DNA of 54,882 bases, from contig NZ_AULJ01000040.1 of assembly GCF_000425225.1 (NCBI RefSeq), positions 1 through 54,882 on the forward strand. Direction: 5' to 3'. The position numbers were made by a program, and so were the translations under genes. This document shows positions 1 through 54,882 of this stretch, piece by piece. Origin of the DNA: Pontibacillus marinus BH030004 = DSM 16465 (GTDB lineage Bacteria > Bacillota > Bacilli > Bacillales > BH030062). The notes beneath the pieces were generated by a model. It was not told the DNA's origin. It made no database searches and was given only the letters and a program-made list of their open reading frames with translations. Every line of letters starts with the position of its first letter. Positions within the stretch are counted from its first letter, which is position 1.

Positions 1-192
1 AAGGTGGGCTGTGGAACGGGTTGACTCCAGCGGAAGAACGGAGTGACGAGACCCCGCAGAGAGCTTGCGAATGAGGAGGCTCGGCGCTTCGTCCGCAGGA
101 AAGCAACCCGTTCCACAGCCCGCCGATCTGCAAAAAAGCAACGGAACCATACGCACTTTATCTCGAAACCAAGTCTTCAAGATAAGGGGGCT
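1..192. repeat. Large palindromic dispersed repeat, copy A (cut by window edge)
   Basis: A perfect 18-bp inverted pair GGGCTGTGGAACGGGTTG / its complement brackets a core containing GACGAGACCCCGCAG and GAGGAGGCTCGGC. Outside it lies AAGCAACGGAACC and a terminus that reads TTATCTCGAAACCAAGTC then AAGATAAGGGGGCT. The same sequence, inverted, occurs at 5238-5516, and a diverged relative occurs at 5521-5880 and 54558-54882. No protein-coding content is evident. I infer a non-autonomous, hairpin-forming intergenic element; its family name is unknown to me. Confidence 0.85.
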
Positions 193-204
193 TTTCTGGA
201 AGAA

Positions 205-248
205 GAAATAAAATAAAAGAGCACTCCACTTAAGGAGTGCTCTCTTTT
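205..248 (-). terminator. Terminator of sspE-like gene
   Basis: A perfect 10-bp stem (AGAGCACTCC with GGAGTGCTCT, 6-nt loop) at 218-243 is followed on the minus strand by a T-rich tract. It lies about 50 nt past the spore protein stop. A short T run on the other side could make it work in both directions. Confidence 0.85.
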
Positions 249-295
249 AGGAAGGTCGTAGAGAATTCGGGGGTAACGACTTTCCGTTTATCGTG

Positions 296-499
296 TTACT
301 GTTGGTTTTTCTTTTGTGCAGACTGTTGGTTCTGTTGCTTAACACGTTGCACATCAGTTTTGCTCTGAGCAAATTCAGCACCGTATTGGCCTTGACCTTG
401 CTGAGCTTGTTGGTTCTGTTGTTTCACGTGTTGAACGTTAGTACCAGCAGCTGTTTGGTTTTGTTGTTGCTGTTGTTGCTGTTGTTGTTTTTTAGCCAT
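296..499 (-). CDS. sspE: Gamma-type small acid-soluble spore protein
   Basis: This 67-residue protein is a gamma-type SASP, an amino acid storage protein packed in the spore core and degraded at germination. After a glutamine tract (MAKKQQQQ...) it has two diverged repeats of the type TNVQHVKQQNQQ and TDVQRVKQQNQQ, the second preceded by YGAEFAQSK, which resembles the GPR protease cleavage motif. It is made almost entirely of Q, N, K and A, as the family is. I start it at 499 because GGAGGTGAT sits 4 nt upstream; a longer reading from 532 has no such site. Gamma SASPs are normally forespore sigma-G dependent, but I see no convincing sigma-G promoter. The neighbours (yfhS, mutY, yfhP) match the B. 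subtilis sspE neighbourhood. The polyglutamine stretch is encoded by near-pure CAA/CAG repeats and may vary in length. Confidence 0.92.
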   Translation of the reverse strand: MAKKQQQQQQQQQNQTAAGTNVQHVKQQNQQAQQGQGQYGAEFAQSKTDVQRVKQQNQQSAQKKNQQ

Positions 500-650
500 C
501 TTAATCACCTCCGCAACAATTAGATTGTGCAAAATCGCAGAGGTTATCCAAAAAAATTAAAACCCATTTATAACCAATAAAGATAAACCGTTCCATGATT
601 GAATAGAACCCTTACCATCGACAAAACATATAGGTAAGGAGGGGTGCAAC

Positions 651-875
651 ATGTATGTAGGCCGCGATATGACAGAGCTAACCATGACCAAAAAGGATGA
701 CTGGAGCGACTCTGAACTTACCTACTTTCAACATGCTTTAAGTCAAATGGTGCCTTATTTGAATTCAGAAGGTACCACCATCTTACGAGAAATTAATCAT
801 GAAATCGAAAGTCGCGGAGGCCTTAGTCGTAAAGAAGCAACTTGGACCTCAGGCACACGACCAATCAGCGATTAG
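651..875 (+). CDS. yfhS: YfhS-like small protein
   Basis: A 74-residue soluble protein starting MYVGRDMTEL with a strong ribosome binding site (AAGGAGG, 651 start). It has no membrane segment or signal. The N-terminus and its place between the sspE-like gene and mutY match B. subtilis YfhS, a small protein whose loss has been linked to sporulation; that role is known only from the relative. The middle contains an acidic segment (DDWSDSELTYF) and ends with ESRGGLSRKEATW. It is transcribed away from sspE and convergently with mutY, whose stop lies only 8 nt away, with no clear terminator between them. Confidence 0.75.
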   Translation: MYVGRDMTELTMTKKDDWSDSELTYFQHALSQMVPYLNSEGTTILREINHEIESRGGLSRKEATWTSGTRPISD

Positions 876-883
876 TTTACCGT

Positions 884-1966
884 TTACAGAATGTGCTTCA
901 TGATTTTCTGATGAGATACTGGGAATGGAAGTTGTTGCAGTTCTTCTTTTGTAACAAAACGGGCGTCTTCATGTTCAAGTGTCCCGTTTTGGGCTACTCC
1001 TGTGACAACTTCTAAATCCCAAATAACATGGGAGAATGTGTGTTTTAACGTATCCATTGTTGTGCCAAATGCAACATCAATTCCATATTCATGATGGAAC
1101 CATTGCTGAATTTTGTTTCGATCATACTCATGCAATGGCATCATTGGGAACTGCCACATATTTGCTAGTAAACCTTCATCTGATCGTTTTTGTACAACAT
1201 AACGTCCCATTCCATCTTGGACTAGTACAACAATGTAAGGAACACGTTTTTGTTTCTTTTGAGATGATTTAATAGGCAATTCCTTTTCCTTCCCTTCATG
1301 AAAAGCTCGGCAATGTTCTTGAACTGGGCATAACATACATGATGGATTTTTCGGTGTACATACAATAGCTCCTAACTCCATCAAACCCTGATTAAATGCT
1401 GAGGGATTCTCTTCTGAAATAGTTTCCCTAATAATCGACTCAAAAATCTTCCTTGTTGCAGGTTTTGCAATATCATCTTCAATCATTAATATTCGAGAAA
1501 GGACTCGCATCACATTTCCATCAACAGCTGGAGAGGGAATATTATACGCTATGCTTAAAATGGCTCCCCTTGTATAAGGACCTACGCCTTTTAAAGCACC
1601 TAGCTCTTTCTCATTATCAGGGACTTTGCTGTCATAAGAGTGAACAACTTCACGGACAGCCGTTTGTAAATTCCGTGCACGGGAATAGTACCCTAAGCCC
1701 TCCCATGCTTTTAATACATCTTGCTCGTCCGCTTCAGCTAGCGCATTTGGTGTAGGGAATTTCTCCATAAAATGATTAAAATAAGGAATAACCGTATCAA
1801 CACGAGTTTGCTGAAGCATAATTTCGGATACCCATACTTTATAAGGGTCTTGATCTTGTCTCCAAGGAAGCTCTCTTTGCTCTTGTTTAAACCAATGGAT
1901 AAGGTCTTGTTGAAATTGTTGTTTATCAAAACCTTCAAGGATTTTTACAGTTTGTTCATTTTTCAC
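884..1966 (-). CDS. mutY: A/G-specific adenine DNA glycosylase MutY
   Basis: MutY removes adenine mispaired with 8-oxoguanine. The roughly 360-residue product has the helix-hairpin-helix GPD fold (LGALKGVGPYTRGAI) followed by the catalytic aspartate in VDGNVMR. The QQTRV motif lies earlier, and the 4Fe-4S ligands have the expected C-x6-C-x2-C-x5-C spacing (from CTPKNPSC). A C-terminal NUDIX-like 8-oxoG recognition domain includes YVVQKRSDEGLLANMWQFP. I take a GTG start at 1966 because AAGGGTGA lies 5 nt upstream; the longer reading to 2050 runs into the divergent yfhP leader and adds unconserved residues. Length is close to the B. subtilis enzyme. The gene diverges from yfhP, as in B. subtilis where the two are neighbours. 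Confidence 0.95.
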   Translation of the reverse strand: MKNEQTVKILEGFDKQQFQQDLIHWFKQEQRELPWRQDQDPYKVWVSEIMLQQTRVDTVIPYFNHFMEKFPTPNALAEADEQDVLKAWEGLGYYSRARNLQTAVREVVHSYDSKVPDNEKELGALKGVGPYTRGAILSIAYNIPSPAVDGNVMRVLSRILMIEDDIAKPATRKIFESIIRETISEENPSAFNQGLMELGAIVCTPKNPSCMLCPVQEHCRAFHEGKEKELPIKSSQKKQKRVPYIVVLVQDGMGRYVVQKRSDEGLLANMWQFPMMPLHEYDRNKIQQWFHHEYGIDVAFGTTMDTLKHTFSHVIWDLEVVTGVAQNGTLEHEDARFVTKEELQQLPFPVSHQKIMKHIL

Positions 1967-2066
1967 TACGTTCACCCTTTTTGTTACAATTAGAACATTC
2001 AAATGATTATATGGCTTTATTACTTTTATATACCATCCCACATACCTCAAAGGAGGAAACCTATAA

Positions 2067-3047
2067 ATGGATACAGGTACCCATACTGTAATGGGGGTTG
2101 CCCTTGGTGGCTTAGCAACATTAGATCCAGCTGTTCAACAAGACCCAATGCTATTTAATGCTGTTTTTGTAGGCACCATGATTGGATCCCAAGCTCCAGA
2201 CTTAGATACTGTATTAAAACTAAGAAATAATGCCGTCTATATTCGAAATCACCGCGGAATAACCCATTCTATTCCTGCTATTTTATTATGGGGAATCGGA
2301 CTTTCAGGAGGTATTTTTGCTTTTTACCCTCAAGTAGACTTTTTCCATTTATGGCTGTGGACTTTCTTAGCTGTCATTTTACACGTATTGGTTGATGTGT
2401 TTAATGCTTATGGTACACAGGCTTATCGCCCATTTACCAAACGATGGGTAGCATATGGGTTTATCAATACGTTTGACCCATACATCTTCCTTCTTCATGT
2501 AGTTGGAATTATCGCTTGGTTATTAGGAGCAAACCCTGGTTATACGTTTCTCATTTTGTATTTTGTGATCATACTGTATTACTTGAAGCGTTACTTTGAC
2601 AAGCGCCAAATGGTAAAAGAGATCCAAAACTATTATACAAATGTGGAACAAATTGTTACTTCCCCAACAATCCGTCATAACATTTGGCGCATTGCCATCA
2701 CCACAAGAGATCATTTTTATGTAGGTCGTGCTGAAAATGGTCACATTGAGATTATTGACCAATTTTATCGTAAGCCGTTACCTGACATCCCACTCATGGA
2801 TAAAGCGATTCAGGACGAAAACCTTGCTGCCTTTTTGTCATTTTCGCCTGTTTATCGTTGGGAGGTCGATGAATTTGATGACTATACAGAAGTTCGCTTT
2901 ATCGACTTACGTTACCGTTCAAAAGGGAGATATCCTTTCGTAGCCGTTGTTACACTCGATGATGACCATAACATCCTATCTTCTTACACTGGATGGATTT
3001 TCTCTGAAGAGAAACTGCAGAAAAAATTGGATGCTGTACCGACCTGA
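2067..3047 (+). CDS. yfhP: YfhP-type membrane-bound metal-dependent hydrolase (DUF457)
   Basis: A 326-residue membrane protein of the DUF457 / LexA-binding inner membrane-associated hydrolase group, named after B. subtilis YfhP. The N-terminus carries the family histidines and acidic residues (DTGTHTVMG, GSQAPDLDTV, HRGITHS, LHVLVDVFNAYGTQ). About four hydrophobic segments fall between residues 70 and 180. The C-terminal 130 residues are soluble. YfhP in B. subtilis has been reported as a negative regulator of yfhP-neighbour genes, but its biochemical role is unsettled. AAGGAGGAAACC provides the ribosome binding site. A bidirectional terminator follows. Confidence 0.88.
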   Translation: MDTGTHTVMGVALGGLATLDPAVQQDPMLFNAVFVGTMIGSQAPDLDTVLKLRNNAVYIRNHRGITHSIPAILLWGIGLSGGIFAFYPQVDFFHLWLWTFLAVILHVLVDVFNAYGTQAYRPFTKRWVAYGFINTFDPYIFLLHVVGIIAWLLGANPGYTFLILYFVIILYYLKRYFDKRQMVKEIQNYYTNVEQIVTSPTIRHNIWRIAITTRDHFYVGRAENGHIEIIDQFYRKPLPDIPLMDKAIQDENLAAFLSFSPVYRWEVDEFDDYTEVRFIDLRYRSKGRYPFVAVVTLDDDHNILSSYTGWIFSEEKLQKKLDAVPT

Positions 3048-3065
3048 AAAGATTGATCTGCAATA

Positions 3066-3107
3066 TAAAATCCTACCGCTCTGAAATAGAGCGGTAGGAT
3101 TTTTTCG
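3066..3107. terminator. Bidirectional terminator between yfhP and yfhJ
   Basis: A 12-bp perfect stem (ATCCTACCGCTC with its complement, 7-nt loop) at 3070-3100 is flanked by T-runs on either strand. It sits between the convergent yfhP and yfhJ stops. Confidence 0.9.
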
Positions 3108-3112
3108 TTTTT

Positions 3113-3382
3113 TTAATGCAATCTGCGGTCCTCATCTTGCAATAAATGCTCATATCTTGGGTTATTTGAAACAAAGTCATGAAGGCGCGGGCCATAGCTA
3201 TTAATCCATTGCGTTACAATACGCTCTGTAACTTCTTTCCCTTCATATTCACGACCAGCTTTTGCACGTGTCGTTTCAAAATCTTCCCACAAATATTCAA
3301 CCCAAATACGCGCTTGCGTCATAGACAATTCATTATTCATATCGCAAAGACGATTGGCTAATCGTTCAAAAATATCTTCCAT
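3113..3382 (-). CDS. yfhJ: YfhJ family protein (WVELL domain)
   Basis: An 89-residue soluble protein matching the YfhJ / WVELL family: [16 protein letters not shown], then [23 protein letters not shown], corresponding to the WVE-L-W-ED core that names the domain. Function is unknown in any species. The start at 3382 has GAGGTGATTGAC directly upstream; eight extra residues are possible upstream but lack a ribosome binding site. It diverges from sspK, as in B. subtilis where yfhJ and sspK are neighbours. Predicted cytosolic, highly charged, no cysteines beyond one. Confidence 0.88.
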
Positions 3383-3426
3383 GTCAATCACCTCTATTGT
3401 TTCCAACTTTCCTCTCCCATTGTATC

Positions 3427-3480
3427 ACATATGTCCTGCAGTTGATGAACATACTAATCATACACCTCAAAAAAGGTGTA
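3427..3480 (+). promoter_or_regulatory. Sigma-G-type promoter and leader hairpin of sspK
   Basis: ACATA at 3427-3431, an 18-nt spacer and CATACTA at 3450-3456 match the forespore sigma-G pattern (GHATR, 18, CATNHTA) with one mismatch in the -35. A perfect 7-bp inverted repeat (TACACCT, 6-nt loop, AGGTGTA) at 3461-3480 starts at the predicted transcription start and could form a 5' mRNA hairpin. Confidence 0.65.
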
Positions 3481-3513
3481 CATGCGAACAGTTATAGGCT
3501 GGAGGTATTTTGT

Positions 3514-3666
3514 ATGGTACGAAATAAAACTGTGCATTTCCCAGAGGAGAAACCTAATGGTGAACCTCAAGCAAAACCCGCATACGCTTCCAAACGAGCG
3601 AACGGAACGATCAACACCCGTCCTCAGGAACGCATGCGTAAATCTTCCCAACGTACAGATTCTTAG
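3514..3666 (+). CDS. sspK: Small acid-soluble spore protein K
   Basis: A 50-residue protein whose sequence closely follows B. subtilis Ssp[13 protein letters not shown] near the start, [19 protein letters not shown] in the middle. SspK is a minor SASP made in the forespore and found in the spore core. The start at 3514 is preceded by GGAGG 8 nt away. A sigma-G-like promoter lies at 3427-3456. It is followed 13 nt later by a second small gene that is probably co-transcribed. Confidence 0.9.
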
Positions 3667-3679
3667 GAGGGATCCTGTT

Positions 3680-3856
3680 ATGGCCAATAATAAACCGGAA
3701 AAACGACCAGATAAGAAGTTTTTCAAGAATTTATACAGCGACCCTTTCCAATCACCACGCGCTAACCCAAAACATGCATTCGATCAAGTGAATGGTGAGA
3801 CACAACAAACGCAAGCTGAGTATATTACGCAGGTTCAAATGCGTAAACGTTCTTAG
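3680..3856 (+). CDS. YpzG-like small protein
   Basis: A 58-residue basic protein with a strong ribosome binding site (AGGAGGGAT). The core DPFQSPRANPKHAFDQVNGE resembles the YpzG-like family of small Bacillus proteins, whose function is unknown. It lies 13 nt after sspK in the same direction and ends at a good terminator, so it is probably expressed with sspK during late sporulation; that is inference. No membrane segment or cysteine is present. Confidence 0.7.
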   Translation: MANNKPEKRPDKKFFKNLYSDPFQSPRANPKHAFDQVNGETQQTQAEYITQVQMRKRS

Positions 3857-3908
3857 CTCGTCCACCGCTTTGTCGAATTTAAATTAAAACGTAACATCTA
3901 CTGGGCTG

Positions 3909-3942
3909 AAAAAGGGGAGGTCTTTTACCTCTCCTTTTTTAT
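3909..3942 (+). terminator. Terminator of sspK transcript
   Basis: AGGGGAGGT pairs with ACCTCTCCT around a 4-6 nt loop and is followed by a T-run. It abuts the stop of the convergent TetR gene and may serve it too. Confidence 0.8.
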
Positions 3943-4550
3943 TTCATGATAAAATTGATTTTCTTTTTTATACCTTGTCGAAACTGCTCTTCTGTATGAC
4001 TTTCCTGATAAATATAAATGAGGAATTCAAAGGCAAGCGTGCTATAAATCGTTTCCGCTGCCTGGACCGAATCAAATGAGTCATCTAAGACACGCTTCCC
4101 TTTTAAATCATCAAGAAATTCAATCAAATCATCTACAAATAAAAAATCTAGTTGGATGAACTTTTTTATCATTTCGGGCTTCGATTTAGCTAAAGATAAC
4201 CCAAGTGACATTACTTCTTTCATCATTTTCTTTCCAAACAAACGATAACTGTTTAAACGATTCATAATGTAGTCATAAACAATCTCTGATGCAGCTTTAT
4301 TCAAATCCGTCTTGGCAAAAGTTATTTCTTTGGGATCTTGATCTAACTGAAACTCATTTGCCAGCACTTCAATAAACAAATCACTCTTTGATTCAAAAAC
4401 CTTAAGAATTTCGCTTTCTTTAAGATCCGTTTCTTGTGCAATTTGATCAAGAGAAGTTTCCTCGAATCCTTGATTTATAAATAACGGCTTAGCAGCACTT
4501 AAGATAACCTCTCTTTGCTTTTCTTTAGTACTTTTAAAACCAATCCCCAT
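3939..4550 (-). CDS. TetR/AcrR family transcriptional regulator
   Basis: About 203 residues. The N-terminus has the TetR helix-turn-helix: KEKQREVILSAAKPLFINQG then FEETSLDQIAQETDLKESEI and VFESKSDLFIEVLA. The C-terminal 140 residues form the ligand and dimer domain, whose inducer cannot be read from sequence. I use the ATG at 4550, 8 nt after AAGGAG, rather than a GTG at 4559. It is a single gene between sspK and ptsH with no adjacent efflux gene, so its target is unclear. Confidence 0.88.
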   Translation of the reverse strand: MGIGFKSTKEKQREVILSAAKPLFINQGFEETSLDQIAQETDLKESEILKVFESKSDLFIEVLANEFQLDQDPKEITFAKTDLNKAASEIVYDYIMNRLNSYRLFGKKMMKEVMSLGLSLAKSKPEMIKKFIQLDFLFVDDLIEFLDDLKGKRVLDDSFDSVQAAETIYSTLAFEFLIYIYQESHTEEQFRQGIKKKINFIMK

Positions 4551-4632
4551 TGCCCCCACTCCTTATTTCGGAACTATGTTTATCATAACAAAATTAGGTA
4601 AGGAGAAAAATGTAGATACTTATTCCATGAAT

Positions 4633-4671
4633 GAAATAAAAAAAGCAGCCCCTATAAAAAGAGCTGCTACC
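4633..4671 (-). terminator. Terminator of ptsH
   Basis: On the minus strand AGCAGCTC pairs with GGGCTGCT (one G-U) and is followed by seven T residues, about 10 nt past the ptsH stop. Confidence 0.85.
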
Positions 4672-4680
4672 ATAAACTTA

Positions 4681-4947
4681 TTATTCACCTAGACCTTGGT
4701 CTTTAACAACGTTGATAATTGCTTCAAGTGCTTCGTCTTCGTCGCTACCTTCAGCTTTGAATGTAACCTCTGCACCAGATGGGATACCTAGAGACATGAT
4801 TCCCATGATGGATTTTAAGTTTACATCTTTACCATTGTACTCAAGATTGATGTCTGCTTTGTATTTCCCTGCTTCTTGAACAAGTACTGTTGCTGGACGT
4901 GCGTGAACACCGTCGTTCGCTGTAATTTTAACCGTTTGTTGTGCCAT
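4681..4947 (-). CDS. ptsH: HPr phosphocarrier protein
   Basis: HPr carries phosphate between enzyme I and the sugar-specific PTS enzymes. The 88-residue product has the active-site histidine in GVHARPA, which separates it from Crh (where that residue is Gln), and the regulatory serine in LKSIMGIMSLG that HPr kinase modifies for catabolite control. Start at 4947 is preceded by AGGAGAG. The gene stands alone, whereas ptsH is usually followed by ptsI; here it ends with its own terminator. A promoter with a perfect TATAAT and an overlapping palindrome lies upstream. Confidence 0.92.
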   Translation of the reverse strand: MAQQTVKITANDGVHARPATVLVQEAGKYKADINLEYNGKDVNLKSIMGIMSLGIPSGAEVTFKAEGSDEDEALEAIINVVKDQGLGE

Positions 4948-4989
4948 GAAAAATCTCTCCTTTATAAAAATGTTATGCATGAACTTCCT

Positions 4990-5020
4990 ATTATAGCTTC
5001 TACCCTATTAGGGTAACCGA
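4990..5020 (-). promoter_or_regulatory. ptsH promoter with palindromic operator
   Basis: On the minus strand a perfect TATAAT (4990-4995 on the plus strand) lies about 45 nt before the ptsH start. A perfect 15-bp palindrome TACCCTATTAGGGTA at 5001-5015 fills the spacer and -35 area, so a bound protein would block RNA polymerase. The cognate regulator is unknown. A cre-like site, ATGGAAACGATTCCC, lies further up at 5113-5127. Confidence 0.55.
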
Positions 5021-5237
5021 TAAAGAAGTTATTATTGTGTAATGTTTTTACCAACAATAAATATGCGCTTTATCGAATGTATTGGAGGAATGATCCATAC
5101 TTAAATATGTATATGGAAACGATTCCCTTTCTGTCTTTAGTGTGTCAAAACACTAAAAAATTATAAAATACCCATGAAGAAAATGCAACCGACTTCAAAA
5201 ATTCTTCACAAAAAAGCTTCTATTCTTACTTCATTAT

Positions 5238-5516
5238 AGCCCCCTTATCTTGAAGACTTGGTTTCGAGATAAAGTGCGTATGGTTCCGTTGCTTTTGTGC
5301 AGAGCGGCGGGCTGTGGAACGGGTTGCTTTCCTGCTGCCCCACACGACGTGGGGTAGTTCGGTGTTGCTACAGAAAGTAGCGGTTTTAACCGAACTTCAT
5401 TGTTAACTTTAAAGCCTCCTCATTCGCAAGCTCTCTGCGGGGTCTCGTCACTCCGTTCTTCCGCTGGAGTCAACCCGTTCCACAGCCCACCTTTACCGAA
5501 TGGTGACTAACGGAAC
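5238..5516. repeat. Palindromic dispersed repeat, copy A' (inverted)
   Basis: This is the reverse complement of the element at 1-192, nearly identical over its shared length and complete here. It starts with the shared terminus (AGCCCCCTTATCTTGAAGAC) and ends with GACTAACGGAACC. The only large difference from copy A is at the apex, where copy A has about 14 nt and this copy has about 80 nt containing two extra hairpins (5337-5395). It abuts copy B at 5521. Confidence 0.85.
5337..5395 (-). other. Two-hairpin module inside repeat A'
   Basis: Read on the minus strand: GTTCGGT, TAAAACC, the inner hairpin GCTAC-TTTCT-GTAGC, AAC, then ACCGAAC closing the outer stem, followed by TA and the hairpin CCCCAC-GTCGT-GTGGGG. 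The same module with compensatory changes is inside repeat B at 5747-5804. Confidence 0.7.
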
Positions 5517-5520
5517 CGCC

Positions 5521-5880
5521 GTAGTTCTGGGAGAGGATGTTCTGATTCCAGGTAGTATAATTCTATCATGCAAAGGTCTGAGCAGCTTCTATGACTATGA
5601 TTTCCAATACATATGAGGTGGGAAAGTCCAAATTATGGTCCGTTAGCCTCCATAATCGCGTGGAGGGAAGGAAACGGCAAACTGTCGTGGTAACAAAGGG
5701 AAGACGAGACCCCGCAGGCACGAGGAGGCTCGGCTATACTATGGAGGTTCTACTAAAACCGCCACATCATGTGGCAACGTAGAACTACCCCACGTCGTGT
5801 GGGGCAACAACAGGCTTGCCGTTTCACTGACCGGAACAAATTACTCATCAGCAACGGACTCCTCTCAGTTTCAAGTCTTC
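5521..5880. repeat. Palindromic dispersed repeat, copy B
   Basis: Its sequence is repeated, inverted, at 54558-54882. It begins GTAGTTCTGGGAGAGG, contains GGTCCGTTAGCCTCCATAA, the stem GAAACGGCAA / TTGCCGTTTC, the shared family core GACGAGACCCCGCAGGCA and ends with CAGCAACGGACTCCTC and a shortened terminus. Relative to B' it carries an insertion at the apex with the two-hairpin module. An open frame of 63 codons across it is a by-product of the repeat. Confidence 0.85.
5747..5804 (+). other. Two-hairpin module inside repeat B
   Basis: GTTCTAC, TAAAACC, GCCAC-ATCAT-GTGGC, AAC, GTAGAAC, TA, CCCCAC-GTCGT-GTGGGG. Compared with the copy in A', three outer base pairs and one inner base pair differ while pairing is kept, and the linkers and last hairpin are identical. 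Confidence 0.7.
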
Positions 5881-5921
5881 AACAATCCTGCCATATAAAT
5901 GATTAATTATTTATAATACAC

Positions 5922-5949
5922 AAGCAGCCTTTGTTACCAAAGACTGCTG
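5922..5949 (-). terminator. Possible terminator of yfhH
   Basis: On the minus strand AGCAGTCTTTG pairs with CAAAGGCTGCT around a 4-nt loop, 10 nt past the stop. The downstream T content is poor, so it may act only as a 3' stabilising hairpin. Confidence 0.6.
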
Positions 5950-5959
5950 GAAGAATACT

Positions 5960-6298
5960 TTAATTCACTTTCGGTCCAAACATTGAAATCGGCAGTGCTT
6001 CTTCACCTTGTTCACCATGAATTGCGCCATTTTGATCCTTGCGTGTCCCCCATGCAAAAACACCATTCATATAATCAATTTCAAAAAACATGCCTGGGTC
6101 ACCATCTATTTCATATACTTCACCTGATTTGAAATCTCCTGGATTCATCATATAGGATTTGGCCATAATAATTTTACGTTGATAAACCGCATACTCATTG
6201 ACCATGCCCATTTGTTCAGCTTTTCTTGCTTGTTCTGTAAGCTGCGCCACTGAATCACGAAGTTCCTCTATTGTCATATCACTATATCTTCTTTCCAT
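5960..6298 (-). CDS. yfhH: YfhH family protein (DUF1811)
   Basis: A 112-residue protein matching B. subtilis YfhH: MERRYSDMTIEELRDSVAQL, a helical N-terminal half, then an SH3-like beta C-terminal half with GEVYEIDGDPGMFFEIDYMNGVFAWG. Function is unknown. In B. subtilis the gene follows recX (yfhG), and here recX is also close, with only an SDR gene between. AGGGGTG lies 8 nt upstream of the ATG. Confidence 0.88.
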   Translation of the reverse strand: MERRYSDMTIEELRDSVAQLTEQARKAEQMGMVNEYAVYQRKIIMAKSYMMNPGDFKSGEVYEIDGDPGMFFEIDYMNGVFAWGTRKDQNGAIHGEQGEEALPISMFGPKVN

Positions 6299-6398
6299 TT
6301 TCTGAACACCCCTTTGTTTTACATTTTAGCAACGTTTGTACACAATAGAAAATGAATAATTTCAACAACAATGATCCCAACATGAGAAAGGAGCTTAC

Positions 6399-7061
6399 AT
6401 GATGGCTTATATTGCAATAACCGGAGCGGGTACAGGACTTGGTGCTGCGCTTGCAGAAGAATATGCCAAAAAAGACAACTACATTTACTTATTAGGAAGA
6501 ACAGAAGATAACTTATCCATCGTTCAACGTAACATTGAGGATGCAGGTGGAAAGTCAGAAGTGATTTTATGCGATGTTACTGAACCTGCTTCTGTCAAAG
6601 AAGCGGTCAATAAAATGGAACACCTTGATGTTCTGATTAACAATGCGGGTATTGGGGTGTTCGGTCCTGTTCAGGAATTAGATAGTACAGATATCACACT
6701 TATGATGAACACCAATATCAAAGGTACGATTTATATGACTCAGGCTGCTCTACCATTAATCCAGCCAAATGGAGGGCGTATTCTAAATATTATCTCTACA
6801 GCTGGCTTGCGTGGTAAAGTGAACGAGTCTGCTTATTGTGCAAGTAAATTTGCTCAACGTGGTTTTACAGAAAGTCTTCAAAAGGAATTTGAGGATACAA
6901 ACGTTGATGTAACAGCAGTTTATATGGGAGGAATGAACACACCATTCTGGGAGGACTCCGACCATGTCGACAACCCTTCCAAGCTAACATCTCCAATGAA
7001 TGTTGCTCAGTACATTATCGAGCATGATGATGGACGTAATGAAATTCATGTAAGTAAATAA
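6399..7061 (+). CDS. Short-chain dehydrogenase/reductase
   Basis: A 220-residue classical SDR. It has the Rossmann dinucleotide motif TGAGTGLGAALAEE near the N-terminus, NNAGIG in the middle and the catalytic serine plus YxxxK (SAYCASKFA). An arginine just after the first strand (LGRTEDN) suggests NADP(H). The substrate cannot be read from the sequence; the product is slightly short for the family at its C-terminus. RBS AAGGAG is 6 nt from the ATG. It diverges from yfhH and is convergent with recX. Confidence 0.85.
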   Translation: MMAYIAITGAGTGLGAALAEEYAKKDNYIYLLGRTEDNLSIVQRNIEDAGGKSEVILCDVTEPASVKEAVNKMEHLDVLINNAGIGVFGPVQELDSTDITLMMNTNIKGTIYMTQAALPLIQPNGGRILNIISTAGLRGKVNESAYCASKFAQRGFTESLQKEFEDTNVDVTAVYMGGMNTPFWEDSDHVDNPSKLTSPMNVAQYIIEHDDGRNEIHVSK

Positions 7062-7070
7062 GAAAAGCAA

Positions 7071-7101
7071 AAGCGCCCTGAAAATTCTCCAGGGCGTTTT
7101 C
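7071..7101. terminator. Bidirectional terminator between SDR gene and recX
   Basis: CGCCCTG pairs with CAGGGCG across a 9-nt loop, with A-rich and T-rich flanks on opposite sides. It lies between two convergent stops. Confidence 0.8.
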
Positions 7102-7102
7102 C

Positions 7103-7909
7103 TTATTCTCCACCATCCACATATTCTTCAATAAAACGCTCTATCAACTCAAATGAAAAGCCTTTCCGATAAAGAGCACCTTTCAACTTATGCTTTAATT
7201 CAAAGCCTTCAGCCTTTTGAGCATATTTTCTTAACGCTTTTTCACCCTGATAAACGACTGCTTCCCATTCCGCGTCCTCATCATTTTCATCTTCGACATT
7301 TGCCATTGCTTCTGTAATAACGTCTTTAGGAAACCCTTTTTGCATGAGTGTCTGTTGAACCTTTTGAATTTGTTCACGGAAGGATTTTTTTCCGTCTAAT
7401 CGAAGCTTTTTCTCTACCCATTTTGTTGCTTTTTCTACCTGGACATCAAACGCATAATGTTGCATGGCATCCTCGGCTACATGAGGCGAGACACCCTTTT
7501 CGATTAATTCCTTTTTCACTAGCATAGGGCCTTTACTTGATGTATGGATACGTGTACGAACCAATGCAGCTGCAAATTCTCCATCGTCTATGTAATTCTC
7601 TTGCTTGAGTCGATTGACTACATATTCTATTTTCTCTTCATCAATTTCTTTCTCATCTAAATATATACGAATTTCCTTTTCTGAGCGCATCCGATAGCTT
7701 AAATAGTTAATAGCAAGGGTAAATGCTTTATGGAACCCATCTTTACGGACCAAATCATCGATCGTTTCCTGATCAATTTCCATCCCTTTTCGAAGGGTAT
7801 GCTGAACAAGTATATCCTCATCAACACTAAAGGCATACTGATCATCAACAAAAATATTATATCGTTGTTTATTCTTTTTTTGAGTCGTGATTCGCGAAAT
7901 CTTTGGCAC
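7103..7909 (-). CDS. recX: Recombination regulator RecX
   Basis: RecX binds RecA filaments and modulates recombination and SOS. The 268-residue protein is the long Bacillus form (B. subtilis YfhG/RecX). It has an N-terminal beta extension (KNKQRYNIFVDDQYAFSVDEDIL) and then repeated three-helix RecX units, with LSYRMRSEKEIRIYL, IEKGVSPHVAEDAM and MQKGFPKDVITEAM. The start is GTG at 7909, with GAGGTGAAG upstream. It diverges from the yfhF-like gene as in B. subtilis. Confidence 0.92.
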   Translation of the reverse strand: MPKISRITTQKKNKQRYNIFVDDQYAFSVDEDILVQHTLRKGMEIDQETIDDLVRKDGFHKAFTLAINYLSYRMRSEKEIRIYLDEKEIDEEKIEYVVNRLKQENYIDDGEFAAALVRTRIHTSSKGPMLVKKELIEKGVSPHVAEDAMQHYAFDVQVEKATKWVEKKLRLDGKKSFREQIQKVQQTLMQKGFPKDVITEAMANVEDENDEDAEWEAVVYQGEKALRKYAQKAEGFELKHKLKGALYRKGFSFELIERFIEEYVDGGE

Positions 7910-8029
7910 GGTTCTTCACCTCAATTATATTTTAGCAAAATTTAATAGAAAATTTCAGACAATGAAACTTATATCGCTTTTTAAGCAAAACTAATATAAA
8001 CTAAATGTAATGAAATAGGAGGTTTTCTC

Positions 8030-8932
8030 ATGCGTATTGCTGTGACTGGAGGAACAGGTTTTGTAGGAACACACTTAACACGCCAGCTCGCCCATGAAGG
8101 ACATGAAATTATCATATTAACGAGAAGTCCGGAAAAGCATTACAATACAGATCAGATTAAATATGTCGGCTGGTTAAAGGAAGGGATGGAACCTGAAAAA
8201 GAAATTCAGAGTCTTGATGCCATCGTGAACTTAGCAGGAGAAAATTTAAATAGTGGTCGTTGGACTGAAGACATGAAAAAACGTATCATGAATAGCCGCA
8301 TAGAGGCAACAGATGCTGTGCTGGATCTTATTGAGAAATTGGAGCAAAAACCAGATGTACTTGTAAATGCATCTGCCGTTGGGTATTATGGGACATCCCA
8401 AACCGAAACCTTTACAGAAAAAACAACAACACCTGGCGATGATTTTTTAGCTGATGTTGTAACCGAATGGGAACGACGCGCTCACAAAGCTCAGCAATTT
8501 AAAGTGCGTACGGTCTATATGCGGTTTGGAGTTATTTTAGGTGAGGAAGGCGCACTGCAGAAAATGGCTATGCCCTATAAGATGATGGCAGGTGGCCCTG
8601 TTGGAGATGGTGAGCAATGGATGTCTTGGGTACATATTCAAGATATTGTTGGGTTAATCCTTTTTTCCATCCACAATTCCGATATCATTGGCCCCGTGAA
8701 TGCTACGGCACCTAACCCTAAACGAAACAAAGACTTAGGTAAAACCATAGCCAAAGTTCTAAATAAACCGCACTGGTTACCAGCTCCTTCACCTGCTTTA
8801 AAGTTAATGCTCGGTGAAATGAGTATGTTGTTATTACAAGGTCAATATGTATATCCACAAAAAGCTCTTGATCACGGATACGAATTCAATTATCCACACC
8901 TTGAGCCAGCTTTGAGAGATATCCTTCTATAA
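8030..8932 (+). CDS. yfhF: YfhF-type NAD-dependent epimerase (TIGR01777 family)
   Basis: A 300-residue extended SDR of the TIGR01777 / SDR39U1 type, known as YfhF in B. subtilis. The cofactor motif is GGTGFVGTHL at the N-terminus, followed by VNLAGENLNSGRWTED, a hallmark of this family, and VGYYGTSQTE carrying the YYG active site region. The C-terminal DUF1731 part includes VNATAPNP and LPAPSPALKLMLGEM. The physiological substrate is unknown. RBS AGGAGG. An amidohydrolase gene starts 22 nt downstream and probably shares the transcript. Confidence 0.9.
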   Translation: MRIAVTGGTGFVGTHLTRQLAHEGHEIIILTRSPEKHYNTDQIKYVGWLKEGMEPEKEIQSLDAIVNLAGENLNSGRWTEDMKKRIMNSRIEATDAVLDLIEKLEQKPDVLVNASAVGYYGTSQTETFTEKTTTPGDDFLADVVTEWERRAHKAQQFKVRTVYMRFGVILGEEGALQKMAMPYKMMAGGPVGDGEQWMSWVHIQDIVGLILFSIHNSDIIGPVNATAPNPKRNKDLGKTIAKVLNKPHWLPAPSPALKLMLGEMSMLLLQGQYVYPQKALDHGYEFNYPHLEPALRDILL

Positions 8933-8954
8933 AGAGAGGAAAAACCGATACAAA

Positions 8955-10067
8955 ATGCAAACGATCATTAAAAATGTACAGATTCATCCTATTACTTCAG
9001 AAGTAATAGAAAGAGGGGAAGTTTTGATTGAGAATGGTAAGATAGTTGCCTTCGGTAAGAGTGTTGAGCATGAAAACGAAGCTGACATCCTTGATGGCGA
9101 AGGGCAACATCTTTTCCCTGGATTTATTGATGTTCACACACATCTTGGCTTATATGATGAAGGCACAGGATGGGCAGGAAACGATGCAAATGAAACGATC
9201 GATCCGTTAGCGCCACATATACGAGCTCTAGATAGCTGTCATCCTCTTGATACTGCTTTTCATGACGCTCGTAAATACGGGATCACCTCTGCTCATATAA
9301 TGCCTGGGAGTCAAAATATCATTGGTGGAACAACCTCGGTCATTAAAACAACTGGAAAAAATATAAGTAACATGCTTGTGAGAGAAACAGCTGGATTAAA
9401 ACTTGCACTTGGTGAAAATCCAAAGCGGATCCACTCGCAATCCACAAACGATTCAATCACACGAATGGGAATTATGGGGATGTTGCGAGAAACATTCACT
9501 AGAGCTCAATGGTGCGAGCACCCTGAGGATCCTCGTAATGCCCCTATCATTCAAGCTCTTAAGCGCGAAATCCCAATACGAGTTCATGCTCACAGAGCAG
9601 ATGATATATTAAGTGCAGTTCGCTTTGCCGATGAATTCAATCTTGATTTGCGTATTGAACATTGTACAGAAGGTCATTTTATAGCAGAGGAACTTGCAGG
9701 ACGTGATCTACAAGTCTGCGTAGGTCCTACCCTTACTCGAAAATCAAAAATCGAAGTTAAAAATAAATCTTGGCAAACGTATCAAACGTTAACGGATCAC
9801 GGGATTAATGTCTCCATTACAACTGACCACCCTTACACACCTATTCAATATTTGAATGTTTGTGCTGCTCTCGCTGCCAGAGAAGGGTTATCCCTTGATA
9901 AAGCAATGGAAGGCATCACGATTCTACCTGCTCGTAATCTAGGTGTGGATAACCGAATCGGAAGCATTGAAGTTGGCAAGGATGCTGATTTGGTTCTTTG
10001 GAACGGCCATCCTTTTGATTTTTTAGCGAAACCTATATGGACCATGATTAATGGTGATATTGTATAA
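8955..10067 (+). CDS. Imidazolonepropionase-like amidohydrolase
   Basis: A 370-residue metal-dependent hydrolase with the urease/imidazolonepropionase fold. The first metal motif is FPGFIDVHTHLG. Later ligands are in VHAHRADD, IEHCTEG and TTDHPYTP, the last supplying the catalytic aspartate. The C-terminal beta strip IGSIEVGKDADLVLWNG is typical. The absence of the usual carboxylated lysine segment suggests an imidazolonepropionase/prolidase-like rather than urease-like centre. The gene follows the yfhF-like gene and ends at a strong terminator. The substrate is unknown; the N-terminal strand KNVQIHPIT is normal for the group. Confidence 0.85.
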   Translation: MQTIIKNVQIHPITSEVIERGEVLIENGKIVAFGKSVEHENEADILDGEGQHLFPGFIDVHTHLGLYDEGTGWAGNDANETIDPLAPHIRALDSCHPLDTAFHDARKYGITSAHIMPGSQNIIGGTTSVIKTTGKNISNMLVRETAGLKLALGENPKRIHSQSTNDSITRMGIMGMLRETFTRAQWCEHPEDPRNAPIIQALKREIPIRVHAHRADDILSAVRFADEFNLDLRIEHCTEGHFIAEELAGRDLQVCVGPTLTRKSKIEVKNKSWQTYQTLTDHGINVSITTDHPYTPIQYLNVCAALAAREGLSLDKAMEGITILPARNLGVDNRIGSIEVGKDADLVLWNGHPFDFLAKPIWTMINGDIV

Positions 10068-10074
10068 AACTAGA

Positions 10075-10106
10075 ACGGCATTCTTTTGGAATGCCGTCTT
10101 TTTTTG
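10075..10106 (+). terminator. Terminator of yfhF-amidohydrolase operon
   Basis: A perfect 9-bp stem, ACGGCATTC with GAATGCCGT and a 5-nt loop, followed by CTTTTTTT, 8 nt after the stop. Confidence 0.92.
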
Positions 10107-10261
10107 TGATCATGAATTAATACTCTATCCCTTTAGCACCAAGGGATAAGCCCATTTGAAAAGTTTACAAAAAATCAACAAAAAACCTATTCCCTTTTTG
10201 GAGAAAATCGATTATGATTAATCTAGAAATTATGATGAGAAATCATACGTTTTTACAATAC

Positions 10262-10431
10262 AATTTCCCAGGGAAGGCAAATGGTGCGTCACCGGCTCAG
10301 GCTGGTTCTAGTGGGTTCGATTCCCACCCCGGATTTTTGTGAGCAACTGATAAAAATTCGAGGGTGGAATCGACACCACTGGGGACTCCCCTGTCTTTTT
10401 CTGCCCTCTTGATACCAGGAGGGTTTTTTTT
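10262..10431 (+). promoter_or_regulatory. Structured leader of the GNAT gene, terminator masks the SD
   Basis: The 364 nt between the amidohydrolase stop and the GNAT start hold a terminator, an AT-rich stretch and then about 170 nt of dense structure. A tRNA T-arm-like hairpin GTGGG-TTCGATT-CCCAC (10312-10328) is followed by a second hairpin GGTG-GAATCGA-CACC (10364-10378). The two loops are complementary over six bases, and the whole arms can instead pair as one long imperfect stem (roughly 10309-10382). Small hairpins GGTG-CGT-CACC and GGGG-ACT-CCCC flank them. Finally, CCCTCTT at 10404-10410 pairs with AGGAGGG at 10417-10423 followed by eight T and the ATG, so the Shine-Dalgarno is the 3' arm of an intrinsic terminator. 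I do not recognise the class. Confidence 0.6.
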
Positions 10432-10983
10432 ATGTTAAAAAAGCGAGATTTGTTGGAGTCCCCAGTGTTATTTGATTTAATGTCACACCCTGATGTTTTC
10501 CCTTACGTACGACACAAGTGCTACTCATCAGATGAGTTCTACTTCCTAACAAGACAAACATTGGAAGCTGAAGAAAGTGGAGAACTTATCTCCCGTACGA
10601 TTTTGGATGAATGGCATCAACCCATTGGCACAATTAATCTATTCGACATCCAAGACAACACTGGGTTTTTAGCAACATGGATTGGTAAACCGTATCACGG
10701 AAAAGGTTACAATCAAGTAGCAAAAGACGCCTTCTTCTTAGAGTTATTTTTTGAACTAAATATCGAGGCGGTATTTATGAAGATTCGTAAAACAAATATT
10801 CGTTCTCAAAAAGCTGCAGAGAAACTATCCTACTGCATAAAAGCTAACGAGTTATACGAGGATGTTTACAACTATATTAACGAGAAAGAAGATGTTTTTG
10901 ACCTTTATGTTATTACAAAGAATCAGTATGAGTTCCACTACTATCGCACAGCAGATGCAGATGAACACGCACAAGAAGCATAA
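10432..10983 (+). CDS. GNAT N-acetyltransferase (RimJ/RimL type)
   Basis: A 183-residue acetyltransferase of the GNAT fold. The acetyl-CoA loop reads WIGKPYHGKGYNQVAKDAFF, a variant of the Q/RxxGxG/A motif, and a later MKIRKTNIRSQKAAEKLSY matches the RimJ/RimL-type 'N.RS...ekl' segment. The first 60 residues form the acceptor side. The substrate is unknown. Its start codon directly follows a terminator hairpin whose 3' arm is the ribosome binding site, so expression is probably controlled by the leader. It forms a single-gene unit ending in a strong hairpin. Confidence 0.85.
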   Translation: MLKKRDLLESPVLFDLMSHPDVFPYVRHKCYSSDEFYFLTRQTLEAEESGELISRTILDEWHQPIGTINLFDIQDNTGFLATWIGKPYHGKGYNQVAKDAFFLELFFELNIEAVFMKIRKTNIRSQKAAEKLSYCIKANELYEDVYNYINEKEDVFDLYVITKNQYEFHYYRTADADEHAQEA

Positions 10984-10991
10984 TAGTTTTT

Positions 10992-11034
10992 AAAAGGGTG
11001 CCTCTCTACTCTATGGAGATGCACCCTTTTCGTA
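10992..11034 (+). terminator. Terminator of GNAT gene
   Basis: AAAAGGGTGC pairs with GCACCCTTTT, with an inner CTCT/GGAG pairing, about 8 nt after the stop. Confidence 0.85.
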
Positions 11035-11087
11035 TATTTCCCACCTTAACAGGCAATACTGTGAACAATATATGAGGAGGTTTTGAT

Positions 11088-11210
11088 ATGAAATCCAAAG
11101 CAAGAGCAGTACGCGAAGAGAAAAGTAAGCTTTCTAAAACCCAAGAGGTTCTTTATTCTAAACAGTTTGATCGTGCTAGTAAAATCCAAAGAAACACAAA
11201 AAAATCGTAG
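11088..11210 (+). CDS. yfhE: YfhE family small protein
   Basis: A 40-residue, very basic protein, MKSKARAVREEKSKLS followed by KTQEVLYSKQFDRASK. The segment LSKTQEVLYSKQF fits the YfhE family, a short Bacillus protein of unknown function next to yfhF in B. subtilis, and yfhF is nearby here as well. The ribosome binding site GAGGAGG lies 7 nt upstream. The reading frame is short, so it is easily missed. It is followed directly by the DnaA-box cluster, with no terminator for 340 nt. Confidence 0.75.
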   Translation: MKSKARAVREEKSKLSKTQEVLYSKQFDRASKIQRNTKKS

Positions 11211-11285
11211 GATTAAAATTATCAAAAAAGGGTACATAGATACTAAAGGATTTGTCATAATCCTACTCCCCCCTGTTGAAGAAAG

Positions 11286-11459
11286 TTATCCACAGCATTG
11301 TGCACAATGTGAACAACCATGTCGACCCCCTGTTACACATATGGTGGTTTTGTGCATAAGGTTGTGTGGATAACTTTCTTTCTTTATGTGGATAATGTGA
11401 ATAAAAACTTTAATTATGGATGTATAAACTGTTGAGAATGTGGATAAAACTGTGAATAA
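11286..11459. promoter_or_regulatory. DnaA-box cluster
   Basis: Seven exact matches to the 9-bp DnaA box (TTATNCACA or its complement TGTGNATAA) fall in 174 bp: 11286-11294 (plus orientation), and 11351-11359, 11365-11373, 11387-11395, 11396-11404, 11439-11447 and 11451-11459 (all complement orientation). One-mismatch sites lie at 11299-11307 and 11308-11316. Random expectation for such matches is below one in this length. DnaA-box clusters away from oriC are known in B. subtilis, where they hold down replication initiation. No dnaA, dnaN or unwinding-type GATC-rich/AT-cluster genes surround it. Confidence 0.85.
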
Positions 11460-11548
11460 GAGATTGTTCCACTTCTAGCATCATTAATATGATGTGCACA
11501 GATTCCTCCCCTTTTATCGTGCAAGGAAGTAAGGGCAATCAACTGTTA

Positions 11549-11575
11549 GCGACTGTTCACTCAGTCGCTTTTTTT
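11549..11575 (+). terminator. Intrinsic terminator after DnaA-box region
   Basis: GCGACTG pairs perfectly with CAGTCGC around a 6-nt loop, followed by seven T. No gene is recognised just upstream, so it may end the yfhE transcript or an unannotated short RNA that starts inside the box cluster. Confidence 0.85.
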
Positions 11576-11585
11576 ATCTCATTTT

Positions 11586-11627
11586 GTTCTCATTTGGAAC
11601 ATATGGAAATATGTTCGTGTAAAGAAC
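11586..11627. promoter_or_regulatory. Two-dyad operator before the XRE regulator
   Basis: Four half-sites are arranged with exact symmetry: GTTC-N7-GAAC-N12-GTTC-N7-GAAC. The inner part is itself a perfect dyad GAACATAT-N4-ATATGTTC at 11597-11616. It lies about 60 nt before the XRE start, where an autoregulated repressor would bind. Confidence 0.65.
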
Positions 11628-11687
11628 AACCAAACGCCATTTTATCCCTCTAAATCATGGTACGATTTATTGAAACAAGGATTTAGA

Positions 11688-12122
11688 ATGGTTGTGAGAG
11701 TTGTGGATTTTAATATCTCTGAGAACATTACATACTTCCGTCAAAAATATGACTGGTCTCAAACTCAATTAGCTGAAAAACTAAATATATCAAGATCCAC
11801 GGTTTCAAAATATGAAAGTGGCCGTCAAATCCCTGATTTAAACACGCTTAAAAGGATCAGTGAGGTATTTGATACGACCCTCGATCAGCTTGTTGGCCTC
11901 CCTCTACCAAAAGATGCCTTGTTACGAGAGTTTGAACAAGTATATCAAGCTGAAGAGCAAGCTAACATTAGCCAACATGATATGGTGAGGATCATCAATT
12001 ACTTGTATATGAACGAAGAGTTTACTGAAGAACTACTACGGTTACTTCAACTTCCTAAACGCAAACAAAATGTCGTACATTCTTCTTTTCAAAATTTAAC
12101 TTCGAATATAGATAAGTTATAA
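11688..12122 (+). CDS. XRE family transcriptional regulator
   Basis: A 144-residue regulator. Residues 10-65 form a Cro/C1-type helix-turn-helix: ENITYFRQKYDWSQTQLAEK, then ISRSTVSKYESGRQIPDL and LKRISEVFDTTLDQLVGLP. The C-terminal 75 residues are helical and may dimerise. I take the ATG at 11688 (AAGGA 7 nt upstream) over an in-frame TTG at 11670. A symmetrical operator-like sequence lies just upstream, suggesting autoregulation. It is a single-gene unit that ends in a perfect terminator, so its other targets are unknown. Confidence 0.88.
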   Translation: MVVRVVDFNISENITYFRQKYDWSQTQLAEKLNISRSTVSKYESGRQIPDLNTLKRISEVFDTTLDQLVGLPLPKDALLREFEQVYQAEEQANISQHDMVRIINYLYMNEEFTEELLRLLQLPKRKQNVVHSSFQNLTSNIDKL

Positions 12123-12136
12123 AAGGTGAACCATAA

Positions 12137-12172
12137 GAAAGAGCTTGGATTTAAATAATCCAAGCTCTTTTA
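12137..12172. terminator. Bidirectional terminator
   Basis: AAAGAGCTTGGAT pairs perfectly with ATCCAAGCTCTTT around a short AT loop, between the convergent XRE and ywrA-type genes. Confidence 0.9.
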
Positions 12173-12183
12173 AATATCTAATG

Positions 12184-12714
12184 TTAACTCATGAAAAGCG
12201 CACCATACCCCAGTGCTCCAACTATAACAAAAGCTGGATGTAGTTTTACTTTCTCAAGCAGAATGAAACTCGTGGCAATCAGAAAGCTCGTATGCCAAAA
12301 CCCTCCACCTTCATAAGAACTAAAGAAGAAACGAAAGGCAATGAGTCCTAATAACACTGCGATCGTTGGTCTTATGTACATGGTCATTCGTTTGACTTTA
12401 GGTGAGTCTTTATATTTGTATAAGATACTTAATAATGCAATCATCAAAATCAAAGATGGGGCAACGGTAGCAAAAATCCCGACAGCAGCCCCCGCTATAC
12501 CTGCTTGTTGAAAGCCAATGTACCCTGCCATTTTCGTCGCAATCGGACCTGGCAACGCATTTCCCATCGCTAATACCTCACTGAACTCATTGACCGATAA
12601 CCATTCATACCGTTTCACAACCTCATTTTCAACAAGAGGGATGGACGCTGGCCCACCTCCATACCCTAGTATCCCGGGGATGAAGAAAGCTAAAAAGATC
12701 TTCCATAAAATCAT
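12184..12714 (-). CDS. ywrA: Chromate transporter, CHR-domain half (C-type subunit)
   Basis: A 176-residue single-domain CHR protein. Split CHR transporters work as pairs of half-size subunits that export chromate or a related oxyanion. The signatures GYGGGPASIPLVENEVV near residue 20 and ALPGPIATKMAGYIG near residue 55 are clear, with about six hydrophobic segments. The ATG overlaps the stop of the upstream half (ATGA), so the two are translationally coupled. With the gamma-glutamyltransferase upstream this matches the B. subtilis ywrA-ywrB...ywrD cluster. The AsnC-type regulator ChrS (ywrC) found there is absent here. Confidence 0.88.
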   Translation of the reverse strand: MILWKIFLAFFIPGILGYGGGPASIPLVENEVVKRYEWLSVNEFSEVLAMGNALPGPIATKMAGYIGFQQAGIAGAAVGIFATVAPSLILMIALLSILYKYKDSPKVKRMTMYIRPTIAVLLGLIAFRFFFSSYEGGGFWHTSFLIATSFILLEKVKLHPAFVIVGALGYGALFMS

Positions 12715-13265
12715 GAAGATGCCCCCTCAACGTTTTTATCTTTTTTCAGAAGAGCTGATATAAGTAACAAGGCAATGATGATCCCAGGATGAATATTTAG
12801 CCATTGCATAAGAAGTCCTGTAACAATAGCTAGAATAATAGTAGGCATCCACCCTAACCCTTGTTTCGATTTCTTCACAAATTGCCAAGTCAGTACAGCT
12901 AGCATCACTCCAACCACCGGTACGACGGCTTGTGTCATGCCTTGAACCCAAGGTTGATCTTTGAGGGAAGCAAGAGATGTGAGTAAGATGATCATAAGAA
13001 TGATAGTAGGAATAATCGTAGCTAAAACTGCATTGAGCATCCCCATGAACCCTTGAACTCGATATCCAATATATCCTGCCATTTTCGTAGCTATTGGTCC
13101 AGGTAGCGTATTCGCTAAAGCGAGTACATCAGAAAAATCATCCTCACTCATCCACTTATATTTTTCTACAACCTCTTTGTGAACGAGCGGAATGGACGCA
13201 GGACCTCCTCCATAACCGAGCATCCCTACTCGGAAAAAGGCTAAAAATATATGTAATGCTTTCAT
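12711..13265 (-). CDS. ywrB: Chromate transporter, CHR-domain half (N-type subunit)
   Basis: A 184-residue CHR half-transporter with GMLGYGGGPASIPLVHKEVV and TLPGPIATKMAGYIGYR motifs that closely parallel those of its partner at 12184-12714, showing ancient duplication. About six membrane segments are predicted. The two presumably form an antiparallel hetero-oligomer in the membrane. RBS AAAGGAT precedes the ATG at 13265. A weak hairpin separates it from the upstream gamma-glutamyltransferase gene, so co-transcription is likely partial. Chromate specificity is family knowledge, not shown by sequence. Confidence 0.88.
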   Translation of the reverse strand: MKALHIFLAFFRVGMLGYGGGPASIPLVHKEVVEKYKWMSEDDFSDVLALANTLPGPIATKMAGYIGYRVQGFMGMLNAVLATIIPTIILMIILLTSLASLKDQPWVQGMTQAVVPVVGVMLAVLTWQFVKKSKQGLGWMPTIILAIVTGLLMQWLNIHPGIIIALLLISALLKKDKNVEGASS

Positions 13266-13292
13266 GTTGAGTTATCCTTTCTATTAAATATG

Positions 13293-13316
13293 AAAAGGGG
13301 CAAGGTCGCCCCTCCC
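13293..13316 (-). terminator. Weak hairpin between ywrD and ywrB
   Basis: GGGGC pairs with GCCCC and is followed on the minus strand by TTTTC. It would permit partial read-through into ywrB. Confidence 0.45.
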
Positions 13317-13321
13317 CTTTA

Positions 13322-14932
13322 TTACCACGCAGCGATTGATCCATCAGTACGAGATTCTGTACCCCCGTACAATACGCCTGTTTCTGGATTACGCCATATA
13401 ATCTGACCTCTTCCAAATCCAGAGCCATCTAATGTAACCCTGATATTGTGTCCTTTTCTAGCAAGGGCTTGAGCAATATGATTTGGAAAATGTGGTTCTA
13501 CCGTAACGGTTTTGTCTCCCATCCACTGCCAACGCGGAGCATCTAAAGCAGCCTGAGGATTAAGAAGAAAATCTACAGTATTCATTACGACTTGTACATG
13601 GCCCTGTGGTTGCATAAAACCTCCCATTACGCCGAAAGGTCCTACAGGTTGATTATCCTTTGTTAAAAAGCCTGGGATAATCGTGTGATAGGTACGTTTT
13701 CCACCTTCAAGAGAGTTATCATGACTAGGATCCATGGAAAAATTATGCCCGCGGTTCTGTAAAGCAATGCCTGTCCCAGGTACTACTAGTCCTGAGCCGA
13801 AGCCCATATAGTTACTCTGAATAAAGGAAACCATATTCCCTTCACCATCAGCAGTAGATAAGTAAACCGTTCCGCCTTTTGGAGGCGTTCCTGGTTCAGG
13901 AGTAATCGCGTTTTCACCAATCAATTTCCTTCGATCATCTGCATATTCTTTTGATAGCAAGTCTTTGACATCAACAGACATATGAGACTCTTCCGTTATG
14001 TATGTTTGTCCATCCACGAAAGCGAGCTTCATGGCTTCTATCATTTTGTGATAGCTTTCCGTCGATTCTTTCTCAGGAAATTCATAGCCTTCTAATGTGT
14101 TTAATGCCATTAGAGCAGCTAACCCTTGACCATTTGGAGGGATCTCCCATACATCATACCCTCTGTAATTCGTATGAATAGGATCCACCCATTCGGGTTT
14201 ATATTGTGCCAAATCTTCCTTTGTTAAGAATCCATCATATTGTTTTGAAAAAGCATCAATCTTATCTGCAATATCACCTTTGTAAAAGCTCTCAGCATTC
14301 GTTTCGGCAATAGAGCGAAGTGTTTCAGCATGGCCTGGTGAACGCCATACCTCACCAATTTCAGGTGCTCTTCCATTCGGAGCAAACGTCTCAAACCAAG
14401 AGGTGAACTGTTCATCCGTTAAGGTGTCTTTGAATTTATTATAAGCTGATTTCCAAAACTTACCTAGAACTGGGGAGATGGGATAACCTTTTTCTGCATA
14501 GTCGATAGCAGGCTGAAGTACATCTTTAAAAGGAAGTTTACCGAATTCCTTTGAAAGCTCAGCCCAGCCAGCAGGTACACCTGGTACTGTCACGGGCATC
14601 CAACCGAAAGCCGGGATCTCCTCGTGACCTTTTTCTTTTACTGCATCGATTGAAATAGTAGCTGGAGAAGGTCCGCTTGAGTTTAAGCCATGTAATTTCC
14701 CTTTCGTCCAAACTAAAGCAAAGTTATCTCCACCAATGCCATTTGACGTTGGCTCAACTACAGTTAAACAAGCAGCCGTTGCAATCGCTGCATCAATCGC
14801 ATTTCCACCTTGTTTCATAATATCTAGTCCAGCTTGTGCAGCTAAAGGTTGAGAGGTTGCTACCATCCCATTTTGGGCAAATGTTGTCATACGTTGAGAT
14901 GAGTATGGATAAGAGTTGAAATCTTGATTCAT
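13322..14932 (-). CDS. ywrD: Gamma-glutamyltransferase-like protein (YwrD type)
   Basis: A 536-residue Ntn-hydrolase of the gamma-glutamyltranspeptidase family. The N-terminal MVATSQPLAAQAGLDIMKQG and GGNAIDAAIA are family hallmarks. The self-cleavage site is expected at GGTVYLSTADGEGNMVSF, where the Thr after GG becomes the nucleophile. Later, GFMQPQGHVQVVMN and APRW are also conserved. There is no signal peptide, so the protein is probably cytoplasmic like YwrD, in contrast to secreted Ggt. Gamma-glutamyl peptides or a cephalosporin-acylase-like substrate are both possible. RBS AAAGGTGG. A TATAAT lies on the minus strand at 14990-14995. The adjacent split CHR transporter follows as in B. 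subtilis ywr. Confidence 0.9.
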   Translation of the reverse strand: MNQDFNSYPYSSQRMTTFAQNGMVATSQPLAAQAGLDIMKQGGNAIDAAIATAACLTVVEPTSNGIGGDNFALVWTKGKLHGLNSSGPSPATISIDAVKEKGHEEIPAFGWMPVTVPGVPAGWAELSKEFGKLPFKDVLQPAIDYAEKGYPISPVLGKFWKSAYNKFKDTLTDEQFTSWFETFAPNGRAPEIGEVWRSPGHAETLRSIAETNAESFYKGDIADKIDAFSKQYDGFLTKEDLAQYKPEWVDPIHTNYRGYDVWEIPPNGQGLAALMALNTLEGYEFPEKESTESYHKMIEAMKLAFVDGQTYITEESHMSVDVKDLLSKEYADDRRKLIGENAITPEPGTPPKGGTVYLSTADGEGNMVSFIQSNYMGFGSGLVVPGTGIALQNRGHNFSMDPSHDNSLEGGKRTYHTIIPGFLTKDNQPVGPFGVMGGFMQPQGHVQVVMNTVDFLLNPQAALDAPRWQWMGDKTVTVEPHFPNHIAQALARKGHNIRVTLDGSGFGRGQIIWRNPETGVLYGGTESRTDGSIAAW

Positions 14933-15061
14933 GTTTTTACCACCTTTACAGAGATCATTGTTTATTTTCGAAATGACTAATCTCCCTACATTATAGAGTA
15001 CTTAGTTGTGAATTTTCTATATTTTTAAACAATTACTCATGAAACAATAAACTTGAGTAAA

Positions 15062-15096
15062 AATAAAGAAAACTTACTCATATGTAAGTTTTCAAT
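15062..15096 (-). terminator. Terminator of the sensor-membrane protein operon
   Basis: GAAAACTTAC pairs perfectly with GTAAGTTTTC around a 6-nt loop at 15068-15093, with a T-rich minus-strand tail. Confidence 0.8.
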
Positions 15097-15109
15097 ACAT
15101 CTCTTTAAA

Positions 15110-16366
15110 TTAAAGCTTAATCTGGTTTATAAAAAACATCGAAGCTTTATACAACAACATAATGAAAAGGGATATAGATACAGCCCCTAAAATAGCCATA
15201 AATCTACCTTCAATTACATAAGTAGCTCCCCCGAATAGGATACTTATTAAAAAGGTAAAAGGGATAACCCATCCACCATGTTTTTCAAATATCACCATAA
15301 ACACCATTGGGATTAGTATAGAAGCGTATAGGATTCCTATCATGAAAAATAGATCGAGTAGTGTTGGCTGAAATATACTATATAACACGTAAGCTATAGG
15401 AACGATATACAAATATATGATATGGTTTTTAAACTTAATATCAGTCTCATTAGAACGAATGGATCGAACAATATGACGACCAGCTCTTAAGAAGATTAGC
15501 CCTATCATAAATAAAAACACAAACTTTATTATTGGCGAAGGTGTTGAACGCGAAACAAAATAAAAGACTTCTTCTATAGGCCCAATCGTTCCCTGAGAGA
15601 TCACAGGGTAAAGAAGAGCTGAAAAAGCAATCGGTAAAGTAGCCCAAATGGCACCTGCTAGTAATAAGGAAGATCGAATTTTCATTTTACTTTTATACTC
15701 TACTAACTTCCATGCTGAAGGGGAAATCAAGATTCGCCCCATAAAAATAGAAAACACAGCCATGATATACAAAGCAAGTTCTTTTTCTTGGATCACTAAT
15801 AAGTAAGGATGGTATAGCCTTATGCCATCATATATGGCTTGAATAGGATTCACAAGAAATGGATAAACAATGAAAAACACTAACAGAGCAAAAAAGATAC
15901 CCAAAATGTATATACGATAGTTTCGGCCCCATTCTGTTTTATCAAAAATCCAAGATATTAAGCCAAGTATAACAAGTGATATTCCTGTTCCAACTACCAT
16001 TGGTAGGCGCACAGCGGCATACCATAAAGCTCCACCCCCTACCCCTAGTATAAAAATATCTAAACTGTAAAGACCTCTTAATATTCTCTGAAAATACTCA
16101 CTCTCTAAATCATCCATTTTAAACGATAGCCATTCTGACATAGATTTTAGATTCGGTGATTGTTTTTTAACTCTTAATATAAAAAAGGAAAAACATAAAA
16201 ATACCAAAAATCCAGTTAAAGCAAACAAAAAACCTGCTAAAACCCCATAATTAAGCATGGATTCTGCACCAACAAAAAGGGCGAACGGCGTGATCCATCT
16301 CTCCAGGAGATAGGTTGTCGTTACACCAATACCTAAACCTTGTCTTGGTGGTTTTATAGCATTCAA
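15110..16366 (-). CDS. Polytopic membrane protein, possible solute symporter
   Basis: A 418-residue integral membrane protein with about 10-12 hydrophobic segments and few charged loops. The start GIGVTTTYLLERWITPF and an early membrane pair, then FGGATYVIEG late, loosely resemble sodium:solute symporter or APC-fold carriers, but no motif is decisive. It starts 3 nt after the stop of the response regulator, so it is the third gene of a kinase-regulator-membrane protein operon. It may transport, or help sense, the signal of that system; this is inference from position only. Confidence 0.7.
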   Translation of the reverse strand: MNAIKPPRQGLGIGVTTTYLLERWITPFALFVGAESMLNYGVLAGFLFALTGFLVFLCFSFFILRVKKQSPNLKSMSEWLSFKMDDLESEYFQRILRGLYSLDIFILGVGGGALWYAAVRLPMVVGTGISLVILGLISWIFDKTEWGRNYRIYILGIFFALLVFFIVYPFLVNPIQAIYDGIRLYHPYLLVIQEKELALYIMAVFSIFMGRILISPSAWKLVEYKSKMKIRSSLLLAGAIWATLPIAFSALLYPVISQGTIGPIEEVFYFVSRSTPSPIIKFVFLFMIGLIFLRAGRHIVRSIRSNETDIKFKNHIIYLYIVPIAYVLYSIFQPTLLDLFFMIGILYASILIPMVFMVIFEKHGGWVIPFTFLISILFGGATYVIEGRFMAILGAVSISLFIMLLYKASMFFINQIKL

Positions 16367-16369
16367 TAG

Positions 16370-17068
16370 CTAGTCCCCCTTTTCACGAAATTCCTTGGGT
16401 GACATCCCTAATTTCTTTTTAAAGGTTGTACTAAAGTAATGAAGACGATTAAAACCCACTTGTTCAGCAACATCTGAAACACTCAGTTCCTTGTTTGAAC
16501 GAAGGAGATTTTTAGCCATCTCAATACGATAATTCGTAACATATTCTGAAAAAGATAACCCAACTTCATCACTAAACCTACGACTTAAATAAGAAGAATT
16601 CACATGAATCATAGAAGCTACATTCGATAGGTTTAGACTCTCGTCATATTTGTCATGAACGATATTTAATGCACGAAGTACAATTTGTGAATAGTTCATA
16701 AAATCAACATCATTCGCAAAACGTTTTACGACTTCTTTTAACTCGCTTTCAATCAAAGGCTTAGTTAAATATTCAGCTACCCCTACCTTTATAGATTGCT
16801 TAGCATAATCAAAATCTTGATGAGCTGTAATAATAACAATTTCTATATTCGGATATCTCTGCTTTAATTCCGCAGCTAATTCAAGGCCTGATTTCCCAGG
16901 CATTTCTATATCTAAAAATGCTAAATGTATAGGTAAATCTTCTATTATATGCATAGCTTGACTGCCATCAACTGCAGGGTAAAGGTTCCACAGAGGGCAT
17001 AAAGGCTTTATCATCACTTTCAATTGTTCAAGCATCATAGGTTCATCATCTACTAATAATACATTCAC
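16370..17068 (-). CDS. Response regulator, receiver plus AraC-type HTH
   Basis: A 232-residue regulator. The receiver domain (1-120) has LLVDDEPMM, the phospho-acceptor in AFLDIEMPGKSG, and the TAHQDF and LTKP motifs. The C-terminal AraC domain has two helix-turn-helices: NLSNVASMIHVNSSYLSRRF and LSVSDVAEQVGFNRLHYFS. This matches YesN-type regulators, which pair with LytS/YesM-like kinases. I choose a GTG at 17068, spaced 6 nt from GAGGGGTG, over one at 17077 that overlaps the ribosome binding site. It follows the kinase gene by 12 nt. The target is probably the membrane protein or the nearby opp genes. Confidence 0.9.
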   Translation of the reverse strand: MNVLLVDDEPMMLEQLKVMIKPLCPLWNLYPAVDGSQAMHIIEDLPIHLAFLDIEMPGKSGLELAAELKQRYPNIEIVIITAHQDFDYAKQSIKVGVAEYLTKPLIESELKEVVKRFANDVDFMNYSQIVLRALNIVHDKYDESLNLSNVASMIHVNSSYLSRRFSDEVGLSFSEYVTNYRIEMAKNLLRSNKELSVSDVAEQVGFNRLHYFSTTFKKKLGMSPKEFREKGD

Positions 17069-17080
17069 ATTTAACACCCC

Positions 17081-17839
17081 TCACACATTATGTTTTTCTC
17101 CCGTACGCCATGAAGCTATAGCTCTAACCCCTCCGCTACCAATAGGTTCAAGTCGGACTTCCGCACGTTCATCAAAAAGTAAATGCAATCTTCTTCTAAG
17201 ATTGTCTAATCCATGTCCACTTTTATCAGTAGCTGATGCTTCCAAATGCTCTTCTGTTATACCTAAACCATTATCCAGCACTTCAAGCGTAACCAAGTCC
17301 TCATTTCTTCTAAAACGGATGATGAGAATCACATCTCCAGACTTTTTCTCTAACCCGTGTTTAAAAGCATTCTCAACTAAAGTTTGTAACAAGTAGGGAG
17401 GAACTTCTTGGTCCGTATCTCTCACGTCTTCTTCTACACGAAGTCGTTCGCCAAAACGAGACTGTTGAATAGCAAGATAATGTTTTGTGTAAGCATGCTC
17501 AGTTGAAAAAGGGATCAGTTGATCTTTGACATGATATTTAAATTGTAGAAATTTCGAAAAATGTTCCATGACCTCAATTAATTGATCAATTCTCTTTAGA
17601 CGCGCTAGACCTAATAATAAATTCATAGTATTAAATAAAAAGTGAGGCTGGATTTGTTGGTTTAACTGCATGTATTCACTATATTGCAGTTCTTTTTCCA
17701 TTTTTATTTGTAAGTTTTGGCTTTTTAAAAAGTCGAGCTCTCGATCAAATGCCAAAACCATAAAAAGGGTTATAGCTGCAGCAATAGGAGCTATAATCGA
17801 GAAAACAATCATTGTCGTTAGTAAGTTAAGTGTAATCAC
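17081..17839 (-). CDS. LytS/YesM-type sensor histidine kinase
   Basis: A 252-residue kinase. Residues 5-32 form a long or double membrane segment, followed by a coiled linker and the His_kinase domain with QQIQPHFLFNTMN carrying the phosphorylated histidine. The ATP site includes ENAFKHGLEKKSG (N-box) and LDNGLGITEEHL (G1), then GHGLDNLRRRLHLLF. There is almost no extracellular domain, so sensing may be within the membrane or by a partner. It heads a three-gene operon with an AraC-type regulator and a polytopic membrane protein, just downstream of the oligopeptide transporter genes. Confidence 0.9.
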   Translation of the reverse strand: MITLNLLTTMIVFSIIAPIAAAITLFMVLAFDRELDFLKSQNLQIKMEKELQYSEYMQLNQQIQPHFLFNTMNLLLGLARLKRIDQLIEVMEHFSKFLQFKYHVKDQLIPFSTEHAYTKHYLAIQQSRFGERLRVEEDVRDTDQEVPPYLLQTLVENAFKHGLEKKSGDVILIIRFRRNEDLVTLEVLDNGLGITEEHLEASATDKSGHGLDNLRRRLHLLFDERAEVRLEPIGSGGVRAIASWRTGEKHNV

Positions 17840-17934
17840 GGAAAACCACTCACTTTATAAATTCTTTCTATACACTTTAACACTTTTATATACCAATGTG
17901 TCAGTGGAAGTTTTTGAAAATTATATCTTAATAT

Positions 17935-17974
17935 AAAAAAATCGAAAGGTTCATTCGTTATAGAACCTTTCGAC
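17935..17974 (-). terminator. Terminator of the opp operon
   Basis: CGAAAGGTTC pairs perfectly with GAACCTTTCG around a 10-nt loop, followed on the minus strand by a seven-T run. It separates opp from the downstream kinase operon. Confidence 0.9.
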
Positions 17975-17982
17975 CATATAAA

Positions 17983-18963
17983 TCAGACGACGTCACAAGC
18001 ATAAAGTTGTCCATCCTCGCCTCTCCTTAACTCAGGTTCCTTCACTTTACATGATTCCTGAGCTAACGGGCAACGTGTGTGAAAACGGCACCCCGATGGA
18101 GGAGAAATAGGTGAAGGAACATCCCCTTGAAGTACAATCCGCTCTTTCTGCTTTTTCCTTGTTGGTTCAGGAATTGCTGATAATAATGCTTTGGTATAAG
18201 GATGCTTTGGATTTTCAAATAACGTTTTCTTATCTGCTACCTCTACAATTTTACCTAGGTACATCACAATGATCCGATCAGAAATATGACGAACAACACC
18301 TAAGTCATGTGAAATAAATAAATATGTTAAGTTGTATTCCCTTTGCAGTCTTTTTAATAGATTCAACACTTGAGCTTGAACAGAAACATCCAAAGCAGAT
18401 ACAGCTTCGTCACATACAATAAGCTTCGGATTAATGGCAAGCGTTCTAGCAATACCGATTCGTTGCCTTTGTCCCCCACTAAATTCATGAGGGTAACGAT
18501 CCACTACATCAGCATTTAACCCTACTTGTTCTAATAATTCTATCGTGCGTTCTTTACGTTTCTCTTTTGGGACAGAGTTTAAAATACTCATCCCTTCTTC
18601 AATAATACGTCCTACAGTTTGTCTAGGATTTAAAGAAGCAAATGGATCTTGAAAGATAACTTGTAAATCTTTACGCACATCACGCATTTGTCGCTTACTT
18701 AAACCTGCTAAATCACGGCCATTAAAATGGATTTCTCCAGATGTCGGATCATCCAACCTAAGAATTGCTCGACCTGTTGTCGATTTCCCACAACCAGATT
18801 CTCCAACAATACTAACCGTCTCACCTTCATAAATCTGAAAATCTACGCCATCTACTGCCTTCACATGATTCACTGTACGTCCTAAAACTCCGCCTTTTAT
18901 ATCAAAATACTGCCTTAAGTTTCGTACATCCAATAAAGGTTGTTCAAGCTCAGCTACCGACAT
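17983..18963 (-). CDS. oppF: Oligopeptide ABC transporter ATP-binding protein (OppF type)
   Basis: A 326-residue ATPase of a peptide/nickel importer. It has Walker [10 protein letters not shown], signature [14 protein letters not shown], Walker [14 protein letters not shown], and the C-terminal oligopeptide region with the cysteine cluster [14 protein letters not shown]. OppF works with OppD to power the OppB/OppC channel. The start overlaps the end of oppD by 14 nt. It is the last gene of the C-B-D-F operon. The exact ligand (di- or oligopeptide) is not shown; the adjacent Xaa-Pro peptidase gene hints at proline-containing peptides. Confidence 0.92.
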
Positions 18964-19981
18964 TTGCTACCTCTCCTCCCTCTTCAATTGGGTTCTCGCC
19001 TTGCCATTGATCCGTATAAATCCAACATCTAGCTTTAACCTGATCCACTTCTTCAAGGTCTGGTGTTTTTTCATGGCAAATCTCTTGTGCAAATGGACAA
19101 CGAGGTGCAAAAGCACATCCTTTTGGTCTGTTTGTCGGACTCGGAACGTTCCCGTCTATCGCTTCTAACTCTTCCTGGTCCTCGTCTATACGAGGAATTG
19201 AGTTTAATAACCCTCTTGTGTATGGGTGTTTAGGTGATTCAAAAAGAGAATCAACATCCGTATGTTCTACTACTTTTCCAGCGTACATAACAACAACCTT
19301 ATCGCATGTGTCAGCTACAACACCCAGATCATGTGTAATGAACATAATAGCGGAGTTAAATTCCTTTTGTAATTCTTTTAATAAATCTAAGATCTGTGCT
19401 TGTATGGTTACATCTAATGCAGTTGTCGGTTCGTCGGCAATAAGTAACTCTGGGTTACATGCAAGAGCCATGGCAATAACCACACGCTGTCTCATACCTC
19501 CACTTAACTGGTGAGGCTCTTGTTTAGCTCGTTCTTCAGGAGAAGGAATCCCTACTAATTCAAGCATTTTAACAGCTTGTTTAAAAGCCTCTTTGCGTCC
19601 CTTTTTCTGGTGAATGCGAATGGCTTCAGCTATCTGCTCGCCAACCGTATAGACAGGGTTCAAAGATGTCATCGGCTCCTGAAAGATCATAGAAATTTCA
19701 TTACCACGGATTTTTCGTAATTCATCTTCTGTCTTTTGCAAAAGGTTTTCACCTTTAAAATTAATTTCTCCACCTACGATTTTGCCAGGAGGATTTGGAA
19801 CCAATTGCATAACAGATAAGGAGGTAATACTCTTTCCACATCCTGATTCCCCTACTATTCCCAGTGTTTCTCCTTTATTTATACTAAAATCCACACCATC
19901 GACAGCAGGAATTTCTTCATCATCTACATAGAAATAGGTTTTTAAATCTTTTACATCTAATATCTTTTCTTGTTCAGTCAT
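18950..19981 (-). CDS. oppD: Oligopeptide ABC transporter ATP-binding protein (OppD type)
   Basis: A 343-residue ATPase with Walker [10 protein letters not shown], signature [16 protein letters not shown], Walker [13 protein letters not shown] and the C-terminal domain [14 protein letters not shown]. It pairs with OppF on the cytoplasmic side of the importer. RBS GGAGTGGTGAC precedes the ATG. It lies 15 nt after oppB. The cysteine motif may bind a 4Fe-4S cluster, as seen in related dipeptide transporters; that is family knowledge. Confidence 0.92.
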
Positions 19982-19995
19982 GTCACCACTCCGTT

Positions 19996-20916
19996 CTAGT
20001 TAAGATCTACACGTTTATTCAGTAGTCGGTACGCTATGTCTACAAACATATTTACAATAACGAAAAGAATAGAGACAACTAGGATCGATCCCTGTACAAC
20101 CGGTAAATCTCTCATACGAATAGCATCAATAATGAGTCTTCCAAGCCCATTTATAGCAAATACACTTTCCGTTAGAACCGTTCCACCTAACAGCGCTCCA
20201 AATTGTAAGCCCACGACTGTAATTACTGGGATTAAAGCATTCTTTAATGCATGCTTGTACACAATATAAGTTTGTTTTACACCTTTTGCTTTTGCCGTAC
20301 GAATATAATCCTGACTAATCACTTCAAGCATACTTGAACGAGTCATTCTCGCCACGATGGCAGCTCCGGCAGTCCCCAACGTAATTGCTGGTAATACGAC
20401 ATGCATGAAACTTCCCCACCCTGAAACAGGGAAGATTTGAAAGTTAACGGCAAATCCTAGGATCAGCATCAATCCCAGCCAAAAGTTGGGTAGAGAGACT
20501 CCTAATAGAGCTACAATCATGATTGAAATATCCGAAATAGAATACTGTTTTGTAGCAGATATAATACCTGCTAATAAACCTAAAACTGTAGTGACAATAA
20601 TACTCCAGAAAGCAAGCTCAACCGTTACAGGTAAACGGGTGAAAATTTCTTCTGCAACTGGTCTTCCTGAACGGACAGATGTTCCAAGGTCACCAGTAGC
20701 TACGTTTTTCACATATTCAAAGTATTGCATATAAAGTGGTTGATTTAACCCTAACTGCTCTCTTAATTGAGCAACCTGTTCTTTGGTTGCACTTTCGCCA
20801 GCAAGTAACACGGCTGGATCACCAGGAACCATCTGCATAATTAAAAATACTACAAGGATGACCCCTAGAACGACTGGGATCATTTGAAGCATTCTTCTTA
20901 TAATAAAAACAAACAT
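19996..20916 (-). CDS. oppB: Oligopeptide ABC transporter permease (OppB type)
   Basis: A 306-residue permease with an N-terminal membrane helix ([20 protein letters not shown]), the conserved MVPGDPA segment and about six membrane spans. The cytoplasmic loop that contacts the ATPase includes [20 protein letters not shown] and AKGV. I take the ATG at 20916, 10 nt from AAGGA, since the GTG at 20925 abuts that site. It follows oppC, an order (C then B) opposite to the usual B-C arrangement. Confidence 0.9.
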
Positions 20917-20941
20917 CGCGCTCACATCCTTATAGCAAATT

Positions 20942-21847
20942 TTATTTTTTACTACGTGGGTCTAACGCATCGCGCAGACCGTCTCCGAATAAGTTCAGTC
21001 CAAGTACAATAAATGCAATCGCAAGTCCCGGGAACGTTGCAATGTGTGGTGCAGTCCATAAGAAGTTTCTCCCGTCACTTAACATAGCTCCCCATTCTGG
21101 TGAAGGAGGTTGAGCTCCCATACCAAGGAAGGATAATCCCGCTGCCGTTAAAATGGCTGTTGCCAGGCGAAGGGTCCCCTGAACAATAATAGGAGAGAAA
21201 ATATTAGGAAGAATATGGACTACAATAATATGAAAATCTGAAGCCCCTAACGCTCGAATCGCATCTACATATTCCTTCTTTTTCTCACTTAACATTGAAC
21301 CTCTGACAATTCTTGCGAAGGTTGGAACTGAGAATATTCCAACAGCAATCATGACATTGATTAAACTTGGACCTAGTGCACTAATGATGGCTAAAGCAAG
21401 TAATATACCTGGAAAAGCTAACAGGATATCTATGAACCTCATAATTACGGTATCTATTAATTTTCCGTAGTATCCAGCAATCAACCCGAGCATAACGCCT
21501 AATACAGCCCCAATGAGAACTGAAACGCTTCCTACTGCTAGTGAAAGCTGTGAACCATAAATCACACGACTTAAAATATCTCTTCCTTTATCGTCTGTGC
21601 CCATCCAATGCTCCCAAGATGGACCTTGCAGTTTGTTAACTAAGTCAATCTGTAATGGATCATAAGGGGCAATGATTGGTGCTAATAAGGCAACCAAAAA
21701 ATAAAAGGCAACTATCCAAGCTCCAACTACCGCCATTTTGTTTTTCTTCAATTGTTTATATACATGAAGCCATCGTTCTACTTTGGAACTTCTTTTCAAT
21801 ACTCCTTTTTTGGCCTCCCCTTTAACTTGTACCGCTGACTGACTCAT
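20942..21847 (-). CDS. oppC: Oligopeptide ABC transporter permease (OppC type)
   Basis: A 301-residue permease. Its N-terminal domain contains QLKKNKMAVVGAWIV, an OppC_N hallmark, followed by APYDPLQID and the GTDDKGRDILSRVIYG signature. The EAA-like loop reads VRGSMLSEKKKEYVDAIRAL. I start at 21847, where GAGGAGGGAG precedes ATG, rather than the longer frame to 21910. It is the first gene of the minus-strand opp operon and diverges from the Xaa-Pro peptidase and binding protein genes, with 230 nt of shared promoter region between. Confidence 0.9.
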   Translation of the reverse strand: MSQSAVQVKGEAKKGVLKRSSKVERWLHVYKQLKKNKMAVVGAWIVAFYFLVALLAPIIAPYDPLQIDLVNKLQGPSWEHWMGTDDKGRDILSRVIYGSQLSLAVGSVSVLIGAVLGVMLGLIAGYYGKLIDTVIMRFIDILLAFPGILLALAIISALGPSLINVMIAVGIFSVPTFARIVRGSMLSEKKKEYVDAIRALGASDFHIIVVHILPNIFSPIIVQGTLRLATAILTAAGLSFLGMGAQPPSPEWGAMLSDGRNFLWTAPHIATFPGLAIAFIVLGLNLFGDGLRDALDPRSKK

Positions 21848-22077
21848 ATTGCTCCCTCCTCGTTTTGATGTTGTACATAAAATTATCAGAAAATAGATAA
21901 CATTTGTCATATTTTTAATCTTTCGTAAAGAAAACGAAAACTTGGGTCAATATATTACAAACACACTATTCAAAATTTTCATATAATTAGTCCAAGTCAT
22001 TAACAAGAAATCGATGTTGAGAGAAGTACCCTAAGATTACAATGACCTAAAAAATTGTTAAGGTGGTGAAATCATAA

Positions 22078-23154
22078 GTGCATAAAAGCCGAATAGAAAA
22101 ATTACGGAATAAGATGCATACCGTCGGGATCCCAGCTGTATGGATCACTTCTCCAGAAAACCGTTACTATTTCTCAAACTTTAAAGGTTCTAGTGGGTCA
22201 CTTTTTATAACAAAAGAAAACACCTACCTATTAACTGATTTTCGCTATGTAGATCAGGCGAAAAATGAAGCTCCTTCATACTCAGTTGTAGACCACAAAC
22301 GAGAAGAAATAACTGAGATCGTAAGGCTTATGGAGGATTATAGTTTTTCAAATTTAGGGATTGAGCTTGATCACATTTCAGCTCAGCAATACCTGCAATT
22401 GAATGAACAAACGACAAACAAAGAGTTTCTAGGAATCGATCAACAGTTAAGTGATGTTCGAATGTTAAAAGACGATAGTGAAATTCAGTCTCTCCAAAAG
22501 GCAGTTAAGATTTGCGATCAAGCTTTTGAACATATCACAACATTCATTAAACCTGGTCTAACTGAAAAAGAAATTGGACTAGAACTAGAAACCTTTATGA
22601 GAAGAGCTGGCGCTGAATCCATTAAAACGAATCATGTCATTGCTTCAGGTGAACGATCTTCCCTTCCGCATGGCCAAGCTACTGACCGTGTGGTTCAAAA
22701 AGGAGACTTCATCAAAATGGACATTGGTGCACGTGTAAATGGGTATTATTCTGATTTCACCAGAACCGTCATTCTTGGTGAACCTTCTGATAAGCAAAAG
22801 GAAATATACTCCATTGTGAAAGAAGCCCAAGAGAAATCGCTCGAATCCGTAGGTCCAGGTAAAACTTGTTCTGAAGTAGATAAAGTTGGACGAGGTATTA
22901 TAGAATCATATGGTTATGGAGAAAACTTCGGACATAGTTTAGGGCATTCTATTGGATTGGCCCTCCACGAAAAACCTGTTATGCGTTCTACAGACGAAAC
23001 AAAATTAGAGCCTGGCATGGTTATTACTGTAGAGCCCGGAATTTATATTCAAGGGTTTGGCGGTGTAAGGATTGAAGATTTAGTTGTGATTACTGAGAAG
23101 GGTCACATGAACCTTACACAAGCAACGAAAGATCTCATCATCATCCCTGCATAA
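22078..23154 (+). CDS. Xaa-Pro aminopeptidase (M24B)
   Basis: A 358-residue M24 metallopeptidase. The N-terminal creatinase-like domain (MHTVGIPAVWITSPENRYYFS) is followed by the catalytic pita-bread domain. Metal ligands are visible in KMDIGARVNGYYSDFTR (two Asp), GHSLGHSIGLALHE (His), TVEPGIYI (Glu) and GVRIED (Glu). It releases residues preceding proline. The start is GTG at 22078 after AAGGTGGTGA. The gene lies directly upstream of the peptide-binding lipoprotein and opposite the opp operon, so uptake and breakdown of peptides are probably linked. Confidence 0.92.
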   Translation: MHKSRIEKLRNKMHTVGIPAVWITSPENRYYFSNFKGSSGSLFITKENTYLLTDFRYVDQAKNEAPSYSVVDHKREEITEIVRLMEDYSFSNLGIELDHISAQQYLQLNEQTTNKEFLGIDQQLSDVRMLKDDSEIQSLQKAVKICDQAFEHITTFIKPGLTEKEIGLELETFMRRAGAESIKTNHVIASGERSSLPHGQATDRVVQKGDFIKMDIGARVNGYYSDFTRTVILGEPSDKQKEIYSIVKEAQEKSLESVGPGKTCSEVDKVGRGIIESYGYGENFGHSLGHSIGLALHEKPVMRSTDETKLEPGMVITVEPGIYIQGFGGVRIEDLVVITEKGHMNLTQATKDLIIIPA

Positions 23155-23197
23155 GCAGGAATTCATACAACAATTAGAAAAAGGGAGAGAATCTAAT

Positions 23198-24778
23198 ATG
23201 AGAAGAAACCGATTTGGAGCGCTACTTTTCGCCGGACTACTTACACTTATGCTTACACTAGTTGGTTGTGCTAGCGAACCTTCTAATTCGGCTGATGGCC
23301 AAGGAAATAACGATGAAACTAAAAAATCAGGTGAAGCAGGTGGTGAACTGAAGCTAGCAGTGCTATCTGATGCAACAAAATTAGACCCACATAAAGGAAC
23401 AGACATCCCTTCTGCCAATGTTTATCATGGCAAAATCTATGAAGGTCTAGTAAAACAAGATAAAAACATGAAAGTACAACCTGCCCTTGCTACAGAATGG
23501 GAGCAGATCAACGATAAGACATGGGAATTCAAATTGCGTGAAGGCGTTAAATTCCATGATGGTACAGAATTCACAGCAGAAGCTGTAAAGAAGACTTTCG
23601 AACGTATCTTAGATCCAGAAACTGCTTCACCACGTAAAAAGCTTTTTGAGATGATTACAGAAATTAAAGTAGTAGATCAGTACACAGTTCAATTAAAAAC
23701 AGAATATCCTTTTGCACCGTTACTCTCTAACCTTGCTCACTACTCAGCAGGAATCATCAGCCCTAAAGCTATCGAAAAACATGGAGCTGACCTTGGACAA
23801 AACCCTGTAGGTACAGGTCCTTTCAAGTTTGATAGTTGGACACCGGGTTCTCAAATCAAGCTAACGAAAAATGAAAATTATTGGGGCGATAATGCCAAAG
23901 TTGATAGTGTGGTATTTGAAGTAATCCCTGAAGACTCTACACGTATTGCTATGGTTGAGACTGGACAAGCTCACCTTGCTAACCCTGTCCCTGTTAACCA
24001 AGTCAAACGAGTTGAACAAAATCAAGATATGAAACTAAATCGTAGCGAAGGCTTAGGTATCGACTACCTTGGATTTAATCTTCAGAAAGAACCTTTTGAT
24101 AACAAAAAGGTACGTCAAGCTATTAACCTTGCTGTAGATACTGACGCTATTCTTAAAGGTGTTTATAACAACGTTGGTACAGAAGCAACTGCACCTATGG
24201 GACCTGGCGTTTGGGGACATAACGAAAACCTAGATGGTTGGGGATATGATGTTGAAAAAGCTAAGCAACTTCTAAAAGAAGCCGGTTATGAAGATGGCTT
24301 CAAAACTTCTATCTGGACAAATGACAACAAAGCTCGTGTAGACGTAGCAGAAGTTGTTCAGTCTCAATTAAAAGGCGTTGGAATTGACGTTGAGATCAAA
24401 GTAATGGAATGGGGCGCTTACCTAGACGCAACTGCTAAAGGTGAGCACGACATGTTCGTACTTGGTTGGTCTAACATGACGGGTGATGCTGATTATAACC
24501 AGTATTTCTTATTCCACTCCGAAGCAATGGGTACACCTGGTAACCGTACATTCTTCCAAAATGACCGAGTTGATGAGTTAATTGATAAAGGCCGTGAAGA
24601 ATCCGATCCAGCTAAACGCCAAAAAATCTACAATGAAGCACAAAAAATTGAAATGGAAGAAGCTCCAATGATTTTCCTTCGTAACGATGAAGATCTGGTA
24701 GCTGTAGGCAACAACGTAAATGGTTTCTGGATGCATCCAGCAGGTATTTATATGCTGAATGATGTCACAGTAAAATAA
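23198..24778 (+). CDS. oppA: Peptide ABC transporter substrate-binding lipoprotein
   Basis: A 526-residue extracytoplasmic solute-binding protein (SBP_bac_5). The signal peptide ends at the lipobox LVGC, so the mature protein is anchored by Cys-25. It has GELKLAVLSDATKLDPHKGT, the family signature region VKFHDGTEFTAEAVKKTFER, and GTGPFKFDSW. RBS AAGGGAGAGA. It lies 43 nt after the Xaa-Pro peptidase gene and across from the opp permease/ATPase operon whose missing binding protein it supplies. A strong terminator follows. Confidence 0.92.
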   Translation: MRRNRFGALLFAGLLTLMLTLVGCASEPSNSADGQGNNDETKKSGEAGGELKLAVLSDATKLDPHKGTDIPSANVYHGKIYEGLVKQDKNMKVQPALATEWEQINDKTWEFKLREGVKFHDGTEFTAEAVKKTFERILDPETASPRKKLFEMITEIKVVDQYTVQLKTEYPFAPLLSNLAHYSAGIISPKAIEKHGADLGQNPVGTGPFKFDSWTPGSQIKLTKNENYWGDNAKVDSVVFEVIPEDSTRIAMVETGQAHLANPVPVNQVKRVEQNQDMKLNRSEGLGIDYLGFNLQKEPFDNKKVRQAINLAVDTDAILKGVYNNVGTEATAPMGPGVWGHNENLDGWGYDVEKAKQLLKEAGYEDGFKTSIWTNDNKARVDVAEVVQSQLKGVGIDVEIKVMEWGAYLDATAKGEHDMFVLGWSNMTGDADYNQYFLFHSEAMGTPGNRTFFQNDRVDELIDKGREESDPAKRQKIYNEAQKIEMEEAPMIFLRNDEDLVAVGNNVNGFWMHPAGIYMLNDVTVK

Positions 24779-24792
24779 AACCCTTAACATGA

Positions 24793-24828
24793 GTAAAACC
24801 TCCTGAATCTATCAGGAGGTTTTATTAT
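24793..24828 (+). terminator. Terminator of the peptidase-oppA operon
   Basis: AAAACCTCCTGA pairs with TCAGGAGGTTTT around a 5-nt loop. Confidence 0.9.
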
Positions 24829-24860
24829 TGGCTTTAGAACCGATCATCTCACTAATTCAA

Positions 24861-24894
24861 ACAAAAAGACCCAGAAGCACTTCTCCTGAGTCTC
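24861..24894 (-). terminator. Terminator of the sigma-54 operon
   Basis: On the minus strand an imperfect stem from GACTCAGGAGAAG to CTTCTGGGTC is followed by TTTTTGTTT, 10 nt past the glcF stop. It is the only good terminator seen between here and the promoter at 35.1 kb. Confidence 0.75.
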
Positions 24895-24903
24895 ACTAAT
24901 CTT

Positions 24904-26199
24904 TTAAACTTGTGGTCCTGCTTCTAATAATAAATCTACTAAATGGACAGCATCCATTTGCTCTGACTGTCCTTCTCGCTCAATACCTAGCTTCATTTGC
25001 AATAGGCATCCTGGATTTGTCGTCACAACCCGCTCAGGATGTACAGAACATACATCTTTCATTTTCACATCTAGAATCTCCATAGACTCTTCATAATTTA
25101 CAATATTATAGATTCCGGCTGAGCCACAGCAAAACTCTGGGCGTTCTAATTCTTTCAACTCTAATCCGGGTACTTTTTTCAACAGTTCTAATGGCGGCGT
25201 TTTGACACCTTGGACATTCGACATATGGCAAGAAGGTTGATAAGTGATGGTTTTATCAACAGGCTTAGTGAAATGCAATCCTTCTACATCAACTAAAATT
25301 TGTGAAATGTCTTTCACTCGAGATACAAACTGTTCAGCACGTTCTCTCCATTTTGTTCCTTCTTCAAACAGGTGATGATACTCAATCAAACGAGCCCCAC
25401 AACCTCCAGCATTATTCACAATATAATCAATCTCTTCTTCTTCAAACGCACGAATGTTTCGCTTCGCCAGTTCAACGGAGTTTTGCACTTTTCCCGCATG
25501 AGCATGTAACGCACCGCAACAGGTTTGCTGTTCAGGGATCACAATCTCCAGCCCGCTTCGTACCATTAAATCAATTGTGTTCTGATTCGTTTCAAAAAAC
25601 ACACTGTCCATCACACACCCTGTAAAAAAGGCTACTTTAGCAGAAGCTTTTCGCTTTGGTAAGTACCGCTTCGTCCGTTTAGCTCTTTTTCTCGGAGATG
25701 GCTGTTTCGGTATAATCTGTTCAAAGTATCCTAAATGAAGAGGTGCCATCTTGGATACTGACGTTAGATTCGCAAAAGACTGGAGGCCCGATTTTTGATA
25801 AAACCACGTCATATTCCCTAGTGTCTTCATCCACCCTTTGGAAGGGAAAAATGATCCAAATAAGAAGTCCTCCGTTCGCTTTTGAGCTTGGGATTTCACT
25901 TCATGATCTTCAATCACTTCTTTAGCTCCCTCAAGGATTTGGCCATATTGAACATCTGTAGGACAAACCGTGGTACAAGCCATACAGCCTAGGCATTTTT
26001 CGATCGGATCACGTAAGTCTTCAACAGATGCTTTTCCTTCTGCCACCATTTTCACGAGGTTAATGCGTCCCCGAGGAGAATGGGTTTCCTTTTCCATCGT
26101 TTCATAGGTTGGGCAGGCTGGCAGACAATACCCGCACTGGACGCAATCAAATGTTTTGTCATAGTTGATGGTCTTCTGTAACTCTTGTAGATTACTCAT
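24904..26199 (-). CDS. glcF: Glycolate oxidase iron-sulfur subunit GlcF
   Basis: A 431-residue protein with two 4Fe-4S ferredoxin motifs (CVQCGYCLPACP and CLGCMACTTVCP) and two CCG domains (QQTCCGALHAHAG and PEFCCGSAGIYN). It passes electrons from the flavin subunit GlcD to the respiratory chain. I choose the ATG at 26199, which overlaps the glcD stop by 8 nt (ATGAGTAA), implying coupled translation; the longer frame to 26232 adds nothing conserved. There is no glcE, as in the B. subtilis ysfC-ysfD pair. It is the last gene of the long operon. Confidence 0.9.
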   Translation of the reverse strand: MSNLQELQKTINYDKTFDCVQCGYCLPACPTYETMEKETHSPRGRINLVKMVAEGKASVEDLRDPIEKCLGCMACTTVCPTDVQYGQILEGAKEVIEDHEVKSQAQKRTEDFLFGSFFPSKGWMKTLGNMTWFYQKSGLQSFANLTSVSKMAPLHLGYFEQIIPKQPSPRKRAKRTKRYLPKRKASAKVAFFTGCVMDSVFFETNQNTIDLMVRSGLEIVIPEQQTCCGALHAHAGKVQNSVELAKRNIRAFEEEEIDYIVNNAGGCGARLIEYHHLFEEGTKWRERAEQFVSRVKDISQILVDVEGLHFTKPVDKTITYQPSCHMSNVQGVKTPPLELLKKVPGLELKELERPEFCCGSAGIYNIVNYEESMEILDVKMKDVCSVHPERVVTTNPGCLLQMKLGIEREGQSEQMDAVHLVDLLLEAGPQV

Positions 26200-27595
26200 C
26201 GCGTAACACCAACTTCTGTCCCTTCTCGGCAAAAATCTTACCAGGATTCATAATCCCATTTGGATCCCATGCGTCTTTGATACGGCGCATCATACCTACC
26301 CCAGTAGCCCCAAGCTCACTCTCCATGAACGGAGCTTTCATTGTTCCAATTCCATGCTCCCCAGAAAGGGTCCCACCCAGGTCAATCGCAGCTTGGAAAA
26401 GTTCTTCTACAGCTTGTTCTGCTCGTTTCATCTCTTCCTGATCACGTTTGTCGCATAAGATATTGGGATGCAGATTTCCATCGCCAGCATGACCAAAACA
26501 AACGACCTCGACATTGTACTTTTGCTTAATGTCTTCAAGACGCGCCATCATATCAGGTATTTTACTACGTGGTACCGTTGCATCCTCTGAAACTTTTGTT
26601 GGCTTGATTTTCGCTATAGCAGGAGATACTTGTTTTCGTGCATGCCATATTTGATCTGCCTCTTCTTGGTTTCCTGGTACGACAACATCTGTAGCGCCAA
26701 TCGACTCCATGATCTCTTGAACGATTTCTTTTTCAACTTTTAGCGCTTCAGGATGCCCGTCCAATTCAACTATGACAATCGCTGCCGCATGAGTTGGTAG
26801 ACCGATTGGGTTGAAGTTTTCAACAGCTTGAATACAAGCCTGATCCATAAACTCTAGCTTGGAAGGTAAAACTCCTGAGGTAAGCGTTTTAGATATTGCT
26901 TTCCCTGCCGTATGTACATTATCAAATGTCACCATAAGAGTTTGGACAGCTGGAGGCTTTGGAACAAGCTTTAAAGTTGCTTCTGTAATAACACCCAAAG
27001 TTCCTTCAGACCCTACTAACAATTTAGTTAAGTCAAAGCCTGTGACGTTTTTAATCGTTTGTCCACCAGTGCGGATGACCTCCCCTTCAGGAGTAACGAC
27101 CTCAAGACCTAAAACAAAGTCCTTGGTAACTCCATATTTCAAGCCACGGGGACCACCTGAGTTTTCAGCTAAGTTACCTCCGATTGTCGCTACATGTGCG
27201 CTACTTGGATCGGGTGCATACATCAGTCCATGCTTCATCGCTTCTTCATTAATACGAGCGGTTAACACACTCGGGGATACAGTGACTGTTAAATCATCTA
27301 CTCTTAAGTCAATGCTTTCTGGCCACTGGGACATATCAAGAACAATCCCACCATGAACAGGTAATGGACCACCACTCAAACAAGTCCCCTGCCCTCTCGG
27401 ATATACTGGAACTTTATACTCGTTGGCCACTTTCAAGATCCCAACGACTTCATCTCGATTACTTGGTTGAACGACTACTTCCGGAAGGTGCTCGCCAAAG
27501 GAAGCATCAAAGCTATAACTATATCGATCTGCTAAACTCGTTAAAATGCGCTCTTCCTGTATATGCTTTTGTAAAGCTTCCTTCCACTGTTCCAT
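26192..27595 (-). CDS. glcD: FAD-linked 2-hydroxyacid oxidase GlcD
   Basis: A 467-residue flavoprotein of the glycolate/D-lactate dehydrogenase class. The PCMH-type FAD domain includes VPVYPRGQGTCLSGGPLP, and DPSSAHVATIGGNLAENSGG; then GSEGTLGVITEATLKL. The C-terminal FAD-oxidase domain has FGHAGDGNLHPNIL with its metal-binding histidines and LSGEHGIG. It oxidises a D-2-hydroxy acid such as glycolate; the actual substrate depends on the operon's unknown pathway. RBS AAAGGAGC. It starts 23 nt after the amidohydrolase-like gene. Confidence 0.92.
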   Translation of the reverse strand: MEQWKEALQKHIQEERILTSLADRYSYSFDASFGEHLPEVVVQPSNRDEVVGILKVANEYKVPVYPRGQGTCLSGGPLPVHGGIVLDMSQWPESIDLRVDDLTVTVSPSVLTARINEEAMKHGLMYAPDPSSAHVATIGGNLAENSGGPRGLKYGVTKDFVLGLEVVTPEGEVIRTGGQTIKNVTGFDLTKLLVGSEGTLGVITEATLKLVPKPPAVQTLMVTFDNVHTAGKAISKTLTSGVLPSKLEFMDQACIQAVENFNPIGLPTHAAAIVIVELDGHPEALKVEKEIVQEIMESIGATDVVVPGNQEEADQIWHARKQVSPAIAKIKPTKVSEDATVPRSKIPDMMARLEDIKQKYNVEVVCFGHAGDGNLHPNILCDKRDQEEMKRAEQAVEELFQAAIDLGGTLSGEHGIGTMKAPFMESELGATGVGMMRRIKDAWDPNGIMNPGKIFAEKGQKLVLRDE

Positions 27596-27618
27596 ATAAA
27601 CGTGCTCCTTTCATTGAA

Positions 27619-28497
27619 TCAAAACAATAATGTTTCTGGATTTTGAACGATCATCCTTTTTATCTCTTCTTCCCTAATTCCACACTCTAATAAACGAACG
27701 ACGAATTCTTGTAACCCCTGGACTGGTGTAATGTTATGGGGCTGTCCATAGTCTGTGACTAAAACACAAGCATCCACCCCAACTTCCTTGATACTATCAG
27801 CCATTTGTTGGATCGTACAATTTTGGAAATCTTCCCCGCAAGCTAAGTAACACTTTTCAATAAGACACCCTTGAGCCGCTAATTTCTTTTGAAGATCCAT
27901 TGGAACTTGAGCAATGCCTAAATCTGCATGTTGTATCAAAATTCGTTTCACGCCTATTTTTTGAGCTTCATCTACTAAGACATCCACCTCATCAGGTGCA
28001 AGATGCCCTGTTGCTAAAATCGCATCATAAGAAGCGATCCCCTCTAAAATGCGTTTAACTTCATCTTTGATACTTCCGTCATTATTCAGGACAGTTAAGG
28101 TTGAAGCTGAATCATCGAGCTCCTTTTTACTATTAAAAAAACGACCTTGTTTATGCTCAGCAAAATATTTTGCATGCTGTTTTGCTGAAATAGTGGGCAT
28201 CCAAATCACTTTTGCTCCCATTCGAAGTGCCATGTCTACTGCATAAGATGAGAGTCCGCCTGTATACAAATTACACACCAAACCACCATAGATATTCATA
28301 TCGGGCACCTTGTCACGAATTAGCGTAGCACGATCATGTGTAGTACCTTCATGTGCTTTCAGTAATAGGCCTCCCATACCTGCTCGCCTAGCCTCTTCAA
28401 CCAATTCCCAATCTGTTTGCTTTCTCGGAAATGCGCTAGGGGAGCTATGAACATGAAGATCATAAGCTCCCTTTAGTAATGGGTGATAAGTTGTCAT
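27619..28497 (-). CDS. Amidohydrolase-like protein (DUF6282 type)
   Basis: A 292-residue TIM-barrel metallohydrolase candidate. HxH metal ligands occur in AYDLHVHSSPSAF, with further candidate ligands in LLKAHEGTTHD, ATGHLAPDEVD, LIQHADLGIAQ and VTDYGQPHN near the C-terminus. The spacing fits an amidohydrolase-superfamily barrel, and the sequence resembles the DUF6282 group, whose reactions are unknown. It begins 2 nt after the preceding hydrolase gene, indicating tight co-expression. A role in opening a cyclic or amide intermediate of the imported compound is inferred from context. Confidence 0.75.
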   Translation of the reverse strand: MTTYHPLLKGAYDLHVHSSPSAFPRKQTDWELVEEARRAGMGGLLLKAHEGTTHDRATLIRDKVPDMNIYGGLVCNLYTGGLSSYAVDMALRMGAKVIWMPTISAKQHAKYFAEHKQGRFFNSKKELDDSASTLTVLNNDGSIKDEVKRILEGIASYDAILATGHLAPDEVDVLVDEAQKIGVKRILIQHADLGIAQVPMDLQKKLAAQGCLIEKCYLACGEDFQNCTIQQMADSIKEVGVDACVLVTDYGQPHNITPVQGLQEFVVRLLECGIREEEIKRMIVQNPETLLF

Positions 28498-28499
28498 AA

Positions 28500-29381
28500 C
28501 TACAACGCCTCTTGGAAAAAGGTATCGAGTTCTTCTACCAATGCTGTAAACTCTTCATGTTCGCTGTACATAAAGTCATTATGTTTTCCATCGATTTCAT
28601 AAAACGTTTTTGGACCTGTCGCAGATCGATAAAGTGCTATGGATTCTTCAATTGGATGTAGAAGATTTTTCTTTCCATGTGCGACAAAAAGCGGTGTTTC
28701 CACAAGATTTTTAGCGGATTTTTCTGCATCTAAGTCAATGACAGACTCTGTGAATTGAAGCTGGGTCTGGCCACCAAAACCTTTCTTCGAAGCGAGTTCC
28801 TTCTGTACATAATCCTTAGTAGCTGGGTCTAATGGATAATGGAAAAATGGGTCTTCTAGCTTCGATTTACCTGTGGTCACACGTTTAATACGGTCTTCAC
28901 GCACAGCTTCTAAAACCTTGGACCAGCTCTCATAAGAATGAACTGTTTTTAGCCAGCGCTCTCCATGATAAAAGCCATTTAATGCAGCTACACCTGCAAC
29001 ATCATTCTGTTCAGCAACCCGGACTACATTAGAACCACCCATGCCCCAGCCGATTAAGCCTATTCGATCTTCATCCACTTCATTTTGGAAGCGTAAAAAG
29101 GTTAGCGCATTGTGAATATCCTCCACTTGTTCTTCTAGCAGTACACGAGTCGGATCTCCTTCACTATCAGCAAACCCACGATAGTCAAAGCCCATACAGA
29201 TATATCCCTTCTCTGTTAGGAATTTAGCAAACATCTTTGGATAAAATTCATTTACTCCCTGGTAACCTGAGTTTATGATAATGGCTGGATATTGTTTATT
29301 TGGGTTATAGGAATCTGGATAATAAAAAGTACCCTCTAATTTTAGTCCATCACTGTAAAATTGAATTGCTTTCTCGATCAT
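28500..29381 (-). CDS. Alpha/beta-hydrolase-fold protein without nucleophile serine
   Basis: A 293-residue protein of the dienelactone-hydrolase/acetyl-esterase-like fold. It has YPAIIINSGYQG for the oxyanion strand, FDYRGFADSEGDP, and a likely acid/His pair near FVAHGKKNLLHP and EIDGKHNDFMYSE. The nucleophile elbow reads GLIGWGMGGSN: the central residue of G-x-Nuc-x-G is Gly-113 instead of Ser, Cys or Asp. Either it is not a classical esterase or Ser-117 two turns away substitutes. It lies in the sigma-54 operon between the nitrilase and amidohydrolase-like genes. Confidence 0.8.
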   Translation of the reverse strand: MIEKAIQFYSDGLKLEGTFYYPDSYNPNKQYPAIIINSGYQGVNEFYPKMFAKFLTEKGYICMGFDYRGFADSEGDPTRVLLEEQVEDIHNALTFLRFQNEVDEDRIGLIGWGMGGSNVVRVAEQNDVAGVAALNGFYHGERWLKTVHSYESWSKVLEAVREDRIKRVTTGKSKLEDPFFHYPLDPATKDYVQKELASKKGFGGQTQLQFTESVIDLDAEKSAKNLVETPLFVAHGKKNLLHPIEESIALYRSATGPKTFYEIDGKHNDFMYSEHEEFTALVEELDTFFQEAL

Positions 29382-29422
29382 ATAAAAATCTCCCTTCTGG
29401 CATACTAAAAATTAATTTTTAT

Positions 29423-30268
29423 TCAATCAGCATTTTCTTGGCTAGCAATCTCTTGGTAATGTCGAATGGTTAAGTCCACATCTTCATCTCTCATGATCGG
29501 CAAAATCTTTCGAATTTCTTTCACTTTAGAATAATCGATTTCACATGTCTGAGTAGATTCATCATTAAATGGACATTGATCGACCACTTGACCATACGGA
29601 TCAATAACTTTTGAATTCCCGTAAAATGATTTATCCTCTTCTTCCCCTACACGGTTTACGATAATGACATAACATCCATAAATCCCTGCATAGAATTGTC
29701 CAAGTCTCTCCCAGCCTATGGAACTTGAATATGTACTTCCAAGCCCTCCTTCAGGACTGTTTATCAAACAAACTAATAAGGAACAATGTTTGTGTGCCGC
29801 GATGTGAGGGAGTGATGGATGCCAAAGGTCGTTACAAATGAGCATAGAGGATGTGAAATCTTGTATCTCATCAACTTTCACCTTCTTCCCTCTGGCGAAA
29901 TATTTTCCCTCTTCGAAAATGCCATATGTTGTAGGGTAGATTTTTCGTTGAATAGAACTTACTTCACCATCTTTAATAAAAACAGAAGAATTATAAACAC
30001 GTGTCCCTTTTCCATTTTCTATAAATCCAAACATTACATTAATTCCTGTCTCTCTTGAAACTTCACAAATTTGCTTTATTTCATGAGACCCTAAGGTAAT
30101 GGCTAAATCGTACACTTTTTCCTTCAATAAATACCCTGTTAGAGACAATTCAGGAAAAACAATCAAGTCTGTCTCGTTTTTGTATTGATAGATTAACGTG
30201 ATCATGTTTTCTAAGTTTTCTTGGACATCTCCAAATACTGGATTGGTTTGAGCCATAGTGACTCTCAT
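29423..30268 (-). CDS. Carbon-nitrogen hydrolase (nitrilase superfamily)
   Basis: A 281-residue amidase/nitrilase-fold enzyme. The catalytic triad is visible: Glu in IVFPELSLTGY, Lys in QRKIYPTTYGIFEEGKYF and Cys in LICNDLWHPSLP. The triad spacing is normal. It would hydrolyse an amide, carbamoyl or nitrile group; the substrate is unknown. I start at the ATG 30268, which is 8 nt after GGAG; the GTG at 30277 is too close to that site. It follows the MmgE/PrpD gene by 76 nt without a terminator. Confidence 0.88.
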   Translation of the reverse strand: MRVTMAQTNPVFGDVQENLENMITLIYQYKNETDLIVFPELSLTGYLLKEKVYDLAITLGSHEIKQICEVSRETGINVMFGFIENGKGTRVYNSSVFIKDGEVSSIQRKIYPTTYGIFEEGKYFARGKKVKVDEIQDFTSSMLICNDLWHPSLPHIAAHKHCSLLVCLINSPEGGLGSTYSSSIGWERLGQFYAGIYGCYVIIVNRVGEEEDKSFYGNSKVIDPYGQVVDQCPFNDESTQTCEIDYSKVKEIRKILPIMRDEDVDLTIRHYQEIASQENAD

Positions 30269-30344
30269 ACAAAACACTCCAATTACTAGTTTCGAGCACT
30301 AATTCTTATTACTCCCAGGTCCTTTATGCCTTGCCTCTCATTAC

Positions 30345-31685
30345 TTATGGTTTATAAAAAGGGAAATTAATTAATCTTGTTAATTCCTTAATATTCAGTA
30401 GTTGTTCTATTGAATGAATCATTTTATAGAGTTCATTGCTTCTTTCTTGACCTAAATGCGGAACGACTAATCGATAAAATTTCTCTTGTTTATCTACCTT
30501 ACTTAAAGGATAATCCCAATCCCCTTGAGCTTGTTGAACTGCAGAAGAATGTACCTTTCCATCATTCATATACACTTCTATCCAACATAATGCTTTTTTC
30601 GGAAATTCCTTATCAAGTTCTTCATCAACATAAACCTCTACCTTCTTCATTAAATCTACTACGTCTTGATTGCTCAATTTCTTAGTCACTTCATTTGGAC
30701 CTACATTTTGAAAAACAAAATAACAAGCCATTGGGTAAGGAAGATTGTATTGTGCCTCTTCAGTATTGTTTGGTGGCTTTTTAGAGAGACTAGCAGCCTC
30801 TTTAAATGTATAAACCTTCACACTATTTACATCTTTGTATAAAATCTTGTTCTTCTCCATGAGTTCCTTTATTGCTTCAATAGGTGGTTGCGCCCATCTA
30901 CAACACGCATAAGGTTTATAATAAAGCTCTTCTATTCTGTATCTTTGCTTTAGATCATTAATCAATCCTCTAGAATTCTCTGTATTAAATAAAGAGGGGA
31001 TACCTGTAAACCCTTCTTGCGCTAATATTGCTGAACTAACTCCTGTCATGCATCCCCATGAGATCCCATCTTTCAACATAGAGGGATGATCGATGCCCCT
31101 GAGCATGGGGGAATAAGTAGAATGATATTCAGCAACTCCTAAAGCGTGATAGATTTTATCTACAGATAGATTTAAAATTCTACTCACTCCTGCAGCTGCT
31201 CCTATAGCCCCCCATGATCCGGTACAATGATATTCAGGTCTTAATTCATGTGCTATTATGCCAGCTCGTATCCCGACCTCATATGACATAAGAAGAGTTG
31301 AAAGGAATTCCTCTCCTGTAATTTGCTTTTCTTCCCCGACTGCTAATATAGCAGGGAATAAGACTGCGCCAGGATGTCCTTTTACAAGTCGGTGGCCATC
31401 ATCAATATCCAGTGCATTTGCCATAGTTGCATTGACAAAGGAAGCTCCAGTAGCACTTAATTGACCTGATGTGAGCAATATTGAACTTGCTCCCTCTTTC
31501 CATTGGCTCTGAGCAAAGCGTTTAGCATGTTCAACTACTGGTGTGTTTGAACCTGCTATTGAGCTAGCCACTATATCAGCCAAAGCATCCTTTAGAGATT
31601 CCATAACCTCTTCAGGGATTGTGGTGATAGATTCTTCTAAAATGTACTCATGTAACCTATCTTGTAATTGTGTAATAAATTTCAT
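30345..31685 (-). CDS. MmgE/PrpD family protein
   Basis: About 446 residues. The family includes 2-methylcitrate dehydratase, cis-aconitate decarboxylase and iminodisuccinate epimerase. Recognisable parts are VNATMANALDIDDGHRLVKG, HPGAVLFPAILAVGE, FHST-like AEYHSTYSPMLRGIDHPS and KDGISWGCMTG, and YYKPYACCRWAQPPIEAI late. It lacks neighbours of the methylcitrate cycle, and the transporter/amidase context suggests a different acid with an epimerase or dehydratase role; that is inference. ATG at 31685 after AAGGTGAGG is taken as the start, but a GTG at 31691 cannot be excluded. Confidence 0.85.
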   Translation of the reverse strand: MKFITQLQDRLHEYILEESITTIPEEVMESLKDALADIVASSIAGSNTPVVEHAKRFAQSQWKEGASSILLTSGQLSATGASFVNATMANALDIDDGHRLVKGHPGAVLFPAILAVGEEKQITGEEFLSTLLMSYEVGIRAGIIAHELRPEYHCTGSWGAIGAAAGVSRILNLSVDKIYHALGVAEYHSTYSPMLRGIDHPSMLKDGISWGCMTGVSSAILAQEGFTGIPSLFNTENSRGLINDLKQRYRIEELYYKPYACCRWAQPPIEAIKELMEKNKILYKDVNSVKVYTFKEAASLSKKPPNNTEEAQYNLPYPMACYFVFQNVGPNEVTKKLSNQDVVDLMKKVEVYVDEELDKEFPKKALCWIEVYMNDGKVHSSAVQQAQGDWDYPLSKVDKQEKFYRLVVPHLGQERSNELYKMIHSIEQLLNIKELTRLINFPFYKP

Positions 31686-31720
31686 CCTCACCTTAATTCC
31701 TATATTCCCTAGAGATGATC

Positions 31721-32641
31721 CTATTCAATTAAGCCTTGTTCTTTTAACCAATTTCGTGCTACCTTTGAAACTTCTTTATGCTCTACATCAACCTTATAAT
31801 TTAATTGCATCATGGCTTCTGTGTTTAAATTACCAGAGACCTTGTTCATTAAATCGTTTAACTCAGGATATTTATTTAATACTTTCTCCCTTACAACTGG
31901 AGCGACATTATATGCAGGGAAGAAATTTTTGTCATCTTCTAATGCTAATAAATTAAACCCTTTAATTCTTCCATCTGTTGCAAAACCAACCGAGACATCA
32001 ACTTGTCCATCTTTTAAAGCATTATAAAGTAATCCTGAATCCATCTTTACTACATTTTTAGATGGAAATTCGAATCCATAATGTTCTTGCAGTCCTTTCA
32101 TGCCGTCCTCACGAGCATAAAATTCTGCGTTTGATGCGAATTTTAATTTATTCGGATTTTTATCAACGTAATTAGCTAAATCGGATATGGATTTAATCCC
32201 TAGATTCTTTGCCTTTTCCTCCTTCATTAATATGGAGTATGTGTTATTTAAATCAGCTTTTTCTAACCACATAAGGCCATCTTTTTCATCTGTTTCTTTT
32301 ACTTTTTGATAAGCTTTTTCTGAATCAGCTAGTGGATCTTGTTTCTGAAAAATAACTAAAGCTGTTCCTGTGTACTCCCAATACATATCAACCTGCCCAT
32401 TCTCTAGTGCTTTCCTAACCACAGTGCTTCCCATATTACTGGCTTCTTCAACATCATAGCCTTTTTCCTTAAGGTAGATAGACGTCATTGTGGAAAGAAT
32501 CTGTTGTTCGGTAAATCCTTTACCCCCTACCTTAATTGTCCCTTCGGAATTCCCTGAGCTTCCACCTGATGCGTTACTACAAGCAACAAGACTAAAAACT
32601 AATAACAGAACCATAGTTCCAATTAAAGAAAACTTTTTCAT
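31721..32641 (-). CDS. OpuC-type ABC transporter substrate-binding lipoprotein
   Basis: A 306-residue binding protein of the OpuAC/OsmF quaternary-amine group. The signal peptide ends in the lipobox LVACSN. The mature start GTIKVGGKGFTEQQILSTM and EEASNMGSTVVRKALENGQVDMYWEYTGTA are characteristic, as is PAYNVAPVVREKVLNKYPEL. Relatives bind glycine betaine, choline, carnitine or similar compounds. The ligand here may be a nutrient rather than an osmolyte because catabolic genes follow. RBS AAGGAGG. Confidence 0.9.
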   Translation of the reverse strand: MKKFSLIGTMVLLLVFSLVACSNASGGSSGNSEGTIKVGGKGFTEQQILSTMTSIYLKEKGYDVEEASNMGSTVVRKALENGQVDMYWEYTGTALVIFQKQDPLADSEKAYQKVKETDEKDGLMWLEKADLNNTYSILMKEEKAKNLGIKSISDLANYVDKNPNKLKFASNAEFYAREDGMKGLQEHYGFEFPSKNVVKMDSGLLYNALKDGQVDVSVGFATDGRIKGFNLLALEDDKNFFPAYNVAPVVREKVLNKYPELNDLMNKVSGNLNTEAMMQLNYKVDVEHKEVSKVARNWLKEQGLIE

Positions 32642-32657
32642 TTTTATTTCCTCCTTT

Positions 32658-33395
32658 TTAAGCCATATCTAAATCTCTTTTTAACCCTTTCGATATAACA
32701 AGCTTCTCAAATCCACCGAGTAAAAAGTCGATGGAGATTGCTAGAATGATAACGGGTACTGTTCCAGCTAACATAATTCCAGTATCGTATAAGGAGATTC
32801 CAGTAAAGATCAAGTCACCTAGTCCTCCTCCTCCTATAAGAAAAGCTAGTGCAGCTGACCCAACATTTATTACCACCGCAGTTCGGATTCCACCCATAAT
32901 GGCATACATCGCATTTGGTAATTCTAATTTCCATAAAATTTGTCCTTCTTTCATCCCCATCCCTCTACCTGCATCTATAATAGAAGAATCTACATTGTTG
33001 ATGCCTGCAAGTGTATTACGGAGGATAGGTAATAATGAGTTAAACCAAAGTGCAAAGACAGCAGTCTGCCAACCAAGACCCAAGTAACTCATAACCAATG
33101 CTAATATAGCTAAACTCGGCACGGTTTGCCCAACATTTGCAAAGTTCATCACTACTCCTTCAAACTTTTTAAATTTTGGTCTTGTAATAAACACACCTAA
33201 TGAAACCGCTACCAAAATTGCTAAAATAGAAGAGATACTTACAAGCTTAATGTGTTGTTTAGTTAAATAGAGTAGATCACCAGGGTTATCAACAATAAAC
33301 TGAAAGGCTCCAGCAAAATAAGCCCAAAGTAAAATTGCAACTATAACCACATAAAGTGAAACTTTAATAACACCTACCATTCTACGATTCGACAA
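32658..33395 (-). CDS. OpuC-type ABC transporter permease (second)
   Basis: A 245-residue permease with five or six membrane spans and the binding-protein-dependent transport signature (VDSSIIDAGRGMGMKEGQIL then WKLELPNAM). It resembles OpuCD/YehW. It is adjacent to the binding protein gene (16 nt) and to the ATPase (12 nt). With the permease at 34427-35077 it forms a heterodimeric channel, the OpuC rather than OpuA arrangement, in which the binding protein is a separate lipoprotein. Confidence 0.88.
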   Translation of the reverse strand: MSNRRMVGVIKVSLYVVIVAILLWAYFAGAFQFIVDNPGDLLYLTKQHIKLVSISSILAILVAVSLGVFITRPKFKKFEGVVMNFANVGQTVPSLAILALVMSYLGLGWQTAVFALWFNSLLPILRNTLAGINNVDSSIIDAGRGMGMKEGQILWKLELPNAMYAIMGGIRTAVVINVGSAALAFLIGGGGLGDLIFTGISLYDTGIMLAGTVPVIILAISIDFLLGGFEKLVISKGLKRDLDMA

Positions 33396-33407
33396 CTTTA
33401 TCCCTCC

Positions 33408-34409
33408 TTACCTCGCAGCTAATAACTGATCAGGATGAACATTCGTCAACTGATCAAAATCAGAAACCTTTATAACCCCTAAAACATTTTGAAATTCATC
33501 TACAACTTTTCCTTCACCAACTGGACTAGCCAGTAAAAGAGATAGTGCAGTTTTTAGCGTATCTTGATTAGATACTTCTGGCGTATTATTGCTTATTTCT
33601 CTAACTTGTCTGGTTTGAAAACCTACAATATGTGATACAAGATCTTCAACTTTCAATAAAGTTAAACGCTTCAGCATGCGATCCTGACCAATGAATTCTA
33701 CTACCTTATCATTTTTAGGATTAGATAATATTTGATCAGGGGTATCATGTTGCATAAGGTTTCCAGAATCAAAGATCGCTATTTTATCTCCAAGCCTTAA
33801 AGCCTCATCTACATCATGACTTACAAACAAGATCGTTTTCTTTAATTCCTTTTGAATTCGTTTAAATTCATTCTGAAGATGCTCACGAATAACTGGATCC
33901 AATGCCCCGAATGGTTCATCCATTAACATTACAGGTGGATCGCCAGCTAATGCACGAGCTACACCTATCCTCTGTTGCTGACCACCTGACAGTTCAAAAG
34001 GGAAGCGCTTTCTAAATTCATCTGGATTAAGTCCCATCATCTCCATTAACTCATTGTATCTTGTTTTTATTTTAGACTGATCCCAGCCTAACATTTTTGG
34101 AACAACACAGATGTTATCTTCAATTGTCATATTAGGAAATAAACCATTTTGTTGGATGACATATCCAATTGACCGTCTAAGCTTGATGGTGTCCATATCT
34201 TTAATGTCTTTCCCATTCACTTCAATTGTTCCATCAGTTATTGAAATAAGTCGATTTACCATTCTTAGGAGTGTGGTTTTCCCGCAACCTGAAGGACCTA
34301 AGAAGACACAAGTTTCTCCTTCATCTACATGTAAATTAATATGGTTAACAGCTGTAACTTCTTTATCACCAGTTTTATAAACTTTCGATACATCTTTAAA
34401 TTGAATCAA
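33408..34409 (-). CDS. OpuC-type ABC transporter ATP-binding protein
   Basis: A 333-residue ATPase with Walker A GPSGCGKTT, the Q-loop YVIQQNGLFP, signature LSGGQQQRIGVARAL and Walker B PVMLMDEPFGALD. The C-terminal 90 residues, with VSNQDTLKTALSLLL and VLGVIKVSDF, look like one poorly conserved CBS-type repeat rather than the tandem pair of OpuCA, so osmotic gating may be weaker or absent. It lies between the two permease genes. Confidence 0.9.
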   Translation of the reverse strand: MIQFKDVSKVYKTGDKEVTAVNHINLHVDEGETCVFLGPSGCGKTTLLRMVNRLISITDGTIEVNGKDIKDMDTIKLRRSIGYVIQQNGLFPNMTIEDNICVVPKMLGWDQSKIKTRYNELMEMMGLNPDEFRKRFPFELSGGQQQRIGVARALAGDPPVMLMDEPFGALDPVIREHLQNEFKRIQKELKKTILFVSHDVDEALRLGDKIAIFDSGNLMQHDTPDQILSNPKNDKVVEFIGQDRMLKRLTLLKVEDLVSHIVGFQTRQVREISNNTPEVSNQDTLKTALSLLLASPVGEGKVVDEFQNVLGVIKVSDFDQLTNVHPDQLLAAR

Positions 34410-34426
34410 CCTTTACTCACCACCTG

Positions 34427-35077
34427 TTATGATTTTACTCCCTTGTATGAAAGCTTTTTTTGTAATACACCTAAGGCAAAATCTACGGATATCGCTAACA
34501 AAGCAACAGAAATCGCCCCAACCTGAATCATTGTTGTATAACTTGTAGAAATACCTCTTGCGATGTACATCCCTAATCCTCCAGCCCCTATGTAAGCAGC
34601 AATGGCACAAATCCCGATCGTCAACACAATAGCCATTCTTACACCTGCCATAATTACCGGGAGGGCTAATGGAATTTCCACCTTGAAGAGACGTTGCTTC
34701 GTTGTCATCCCCATTCCAACTGCTGCATCCTTCGTATTTGGATCAACATTTTTAATCGCAATATACGTATTACGGATTATAGGCAGTTGAGAATATAGAA
34801 TTAAAGCTACAATCGCTGGCACAAATCCAATACCTTGATTAATTAATGAAAAAAGAGGAATCATGAGTCCAAATAAGGCTATACTTGGAATTGTCATAAT
34901 AATTCCTGCAATAGCCAAAACTAAGTTCGCTAAAGACTCATGTTGAGAAATATAAATCCCAAAAGGGACTCCTGTTAAAACTGAAATTCCGACTGCTAGT
35001 CCTACCAACTTGATGTGCTCTAAGGTTAAGTTGAGCAATTCAATCCAATTAGATTGAATAAATTCTAGAATCTCCAT
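34427..35077 (-). CDS. OpuC-type ABC transporter permease (first gene of operon)
   Basis: A 216-residue permease, comparable to OpuCB/YehY, with about five membrane spans and the signature loop NVDPNTKDAAVGMGMTTKQR then LFKVEIPLALP. It is the first gene after the sigma-54 promoter, about 25 nt from the predicted transcript start, with ribosome binding site GAGGGGGTGA. Its product should assemble with the other permease at 32658-33395 and the ATPase. Confidence 0.88.
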   Translation of the reverse strand: MEILEFIQSNWIELLNLTLEHIKLVGLAVGISVLTGVPFGIYISQHESLANLVLAIAGIIMTIPSIALFGLMIPLFSLINQGIGFVPAIVALILYSQLPIIRNTYIAIKNVDPNTKDAAVGMGMTTKQRLFKVEIPLALPVIMAGVRMAIVLTIGICAIAAYIGAGGLGMYIARGISTSYTTMIQVGAISVALLAISVDFALGVLQKKLSYKGVKS

Positions 35078-35112
35078 CGTTTCACCCCCTCTATCCTATT
35101 ACAAATTAATAA

Positions 35113-35129
35113 TGCAAATTTCATGCCAA
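35113..35129 (-). promoter_or_regulatory. Sigma-54 (SigL) promoter
   Basis: On the minus strand the sequence reads TTGGCATGAAATTTGCA. GG (35127-35126) and GC (35115-35114) are separated by exactly 10 nt, as required for -24/-12 promoters, and both flanks match the consensus TGGCAC-N5-TTGC with one mismatch. It is 36 nt before the permease start. The next gene upstream encodes a sigma-54 activator. Confidence 0.85.
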
Positions 35130-35185
35130 CATAAAACCCTTTTTTATCAGAATTTTTAAAATTATTACGTAAAAACATTATGCAG

Positions 35186-35210
35186 CTTTGTAAAAATTTT
35201 TTGACAAAAG
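35186..35210. promoter_or_regulatory. Candidate upstream activator site
   Basis: An imperfect 25-bp dyad (CTTTGTAAAAATT / TTTTTTGACAAAAG) is centred about 95 nt upstream of the predicted sigma-54 transcript start, the usual distance for an NtrC-family enhancer site. Confidence 0.45.
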
Positions 35211-35231
35211 TACGTTAGTAAAAAAATTCAT

Positions 35232-35269
35232 AACAAAAGCTACTAACTTGGATGTTAGTAGCTTTTGTT
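35232..35269 (-). terminator. Terminator after the NtrC-type regulator
   Basis: ACAAAAGCTACTAAC pairs perfectly with GTTAGTAGCTTTTGT around a 6-nt loop, just after the stop, followed on the minus strand by a T-rich stretch. It isolates the sensor operon from the sigma-54 promoter. Confidence 0.88.
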
Positions 35270-36622
35270 TCACCTATTTTCTGAGAAGTGCTTGTTCATT
35301 TTGTAAAGAAGGCTTTGTCGTGAAATCCCTAACCTTTTGGCTGCAGCTGCTGGTTGGCCAAGTCCTTCATCAAGAGCTTCTAAAATCATTTTCTTTTCTA
35401 CATCTGCGATTCGTTCTGGTAATGACGAGCTTTTCGATACTGTTGAGGACTCTTTTCTTTCGCTAATCTCTTGTGGGAAATCATCTATTGACAATTGATC
35501 TCCAGGACAAAGAACAACAGCTCTCTCTATCGCATTTTGAAGCTCACGTACATTACCGGGCCAATGATAATCCATAAGTAGATTTATTAGTTTCGTTGAA
35601 GCCTGAAAATCTTTACCGTGCTTCTGCCTATGATATTCTAAAAAACTCTCTACAAGCATTGGTATATCATCACTACGTTCTCTAAGTGGCGGAATATAAA
35701 TGTCTACAATATTTAGACGATAAAACAAGTCTTCACGAAACTCTTTAAGATTTACTAATTCTTTAAGGTTTTTATTAGTTGCTGTTATAATCCTCACATC
35801 AACAGTCTGTAACTTGTCACTTCCAACGCGCATAAAGGATTTATCTTGGGTAACTTGAAGTAACTTTGCCTGAAATGCTGTAGAAATTTCCCCTATCTCA
35901 TCTAAAAAAATCGTCCCTCCATTGGCCGCTTCAAATTTCCCCTTACGTGTAGAGGTTGCTCCTGTAAATGATCCTTTTTCATGTCCAAATAATTCGCTTT
36001 CTAAAAGCTGTTCAGGTATGGATGCACAATTGACCGGAACAAAGGGAGCATTCCTTCTTTCACTTTGTTCGTGTATCATCTGAGCTACTTTGCTTTTTCC
36101 TGTCCCACTTTCTCCCTGCAATAAAACACTTGCGTCAGTTGGAGCAACTCGTTGCACTAGCTGATAAATTCGTTTCATTATACTGCTAATGCCAAGTAAC
36201 TCATTTGAAGTCTCCATTCTATGTAATTTTTCCTTTAAGCTTTGGTTTTCTTGATTCACTGAAAGCCAATCCAAGGCTTTCTGAATGATAATCAATAACT
36301 CATTTAATTGAATTGGCTTAATAATATAATCGAAAGCTCCTACCTTCATTGCAGCAACAGCATTTTCAACATTGCCATAAGCTGTCATCATTATATAAAT
36401 TTTGTTAGGATACATTCCCCTGAATTCTTCCAGCAGTTCTAATCCACTTGTGTCAGGAAGCTTGAGATCAAGGAAGACTAACTCAGGATCATGTTCTAAT
36501 ATTTTATTTCTAGCCTCTTGTCCATTCGCTGCTGTTTGAACATCATAACCTTTTTTCGTTAAGGACGAGTGAAAAATTTTCAGGATCTTCGGTTCATCAT
36601 CTACTAGTAAAATGCGCTTCAT
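35270..36622 (-). CDS. NtrC-family sigma-54-dependent response regulator
   Basis: A 450-residue activator with three domains: receiver (LLVDDEPKI, phospho-Asp in LVFLDLKLPDTSG), AAA+ ATPase (residues about 140-375) and a Fis-type helix-turn-helix (AAAAKRLGISRQSLLYKM). Walker A is LQGESGTGKSK, and the sigma-54 contact loop reads HEKGSFTGATSTRKG, a GAFTGA variant with Ser at the second position. GGTIFLDEIGE is Walker B. Two-component activators of this type are less usual in Bacillaceae, where sigma-54 activators are mostly metabolite- or PTS-controlled. It overlaps the kinase gene by 4 nt. Confidence 0.92.
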   Translation of the reverse strand: MKRILLVDDEPKILKIFHSSLTKKGYDVQTAANGQEARNKILEHDPELVFLDLKLPDTSGLELLEEFRGMYPNKIYIMMTAYGNVENAVAAMKVGAFDYIIKPIQLNELLIIIQKALDWLSVNQENQSLKEKLHRMETSNELLGISSIMKRIYQLVQRVAPTDASVLLQGESGTGKSKVAQMIHEQSERRNAPFVPVNCASIPEQLLESELFGHEKGSFTGATSTRKGKFEAANGGTIFLDEIGEISTAFQAKLLQVTQDKSFMRVGSDKLQTVDVRIITATNKNLKELVNLKEFREDLFYRLNIVDIYIPPLRERSDDIPMLVESFLEYHRQKHGKDFQASTKLINLLMDYHWPGNVRELQNAIERAVVLCPGDQLSIDDFPQEISERKESSTVSKSSSLPERIADVEKKMILEALDEGLGQPAAAAKRLGISRQSLLYKMNKHFSENR

Positions 36623-38733
36623 AACTCATCCTCCCCTTCACTTTGGTGCGTGATTTTCGGCAACTGAATTTCCATAGTTGTATGGCCCCCTTCTGAGGAA
36701 GCTGTTACTTTTCCACCATGTTGGGTTACAATTTCATGTGCTATGGCTAGTCCTAAGCCTGTTCCCTCGTTCTTCGTTGTATAAAAAGGTGTAAAAATCC
36801 AATTTAAATGAGATTCAGGTATTCCTCCACCATTGTCCTCTAATATAATATTCCAACCATCTTCTTGATCTGATATTTCCACTTTAAAGGTGCCCTGACT
36901 TTCAATAGCTTGTATCCCATTTAAGATCACATTTAAGAATACCTGTGAAAGATGACTAGAATCTCCAAGTACATAAGCTTCTTCTACTCCATAATTCTTT
37001 ACCAACTGAATTCTACGGTCTTCAAATTGGTTCCGTAATAATGTGAGTAACTCATTTAATAATACGACAAGATTCACCTTTTCTCTGTGCTCAGTCATAT
37101 CACCTCTAGACATTTTTAAGAAATCAGCAAGTAAATCATTTAACCTTTCAGAGGTTTCAAGGATATCATCAGTCATCTCTTTAATTAGATTTTCATCAAT
37201 TTCATCTTCAGATAAATCGATTTGTATCGCTTCTGTTGCAGCTTGAATAATGCTAATTGGGTTTTTAATCTCATGAGCAATCCCAGCAGTTAATTGTCCA
37301 AGTGAGGCTAAGCGTTCGCTTTGTCTTAAAAACTCTTCTAACTTTTTGATCTCTCCCACATCACGTATGACAAGAATCGCTCCAATAATTTGATCCTCAT
37401 CACCAGTGAATAAGGAAGAATACATTCGAACGTCATGCTTTTTTCCTTCTTTGTCATATATGTAACTTTCGAGTTCATCAAATTGCTTTCCCTCTTTTAA
37501 CGTTTTCCACGAAATAAACTCATGTTTTGCTGCCTTCAAGGGCAAATCAATAATATATTTTCCTAATGCTTCTTCTCTTTCAAATAAAGTGAGCTGTTCT
37601 GCCCCTTTATTAAAAGTCATAATGCGTCCATCTTGGTCAGTTGTGATCACTCCATAAGGGACGGATTCCAAAATATAAAAGAGTCTTCTCTCTTTATCCT
37701 TCAAATCACTAGCCATTTCATTCATGGTGAAGGATAAGTTTTCAATCTCATCTCCTGTTTCAATAAGATCGAAACTTGACCGACTTCCCTCCTTATATTG
37801 ATGTGCTTGATTTGTTAATTTGGTAATAGGTTTAACCACCTTTGAGACCCCAACAAATGTGAATAAAATGGTAACCAGTAATGCTATGATAAATCCACGC
37901 AGAAGTACAGATTGAACATTATTAGCAGGCATCAAAGCTTGGTCTATAGACTCACCTACAATGAGTCCAAATCCTCCTGACTCAATAGGACGATATGCTA
38001 AGAGCATTTCACTTCCGAATAATTCTCCACGCCAAATTCCGAATCGACTCTTATACAAATAATTTTTTAAGGTTGAATTCCTTAATGTCTTTCCTAAATA
38101 GTAGTCATTCGTATGTGCAAGAATGGTACCATTTTGATCAACTAAGGCGTTAACACCTTCCTTACCTAACTTTACCTGTCTTAAGTACTCAGACAAGACA
38201 TGTAAGTTTACATATCCAATTACCGCACCATTATAATCCCCTTTTTCGTTAAGGATGGGATAACCTAAAGCAATAGTCCTTCTACCATCATCTAATTCAA
38301 TAAGGTTTGAAATATAGTAAGTTTTACTCCATTCTAATCGCTCCACAATTTTCTTATAGGAAGTAGAACTGGAATGAACATTTGGAATCGTTGAAACTGG
38401 AGTTCCTGATTTATTAACAATATTCATATATAGATAGAGTGGATTGTTGACAATAATTCGTTCCATTTCTTCTCTATATAAGTCCTGATTATCATTTATA
38501 CGATAAAACTCAGAAATCACTCGCGCATCATTGACCATTTTCTCAAACATAAAGCTAGTTTTTTTACTGATGGATTTTGCCATCAAATCATTTCGATACT
38601 CAATTTCCTCTCTCATTGAATGGAAAAGTAATTGGGTAGTAAAGTAATAGATTGCCGTTAAAGAAACAGTAGCAACAATGATTGCAACGATTAAGTAACG
38701 CTTTGTTAACTTCGAGTATATGAGATCTCGCAA
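36619..38733 (-). CDS. Cache-HAMP-PAS sensor histidine kinase
   Basis: A 704-residue membrane kinase. A first membrane helix (about 13-35), an extracytoplasmic double-Cache-like domain (about 40-275), a second helix (ALLVTILFTFVG), a HAMP linker, a PAS domain (YGVITTDQDGRIMTFNKG) and a kinase core follow. The phosphorylated His is in GIAHEIKNPISI; NGIQAIES, EDNGGGIPESHL and GTGLGLAIAHEI form the ATP site. Start is TTG at 38733 after GGGGTGA. Cache domains often bind small acids or amines, so the signal may be the substrate of the neighbouring importer. Confidence 0.9.
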   Translation of the reverse strand: MRDLIYSKLTKRYLIVAIIVATVSLTAIYYFTTQLLFHSMREEIEYRNDLMAKSISKKTSFMFEKMVNDARVISEFYRINDNQDLYREEMERIIVNNPLYLYMNIVNKSGTPVSTIPNVHSSSTSYKKIVERLEWSKTYYISNLIELDDGRRTIALGYPILNEKGDYNGAVIGYVNLHVLSEYLRQVKLGKEGVNALVDQNGTILAHTNDYYLGKTLRNSTLKNYLYKSRFGIWRGELFGSEMLLAYRPIESGGFGLIVGESIDQALMPANNVQSVLLRGFIIALLVTILFTFVGVSKVVKPITKLTNQAHQYKEGSRSSFDLIETGDEIENLSFTMNEMASDLKDKERRLFYILESVPYGVITTDQDGRIMTFNKGAEQLTLFEREEALGKYIIDLPLKAAKHEFISWKTLKEGKQFDELESYIYDKEGKKHDVRMYSSLFTGDEDQIIGAILVIRDVGEIKKLEEFLRQSERLASLGQLTAGIAHEIKNPISIIQAATEAIQIDLSEDEIDENLIKEMTDDILETSERLNDLLADFLKMSRGDMTEHREKVNLVVLLNELLTLLRNQFEDRRIQLVKNYGVEEAYVLGDSSHLSQVFLNVILNGIQAIESQGTFKVEISDQEDGWNIILEDNGGGIPESHLNWIFTPFYTTKNEGTGLGLAIAHEIVTQHGGKVTASSEGGHTTMEIQLPKITHQSEGEDEL

Positions 38734-39225
38734 TGTTTCACCCCAATCTTTACATTTCCATTTTTAAAAAATAATTAATTCCAACATATTTGCTTGCCTC
38801 TTTATTTTAAAAATTTTCTGACGTTTACACAATATAAAATTGGAATGAAATGAGGACCTTTAATAACCCAATGGAATCCAACTGTATCTTTTTAAAAGAA
38901 GAACCAATCTCCCCCATCCCTTTAAAAAAATATATGCAATTATGTCAAAAATGAATGAATTCAATGAATTCTTAACGTACTCCTTGATATTTAAACTAAA
39001 CCCAACATGAGAATGAATGCATCATGGTTCATTCGCTATTAAGTCACATAATCACGATATAACTAGTTTGATAATCTTACTCCATCACACTATTATATAA
39101 ACATTGACAAGGAATAATTTGGTTCATCATACCTCAAGCCACCCTTCCTTGTTCAATGTGTACCTATAAACATTAAAGGAGGAAAACACTATTAAATTCT
39201 TTGAAATCATTGAAGGTGATTCAAT
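38734..39225. promoter_or_regulatory. ectA upstream region with sigma-A promoter and dyad
   Basis: This 490-nt gap has no gene. A sigma-A promoter is clear: TTGATA at 39068-39073, 17-nt spacer, TATTAT at 39091-39096, about 130 nt before ectA. A perfect dyad GAATGAA-N10-TTCATTC lies at 39011-39034, just before the -35, where an operator would be. A second possible -35 (TTGACA) is at 39105-39110 with a poor -10. No sigma-B promoter was recognised. Confidence 0.6.
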
Positions 39226-39735
39226 ATGACCTCAAAAACTGAATCCCCAATTGTTGATCAAGTAACATTTGATATACCAAGTGTTAAAGATGGAACATCC
39301 ATGTGGGAGCTTGTTAACAATTCATCCCTCGATCAAAACTCTCCCTATAAATACCTAATGATGTGTGAATACTTTTCCGAAACCTGTGTGGTTGCAAAGG
39401 AAAAAGATAAACTAGTTGGGTTTATAACCGCTTTTATCCCACCCCAACGTAGTAATGTTATTTTTATTTGGCAAATTGGGATCGACTCTTCGTACCGTGG
39501 CAATGGCATTGCATCGAAAATGTTAAATACTTTAGTGGAACGTGAGAGCTGTAAATTTGTTTGCTACATGGAAGCCACAGTCACGCCATCGAACGAAGCA
39601 TCTCAATCATTATTTAAACGCTTCGCTCGCGACCATGACACAACGTGTGAAGTGACAACCGGCTTTCCTGAGGAATTGTTCCCTGAAGAAGGCCATGAAG
39701 AAGAACTCACCTTTAGAATTGGCCCCTTTTCATAA
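39226..39735 (+). CDS. ectA: L-2,4-diaminobutyrate acetyltransferase EctA
   Basis: A 169-residue GNAT enzyme that acetylates L-2,4-diaminobutyrate at the gamma-amino group in ectoine synthesis. The family start (VTFDIPSVKDGTSMWELV) and the substrate region (SSLDQNSPYKYLMMCEYF) are clear, and the acetyl-CoA loop reads IDSSYRGNGIASKML. EATVTPSNEASQSLFKRFAR closely follows the EctA pattern. RBS AAGGTGAT. It is followed 42 nt later by ectB. Confidence 0.93.
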   Translation: MTSKTESPIVDQVTFDIPSVKDGTSMWELVNNSSLDQNSPYKYLMMCEYFSETCVVAKEKDKLVGFITAFIPPQRSNVIFIWQIGIDSSYRGNGIASKMLNTLVERESCKFVCYMEATVTPSNEASQSLFKRFARDHDTTCEVTTGFPEELFPEEGHEEELTFRIGPFS

Positions 39736-39777
39736 AAGCACAAGAAGGACGAAAAAATTCAAGGAGGACGATCTTAA

Positions 39778-41058
39778 ATGAATAATAGCTTAAAAGTATT
39801 TGAAGAACTTGAATCCAATGTACGTTCCTATTGCAGAAGCTTCCCAACTAAGTTCACGAAAGCAAAAGGACATAAGTTGTGGGATGTTAACCAAAAAGAA
39901 TACTTAGACTTCTTTAGTGGTGCTGGAGCATTAAACTACGGTCATAACGACCCAAACATGAAGGAAAAACTAATCGAATACATTACGGATGACGGCATTA
40001 CCCACAGCTTAGATATGGCTTCTACTACTAAAGAGAAATTCCTAACTACCTTTAATGAAACAATCCTGAAACCCCGCAACTTGGATTATAAAGTCATGTT
40101 CCCTGGACCAACTGGTACAAACACTGTTGAAAGTGCGCTAAAGCTTGCACGAAAAGTAACGGGACGTACTGAAGTGGTTAGCTTTACGAACGGTTTTCAT
40201 GGCATGACGATAGGATCATTATCTGTAACAGGTAATGCAATGAAACGAAAAGGTGCAGGGATCCCCCTTCAAAACGCAGTTACCATGCCTTTTGACAACT
40301 ACATGGACCATGAATTTGACACCATTGATTATCTTGAGCACTATTTAAACGATAGTGGTAGTGGTGTAGAAATTCCTGCAGCTGTTATTTTAGAAACCGT
40401 TCAAGGAGAAGGCGGCCTGAACACAGCTCGCTTTGAATGGTTGAAAAAACTCGAGAACTTATGTGAACGTTGGGGGATCTTTCTAATCATTGATGATGTT
40501 CAGGCTGGAGTAGGAAGAACCGGAACATTCTTCAGCTTTGAGCCAGCGCAAATTAAACCGGATATTGTATGTATGTCTAAATCCCTTAGTGGATATGGTC
40601 TACCGTTTGCCATCACATTGATTAAGCCTGAGCACGACAAATGGCTACCCGGCGAACATAACGGTACATTCCGTGGAAACAATATGGCGTTTGTTACAGC
40701 AACAGAGGCACTGAATTATTGGAAAGACCCTTCCTTTGAAAAGAATGTTCAAGAAAATGCTAAAAAAATCACCCACTTCTTAAATGGAATGATTTCTAAG
40801 TACCCTGATATGAAAGGGCTACGTAAAGGCCGAGGTATCATGCAAGGAATATCAGTAAGCAAAGAAGGTTTTTCTGAAAAAGTTGCTGCATTAGCATTTG
40901 AAAAAGGGCTTATTATGGAAACAGCTGGAGCAAATGATGAAGTATTTAAGCTTTTCCCACCTATTAACATTGATGAAAAAGCCCTTGAAGAAGGTTTTGA
41001 AATCATTGAAGCTGCTGTTCAAGAAGTTGTGGAAGAAAAAGAACTCGTTACTTCCTAA
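39778..41058 (+). CDS. ectB: Diaminobutyrate-2-oxoglutarate aminotransferase EctB
   Basis: A 426-residue class III PLP aminotransferase that makes L-2,4-diaminobutyrate from aspartate semialdehyde. Key parts are [19 protein letters not shown] at the N-terminus, [35 protein letters not shown] with the PLP aspartate and [11 protein letters not shown] with the Schiff-base lysine. Length and motifs are normal. RBS AAGGAGG. A terminator follows 17 nt after the stop, so the operon contains only ectA and ectB; ectC, which normally comes next, is not here. Confidence 0.95.
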
Positions 41059-41072
41059 TATGAATAAGATCA

Positions 41073-41115
41073 CAAAAGGTTGCTATTCTTAGATGAATGG
41101 CAACCTTTATTTTAA
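41073..41115 (+). terminator. Terminator of ectAB
   Basis: AAAGGTTGC pairs perfectly with GCAACCTTT, with an inner ATTC/GAAT pairing, followed by ATTTT. It lies just before the convergent NUDIX gene's stop. Confidence 0.85.
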
Positions 41116-41735
41116 TGCTTCCTTATTTCTTTAATAAAGTCATGTAAAATACGAGCTGTTAACCCCCAAATCACCTGGTCCCCATAGTAATAAAAATGCT
41201 CCGCATAACGTCTCCTGGACCACTTATAGTTTTCACCATTAGGTATTAAATGATAAGGAAATTCCCCTTCAGGCTGAACCTCCATCTGAATATAATGAAT
41301 ATCAGGCTCTGTGTTTAGAAGAAAATCCAAAGGAACTGTGAATACTTCCCCTACCTCTTTTGGATTTAAGGTTAAATCTTGTTCATCACAATCTAAGAAC
41401 CCCACATACGCATCTACTTTCATTCCAAATGGCGACACCATATAACCGAAAGAGTAAATATCCTTTATTCTATCTCTTCGCACACCTAGCTCTTCAACTG
41501 CTTCACGGATAGCTGTAAATTGCGTATCCTCATCTTCCTCATCCACTTTTCCTCCAGGAAAACAAACCTCACCTGGCTGACGCCGCATATTTAAAGAACG
41601 AACTTCAAACAATAGATGCATGCCATCCTCTTTTTCTATAAGTGGCAGTAAAAGAGAGTACCTTTTAATATGATCCTGACCAATAAGCTTAGGTGTAGCT
41701 GCCTTTAGCTTTTCATGAATAGATTTATGATTCAT
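41112..41735 (-). CDS. NUDIX hydrolase, CoA pyrophosphatase-like
   Basis: A 207-residue NUDIX protein. The UPF0035 motif of CoA-type enzymes precedes the Nudix box: LLFEVRSLNMRRQPGEVCFP, then GGKVDEEDEDTQFTAIREAV and EELGV. Such enzymes cleave CoA or its derivatives to phosphopantetheine and 3',5'-ADP. The C-terminus WGLTARILHDFIKEI is also family-like. I start at 41735 because AAGG lies 9 nt upstream, and the ATG at 41744 overlaps it. Confidence 0.88.
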   Translation of the reverse strand: MNHKSIHEKLKAATPKLIGQDHIKRYSLLLPLIEKEDGMHLLFEVRSLNMRRQPGEVCFPGGKVDEEDEDTQFTAIREAVEELGVRRDRIKDIYSFGYMVSPFGMKVDAYVGFLDCDEQDLTLNPKEVGEVFTVPLDFLLNTEPDIHYIQMEVQPEGEFPYHLIPNGENYKWSRRRYAEHFYYYGDQVIWGLTARILHDFIKEIRKH

Positions 41736-41834
41736 ATCGTTCATCCTTTTATTAATCGTTGTCTCTACTATATCAGATTGACTGAGAAAATCATTTTTTG
41801 TTGATTTTAGTCATTAAGTAGCATGCCCGTTTTG

Positions 41835-41863
41835 TTTACATCTGGAAATGTTTTGGCGATAAT
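41835..41863 (+). promoter_or_regulatory. Sigma-A promoter of the M23 peptidase gene
   Basis: TTTACA at 41835-41840, a 17-nt spacer and GATAAT at 41858-41863, each one mismatch from consensus, about 50 nt before the start codon. Confidence 0.7.
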
Positions 41864-41915
41864 AGTATGTAAGAACTTGTACTTTTTGGGAATATTTTAA
41901 GGAGGCATAACCCTT

Positions 41916-42974
41916 TTGAAAACTCATAAGAGAAGGCAGAAAAATAAGACGGGGAAGAAATCCTTTGTTGTATTCACCACCCTATTGTTTATGGGACTAA
42001 TCGGTTTTGTATTTATTTCACAGACTGGAGCGAAAACGACAATTCCAGGAAAGTATGGAGAAACCTCTCTTGGAACATTCGCCCCAGGTGTTATTCGTGA
42101 AATTACGCTGAAACAAAAGCAAGAAGAGATCAGACTTTTACAAGAACGAAAAAAAGCGAATATGGAAGCAGCCTACTTTTCTACTGATCAAACCGCAGAA
42201 AGTATTATGAATTCTGAATGGGCGATTATGCCTGAGGTGGCATCAAGAGGCGATGTCGTTTTAGTAAGACACAATAAGCCTGGAAAGGTAAGCTGGCAAG
42301 GAAAAGAATACACATTAACCTCATTTGGCACTGGATATTACACCTACCTTCCCATTCCTATCAATTTAGACTCTGGAAGTTATTCAATTGGCAATAAAAC
42401 CTTAACGATTCAACCTAAAACATTCGAAAAGCAATACATTCAAGTATCAGAAGAAAATCAAAACATTGCCCGGGACACGGAACAAATCATGAAAGACCAA
42501 GCTAAAATTGATAAAGCCCGAAGTCAATCAGCTGATGAATTTCTATTCCCTGCAGATTCGGCATTCATTAAACCTATTGAGGGTCCTGTAACAACACCAT
42601 TCGGTTACACACGCTATATAAATGGCGAATACTCTGGCAGCCATACAGCTATTGATTGGGCTGCACCAACAGGAACGCCAGTAAAAGCAACAAATGATGG
42701 CGTAGTGGCACTTGCCGACAACCTTCATTTAACAGGTAACTCAGTCTATATCGATCACGGCATGGACATGTTCTCTCAATACATTCACATGTCTGAACTC
42801 AATGTGGAAGCAGGAGATAAAGTCGAAAAGGGTGACATCATTGGAAAAGTCGGAAGCACCGGCTTCTCTACTGGCCCCCATATGCACTTCACCTTTTGGG
42901 TACACAATGTTCCGGTTAACCCAAATTTATATTTAGGCACAACACCTTTTCAAACAGACAAGCAGGTTGAGTAA
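41916..42974 (+). CDS. M23 family metallopeptidase, membrane-anchored
   Basis: A 352-residue secreted or anchored peptidase. A basic N-terminus precedes a membrane segment or signal (about 19-38, VVFTTLLFMGLIGFVFIS) without a lipobox. A middle domain (about 80-200) has no known match. The LytM/M23 domain has SGSHTAIDWAAPTGTPVKAT with the first zinc ligands and FSTGPHMHFTFWV with the HxH pair, so it should be active on peptidoglycan cross-bridges. The start is TTG at 41916 after AAGGAGG. The N-terminal half may regulate it or bind a partner. Confidence 0.88.
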   Translation: MKTHKRRQKNKTGKKSFVVFTTLLFMGLIGFVFISQTGAKTTIPGKYGETSLGTFAPGVIREITLKQKQEEIRLLQERKKANMEAAYFSTDQTAESIMNSEWAIMPEVASRGDVVLVRHNKPGKVSWQGKEYTLTSFGTGYYTYLPIPINLDSGSYSIGNKTLTIQPKTFEKQYIQVSEENQNIARDTEQIMKDQAKIDKARSQSADEFLFPADSAFIKPIEGPVTTPFGYTRYINGEYSGSHTAIDWAAPTGTPVKATNDGVVALADNLHLTGNSVYIDHGMDMFSQYIHMSELNVEAGDKVEKGDIIGKVGSTGFSTGPHMHFTFWVHNVPVNPNLYLGTTPFQTDKQVE

Positions 42975-42990
42975 TCAACCTGCTTTTTTT
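42961..42990. terminator. Terminator overlapping a convergent gene end
   Basis: AGCAGGTTGA pairs perfectly with TCAACCTGCT around GTAA and is followed by seven T. Its 3' half encodes the last codons and stop of the minus-strand gene at 42975. Confidence 0.9.
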
Positions 42991-43532
42991 AATAGGTATT
43001 TTTCTTCGAATTCTTTAAAGCGATCCCATACGTCTTGTGATAATTGAGAATCATGATTACGCAATTCCTTATACCAATGCTTTGAACTACTATTGTTTAA
43101 TTCATCTTCCACATACTCTAAAGTTTCTATAATAAAAGTTAGATGGTGTTTAATATACTCTCGCTGATCTTGATAATCCTCTCCATTTCTGATTCGACTC
43201 GCTAATTCATAATACTTTTTTTCCATGGCATCTATAGCCATTCCAATCACTGAAATTTTGCCATTCATTCTATGTATCTCACGGCTGAACCGCTCGAGCT
43301 CTCCTAGATATCTCCCGAACCCAATATAATCTTCTTCCTCCTGCAAACTTTCAATCCAAAAATCCACATCATCCTGTCTAATGTTGAACAATGCTAACCC
43401 TACTGTACTTTTGTATTCCCATCCTTTACTCTTTCTAAGACCTCCATTTTCCTCGTAAAGGTAATAGTTTAAAACGAGCGAACCAATTAAAACGAATAAA
43501 AATATATATCTGATTACTTTTTGCTTTCTCAT
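42975..43532 (-). CDS. Unknown membrane-anchored protein
   Basis: A 185-residue protein I do not recognise. Residues 7-26 (VIRYIFLFVLIGSLVLNYYL) form a single membrane anchor; the rest is acidic and mostly helical, without cysteines or obvious catalytic motifs. Tyr, Glu and Trp are frequent (FWIESLQEEEDYIGFGRYL). The start at 43532 has GGAGGGG upstream. Its last codons lie in the M23 gene's terminator. A structural or regulatory envelope role is possible but unsupported. Confidence 0.75.
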   Translation of the reverse strand: MRKQKVIRYIFLFVLIGSLVLNYYLYEENGGLRKSKGWEYKSTVGLALFNIRQDDVDFWIESLQEEEDYIGFGRYLGELERFSREIHRMNGKISVIGMAIDAMEKKYYELASRIRNGEDYQDQREYIKHHLTFIIETLEYVEDELNNSSSKHWYKELRNHDSQLSQDVWDRFKEFEEKYLLKKAG

Positions 43533-43611
43533 TTTTCCCCTCCATAAATTTGGGTCAACTCATTATTCCATATTATTACACAAACCTCCTTCCCTCTATA
43601 TAAATTTCTCA

Positions 43612-43645
43612 TAAAAAACAGGCTGGATACCCAGCCTGCTTTTAA
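43612..43645 (-). terminator. Terminator of the MFS gene
   Basis: CAGGCTGG pairs perfectly with CCAGCCTG around 4 nt and is followed on the minus strand by six T. Confidence 0.9.
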
Positions 43646-43649
43646 ATAT

Positions 43650-45071
43650 TTATGAGTTCTCTTGTTGTTGCTCTTCATTTTCTTCCTCAGGAGAAGTTTT
43701 TCGAATAAAGAATGAAAGAACTAGTCCAATAAATGAGAGAGCCGTTACAACGATAAAGGCAATATTAACGCCATAGATATCTGGTCGTTCAACGGATAAG
43801 TTTTGTGAAGCGAAACTTTCTGTGCTCGTCATAACCGTAACGATAATCGCAGTACCAACAGATGCAGCAACCTGGCGCATGGTATTACTTACCGCTGCTC
43901 CGTGCGGAATTAATCGGTTTGGCAACTGATTTAATCCAGCTGTTGTGACAGGCATCATCACCATAGAGAAACCAAACATTCTGATACTATATACCACCGT
44001 AATAAAGATGAATGAAGTGGTGGGATCCAAGTTTGTGAAGAAGAACGTTGTAATGGTGATAATCGTTAGCCCTACAACAGACAACCAACGACCTCCAACA
44101 CGGTCAAAAATTCGACCCGTAATTGGAGACATGAAACCAGCAATTAAAGCTCCTGGCAAAATAACAAGTCCCGTTTCCATTGGTGTAAAGTTACGCATAT
44201 TTTGCATATAAAGCGGAATTAATGTCTCGGTTCCGATTAACCCCATAAATCCGATCATGCCAATAATAACTGTAATCGTGAATATATTGAACTTGAACAC
44301 TCTGAATTCAAGCATAGGATATTTTAATCGTAACTGCCTCATGATAAACCAGCTTAAAGCAATGACACCTAAAACTAAGGAAGCAATTGTAATGGAACTA
44401 TCCCAGCCATTGTTCCCTGCAGAAGTGAATCCATATAACAGTCCACCGAAACCAAGTGTAGACAGCGCGATTGATAGAACATCAATTTTCGGATTCTTCA
44501 ACTCTGTCACGTTTTTCATAGCAAAATAGGCAACAATGATATCAATAATAGCAATCGGCAGAATGATATAAAATAGCATACGCCATGAATAATTTTCTAA
44601 TACCCAACCAGATAATGTTGGGCCAATTGCTGGAGCAAATGAAATCACAAGACCGACTAAGCCCATCGCAGATCCTCGTTTATTTACAGGAAAAATCAAA
44701 AGAAACACGGTCTGCATAAGTGGAAGCATAATCCCTGCTCCGGCTGATTGAATGACACGCGCTACAAGTAAAAACTCAAAATTTGGTGCCACCGCGCCAA
44801 CTGCTGTACCTGCAACGAAAATCCCCATCGCACTCATAAATAACTGTCGGGTTGTAAAACGTTCAAGTAAAAACGCACTAATCGGAATCATAATCCCGTT
44901 TACGAGCATAAATACCGTAGTCAGCCACTGTGCTGAGTTCTCACTGACATTCATCTCATCCATAATGGGAGGAATGGCAGTAATCATTAACGTCTGATTA
45001 AGAATGGCAATAAACGTCCCAGCTAAAAGCAGCGCCACGATCGATGCTCTATTGTAACTCTGAGGTTGCAT
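43650..45071 (-). CDS. DHA2-family multidrug MFS exporter
   Basis: A 473-residue transporter with 14 predicted membrane spans, typical of the EmrB/QacA (DHA2) group. Diagnostic parts are ILNQTLMITAIPPIMDEM in TM1, the motif A-like region LLERFTTRQLFMSAM, motif C-like GPTLSGWVLENYSWRMLFYI, and SPITGRIFDRVGGRWLS. It probably exports lipophilic drugs or toxic compounds with proton entry; LmrB or YhcA of B. subtilis are comparable. The acidic Gln-rich tail is not conserved. RBS AAGGAGG. Confidence 0.9.
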   Translation of the reverse strand: MQPQSYNRASIVALLLAGTFIAILNQTLMITAIPPIMDEMNVSENSAQWLTTVFMLVNGIMIPISAFLLERFTTRQLFMSAMGIFVAGTAVGAVAPNFEFLLVARVIQSAGAGIMLPLMQTVFLLIFPVNKRGSAMGLVGLVISFAPAIGPTLSGWVLENYSWRMLFYIILPIAIIDIIVAYFAMKNVTELKNPKIDVLSIALSTLGFGGLLYGFTSAGNNGWDSSITIASLVLGVIALSWFIMRQLRLKYPMLEFRVFKFNIFTITVIIGMIGFMGLIGTETLIPLYMQNMRNFTPMETGLVILPGALIAGFMSPITGRIFDRVGGRWLSVVGLTIITITTFFFTNLDPTTSFIFITVVYSIRMFGFSMVMMPVTTAGLNQLPNRLIPHGAAVSNTMRQVAASVGTAIIVTVMTSTESFASQNLSVERPDIYGVNIAFIVVTALSFIGLVLSFFIRKTSPEEENEEQQQENS

Positions 45072-45292
45072 GTTGTATCCTCCTTGATGCTTTAACTCTT
45101 TCTAATAATCTATTTATTATAGTAACAATATCAGTTCATTTTTTAGCACACTTAATCCATTGTACTCCTCTTTACATTCTTTGTCATTCATGAGAACTTC
45201 AATATTTGCCCTGATTTAATAGAAATTATTAACAAGTAAAAATAGAGCCAATAATGTCCTCAAGACCTCACGGCGCTCCTACACTCAATCAA

Positions 45293-45325
45293 AAAAAGGA
45301 CACCAGATCATATCTGATGCCCTTC
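45293..45325 (-). terminator. Terminator of tRNA-Ala
   Basis: On the minus strand GGCATCAGAT pairs with ATCTGGTGTC (two G-U pairs) around a 3-nt loop and is followed by seven T, 12 nt past the tRNA. Confidence 0.85.
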
Positions 45326-45333
45326 CATTATGA

Positions 45334-45406
45334 TGGAGCATGCCGGGCTCGAACCGGCGACCTCATGGCTGCCAGCCAGGCGCTCTCCCAACTGAGCTAA
45401 TGCCCC
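45334..45406 (-). tRNA. trnA-Ala: tRNA-Ala (anticodon GGC)
   Basis: The 73-nt minus-strand sequence folds as a cloverleaf: acceptor GGGGCAT/ATGCTCC with the G3-U70 pair that defines alanine tRNA, D-arm GCTC...GAGC, anticodon loop CTGGCAG, and T-arm GCCGG-TTCGAGC-CCGGC. The discriminator is A, and CCA is not encoded. One oddity is a C28-U42 mismatch in the anticodon stem (CCTGG with CCATG), where related tRNAs have CCAGG. Confidence 0.92.
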
Positions 45407-45590
45407 GTATTTCATTTCTGCACATATTATACAATATCTTCACGATTGTATAAAGCCCCTCTTTTCAGACGGATAAATCTCCTCCACCAAGCATAATCAT
45501 AATCGTTTCCAAAAAAACTCAACCTATTTATTGAACTTTTTTCCCTGTTCATTCGTATTACCTAGTAAAGACGAAAAAGGAGGTCCTTTT

Positions 45591-45800
45591 ATGAACATAC
45601 AAGAAATATTTCAAGCTGTCCCTTGGGTCATCATAGCTCCCATTTTATTAATCGAATCAATCCTACTTATTGTGGCACTCATTGATCTTGCACGGAATGA
45701 TTCTCCAAATGGTCCAAAGTGGTTATGGGTACTCATCATAATATTAATGAATATCATCGGTCCAATTCTATACTTCATTATAGGAAGGAGACAAGACTAA
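45591..45800 (+). CDS. yxlE: PLDc_N domain small membrane protein (YxlE-like)
   Basis: A 69-residue protein with two membrane helices (about 12-32 and 45-63), matching the PLDc_N family. In B. subtilis a similar protein, YxlE, lies between the SigY anti-sigma proteins and the ABC genes yxlF and yxlG. Here too the two ABC genes follow directly, but sigY, yxlC and yxlD are absent. I start at 45591 (AAGGAGG 8 nt upstream); the longer frame to 45531 has no good site. Its stop abuts the next start. Confidence 0.8.
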   Translation: MNIQEIFQAVPWVIIAPILLIESILLIVALIDLARNDSPNGPKWLWVLIIILMNIIGPILYFIIGRRQD

Positions 45801-46709
45801 ATGGCATTCGTTTCCGTCGATCAATTATCGAAGACATTTGATAAAACAGCTGTCATTAAAGATTTATCTTTTCAGTTAGAAAAGGGAAAGTGTGTATCAT
45901 TGCTTGGCCAGAATGGTGCGGGCAAAACCACAACATTACGTATGTTGTCGGGATTAATGAAACCAACAAAAGGAACGATCTCCATTGATGGGGCTTCTCC
46001 CTCTTCAGATATTCGTTCATTCATTGGTTATCTTCCTCAACACCCAGTCTTTCACAACTGGATGACAGGGAAGGAATTTTTAGTCTATGTGGGACGGTTG
46101 GCTCACCTATCAAAAAAAGAAGCTACTACTCGAGCTGAATCTCTATTAAAACAAGTAGGAATTGAGGACGCAAAAAATCGTCGCATCGGAAAATACTCTG
46201 GAGGAATGAAGCAACGCCTTGGTATTGCTCAAGCCATGATTCACAAACCCAAACTGATTATGCTCGACGAACCTGTTTCTTCTCTGGATCCTGTTGGGAG
46301 ACGTGAAGTTCTTACATTATTAGAAGAGTTAAAACAAGAAACTACCGTTTTATTTTCTACTCATATCTTAAGTGATGCCGAAGAAGTAAGTGATGAGCTC
46401 CTTCTATTACATGATGGGCATATTGTTGAATCCGGGACAATGGACGATCTTCAGAGCCAACACGATTCAACTAGGATTGACCTTTCTTTCAGTAAAGAAG
46501 CCCACGCTTTTGAAGTCCCTATCAGCCAAATCGATTCGGTTGAGAACGTTCAACGAGAAGGAAACCAGCTACATATTTACGCCAAAAACATTGAAAATGC
46601 TCGCACTGAAATTCTAAAGCTAGCTTCAGAACAAGACTGGCCAATGACAAAATTTGAAGTCAGTCGAACATCGCTCGAAGATTTATTCATGAAGGTGGTG
46701 AATCAGTAA
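45801..46709 (+). CDS. yxlF: ABC transporter ATP-binding protein (YxlF-like)
   Basis: A 302-residue ATPase with Walker A LLGQNGAGKTTTLRM, signature YSGGMKQRLGIAQAM and Walker B PKLIMLDEPVSSLDP. The C-terminal 80 residues are a regulatory extension typical of ABC-2 exporters. It starts immediately after the small YxlE-like gene's stop and its own stop overlaps the permease start by 1 nt. The system probably exports a drug or peptide or maintains the envelope; the substrate is unknown. Confidence 0.85.
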   Translation: MAFVSVDQLSKTFDKTAVIKDLSFQLEKGKCVSLLGQNGAGKTTTLRMLSGLMKPTKGTISIDGASPSSDIRSFIGYLPQHPVFHNWMTGKEFLVYVGRLAHLSKKEATTRAESLLKQVGIEDAKNRRIGKYSGGMKQRLGIAQAMIHKPKLIMLDEPVSSLDPVGRREVLTLLEELKQETTVLFSTHILSDAEEVSDELLLLHDGHIVESGTMDDLQSQHDSTRIDLSFSKEAHAFEVPISQIDSVENVQREGNQLHIYAKNIENARTEILKLASEQDWPMTKFEVSRTSLEDLFMKVVNQ

Positions 46710-47485
46710 TGCAGTGGATTACAATCTTTCAAAAAGAATTATTAGAAAATGCTCGTAACTTTAAATGGATTTGGGTGCCTCTTGTCTTTATATTACTTTC
46801 GGTTATGGACCCATTAACCACTTACTATATGCCCGTTCTACTTGATAACTTTGGAAATCTACCAGAAGGGGCTCAAATAAACATCCCTACTCCTCCTCCA
46901 CCAGAAGTCTTTTGGATGAGTTTTAGCCAGTTGAACGTATTAGGGATCTTAGTCGTTTTGCTTATGTCCATGGGGTTAATTTCTGCAGAACGTAAAAGTG
47001 GTGTGTCCGAAATGGTACTTGTTAAACCTGTTTCTTACACTTCTTATGTTACAGCTAAATTTGTGAGCACATTATTACTGACGCTTATCAGTGCTTTTAT
47101 CGGATTATTGGCAAGCTGGTATTATGTAAATCTATTATTTGGAGAGATTCCTTTTTCTTATTACATCGGCTCGGTCTCTTTCTATAGTGTATGGCTGATG
47201 TTTATTGTATCGATCTCGATTATCCTTAACACAGCATTTCGCACACCAGGTTTAGTCGGCTTCTTATCTATTGCAGCTTTACTTCTAGCAAGCGCTATTA
47301 ACTCGGTATTCAAAACTCGAATCGAATGGCTACCTCCACAGATCAATGCATATATTAAAGGCTACCTCTCAACAGGTTCAATCACAGATGATTTATGGAT
47401 AACAGCTTTTTTAACGATCGGCGTGACAGTTATTCTTCTTGTAGCTAGTGTGTTTATCTTACGAAAAAAGGAACTTGCAGCCTAA
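46709..47485 (+). CDS. yxlG: ABC-2 type permease (YxlG-like)
   Basis: A 258-residue membrane protein with six predicted spans, typical of ABC-2 permeases. The first span is preceded by a cytosolic start (MQWITIFQKELLENARNFKW) and followed by an external loop with a proline-rich stretch (NIPTPPPPEVFW). MGLISAERKSGVSEMVLVKP corresponds to the usual coupling-helix region. The start overlaps the stop of the ATPase gene (TAATG), so they are translated together. A terminator follows. Confidence 0.85.
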   Translation: MQWITIFQKELLENARNFKWIWVPLVFILLSVMDPLTTYYMPVLLDNFGNLPEGAQINIPTPPPPEVFWMSFSQLNVLGILVVLLMSMGLISAERKSGVSEMVLVKPVSYTSYVTAKFVSTLLLTLISAFIGLLASWYYVNLLFGEIPFSYYIGSVSFYSVWLMFIVSISIILNTAFRTPGLVGFLSIAALLLASAINSVFKTRIEWLPPQINAYIKGYLSTGSITDDLWITAFLTIGVTVILLVASVFILRKKELAA

Positions 47486-47505
47486 ACCTAGAATACATTA
47501 AGAAA

Positions 47506-47536
47506 TCAGTGTCTCTTAGCAGAGGCACTTTTTTTG
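47506..47536 (+). terminator. Terminator of yxlEFG
   Basis: AGTGTCTCT pairs with AGAGGCACT (one G-U) around a 4-nt loop and is followed by seven T. The next gene's ribosome binding site lies directly after it. Confidence 0.85.
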
Positions 47537-47548
47537 TAGGAGGTAACC

Positions 47549-48385
47549 ATGAAAAGATCCATTACTCTAAGAAACCAAGACATTACCTACTATGAATGGG
47601 GGAACAACCAAAATACCACCATTGTATTTTTACATGGTTTAGGTTCCAATGCCTATACTTTTTCAGAAGTAGCTTTCAAGCTTAAGGCCTCCTACCATAT
47701 CATCTCTATCGATCTTCCGGGCCACGGTGAAACAGACCTCCATCAAGAAGAGTCATTTTCATTAGAGGTGCTAGCAATTTGGTTACACCAAGCACTTTTA
47801 CAACTTGGTGTTTCAAACAGTCATATTGCAGGTCATTCATGGGGAGCTTACATCGCCTTGGTATATAGCAGTCTGTATAAGACTAAATCAGTCATTCTGC
47901 TTGATGGAGGATACATCAATGCAAGTCTCATACCAGGGACTTCATTAGAAGAAGAGCTTGAAGGAGCAACCTCTCACCTTCAAAGTTATCAGTTCCCATC
48001 AATAGAAGCTTTTACCGCTTCACTGAATAGTAATAAAACGGAATTAAACATTGAAGCTCAAAAAAGGTCTCTTTTTTATAATGGAGATAAGTGGAGGCTA
48101 ATTGTTAGTGAATCAACAGCCCATGCTATCATTAAAGCTAATTTTGAACATCCAACTTTAAACACACTTTCTAGTATCGATAACCCTGTGTTGTTGTTGA
48201 GAAGCACAATACCAGAAGAAATGAACGAAATAAGAAAACTTGCAACAGATCGATTGCTGAAAATGCTTGATTTAATGGTCCATGATATCCATGCATCCCA
48301 CGACGTTTATTTAGAAAAACCAGATAGAGTAAAAACCATACTCATTCAATGGCTAAAACAACTTAAGGAGAGAAACCATGTCTAA
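47549..48385 (+). CDS. Alpha/beta hydrolase
   Basis: A 278-residue classical alpha/beta hydrolase. It has the oxyanion motif FLHGLGSNAYTF, DLPGHGETD, the nucleophile elbow AGHSWGAYIAL (Ser), and a likely His in IHASHDVYLEKPD. The acid is probably in LLRSTIPEEM or nearby. The substrate is unknown. RBS GTAGGAGGT follows a terminator closely, and the ribosome binding site is only about 6 nt past the T-run, so it may depend on its own promoter or read-through. It overlaps the next gene by 8 nt. Confidence 0.85.
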   Translation: MKRSITLRNQDITYYEWGNNQNTTIVFLHGLGSNAYTFSEVAFKLKASYHIISIDLPGHGETDLHQEESFSLEVLAIWLHQALLQLGVSNSHIAGHSWGAYIALVYSSLYKTKSVILLDGGYINASLIPGTSLEEELEGATSHLQSYQFPSIEAFTASLNSNKTELNIEAQKRSLFYNGDKWRLIVSESTAHAIIKANFEHPTLNTLSSIDNPVLLLRSTIPEEMNEIRKLATDRLLKMLDLMVHDIHASHDVYLEKPDRVKTILIQWLKQLKERNHV

Positions 48386-48866
48386 CCTGCTAAAAGACGC
48401 CCAATCCCTACTAAAAGAACAACAATTTCAAAAAGCAGAAACTCTACTCCAATCCATATTAAAGGACGACGCTCAAAACGGTAGCGCCCTCTTCACACTT
48501 GCCTGCAAGTACGATGCAACTGGTGAAGAGAAAATGGCTGTTATCTATTACAACCGGGCTCTTGAACATTCATTATCACAAGAGGAACATAAAAAAGCTT
48601 TCATTCAGTTGGGAAGTACATATCGAACACTTGGTGATTATCAAAAAGCAAAGGATACTCTTGAAAAAGGAAAAGAGGCGTTTCCTGAGGAACATGTTTT
48701 TGATGTATTTTATGCGATGGTCTTACACAATATAAATCAACATGAAGAAGCTGTTCAACTCCTCCTTAAAAAAGTTGTTCAAACTAGCGCTGATAAGGGT
48801 ATATTGTCATACCAAAAGGCTTTAGAATTTTATGCTGACCATCTAAATGAAATTTGGGAGGCGTAG
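48378..48866 (+). CDS. TPR-repeat protein
   Basis: A 162-residue protein with about four tetratricopeptide repeats: FQKAETLLQSILKDDAQNGS, ALFTLACKYDATGEEKMAVI, HKKAFIQLGSTYRTLGDYQK and AKDTLEKGKEAFPEEHVF. TPR proteins bind other proteins through the repeat groove; the partner is unknown. Related to Bacillus small TPR proteins of unknown role. It overlaps the hydrolase gene by 8 nt and is followed 20 nt later by a 25-residue membrane peptide. Confidence 0.85.
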   Translation: MSNLLKDAQSLLKEQQFQKAETLLQSILKDDAQNGSALFTLACKYDATGEEKMAVIYYNRALEHSLSQEEHKKAFIQLGSTYRTLGDYQKAKDTLEKGKEAFPEEHVFDVFYAMVLHNINQHEEAVQLLLKKVVQTSADKGILSYQKALEFYADHLNEIWEA

Positions 48867-48886
48867 TAAAAAGGAGCTAGTGAGAC

Positions 48887-48964
48887 ATGTACCTAGTCAT
48901 GACTTCAATTGTTATTGTGTTAGCTGTCATTCTATTTTTGATTTTTGGGCGACTACGTAAGTAA
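48887..48964 (+). CDS. Very short membrane peptide (25 residues)
   Basis: The frame encodes MYLVMTSIVIVLAVILFLIF followed by GRLRK: a single membrane helix with a positively charged C-terminus. AAGGAG lies 10 nt upstream of the ATG and 20 nt after the TPR stop. I do not recognise a family; it might be a regulatory small membrane peptide, but a chance frame is possible. Confidence 0.5.
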   Translation: MYLVMTSIVIVLAVILFLIFGRLRK

Positions 48965-49053
48965 ACCATAATTCTTTGATTTTCTAATATCCCTATTGTA
49001 TGGTTTAAATAATTAAACATTTAAGCAGGAAACTTTTTGGATGAGGTGATGAA

Positions 49054-49833
49054 ATGAAACCAACCGTTCTAATTACTGGCGCTTCAAGTGGTTTAGGTTA
49101 CGAATTTGCTAAACTTTTTGCTGCAAATGGCTATAACTTAGTCCTAACTGCACGAAATGAGGAGAAGCTCCAACAAATCAAAGAGGAACTTTCCCATGTA
49201 GATGTAATGGTAGCACCTAAAGATTTATCACAACCCCATTCTGGTGAGGAGCTCTATCAGCAGCTTCTTGATCAGGACGTTTCCATTAATGTACTCGTGA
49301 ATAATGCTGGCTTCGGATTAAACGGTGAGTTCGACAAGCTATCCTTAAAGCAACAACAAGAAATGATTCAAGTAAACATGACTTCTCTTACAGACTTAAC
49401 GTATTGTTTCCTACCTGAAATCAAGAAGCAAGCAAATGCAGGTCATTTCTCTGGCATCCTGAATGTTGCGAGCACCGCCGCTTTTCAGCCAGGTCCATAT
49501 ATGTCTGTGTACTATGCTTCAAAAGCGTATGTATTATCCTTATCAGAAGGAATTGCTGGTGAGTTAAAAGGAACGGATGTTCAAATGACAACACTATGTC
49601 CAGGAGCTACAGAAACAAACTTCTTCAAAACCGCAAAAGCAGAGAATGCAAAACTAGCACAAAGTACGATGAGTGCTGGGGCTGTAGCTAAAGAAGGTTT
49701 TGAAGGATTTATAAAACGTCAACAAATCGTGATTCCAGGTCGTATGAATGCGGTAGGCGCATTCGCTGCTAAATTCCTACCTCGCTCTCTAGCTTCCAAT
49801 TTAGCGAAGAGATTTAATGGTGCTCAATCATAA
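49054..49833 (+). CDS. Short-chain dehydrogenase/reductase
   Basis: A 259-residue classical SDR of the DltE/YqjQ type. It has TGASSGLGYEFAKLFAANGY and the NADP-selecting TARNEEKL, NNAGFG, the catalytic Ser (NVASTAAF) and YYASKAYV with YxxxK. The C-terminus CPGATETNFF is typical. Substrate unknown. RBS GAGGTGATG. The terminator hairpin starts within the last coding bases. Confidence 0.88.
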   Translation: MKPTVLITGASSGLGYEFAKLFAANGYNLVLTARNEEKLQQIKEELSHVDVMVAPKDLSQPHSGEELYQQLLDQDVSINVLVNNAGFGLNGEFDKLSLKQQQEMIQVNMTSLTDLTYCFLPEIKKQANAGHFSGILNVASTAAFQPGPYMSVYYASKAYVLSLSEGIAGELKGTDVQMTTLCPGATETNFFKTAKAENAKLAQSTMSAGAVAKEGFEGFIKRQQIVIPGRMNAVGAFAAKFLPRSLASNLAKRFNGAQS

Positions 49834-49853
49834 AGATTGGCACCATTTTTTCA
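49815..49853 (+). terminator. Terminator overlapping the SDR stop
   Basis: AATGGTGC-TC-AATC pairs with GATT-G-GCACCATT around the stop codon and is followed by TTTTTTC. Confidence 0.85.
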
Positions 49854-49871
49854 TTTGTGCCTAGAGAGAAT

Positions 49872-50597
49872 TCAGGCATCAATAACATATACTTTCCAAC
49901 CAAGATGTTCTTCGATGTCTCTGGCATGTTTCTCCGCTTCCTCCTGTGTAATAAAAGTTCCCGTCACAATTCGAAACGGGGGATTAAAATGAGTGTGATC
50001 AGCACGTTCATAAAGCGTCCAACTGTATCTCTCCATAAGAGCTTTTTTACCGTGAATAAGCTCTTCAGCCGATTGGAAGATCCCCGTCATTAACCGAAAA
50101 CGCTGCACATCAGCTTCCTGGCGTTTTTCATCAAGAACAGTACGATAATCAAAACAAGGGCACGATTTCCATTCATATCCGAGAAATTCATTATGTCCTC
50201 TTGTACGCTTGTAATCCGTCATCTCCATTTTCAAGATTGTGTGAAGACGTCGGAGTGATCGTTTTTGAGCTCGGGTTGGCTCATAATAACGAAAATCTCC
50301 TACCAAACAAATTCCAACTGCCTGTTTATTAGCTTTACCGACATGAAAGCTCATCACACCCAAATCATGATTCCATTCAATCGTTCCATCTTTCAAAATA
50401 ACAAAGTGATACGCTATGCCTGGCCAATGTTGGTGTCTGACATGATAACGGGCAAATGATGCGGAGTCTCCTTCATCAGTCAACGAGTGATGGATTGCAA
50501 TATCTGTTTTACATTTCACATCGTAGACTTTATATTTTCCATCACTCTCCGTCTTCCCTCTCAGATCCTTTACGTTCGGTATCTCCTTGATTTTCAT
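49872..50597 (-). CDS. N-acetylmuramoyl-L-alanine amidase with SPOR-like tail
   Basis: About 241 residues. The Amidase_2/PGRP zinc site is seen in IAIHHSLTDEGD, in the conserved IAYHFVILKDGTIEWNHDLG and in TRGHNEFLGYEWKSCPCFDY. The C-terminal 70 residues (FRIVTGTFITQEEAEKHARD) look like a SPOR-type peptidoglycan-binding repeat. It cleaves the bond between MurNAc and L-Ala. The ATG at 50597 overlaps the holin gene by 56 nt and has only a weak site, so translation may depend on that gene. There is no signal peptide, so export would need the holin or lysis, as in phages. Confidence 0.82.
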   Translation of the reverse strand: MKIKEIPNVKDLRGKTESDGKYKVYDVKCKTDIAIHHSLTDEGDSASFARYHVRHQHWPGIAYHFVILKDGTIEWNHDLGVMSFHVGKANKQAVGICLVGDFRYYEPTRAQKRSLRRLHTILKMEMTDYKRTRGHNEFLGYEWKSCPCFDYRTVLDEKRQEADVQRFRLMTGIFQSAEELIHGKKALMERYSWTLYERADHTHFNPPFRIVTGTFITQEEAEKHARDIEEHLGWKVYVIDA

Positions 50598-50811
50598 TAT
50601 CCTGATTCTCCTTCTTCTCCTGATTTGAAAGATCAACAGGTGGCACTTCAGCAGGGGCACGAATAATTCCTAATAGAATAAGAATCATTAGGATCACATT
50701 TACATACCCTTCAAAACGATCCAACATCGTAATGATGCCTAAATCCTGCAATACCATTCCGATCAAAGCTGCGATGGCGAGCCATAAGCGATAGCTTCTC
50801 CAACGGCTCAT
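50542..50811 (-). CDS. Holin-like small membrane protein
   Basis: An 89-residue protein with two membrane helices (about 8-25 and 35-52) and a long acidic hydrophilic tail. SYRLWLAIAALIGMVLQDLG and FEGYVNVILMILILLGII fit phage holins of the phi-LC3 type. It heads a holin-endolysin pair with the amidase that overlaps its end. RBS GGGAGGAGG. No other phage gene is seen. It could be a domesticated lysis cassette. Confidence 0.75.
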   Translation of the reverse strand: MSRWRSYRLWLAIAALIGMVLQDLGIITMLDRFEGYVNVILMILILLGIIRAPAEVPPVDLSNQEKKENQDNENQGDTERKGSEREDGE

Positions 50812-51049
50812 GATGAACCTCCTCCCTGTTTTTCATAGGAATTTAGTACTCCTATTGGTACAGAATATGATATTGAAACCGTTTTTGACTGTATAATTTC
50901 ACCAAAAGTTAACCTCACTACTATAATCACAATCAATAACCCATATGGTGTTTCATAGCTTAGAAAGTAGGATAATTTAACTGAAGATGATATAAACTGA
51001 CAGGACCTATAAAATCGCTTACAATGATTAAAAAGGAGGTTGAGCGACA

Positions 51050-51952
51050 ATGAAATTATTACGACTAAGTGATGAGATTCAAGAAGCCATCATAGGAAAG
51101 AAGCCGATTGTAGCGCTCGAATCAACCATCATTTCACATGGCATGCCTTATCCAGAGAACGTTGAAATGGCCCATTCTGTTGAAGAGATCATTCGAGAAG
51201 AAGGAGCAGTACCTGCTACTATCGCTGTTTTGGATGGTTATATAAAAGTAGGTTTATCCCATGAGGAAATCGAAAGACTCTCTAAAGAAGAACATGTAGT
51301 AAAAACAAGTATTAGAGACCTACCAGGTGTGTTAACTAAACATCAGACAGGTGCTACCACTGTCGCTACAACCTCATATGCCGCGAAACAAGCTGGAATC
51401 CGTTTTTTTGCTACAGGAGGACTTGGAGGTGTACACCGTGGAGTGGCTGAACACCTCGACATTTCGAATGACTTAGTCACCTTAGCTCAGAGCAATATGT
51501 GCGTTTTCTCAGCTGGTGTCAAATCTATTCTCGATGTTCCGAAAACATTAGAAATGCTTGAAACGTTAGGTGTACCCGTTTATGGTTATGAAACAACAGA
51601 ATACCCAGGATTCTATACAAGAGAAAGTGGGATTAATGTTGAATCAATCACCCAAGCTGAGATTGCCGAATTGATGAAAACAAAAGATCACTTAGTTCTC
51701 AATCAATCTGTTCATATAGCCGTTCCAGCACCAGAGCAATACGCTTTATCCAAATCTCATATTCAAAAAATAATCAACGAATCACTTACTGAAGCTGATG
51801 AACAAGGAATAACAGGGAAACAAATCACTCCATTTTTATTGTCATCTATAAAGGAAAAAACAGACGGCGACAGCTTGAAAGCAAACATTGAACTCGTTAA
51901 AAATAATGCTAGGATCGCAGCCCAAACCGCTGTGAAGTATCACTCCAAATGA
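51050..51952 (+). CDS. psuG: Pseudouridine-5'-phosphate glycosidase
   Basis: A 300-residue enzyme that splits pseudouridine 5'-phosphate into uracil and ribose 5-phosphate. Family hallmarks are PIVALESTIISHGMPYPENV, ATIAVLDGYIKVGLS, FATGGLGGVHRG, VFSAGVKSILDVPKTLE and YPGFYTRESGI. The start ATG at 51050 is 9 nt after AAAGGAGGT. Its stop overlaps the kinase start by 4 nt. In cells this reverses a dead-end step of RNA breakdown together with PsuK. Confidence 0.95.
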   Translation: MKLLRLSDEIQEAIIGKKPIVALESTIISHGMPYPENVEMAHSVEEIIREEGAVPATIAVLDGYIKVGLSHEEIERLSKEEHVVKTSIRDLPGVLTKHQTGATTVATTSYAAKQAGIRFFATGGLGGVHRGVAEHLDISNDLVTLAQSNMCVFSAGVKSILDVPKTLEMLETLGVPVYGYETTEYPGFYTRESGINVESITQAEIAELMKTKDHLVLNQSVHIAVPAPEQYALSKSHIQKIINESLTEADEQGITGKQITPFLLSSIKEKTDGDSLKANIELVKNNARIAAQTAVKYHSK

Positions 51953-52830
51953 TTACGGTTATTGGAGATATAGTCGTCGATTTATTTGTTCAGAAATCTG
52001 GTAATCATTATGCCACTGACACAGAATCTACTATTACGACAAAAGCTGGCGGTCAGGGGAATCATGTTGCTGCAGGGATTTCCTCAACTGGAGAAGAAAG
52101 CACACTGATTGGTCGTATAGGTGATGATGTACATGGAGAATTTCTCAGAAGAGAAGCTAAACAATTAGGTATAAGACTGGCATTAGAAATTGATCAAAGT
52201 GTAGAAACTGGAAAGATCGTCATATTGGTAGATGAGAATAATGGCGAGCGTTCTATGTTTAATGACCGTGGAGCAAACAAACGTCTGACTGTAGAGCAAA
52301 TTGAGGAAATCGAATCCATTATACAAAATAGCACACTTTTATATATTTCCGGTTATAGCTTATTTGATCCTCTGACAAGAAAAGCAGTGGAGAAAGCAAA
52401 AGAAATAGCAGAAAAACACCATACGCCTATCGCCATCGATCCAAGCTCAACCTATTTCCTAGACAAACACCATGATTATGTAAGTGAGTTCATTCGTGGA
52501 ACGGACTTTTTATTCCCTAATTATGAAGAAGGAATCATACTTACTGGAAAACAAAGGCCTGAAGATATTATGAGAAAGCTTAAGATCTTTGTTAAAAATC
52601 CTGTACTTACATTAGGACAAGATGGGTGCATGGTGTTCCATGAAGATCGTCTTCTTCATATAAAAGGACATGGCGTTCAAGTGGTGGACACAACTGGCGC
52701 TGGCGATTCATTTATAGGTTCGTTTCTCTCACATTACTCCAAGTCATCTAACCTAAAGGAAGCAGCCCAATACGCAAATGCTCAAGCTGCAAAAACCGTT
52801 CAGTATATCGGGGGGCGCCCTCCTCAATAA
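51949..52830 (+). CDS. psuK: PfkB-family pseudouridine kinase
   Basis: A 293-residue PfkB/ribokinase-type sugar kinase. The N-terminal ITTKAGGQGNHVAAGIS and C-terminal DTTGAGDSFIGSFLSHYSK hold the substrate and anion-hole/catalytic Asp sites. It is coupled by a 4-nt overlap with psuG, which identifies pseudouridine as its likely substrate, giving pseudouridine 5'-phosphate for psuG. A strong terminator follows. Confidence 0.88.
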   Translation: MITVIGDIVVDLFVQKSGNHYATDTESTITTKAGGQGNHVAAGISSTGEESTLIGRIGDDVHGEFLRREAKQLGIRLALEIDQSVETGKIVILVDENNGERSMFNDRGANKRLTVEQIEEIESIIQNSTLLYISGYSLFDPLTRKAVEKAKEIAEKHHTPIAIDPSSTYFLDKHHDYVSEFIRGTDFLFPNYEEGIILTGKQRPEDIMRKLKIFVKNPVLTLGQDGCMVFHEDRLLHIKGHGVQVVDTTGAGDSFIGSFLSHYSKSSNLKEAAQYANAQAAKTVQYIGGRPPQ

Positions 52831-52831
52831 T

Positions 52832-52880
52832 AAAAAGCACTGTTGCTAGTCCACCCTAACTAGCAACAGTGCTTTTTTAA
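52832..52880 (+). terminator. Terminator of psuGK
   Basis: AAAAAGCACTGTTGCTAG pairs perfectly with its complement around a 10-nt loop and is followed by a T-run. Confidence 0.92.
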
Positions 52881-52903
52881 TTAAATGAGATCTTAACCAT
52901 ACG

Positions 52904-53233
52904 TTATTCTAAGTGTTCAAGATTTTGGTGATTAAGTTGTTTCGAAAATCCTTGTACGAGTCCATACCCCATTTGCCTTATGTCCCCACTTAAGAAATGA
53001 TAGCGGTATTGAACTTCGGGCTCGCTTACAAAAACAACGATGGCTTCGGTTACATTCTTTCTTGTTTTAGTGGTGATTTGTTGAATATCTTCACTTTCGT
53101 ATCCTCGTTCTTCAATCAAATAACTCTTCACACGATTTTCTAGAATCCATTCTTGGGTTTCAGTAAACACAAATGTCAGTACAGGTAAAATCATTAGACC
53201 ATACACGATCAAATGCCGAGCTTTATTCTTCAC
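52904..53233 (-). CDS. DUF3139-like membrane-anchored protein
   Basis: A 109-residue protein with one N-terminal membrane helix (about 8-26, LIVYGLMILPVLTFVFTE) and a short exported domain, ENRVKSYLIEERGYESEDI, which recalls the DUF3139 family of small Firmicute exported proteins of unknown role. The start is GTG at 53233, with AGGAGG upstream. It stands alone in this orientation between psuK and a small zinc-ribbon-like gene. Confidence 0.72.
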   Translation of the reverse strand: MKNKARHLIVYGLMILPVLTFVFTETQEWILENRVKSYLIEERGYESEDIQQITTKTRKNVTEAIVVFVSEPEVQYRYHFLSGDIRQMGYGLVQGFSKQLNHQNLEHLE

Positions 53234-53360
53234 TTAGTTTATCCTCCTAGGTTCATAGCTCCTTTACCAACACAGTTTAGTTATTTAGAAGAACTCCATC
53301 ACCCTCATCAAATTATTGGAAGTCCTAAGATTTATGTAACCAATATCTCTTGTGTATATT

Positions 53361-53657
53361 TTAAGAATGTAGCATTGCACAACCTCTACAAAATTCGTAA
53401 ATAAATTCTGCATCTACTTCTTTACGACTTCCATTTACGGAACAAAAGAAAAATGCTCCATTTTGATTTAGAATATGATCTCCTGACCCTACAAAAAATC
53501 CGTTCCGTAATTCAAATAAGCAATCCGGACACTCAATCTTTTCTTTATTTCTAAATTCTCGTAATACATTTTCTGTTTGATAGTCATTCTCTACTTTAGC
53601 TTTCGATATCAGTTTTAATATAGCTACATCTGACTGTAAGTTTGTTGCTTTAATCAT
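53361..53657 (-). CDS. Small protein with two CxxC pairs
   Basis: A 98-residue protein I do not recognise. IECPDCLFELRN and YEFCRGCAMLHS supply two CxxC-like pairs at opposite ends, which could hold one zinc ion. There is no signal or membrane segment. AGGAGGTAAT precedes the ATG at 53657. A nucleic-acid or protein-binding zinc ribbon is plausible but not shown. Confidence 0.7.
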   Translation of the reverse strand: MIKATNLQSDVAILKLISKAKVENDYQTENVLREFRNKEKIECPDCLFELRNGFFVGSGDHILNQNGAFFFCSVNGSRKEVDAEFIYEFCRGCAMLHS

Positions 53658-53906
53658 TTTCCATTACCTCCTAGTTCTACTATCACAATACCCAAAATTA
53701 GAGTTTTTCTAACATCTTCAGCATATTTCCTAGGAAATACCGTCGAATTTTATCAATAAGTTTCTCTATTAAATTCTGAATATTCCTTCAAATTAACTAT
53801 AATATTTGGTACTCTAGTAATAGATAGCTTTTAGGAAAAAAGACTTCTTTTTTCGTCGGTGACGGTTTTTCTATGAGAGCAAAAATAAACACAAAGGGTG
53901 GATGAC

Positions 53907-54503
53907 ATGAGGATCACGAAACTTCTTTTGCTTTCTCTTTCCATATTGGTTTTTGCAGGGTGTAGTAATACAGCAGGAGCTAATACAAAAGAAGAAAAAG
54001 TTAAGCAATTGGAGCAAGAAAAAGAAGACCTGCAAACTCAATTGAATGAATTGAAAAGCAAGAATGAGGAATTGAATGAAAAATTCAACTCCTTTACGAA
54101 AGAATATGAAAAGCAACGAAATGCAGCTTATAATCATGAGCTATATCAATTCAATACAACCAGCCAGGTGATTTTTCAGGCCATGATCCAAGGTGATGTT
54201 GCAGCTTTAAAGTCAAATACAGGCGATAATATTGAAGTTGCATCTAATAAACTAACCATCGCAAACCCTGAGGGCAAAAAACTGGACTTCTCTTTAGATA
54301 CTTTTCAAAGCGGATCATTTACAAAAGATAGCGTGATTGTTCTAAAGCAATTCTCTCATTCAGAGAACTATAATCACTTTAATATGACATACGCTGTACG
54401 TAGTACGAAGGAAAATCCTGAAGGAGATTATTACCTGTACTTAACATACAGTAAGAATCAACAAGGGAAATGGACGTTAAGCAACATTTCTATGAATCCA
54501 TAA
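53907..54503 (+). CDS. Coiled-coil lipoprotein
   Basis: A 198-residue lipoprotein. MRITKLLLLSLSILVFAGCS gives a signal peptide with the lipobox FAGC. Residues about 30-75 form a charged coiled coil (EEKVKQLEQEKEDLQTQLNE), followed by a soluble beta-rich domain without a known match that has YYLYLTYSKNQQGKWTLS. The start at 53907 has AAAGGGTGG 5 nt upstream and avoids three extra residues from a GTG at 53898. Role unknown. Confidence 0.82.
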   Translation: MRITKLLLLSLSILVFAGCSNTAGANTKEEKVKQLEQEKEDLQTQLNELKSKNEELNEKFNSFTKEYEKQRNAAYNHELYQFNTTSQVIFQAMIQGDVAALKSNTGDNIEVASNKLTIANPEGKKLDFSLDTFQSGSFTKDSVIVLKQFSHSENYNHFNMTYAVRSTKENPEGDYYLYLTYSKNQQGKWTLSNISMNP

Positions 54504-54540
54504 TACAAAAAGCCTAGGGGGGTGCCTTAGGCTTTTTTGA
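54504..54540 (+). terminator. Terminator of the lipoprotein gene
   Basis: AAAAGCCTA pairs with TTAGGCTTTT (mismatch near the loop) and is followed by T residues, just after the stop. Confidence 0.8.
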
Positions 54541-54557
54541 TTGTTTTATTCAAGATT

Positions 54558-54882
54558 AGCCCCCCTTATGTGGAAGACATGGTTTCGAGATAATAATGTG
54601 AGGAGTCCGTTGCTGTTGAGTAATTTGTTGCGGTCAGTGAAACGGCAAGCCTGTTGTGGAAGAAAAGCCGAGCCTCCTCGTGCCTGCGGGGTCTCGTCTT
54701 CCCTTTGTTACCACGACAGTTTCCCGTTTCCTTCCCTCCACGCGATTATGGAGACTAACGGACCATTATTTTGACTTTCCCACCACATATTGATTGGAAA
54801 ACATATTCACAGAAGTTGCTTAGACCCTTGTCATGATAGGATTATACTACCTTGGAATTAGAACACCTCATCCTAGAACTAC
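54558..54882. repeat. Palindromic dispersed repeat, copy B' (inverted, reaches window edge)
   Basis: The reverse complement of copy B at 5521-5880, about 85-90% alike by eye over most of its length. It starts with the shared terminus (AGCCCCCCTTATGTGGAAGAC), contains TTTCACTGACCGCAACAAATT on the complementary strand and ends at the window edge with GTAGTTC on that strand. At the apex it has TTTTCTTCCACAA instead of the two-hairpin module found in copy B. It supports the idea that the module is a separate insertion. Confidence 0.85.

Follow-up and report, generated by a model that had tools for sequence, protein, structure and literature searches.

A ten-gene sigma-54 operon with its own sensor and an apparent betaine-type importer in Pontibacillus marinus

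Introduction

Which class of compound is served by a gene cluster that joins an OpuC-type importer to a series of hydrolase-like enzymes and a GlcDF-like dehydrogenase, and do these genes act as one unit under a sensor of their own? The cluster lies in a stretch of 54,882 nucleotides of Pontibacillus marinus BH030004, a salt-loving relative of Bacillus (contig NZ_AULJ01000040.1; henceforth the window). The original prediction had placed it behind a sigma-54 promoter and proposed a pathway of sensing, uptake, amide cleavage and 2-hydroxy-acid oxidation without a described counterpart.

Results

Ten genes form a compact block between two hairpins

All ten same-strand ORFs were found on the minus strand between 24904 and 35077, with the short gaps that had been predicted (-41, 23, 2, 41, 67, 29, 16, 12, and 17 nt, -41 being GlcF/GlcD). 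The gene families named at the outset agree with the profile matches, which comprise CCG/Fer4 (GlcF-like), FAD_binding_4 (GlcD-like), DUF6282, alpha/beta hydrolase, CN_hydrolase, MmgE/PrpD, OpuAC, BPD_transp_1, and ABC ATPase.

35232..35269, minus strand: terminator-like hairpin between regulator and operon (16 pairs and a T run)
34427..35077, minus strand: OpuC-type permease 1 (PF00528; orthologues of 67-98% in OpuC-type loci)
33408..34409, minus strand: OpuC-type ATPase (PF00005; TIGR01186 proV 318 bits, cut-off 327)
32658..33395, minus strand: OpuC-type permease 2 (PF00528)
31721..32641, minus strand: betaine-type substrate-binding lipoprotein (OpuAC, PF04069; ProX pocket residues largely kept)
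30345..31691, minus strand: MmgE/PrpD-family enzyme (PF03972 and PF19305)
29423..30277, minus strand: nitrilase-superfamily amidase, Glu43-Lys112-Cys148 intact (PF00795)
28500..29381, minus strand: alpha/beta-hydrolase-fold protein lacking the nucleophile (Gly113, Asn239, His267 in alignment with solved Ser hydrolases)
27619..28497, minus strand: DUF6282 amidohydrolase-like TIM barrel (PF19799, 240 bits)
26192..27595, minus strand: GlcD-like FAD 2-hydroxy-acid dehydrogenase (PF01565, PF02913; TIGR00387 493 bits, cut-off 568)
24904..26232, minus strand: GlcF-like Fe-S subunit (PF02754 CCG, Fer4)
24866..24894, minus strand: terminator-like hairpin past GlcF (12 pairs and a T run)

The true start of GlcF is probably an internal ATG near 26199, since its orthologues begin at about that position, and this start would reduce the overlap with GlcD. 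The hairpins flanking the block both fold far better than shuffled sequence (-22.8 kcal/mol and z -6.6 for that ahead of the operon, z -4.8 for the stretch past GlcF). Inside the operon the hairpin scan returned two further same-strand matches, of 6 and 7 pairs, both within genes. The total number of terminator-like hairpins in the scanned region was not above chance (5 versus 7.9 in shuffles), and sigma-70-type promoter-like matches were fewer than in shuffles (26 versus 45).

The enzyme core recurs with exchangeable carriers and regulators

A search of other genomes for the joint neighbourhood showed that the set recurs in several genera of Bacillota and is not peculiar to the P. marinus genome. 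Loci of Brevibacillus, Neobacillus, Bacillus, Peribacillus, Schinkia, Melghirimyces, and others combine the kinase/activator pair, the OpuC genes, and the core enzymes (hydrolase, DUF6282, GlcD, and GlcF, often with the nitrilase added). Since the gene set is conserved across loci, a chance arrangement can be excluded. The core is also found with other carriers and regulators: elsewhere it is accompanied by a sodium/glutamate-symporter-like carrier, an MFS or an Nramp-like protein, and these alternative carriers suggest an anionic core substrate. One locus (L064) holds kinase, activator, binding protein, and symporter in one place. A tree comparison (p-AU 5e-74), drawn from the 37 rows with both DUF6282 and GlcD after loci lacking either and two duplicates had been dropped, indicates that uptake and control modules changed more than once.

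For the promoter scan the loci were sorted into groups of 19, 13, and 7. A kinase or activator was recognised in 18 of the 19 (not L054) and OpuC in 17 (not L040 and L043), and L064 with its additional symporter belongs to this group; symporter and GntR regulator were each found in 12 of the 13 (not L026 and not L025, respectively); and six of the seven carry the gene for a metallo-beta-lactamase (MBL)-fold protein itself (not L060). The scan left out L038, L051, L039, L042, L053, L065, L014, and second copies of the same genomes.

A sigma-54 promoter and a dedicated two-component system precede the operon

Four features make up the control region.

35113..35129, minus strand: sigma-54 -24/-12 promoter TTGGCATGAAATTTGCA
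35188..35207, no strand assigned: putative upstream activator-type palindrome TTGTCAAAAAATTTTTACAA (one mismatch to TTGTAAAN6TTTACAA)
35270..36622, minus strand: NtrC-type sigma-54 activator, a response regulator (PF00158, PF00072, PF02954)
36619..38733, minus strand: dCache/PAS sensor histidine kinase (PF02743, PF13426, PF00512, PF02518; HAMP below cut-off)

The GG-N10-GC element that had been noticed ahead of the ten genes proved to be the top-scoring site of the window and near consensus, with 14.2 of a maximum of 14.7 in our own weighting (next best, 13.4). Exact matches to TTGGCAYN5TTGCW number seven in the 4.28-Mb genome, including TTGGCATGAAATTTGCA, versus one for the reversed-pattern control. 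Five of the other six lie beside an activator- or PAS-type gene, as judged by reading translations; the sixth sits within a gene and may be due to chance. The genome also encodes sigma-54 itself (PF04552 match at C10). Sigma-54 sites precede cluster genes in 19/19 scanned loci with kinase/activator and/or OpuC genes (35/35 intergenic sites above threshold). By contrast, none was found in the 13 loci (0/13) in which these core enzymes are paired with a carrier resembling a glutamate symporter, a GntR regulator, or both. Because of this locus comparison, the sequence evidence for sigma-54 control of the cluster is strong.

The palindrome TTGTAAA-N6-TTTACAA recurs in these loci, mostly 57-59 nt ahead of the -24 element. 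At up to two mismatches it is present in 14 of 34 upstream regions and missing from 20, versus a shuffle mean of 0.48, the consensus having been derived from the same regions in which it was counted (the window plus 33 of the 35 intergenic sites, leaving out one L045 site and the L047 site). Simple A/T dyads were also enriched in a dyad search, in up to 9/34 regions. Combined with the promoter as a single pattern, the palindrome gave 12 matches in 20 genomes, one in each of 12, and none in the reversed control; the window is not among them because its palindrome carries one mismatch. Searched for alone with one mismatch allowed, the palindrome is not uncommon: the P. marinus genome has 30 matches, both strands counted, versus 11 in the control.

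Domain matches bore out both the Cache/PAS kinase and the NtrC-type activator said to adjoin the operon, and the AAA+ domain of the activator has a GAFTGA-like loop (GSFTGA in the translation). Taken together, these data support a single sigma-54 unit with its own sensor. According to PMC10104139, dCache_1AM amine sensors have an amine motif containing a conserved Asp. The likely equivalent position, matched by eye only, is Asn in 18 aligned kinases, and by our reading of the alignment the published motif is not clearly recognisable in the sensor domain. The kinase gene has ectA and ectB as neighbours, and in the sister genome G002 an ectB gene is again close to the cluster; among the other loci fetched, ectA was not seen and ectB gave just three weak matches (23-27%). 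Ectoine breakdown was discarded as a candidate pathway, no ectoine-hydrolase-type gene having been recognised in the operon.

The binding protein largely keeps a betaine-type pocket

To read the pocket of the binding protein we relied on the residue roles in ProX (cation cage and carboxylate contacts). Six of the seven ProX betaine-pocket residues are the same: the equivalents of K13, T66, and R149 and three of the four cage tyrosines are kept, while the fourth cage tyrosine is Phe. In the alignment K41, Y90, T93, Y135, R177, and Y244 are present in 9/9 binding proteins, and the position of ProX Y190 (F220 here) is Phe in eight and Leu in one. The sequences thus support a ligand of betaine type, and dedicated uptake in the operon is likewise supported. 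The PDB relatives of the binding protein include EgtUC proteins, which also bind substrates for uptake; despite these relatives, ergothioneine was rejected as substrate, the operon having no ergothionase-type lyase.

An alpha/beta-fold protein without nucleophile accompanies DUF6282

In the alpha/beta-fold protein the catalytic Ser is replaced by Gly (GWGMG) and the Asp by Asn239, with His267 kept, in 28/28 rows, whereas solved relatives carry Ser and Asp at these positions. As both residues of the triad are gone, ordinary serine-hydrolase chemistry appears unlikely. Many other columns are invariant in 11/11 sequences. The structural model is mediocre (mean pLDDT 76), and the active-site reading rests on sequence. 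All 12 of the OpuC- or core-type genomes that were tested encode the protein, and all six genomes whose cluster carries an MBL-fold protein lack it. These MBL proteins keep HxHxDH intact; the two that were profiled had AHL- and pyridoxolactonase models as their top matches, with scores far below cut-off. One MBL-type cluster encodes an L-2-hydroxyglutarate oxidase (562 bits, cut-off 299), with relatives in three more, and no nitrilase was found in MBL-type loci within the stretch fetched.

The AF2 model of the DUF6282 protein (mean pLDDT 93.9) has amidohydrolase-fold structural matches, and its putative ligands H15, H17, K47, H49, H165, H190, and D249 are present in 49/49 sequences; it is predicted to be an amidohydrolase-type barrel with HxH and further His/Asp residues as putative metal ligands. 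We found no paper on DUF6282 in the open-access literature. The nitrilase Glu-Lys-Cys triad is intact in 17/17 aligned rows. The solved proteins nearest in sequence to the MmgE/PrpD enzyme are IRG1 of Bacillus subtilis and IDS-epimerase, and MmgE is seen in 7/45 loci, all with OpuC genes.

Discussion

A tentative reading, to which we give slightly less than an even chance, is that the operon is dedicated to the catabolism of a single class of betaine-like zwitterions, its last step being the oxidation of a 2-hydroxy acid by GlcDF; substrate, step order, and products are what we infer from the gene set. Outside the cell the kinase would sense the compound, or something formed in its breakdown, and phosphorylate the activator, which may bind the palindrome some 58 nt ahead of the -24 element and open the sigma-54 promoter. 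The OpuC-type importer, its ligand class deduced from the pocket, would take the compound in. The MmgE/PrpD enzyme and the nitrilase might then prepare it by an isomerase/lyase step and C-N cleavage, and the core pair of alpha/beta-fold protein and DUF6282 could open ester, lactone or cyclic-amide bonds. GlcD/GlcF would turn the freed 2-hydroxy acid, possibly 2-hydroxyglutarate-like, into a 2-oxo acid and hand the electrons on to the respiratory chain. As neither a demethylase nor an oxygenase or trimethylamine lyase is encoded in the operon, hydrolysis would be the only way to free a quaternary amine. Of the pathway as first proposed, the own sensor, the dedicated importer with its betaine-type pocket, the intact nitrilase triad, and the GlcD/GlcF pair stand, but in the alpha/beta protein two triad residues, Ser and Asp, are missing; that no described pathway has this gene set agrees with our search of the open-access literature, which found none. 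Besides the missing demethylase, oxygenase or lyase, several observations count against the betaine reading: the other carriers found with the core (in L064 next to kinase, activator, and binding protein), the GlcD score under the glycolate-oxidase cut-off, the alpha/beta protein without nucleophile, the sensor domain without a clear amine motif, the mismatch in the window's palindrome and the frequency of this palindrome in the genome, and the MBL-type loci without a nitrilase in the stretch fetched.

The carriers found elsewhere point in another direction, since a Na/glutamate-symporter-family protein accompanies the core enzymes in 12 of the 13 loci of the symporter/GntR group. The cluster might thus degrade an anionic C5-type compound, such as a lactone or amide of 2-hydroxyglutarate, with a repurposed OpuC importer and a misleading pocket; the L-2-hydroxyglutarate oxidase family member in MBL-type clusters and the lactonase models, best for the MBL proteins though below cut-off, fit this proposal. 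We consider it rather unlikely: the six identical pocket residues hold in every binding protein aligned and the seventh is nearly always Phe, and MmgE was seen only in loci with OpuC genes. Doubtful, too, is that the alpha/beta-fold protein serves as a non-catalytic partner (chaperone, subunit or sensor), leaving hydrolysis to DUF6282 and the nitrilase alone. The fold includes non-enzymatic members, and the uniform loss of Ser and Asp would suit such a role, but the retained His267, the many further invariant columns, and the complementary occurrence with MBL proteins of intact HxHxDH speak against it. That the unit is mainly an osmoprotectant importer with incidental enzyme neighbours is very improbable despite its OpuC-type importer and the adjacent ectA and ectB, for in many genera the enzymes stay together whether or not the importer is there and, in other genomes, sigma-54 sites lie directly ahead of DUF6282 and the alpha/beta gene; osmoprotectant uptake alone was ruled out on account of these sites.

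Returning to catabolism of a betaine-like compound, a bolder version, which we hold to be possible yet improbable as a whole, is that it follows an undescribed route in which a nucleophile-free alpha/beta enzyme is exchangeable with a metal-dependent MBL enzyme for one lactone or ester opening, while uptake-plus-control modules (OpuC with sigma-54, symporter with GntR) are swapped around a fixed enzyme core. With carrier and regulator exchanged while the core stayed constant, the cluster clearly illustrates modular pathway evolution. The operon is experimentally tractable, with a promoter, sensor, and importer of its own and relatives in several environmental Bacillota, and provides a way into the study of DUF6282 and of an alpha/beta-fold family retained in the cluster despite loss of its catalytic serine.

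Several components can be set beside known systems, from which they depart. The MmgE/PrpD enzyme shares both Pfam domains and, in the alignment, a common D..H..GHP stretch with cis-aconitate decarboxylase and IDS epimerase, but is not a 2-methylcitrate dehydratase PrpD by the curated model (53 bits versus a cut-off of 950). DUF6282 is only 9-17% identical to amidohydrolase-superfamily dipeptidases and phosphotriesterase-like lactonases. GlcD and GlcF recall GlcDEF and related D-2-hydroxy-acid dehydrogenases in pairing an FAD subunit with an Fe-S CCG subunit; membership in the glycolate pathway was ruled out, as both fall below their equivalog cut-offs (230 bits versus 333 for GlcF) and the operon has no GlcE gene. 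OpuC/OpuB/ProX importers share the two permeases, the ATPase, and an OpuAC-family binding protein with largely the same betaine pocket, but here they stand in a sigma-54 operon with catabolic enzymes and have Phe at one cage position. As in AtoSC, the activator lies beside the operon it targets, joined here by a sensor kinase of its own, but kinase and activator score 283 and 466 bits versus cut-offs of 646 for AtoS and 714 for AtoC, and the target genes differ. Bacillus sigma-54 units include one for sarcosine utilisation, according to PMC4941409, and there too the activator adjoins its target operon, though the target genes are different.

Operon layout and control elements

The original prediction described ten same-strand genes read from one sigma-54 promoter, with no internal terminator. 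We found that the sigma-54-like site has the top score in the whole window and that a terminator-like hairpin lies at either boundary of the operon:

35077 to 24904, minus strand, ten-gene operon, intergenic gaps from -41 to 67 nt
35113-35129, sigma-54-like site
35188-35207, palindrome with one mismatch to TTGTAAAN6TTTACAA
35232-35269, terminator-like hairpin after the regulator gene (operon boundary)
24866-24894, terminator-like hairpin after GlcF (operon boundary)

The two flanking hairpin stretches fold far better than shuffles, and the terminator-like count in the region is not above that of shuffled sequence. Our scan also returned two short terminator-like hairpins inside the operon, both within coding sequence. 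The 4.28-Mb window genome has a sigma-54 gene and contains seven exact matches to TTGGCAYN5TTGCW, versus one for a reversed-pattern control; five of the six remaining matches adjoin an activator- or PAS-type gene, as judged by reading the translations. Sequence evidence supports a single unit together with its control elements, the family assigned to each product and the active-site states.

A dyad search of 34 upstream regions recovered GTAAA-N6-TTTAC in 11, versus at most five for any dyad in 20 shuffles. The extended form TTGTAAAN6TTTACAA, with up to two mismatches, occurs in 14 of the 34 (shuffle mean 0.48, maximum 3), and in 11 of these 14 the palindrome ends 57-59 nt ahead of the -24 element. 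The exact palindrome combined with the promoter pattern gave 12 matches in 20 genomes, one in each of 12 (reversed control, 0); the window genome falls outside these 12 because of the mismatch in its palindrome. Where coordinates were compared (for example, genomes G002, G150, G166, G167 and G173), these matches lie at the cluster; that of G174 is on a contig other than that of its locus L040. Taken by itself, the palindrome is no rarity in the window genome: allowing one mismatch gave 16 and 14 matches, versus 5 and 6 for the control. The combined comparison therefore makes a predicted sigma-54/activator control circuit well supported.

On the far side of the kinase gene lie ectA and ectB (39226-41058, plus strand, above cut-off) with no ectC beside them; the genome's ectoine synthase gene is at the end of a separate contig (C8:229-603). 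Genes 3' of the operon (13322-24778) encode a gamma-glutamyltransferase, an Opp/Dpp-type permease, an M24 peptidase and a GsiB-like binding protein, and the sister genome G002 (locus L012) has an ORF equal in length to the gamma-glutamyltransferase directly after GlcF.

Exchange of uptake and control modules around the enzyme core

DUF6282 is carried by 10 of 150 relatives of the window genome, and a scan for DUF6282 homologues gave 227 confirmed stretches, from which 80 loci were kept. Comparing window proteins with these loci defined three arrangements. In the first, the enzymes are accompanied by kinase/activator and OpuC genes; in the second, by a sodium/glutamate-symporter-family carrier (PF03616) and a GntR-type regulator. 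The third, found in Brevibacillus, Aneurinibacillus, Alicyclobacillus, Jeotgalicoccus and two metagenome-assembled Bacillota, has a metallo-beta-lactamase-fold (MBL) protein in six of seven loci, an MFS or Nramp-like protein, an L-2-hydroxyglutarate oxidase relative in four of seven, and no alpha/beta gene seen in the seven.

These gene families thus recur as a joint neighbourhood. With a single threshold throughout, sigma-54 sites stand ahead of cluster genes in all 19 scanned loci of kinase/activator and/or OpuC type, versus 0/13 of the second arrangement and 0/7 of the third. Those 19 loci hold 48 sites; 35 of them are intergenic with a gene following, in each case a cluster gene. Two of the 19 lack an OpuC gene and one lacks a kinase or activator in the stretch covered. 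Locus L064 also has a symporter alongside its kinase, activator and sigma-54 sites, which links sigma-54 to the kinase/activator rather than to OpuC.

We built a tree on DUF6282 and GlcD (37 rows), and a test on it rejected a single clade of all OpuC-labelled rows, which had a log-likelihood 549 lower (p-AU 4.9e-74). An eight-row set unites the window and its sister G002 with six symporter-type rows from Halobacillus and Pontibacillus (support 100/99), whereas 14 of 17 OpuC-labelled rows lie in a different clade together with two symporter-type rows. Given the well-supported branches, the OpuC label must have switched four times or more. Thus, uptake and control modules have been replaced repeatedly while the enzyme core stayed in place.

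Several loci showed further variation. Nitrilases of about 580-630 aa with two domains, the second having Gly for the catalytic Cys, occur in L021-L023, L026, L029, L044, L046, L047, L048 (divided over two ORFs), L054, L058 and L062. In the Jeotgalicoccus clusters L034 and L049, an Nramp-family protein (family scanned in L049) occupies the expected substrate-carrier position. L055, from a metagenome-assembled Bacillota genome, has three 5-oxoprolinase-subunit-like genes divergent from DUF6282 (7192-9802, minus strand; read from sequence). In L075 (9989-16154), a distant DUF6282 (about 37%) adjoins genes for a PIG-L protein, a 4-carboxy-4-hydroxy-2-oxoadipate aldolase (266 bits, cut-off 179) and TRAP-type proteins, possibly a lower aromatic-acid pathway; L069, L071, L074, L078, L079 and L081 resemble it by ORF lengths only.

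The alpha/beta protein and the proposed chemistry

Alignment with solved serine hydrolases showed that the alpha/beta protein has Gly113, within GWGMG, for the nucleophile Ser and Asn239 for the acid Asp, so that only His267 of the triad is left. This state is found in 28/28 rows, which include three same-genome pairs. The family is sharply bounded: at a threshold of 1e-50, a search of 397 genomes from the order found it in 14, and even the weakest match reached E 1e-147. Of the ten relatives carrying DUF6282, all eight with a close copy (≥52%) belong to these 14; of the two with a distant copy, G016 lacks the alpha/beta protein and G099, possibly outside the genomes searched, is not among the 14. 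Among 18 genomes searched directly, the alpha/beta gene is present in 12/12 of OpuC or core type and absent from 6/6 with an MBL gene; MmgE adjoins it in 7 of 12 short stretches. Six MBL proteins have HxHxDH, and the best models for the two compared were acyl-homoserine-lactonase and pyridoxolactonase, both well below cut-off.

On a bold reading, the alpha/beta and MBL proteins would both act on one ester or lactone linkage. Alternatively, the alpha/beta protein, having lost its nucleophile and acid, may have ceased to be an enzyme.

As for the pathway, the ProX-like pocket of the binding protein points to a betaine-like zwitterion as the imported ligand. The nitrilase would cleave a C-N bond, DUF6282 and the MBL exchange suggest the opening of an ester, lactone or cyclic amide, and GlcD/GlcF, with the L-2-hydroxyglutarate oxidase of sister clusters, would imply that a 2-hydroxy acid is formed. 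Against a simple betaine pathway, the set has no enzyme attacking an N-methyl group and the same core uses an anion-type carrier elsewhere. We therefore propose catabolism of a betaine-like zwitterion tentatively, as a class-level mechanism with somewhat less than an even chance of being right, and consider an anionic, C5-type substrate, which that carrier would suit, less likely.

Relation to known systems

In the open-access literature we found no description of DUF6282 or of the operon's gene set, and GWGMG returned unrelated work alone. Every part of the operon is of a known kind; apparently new, relative to that literature, are the gene combination, a family that persists in the cluster without its nucleophile, and the swapping of modules.
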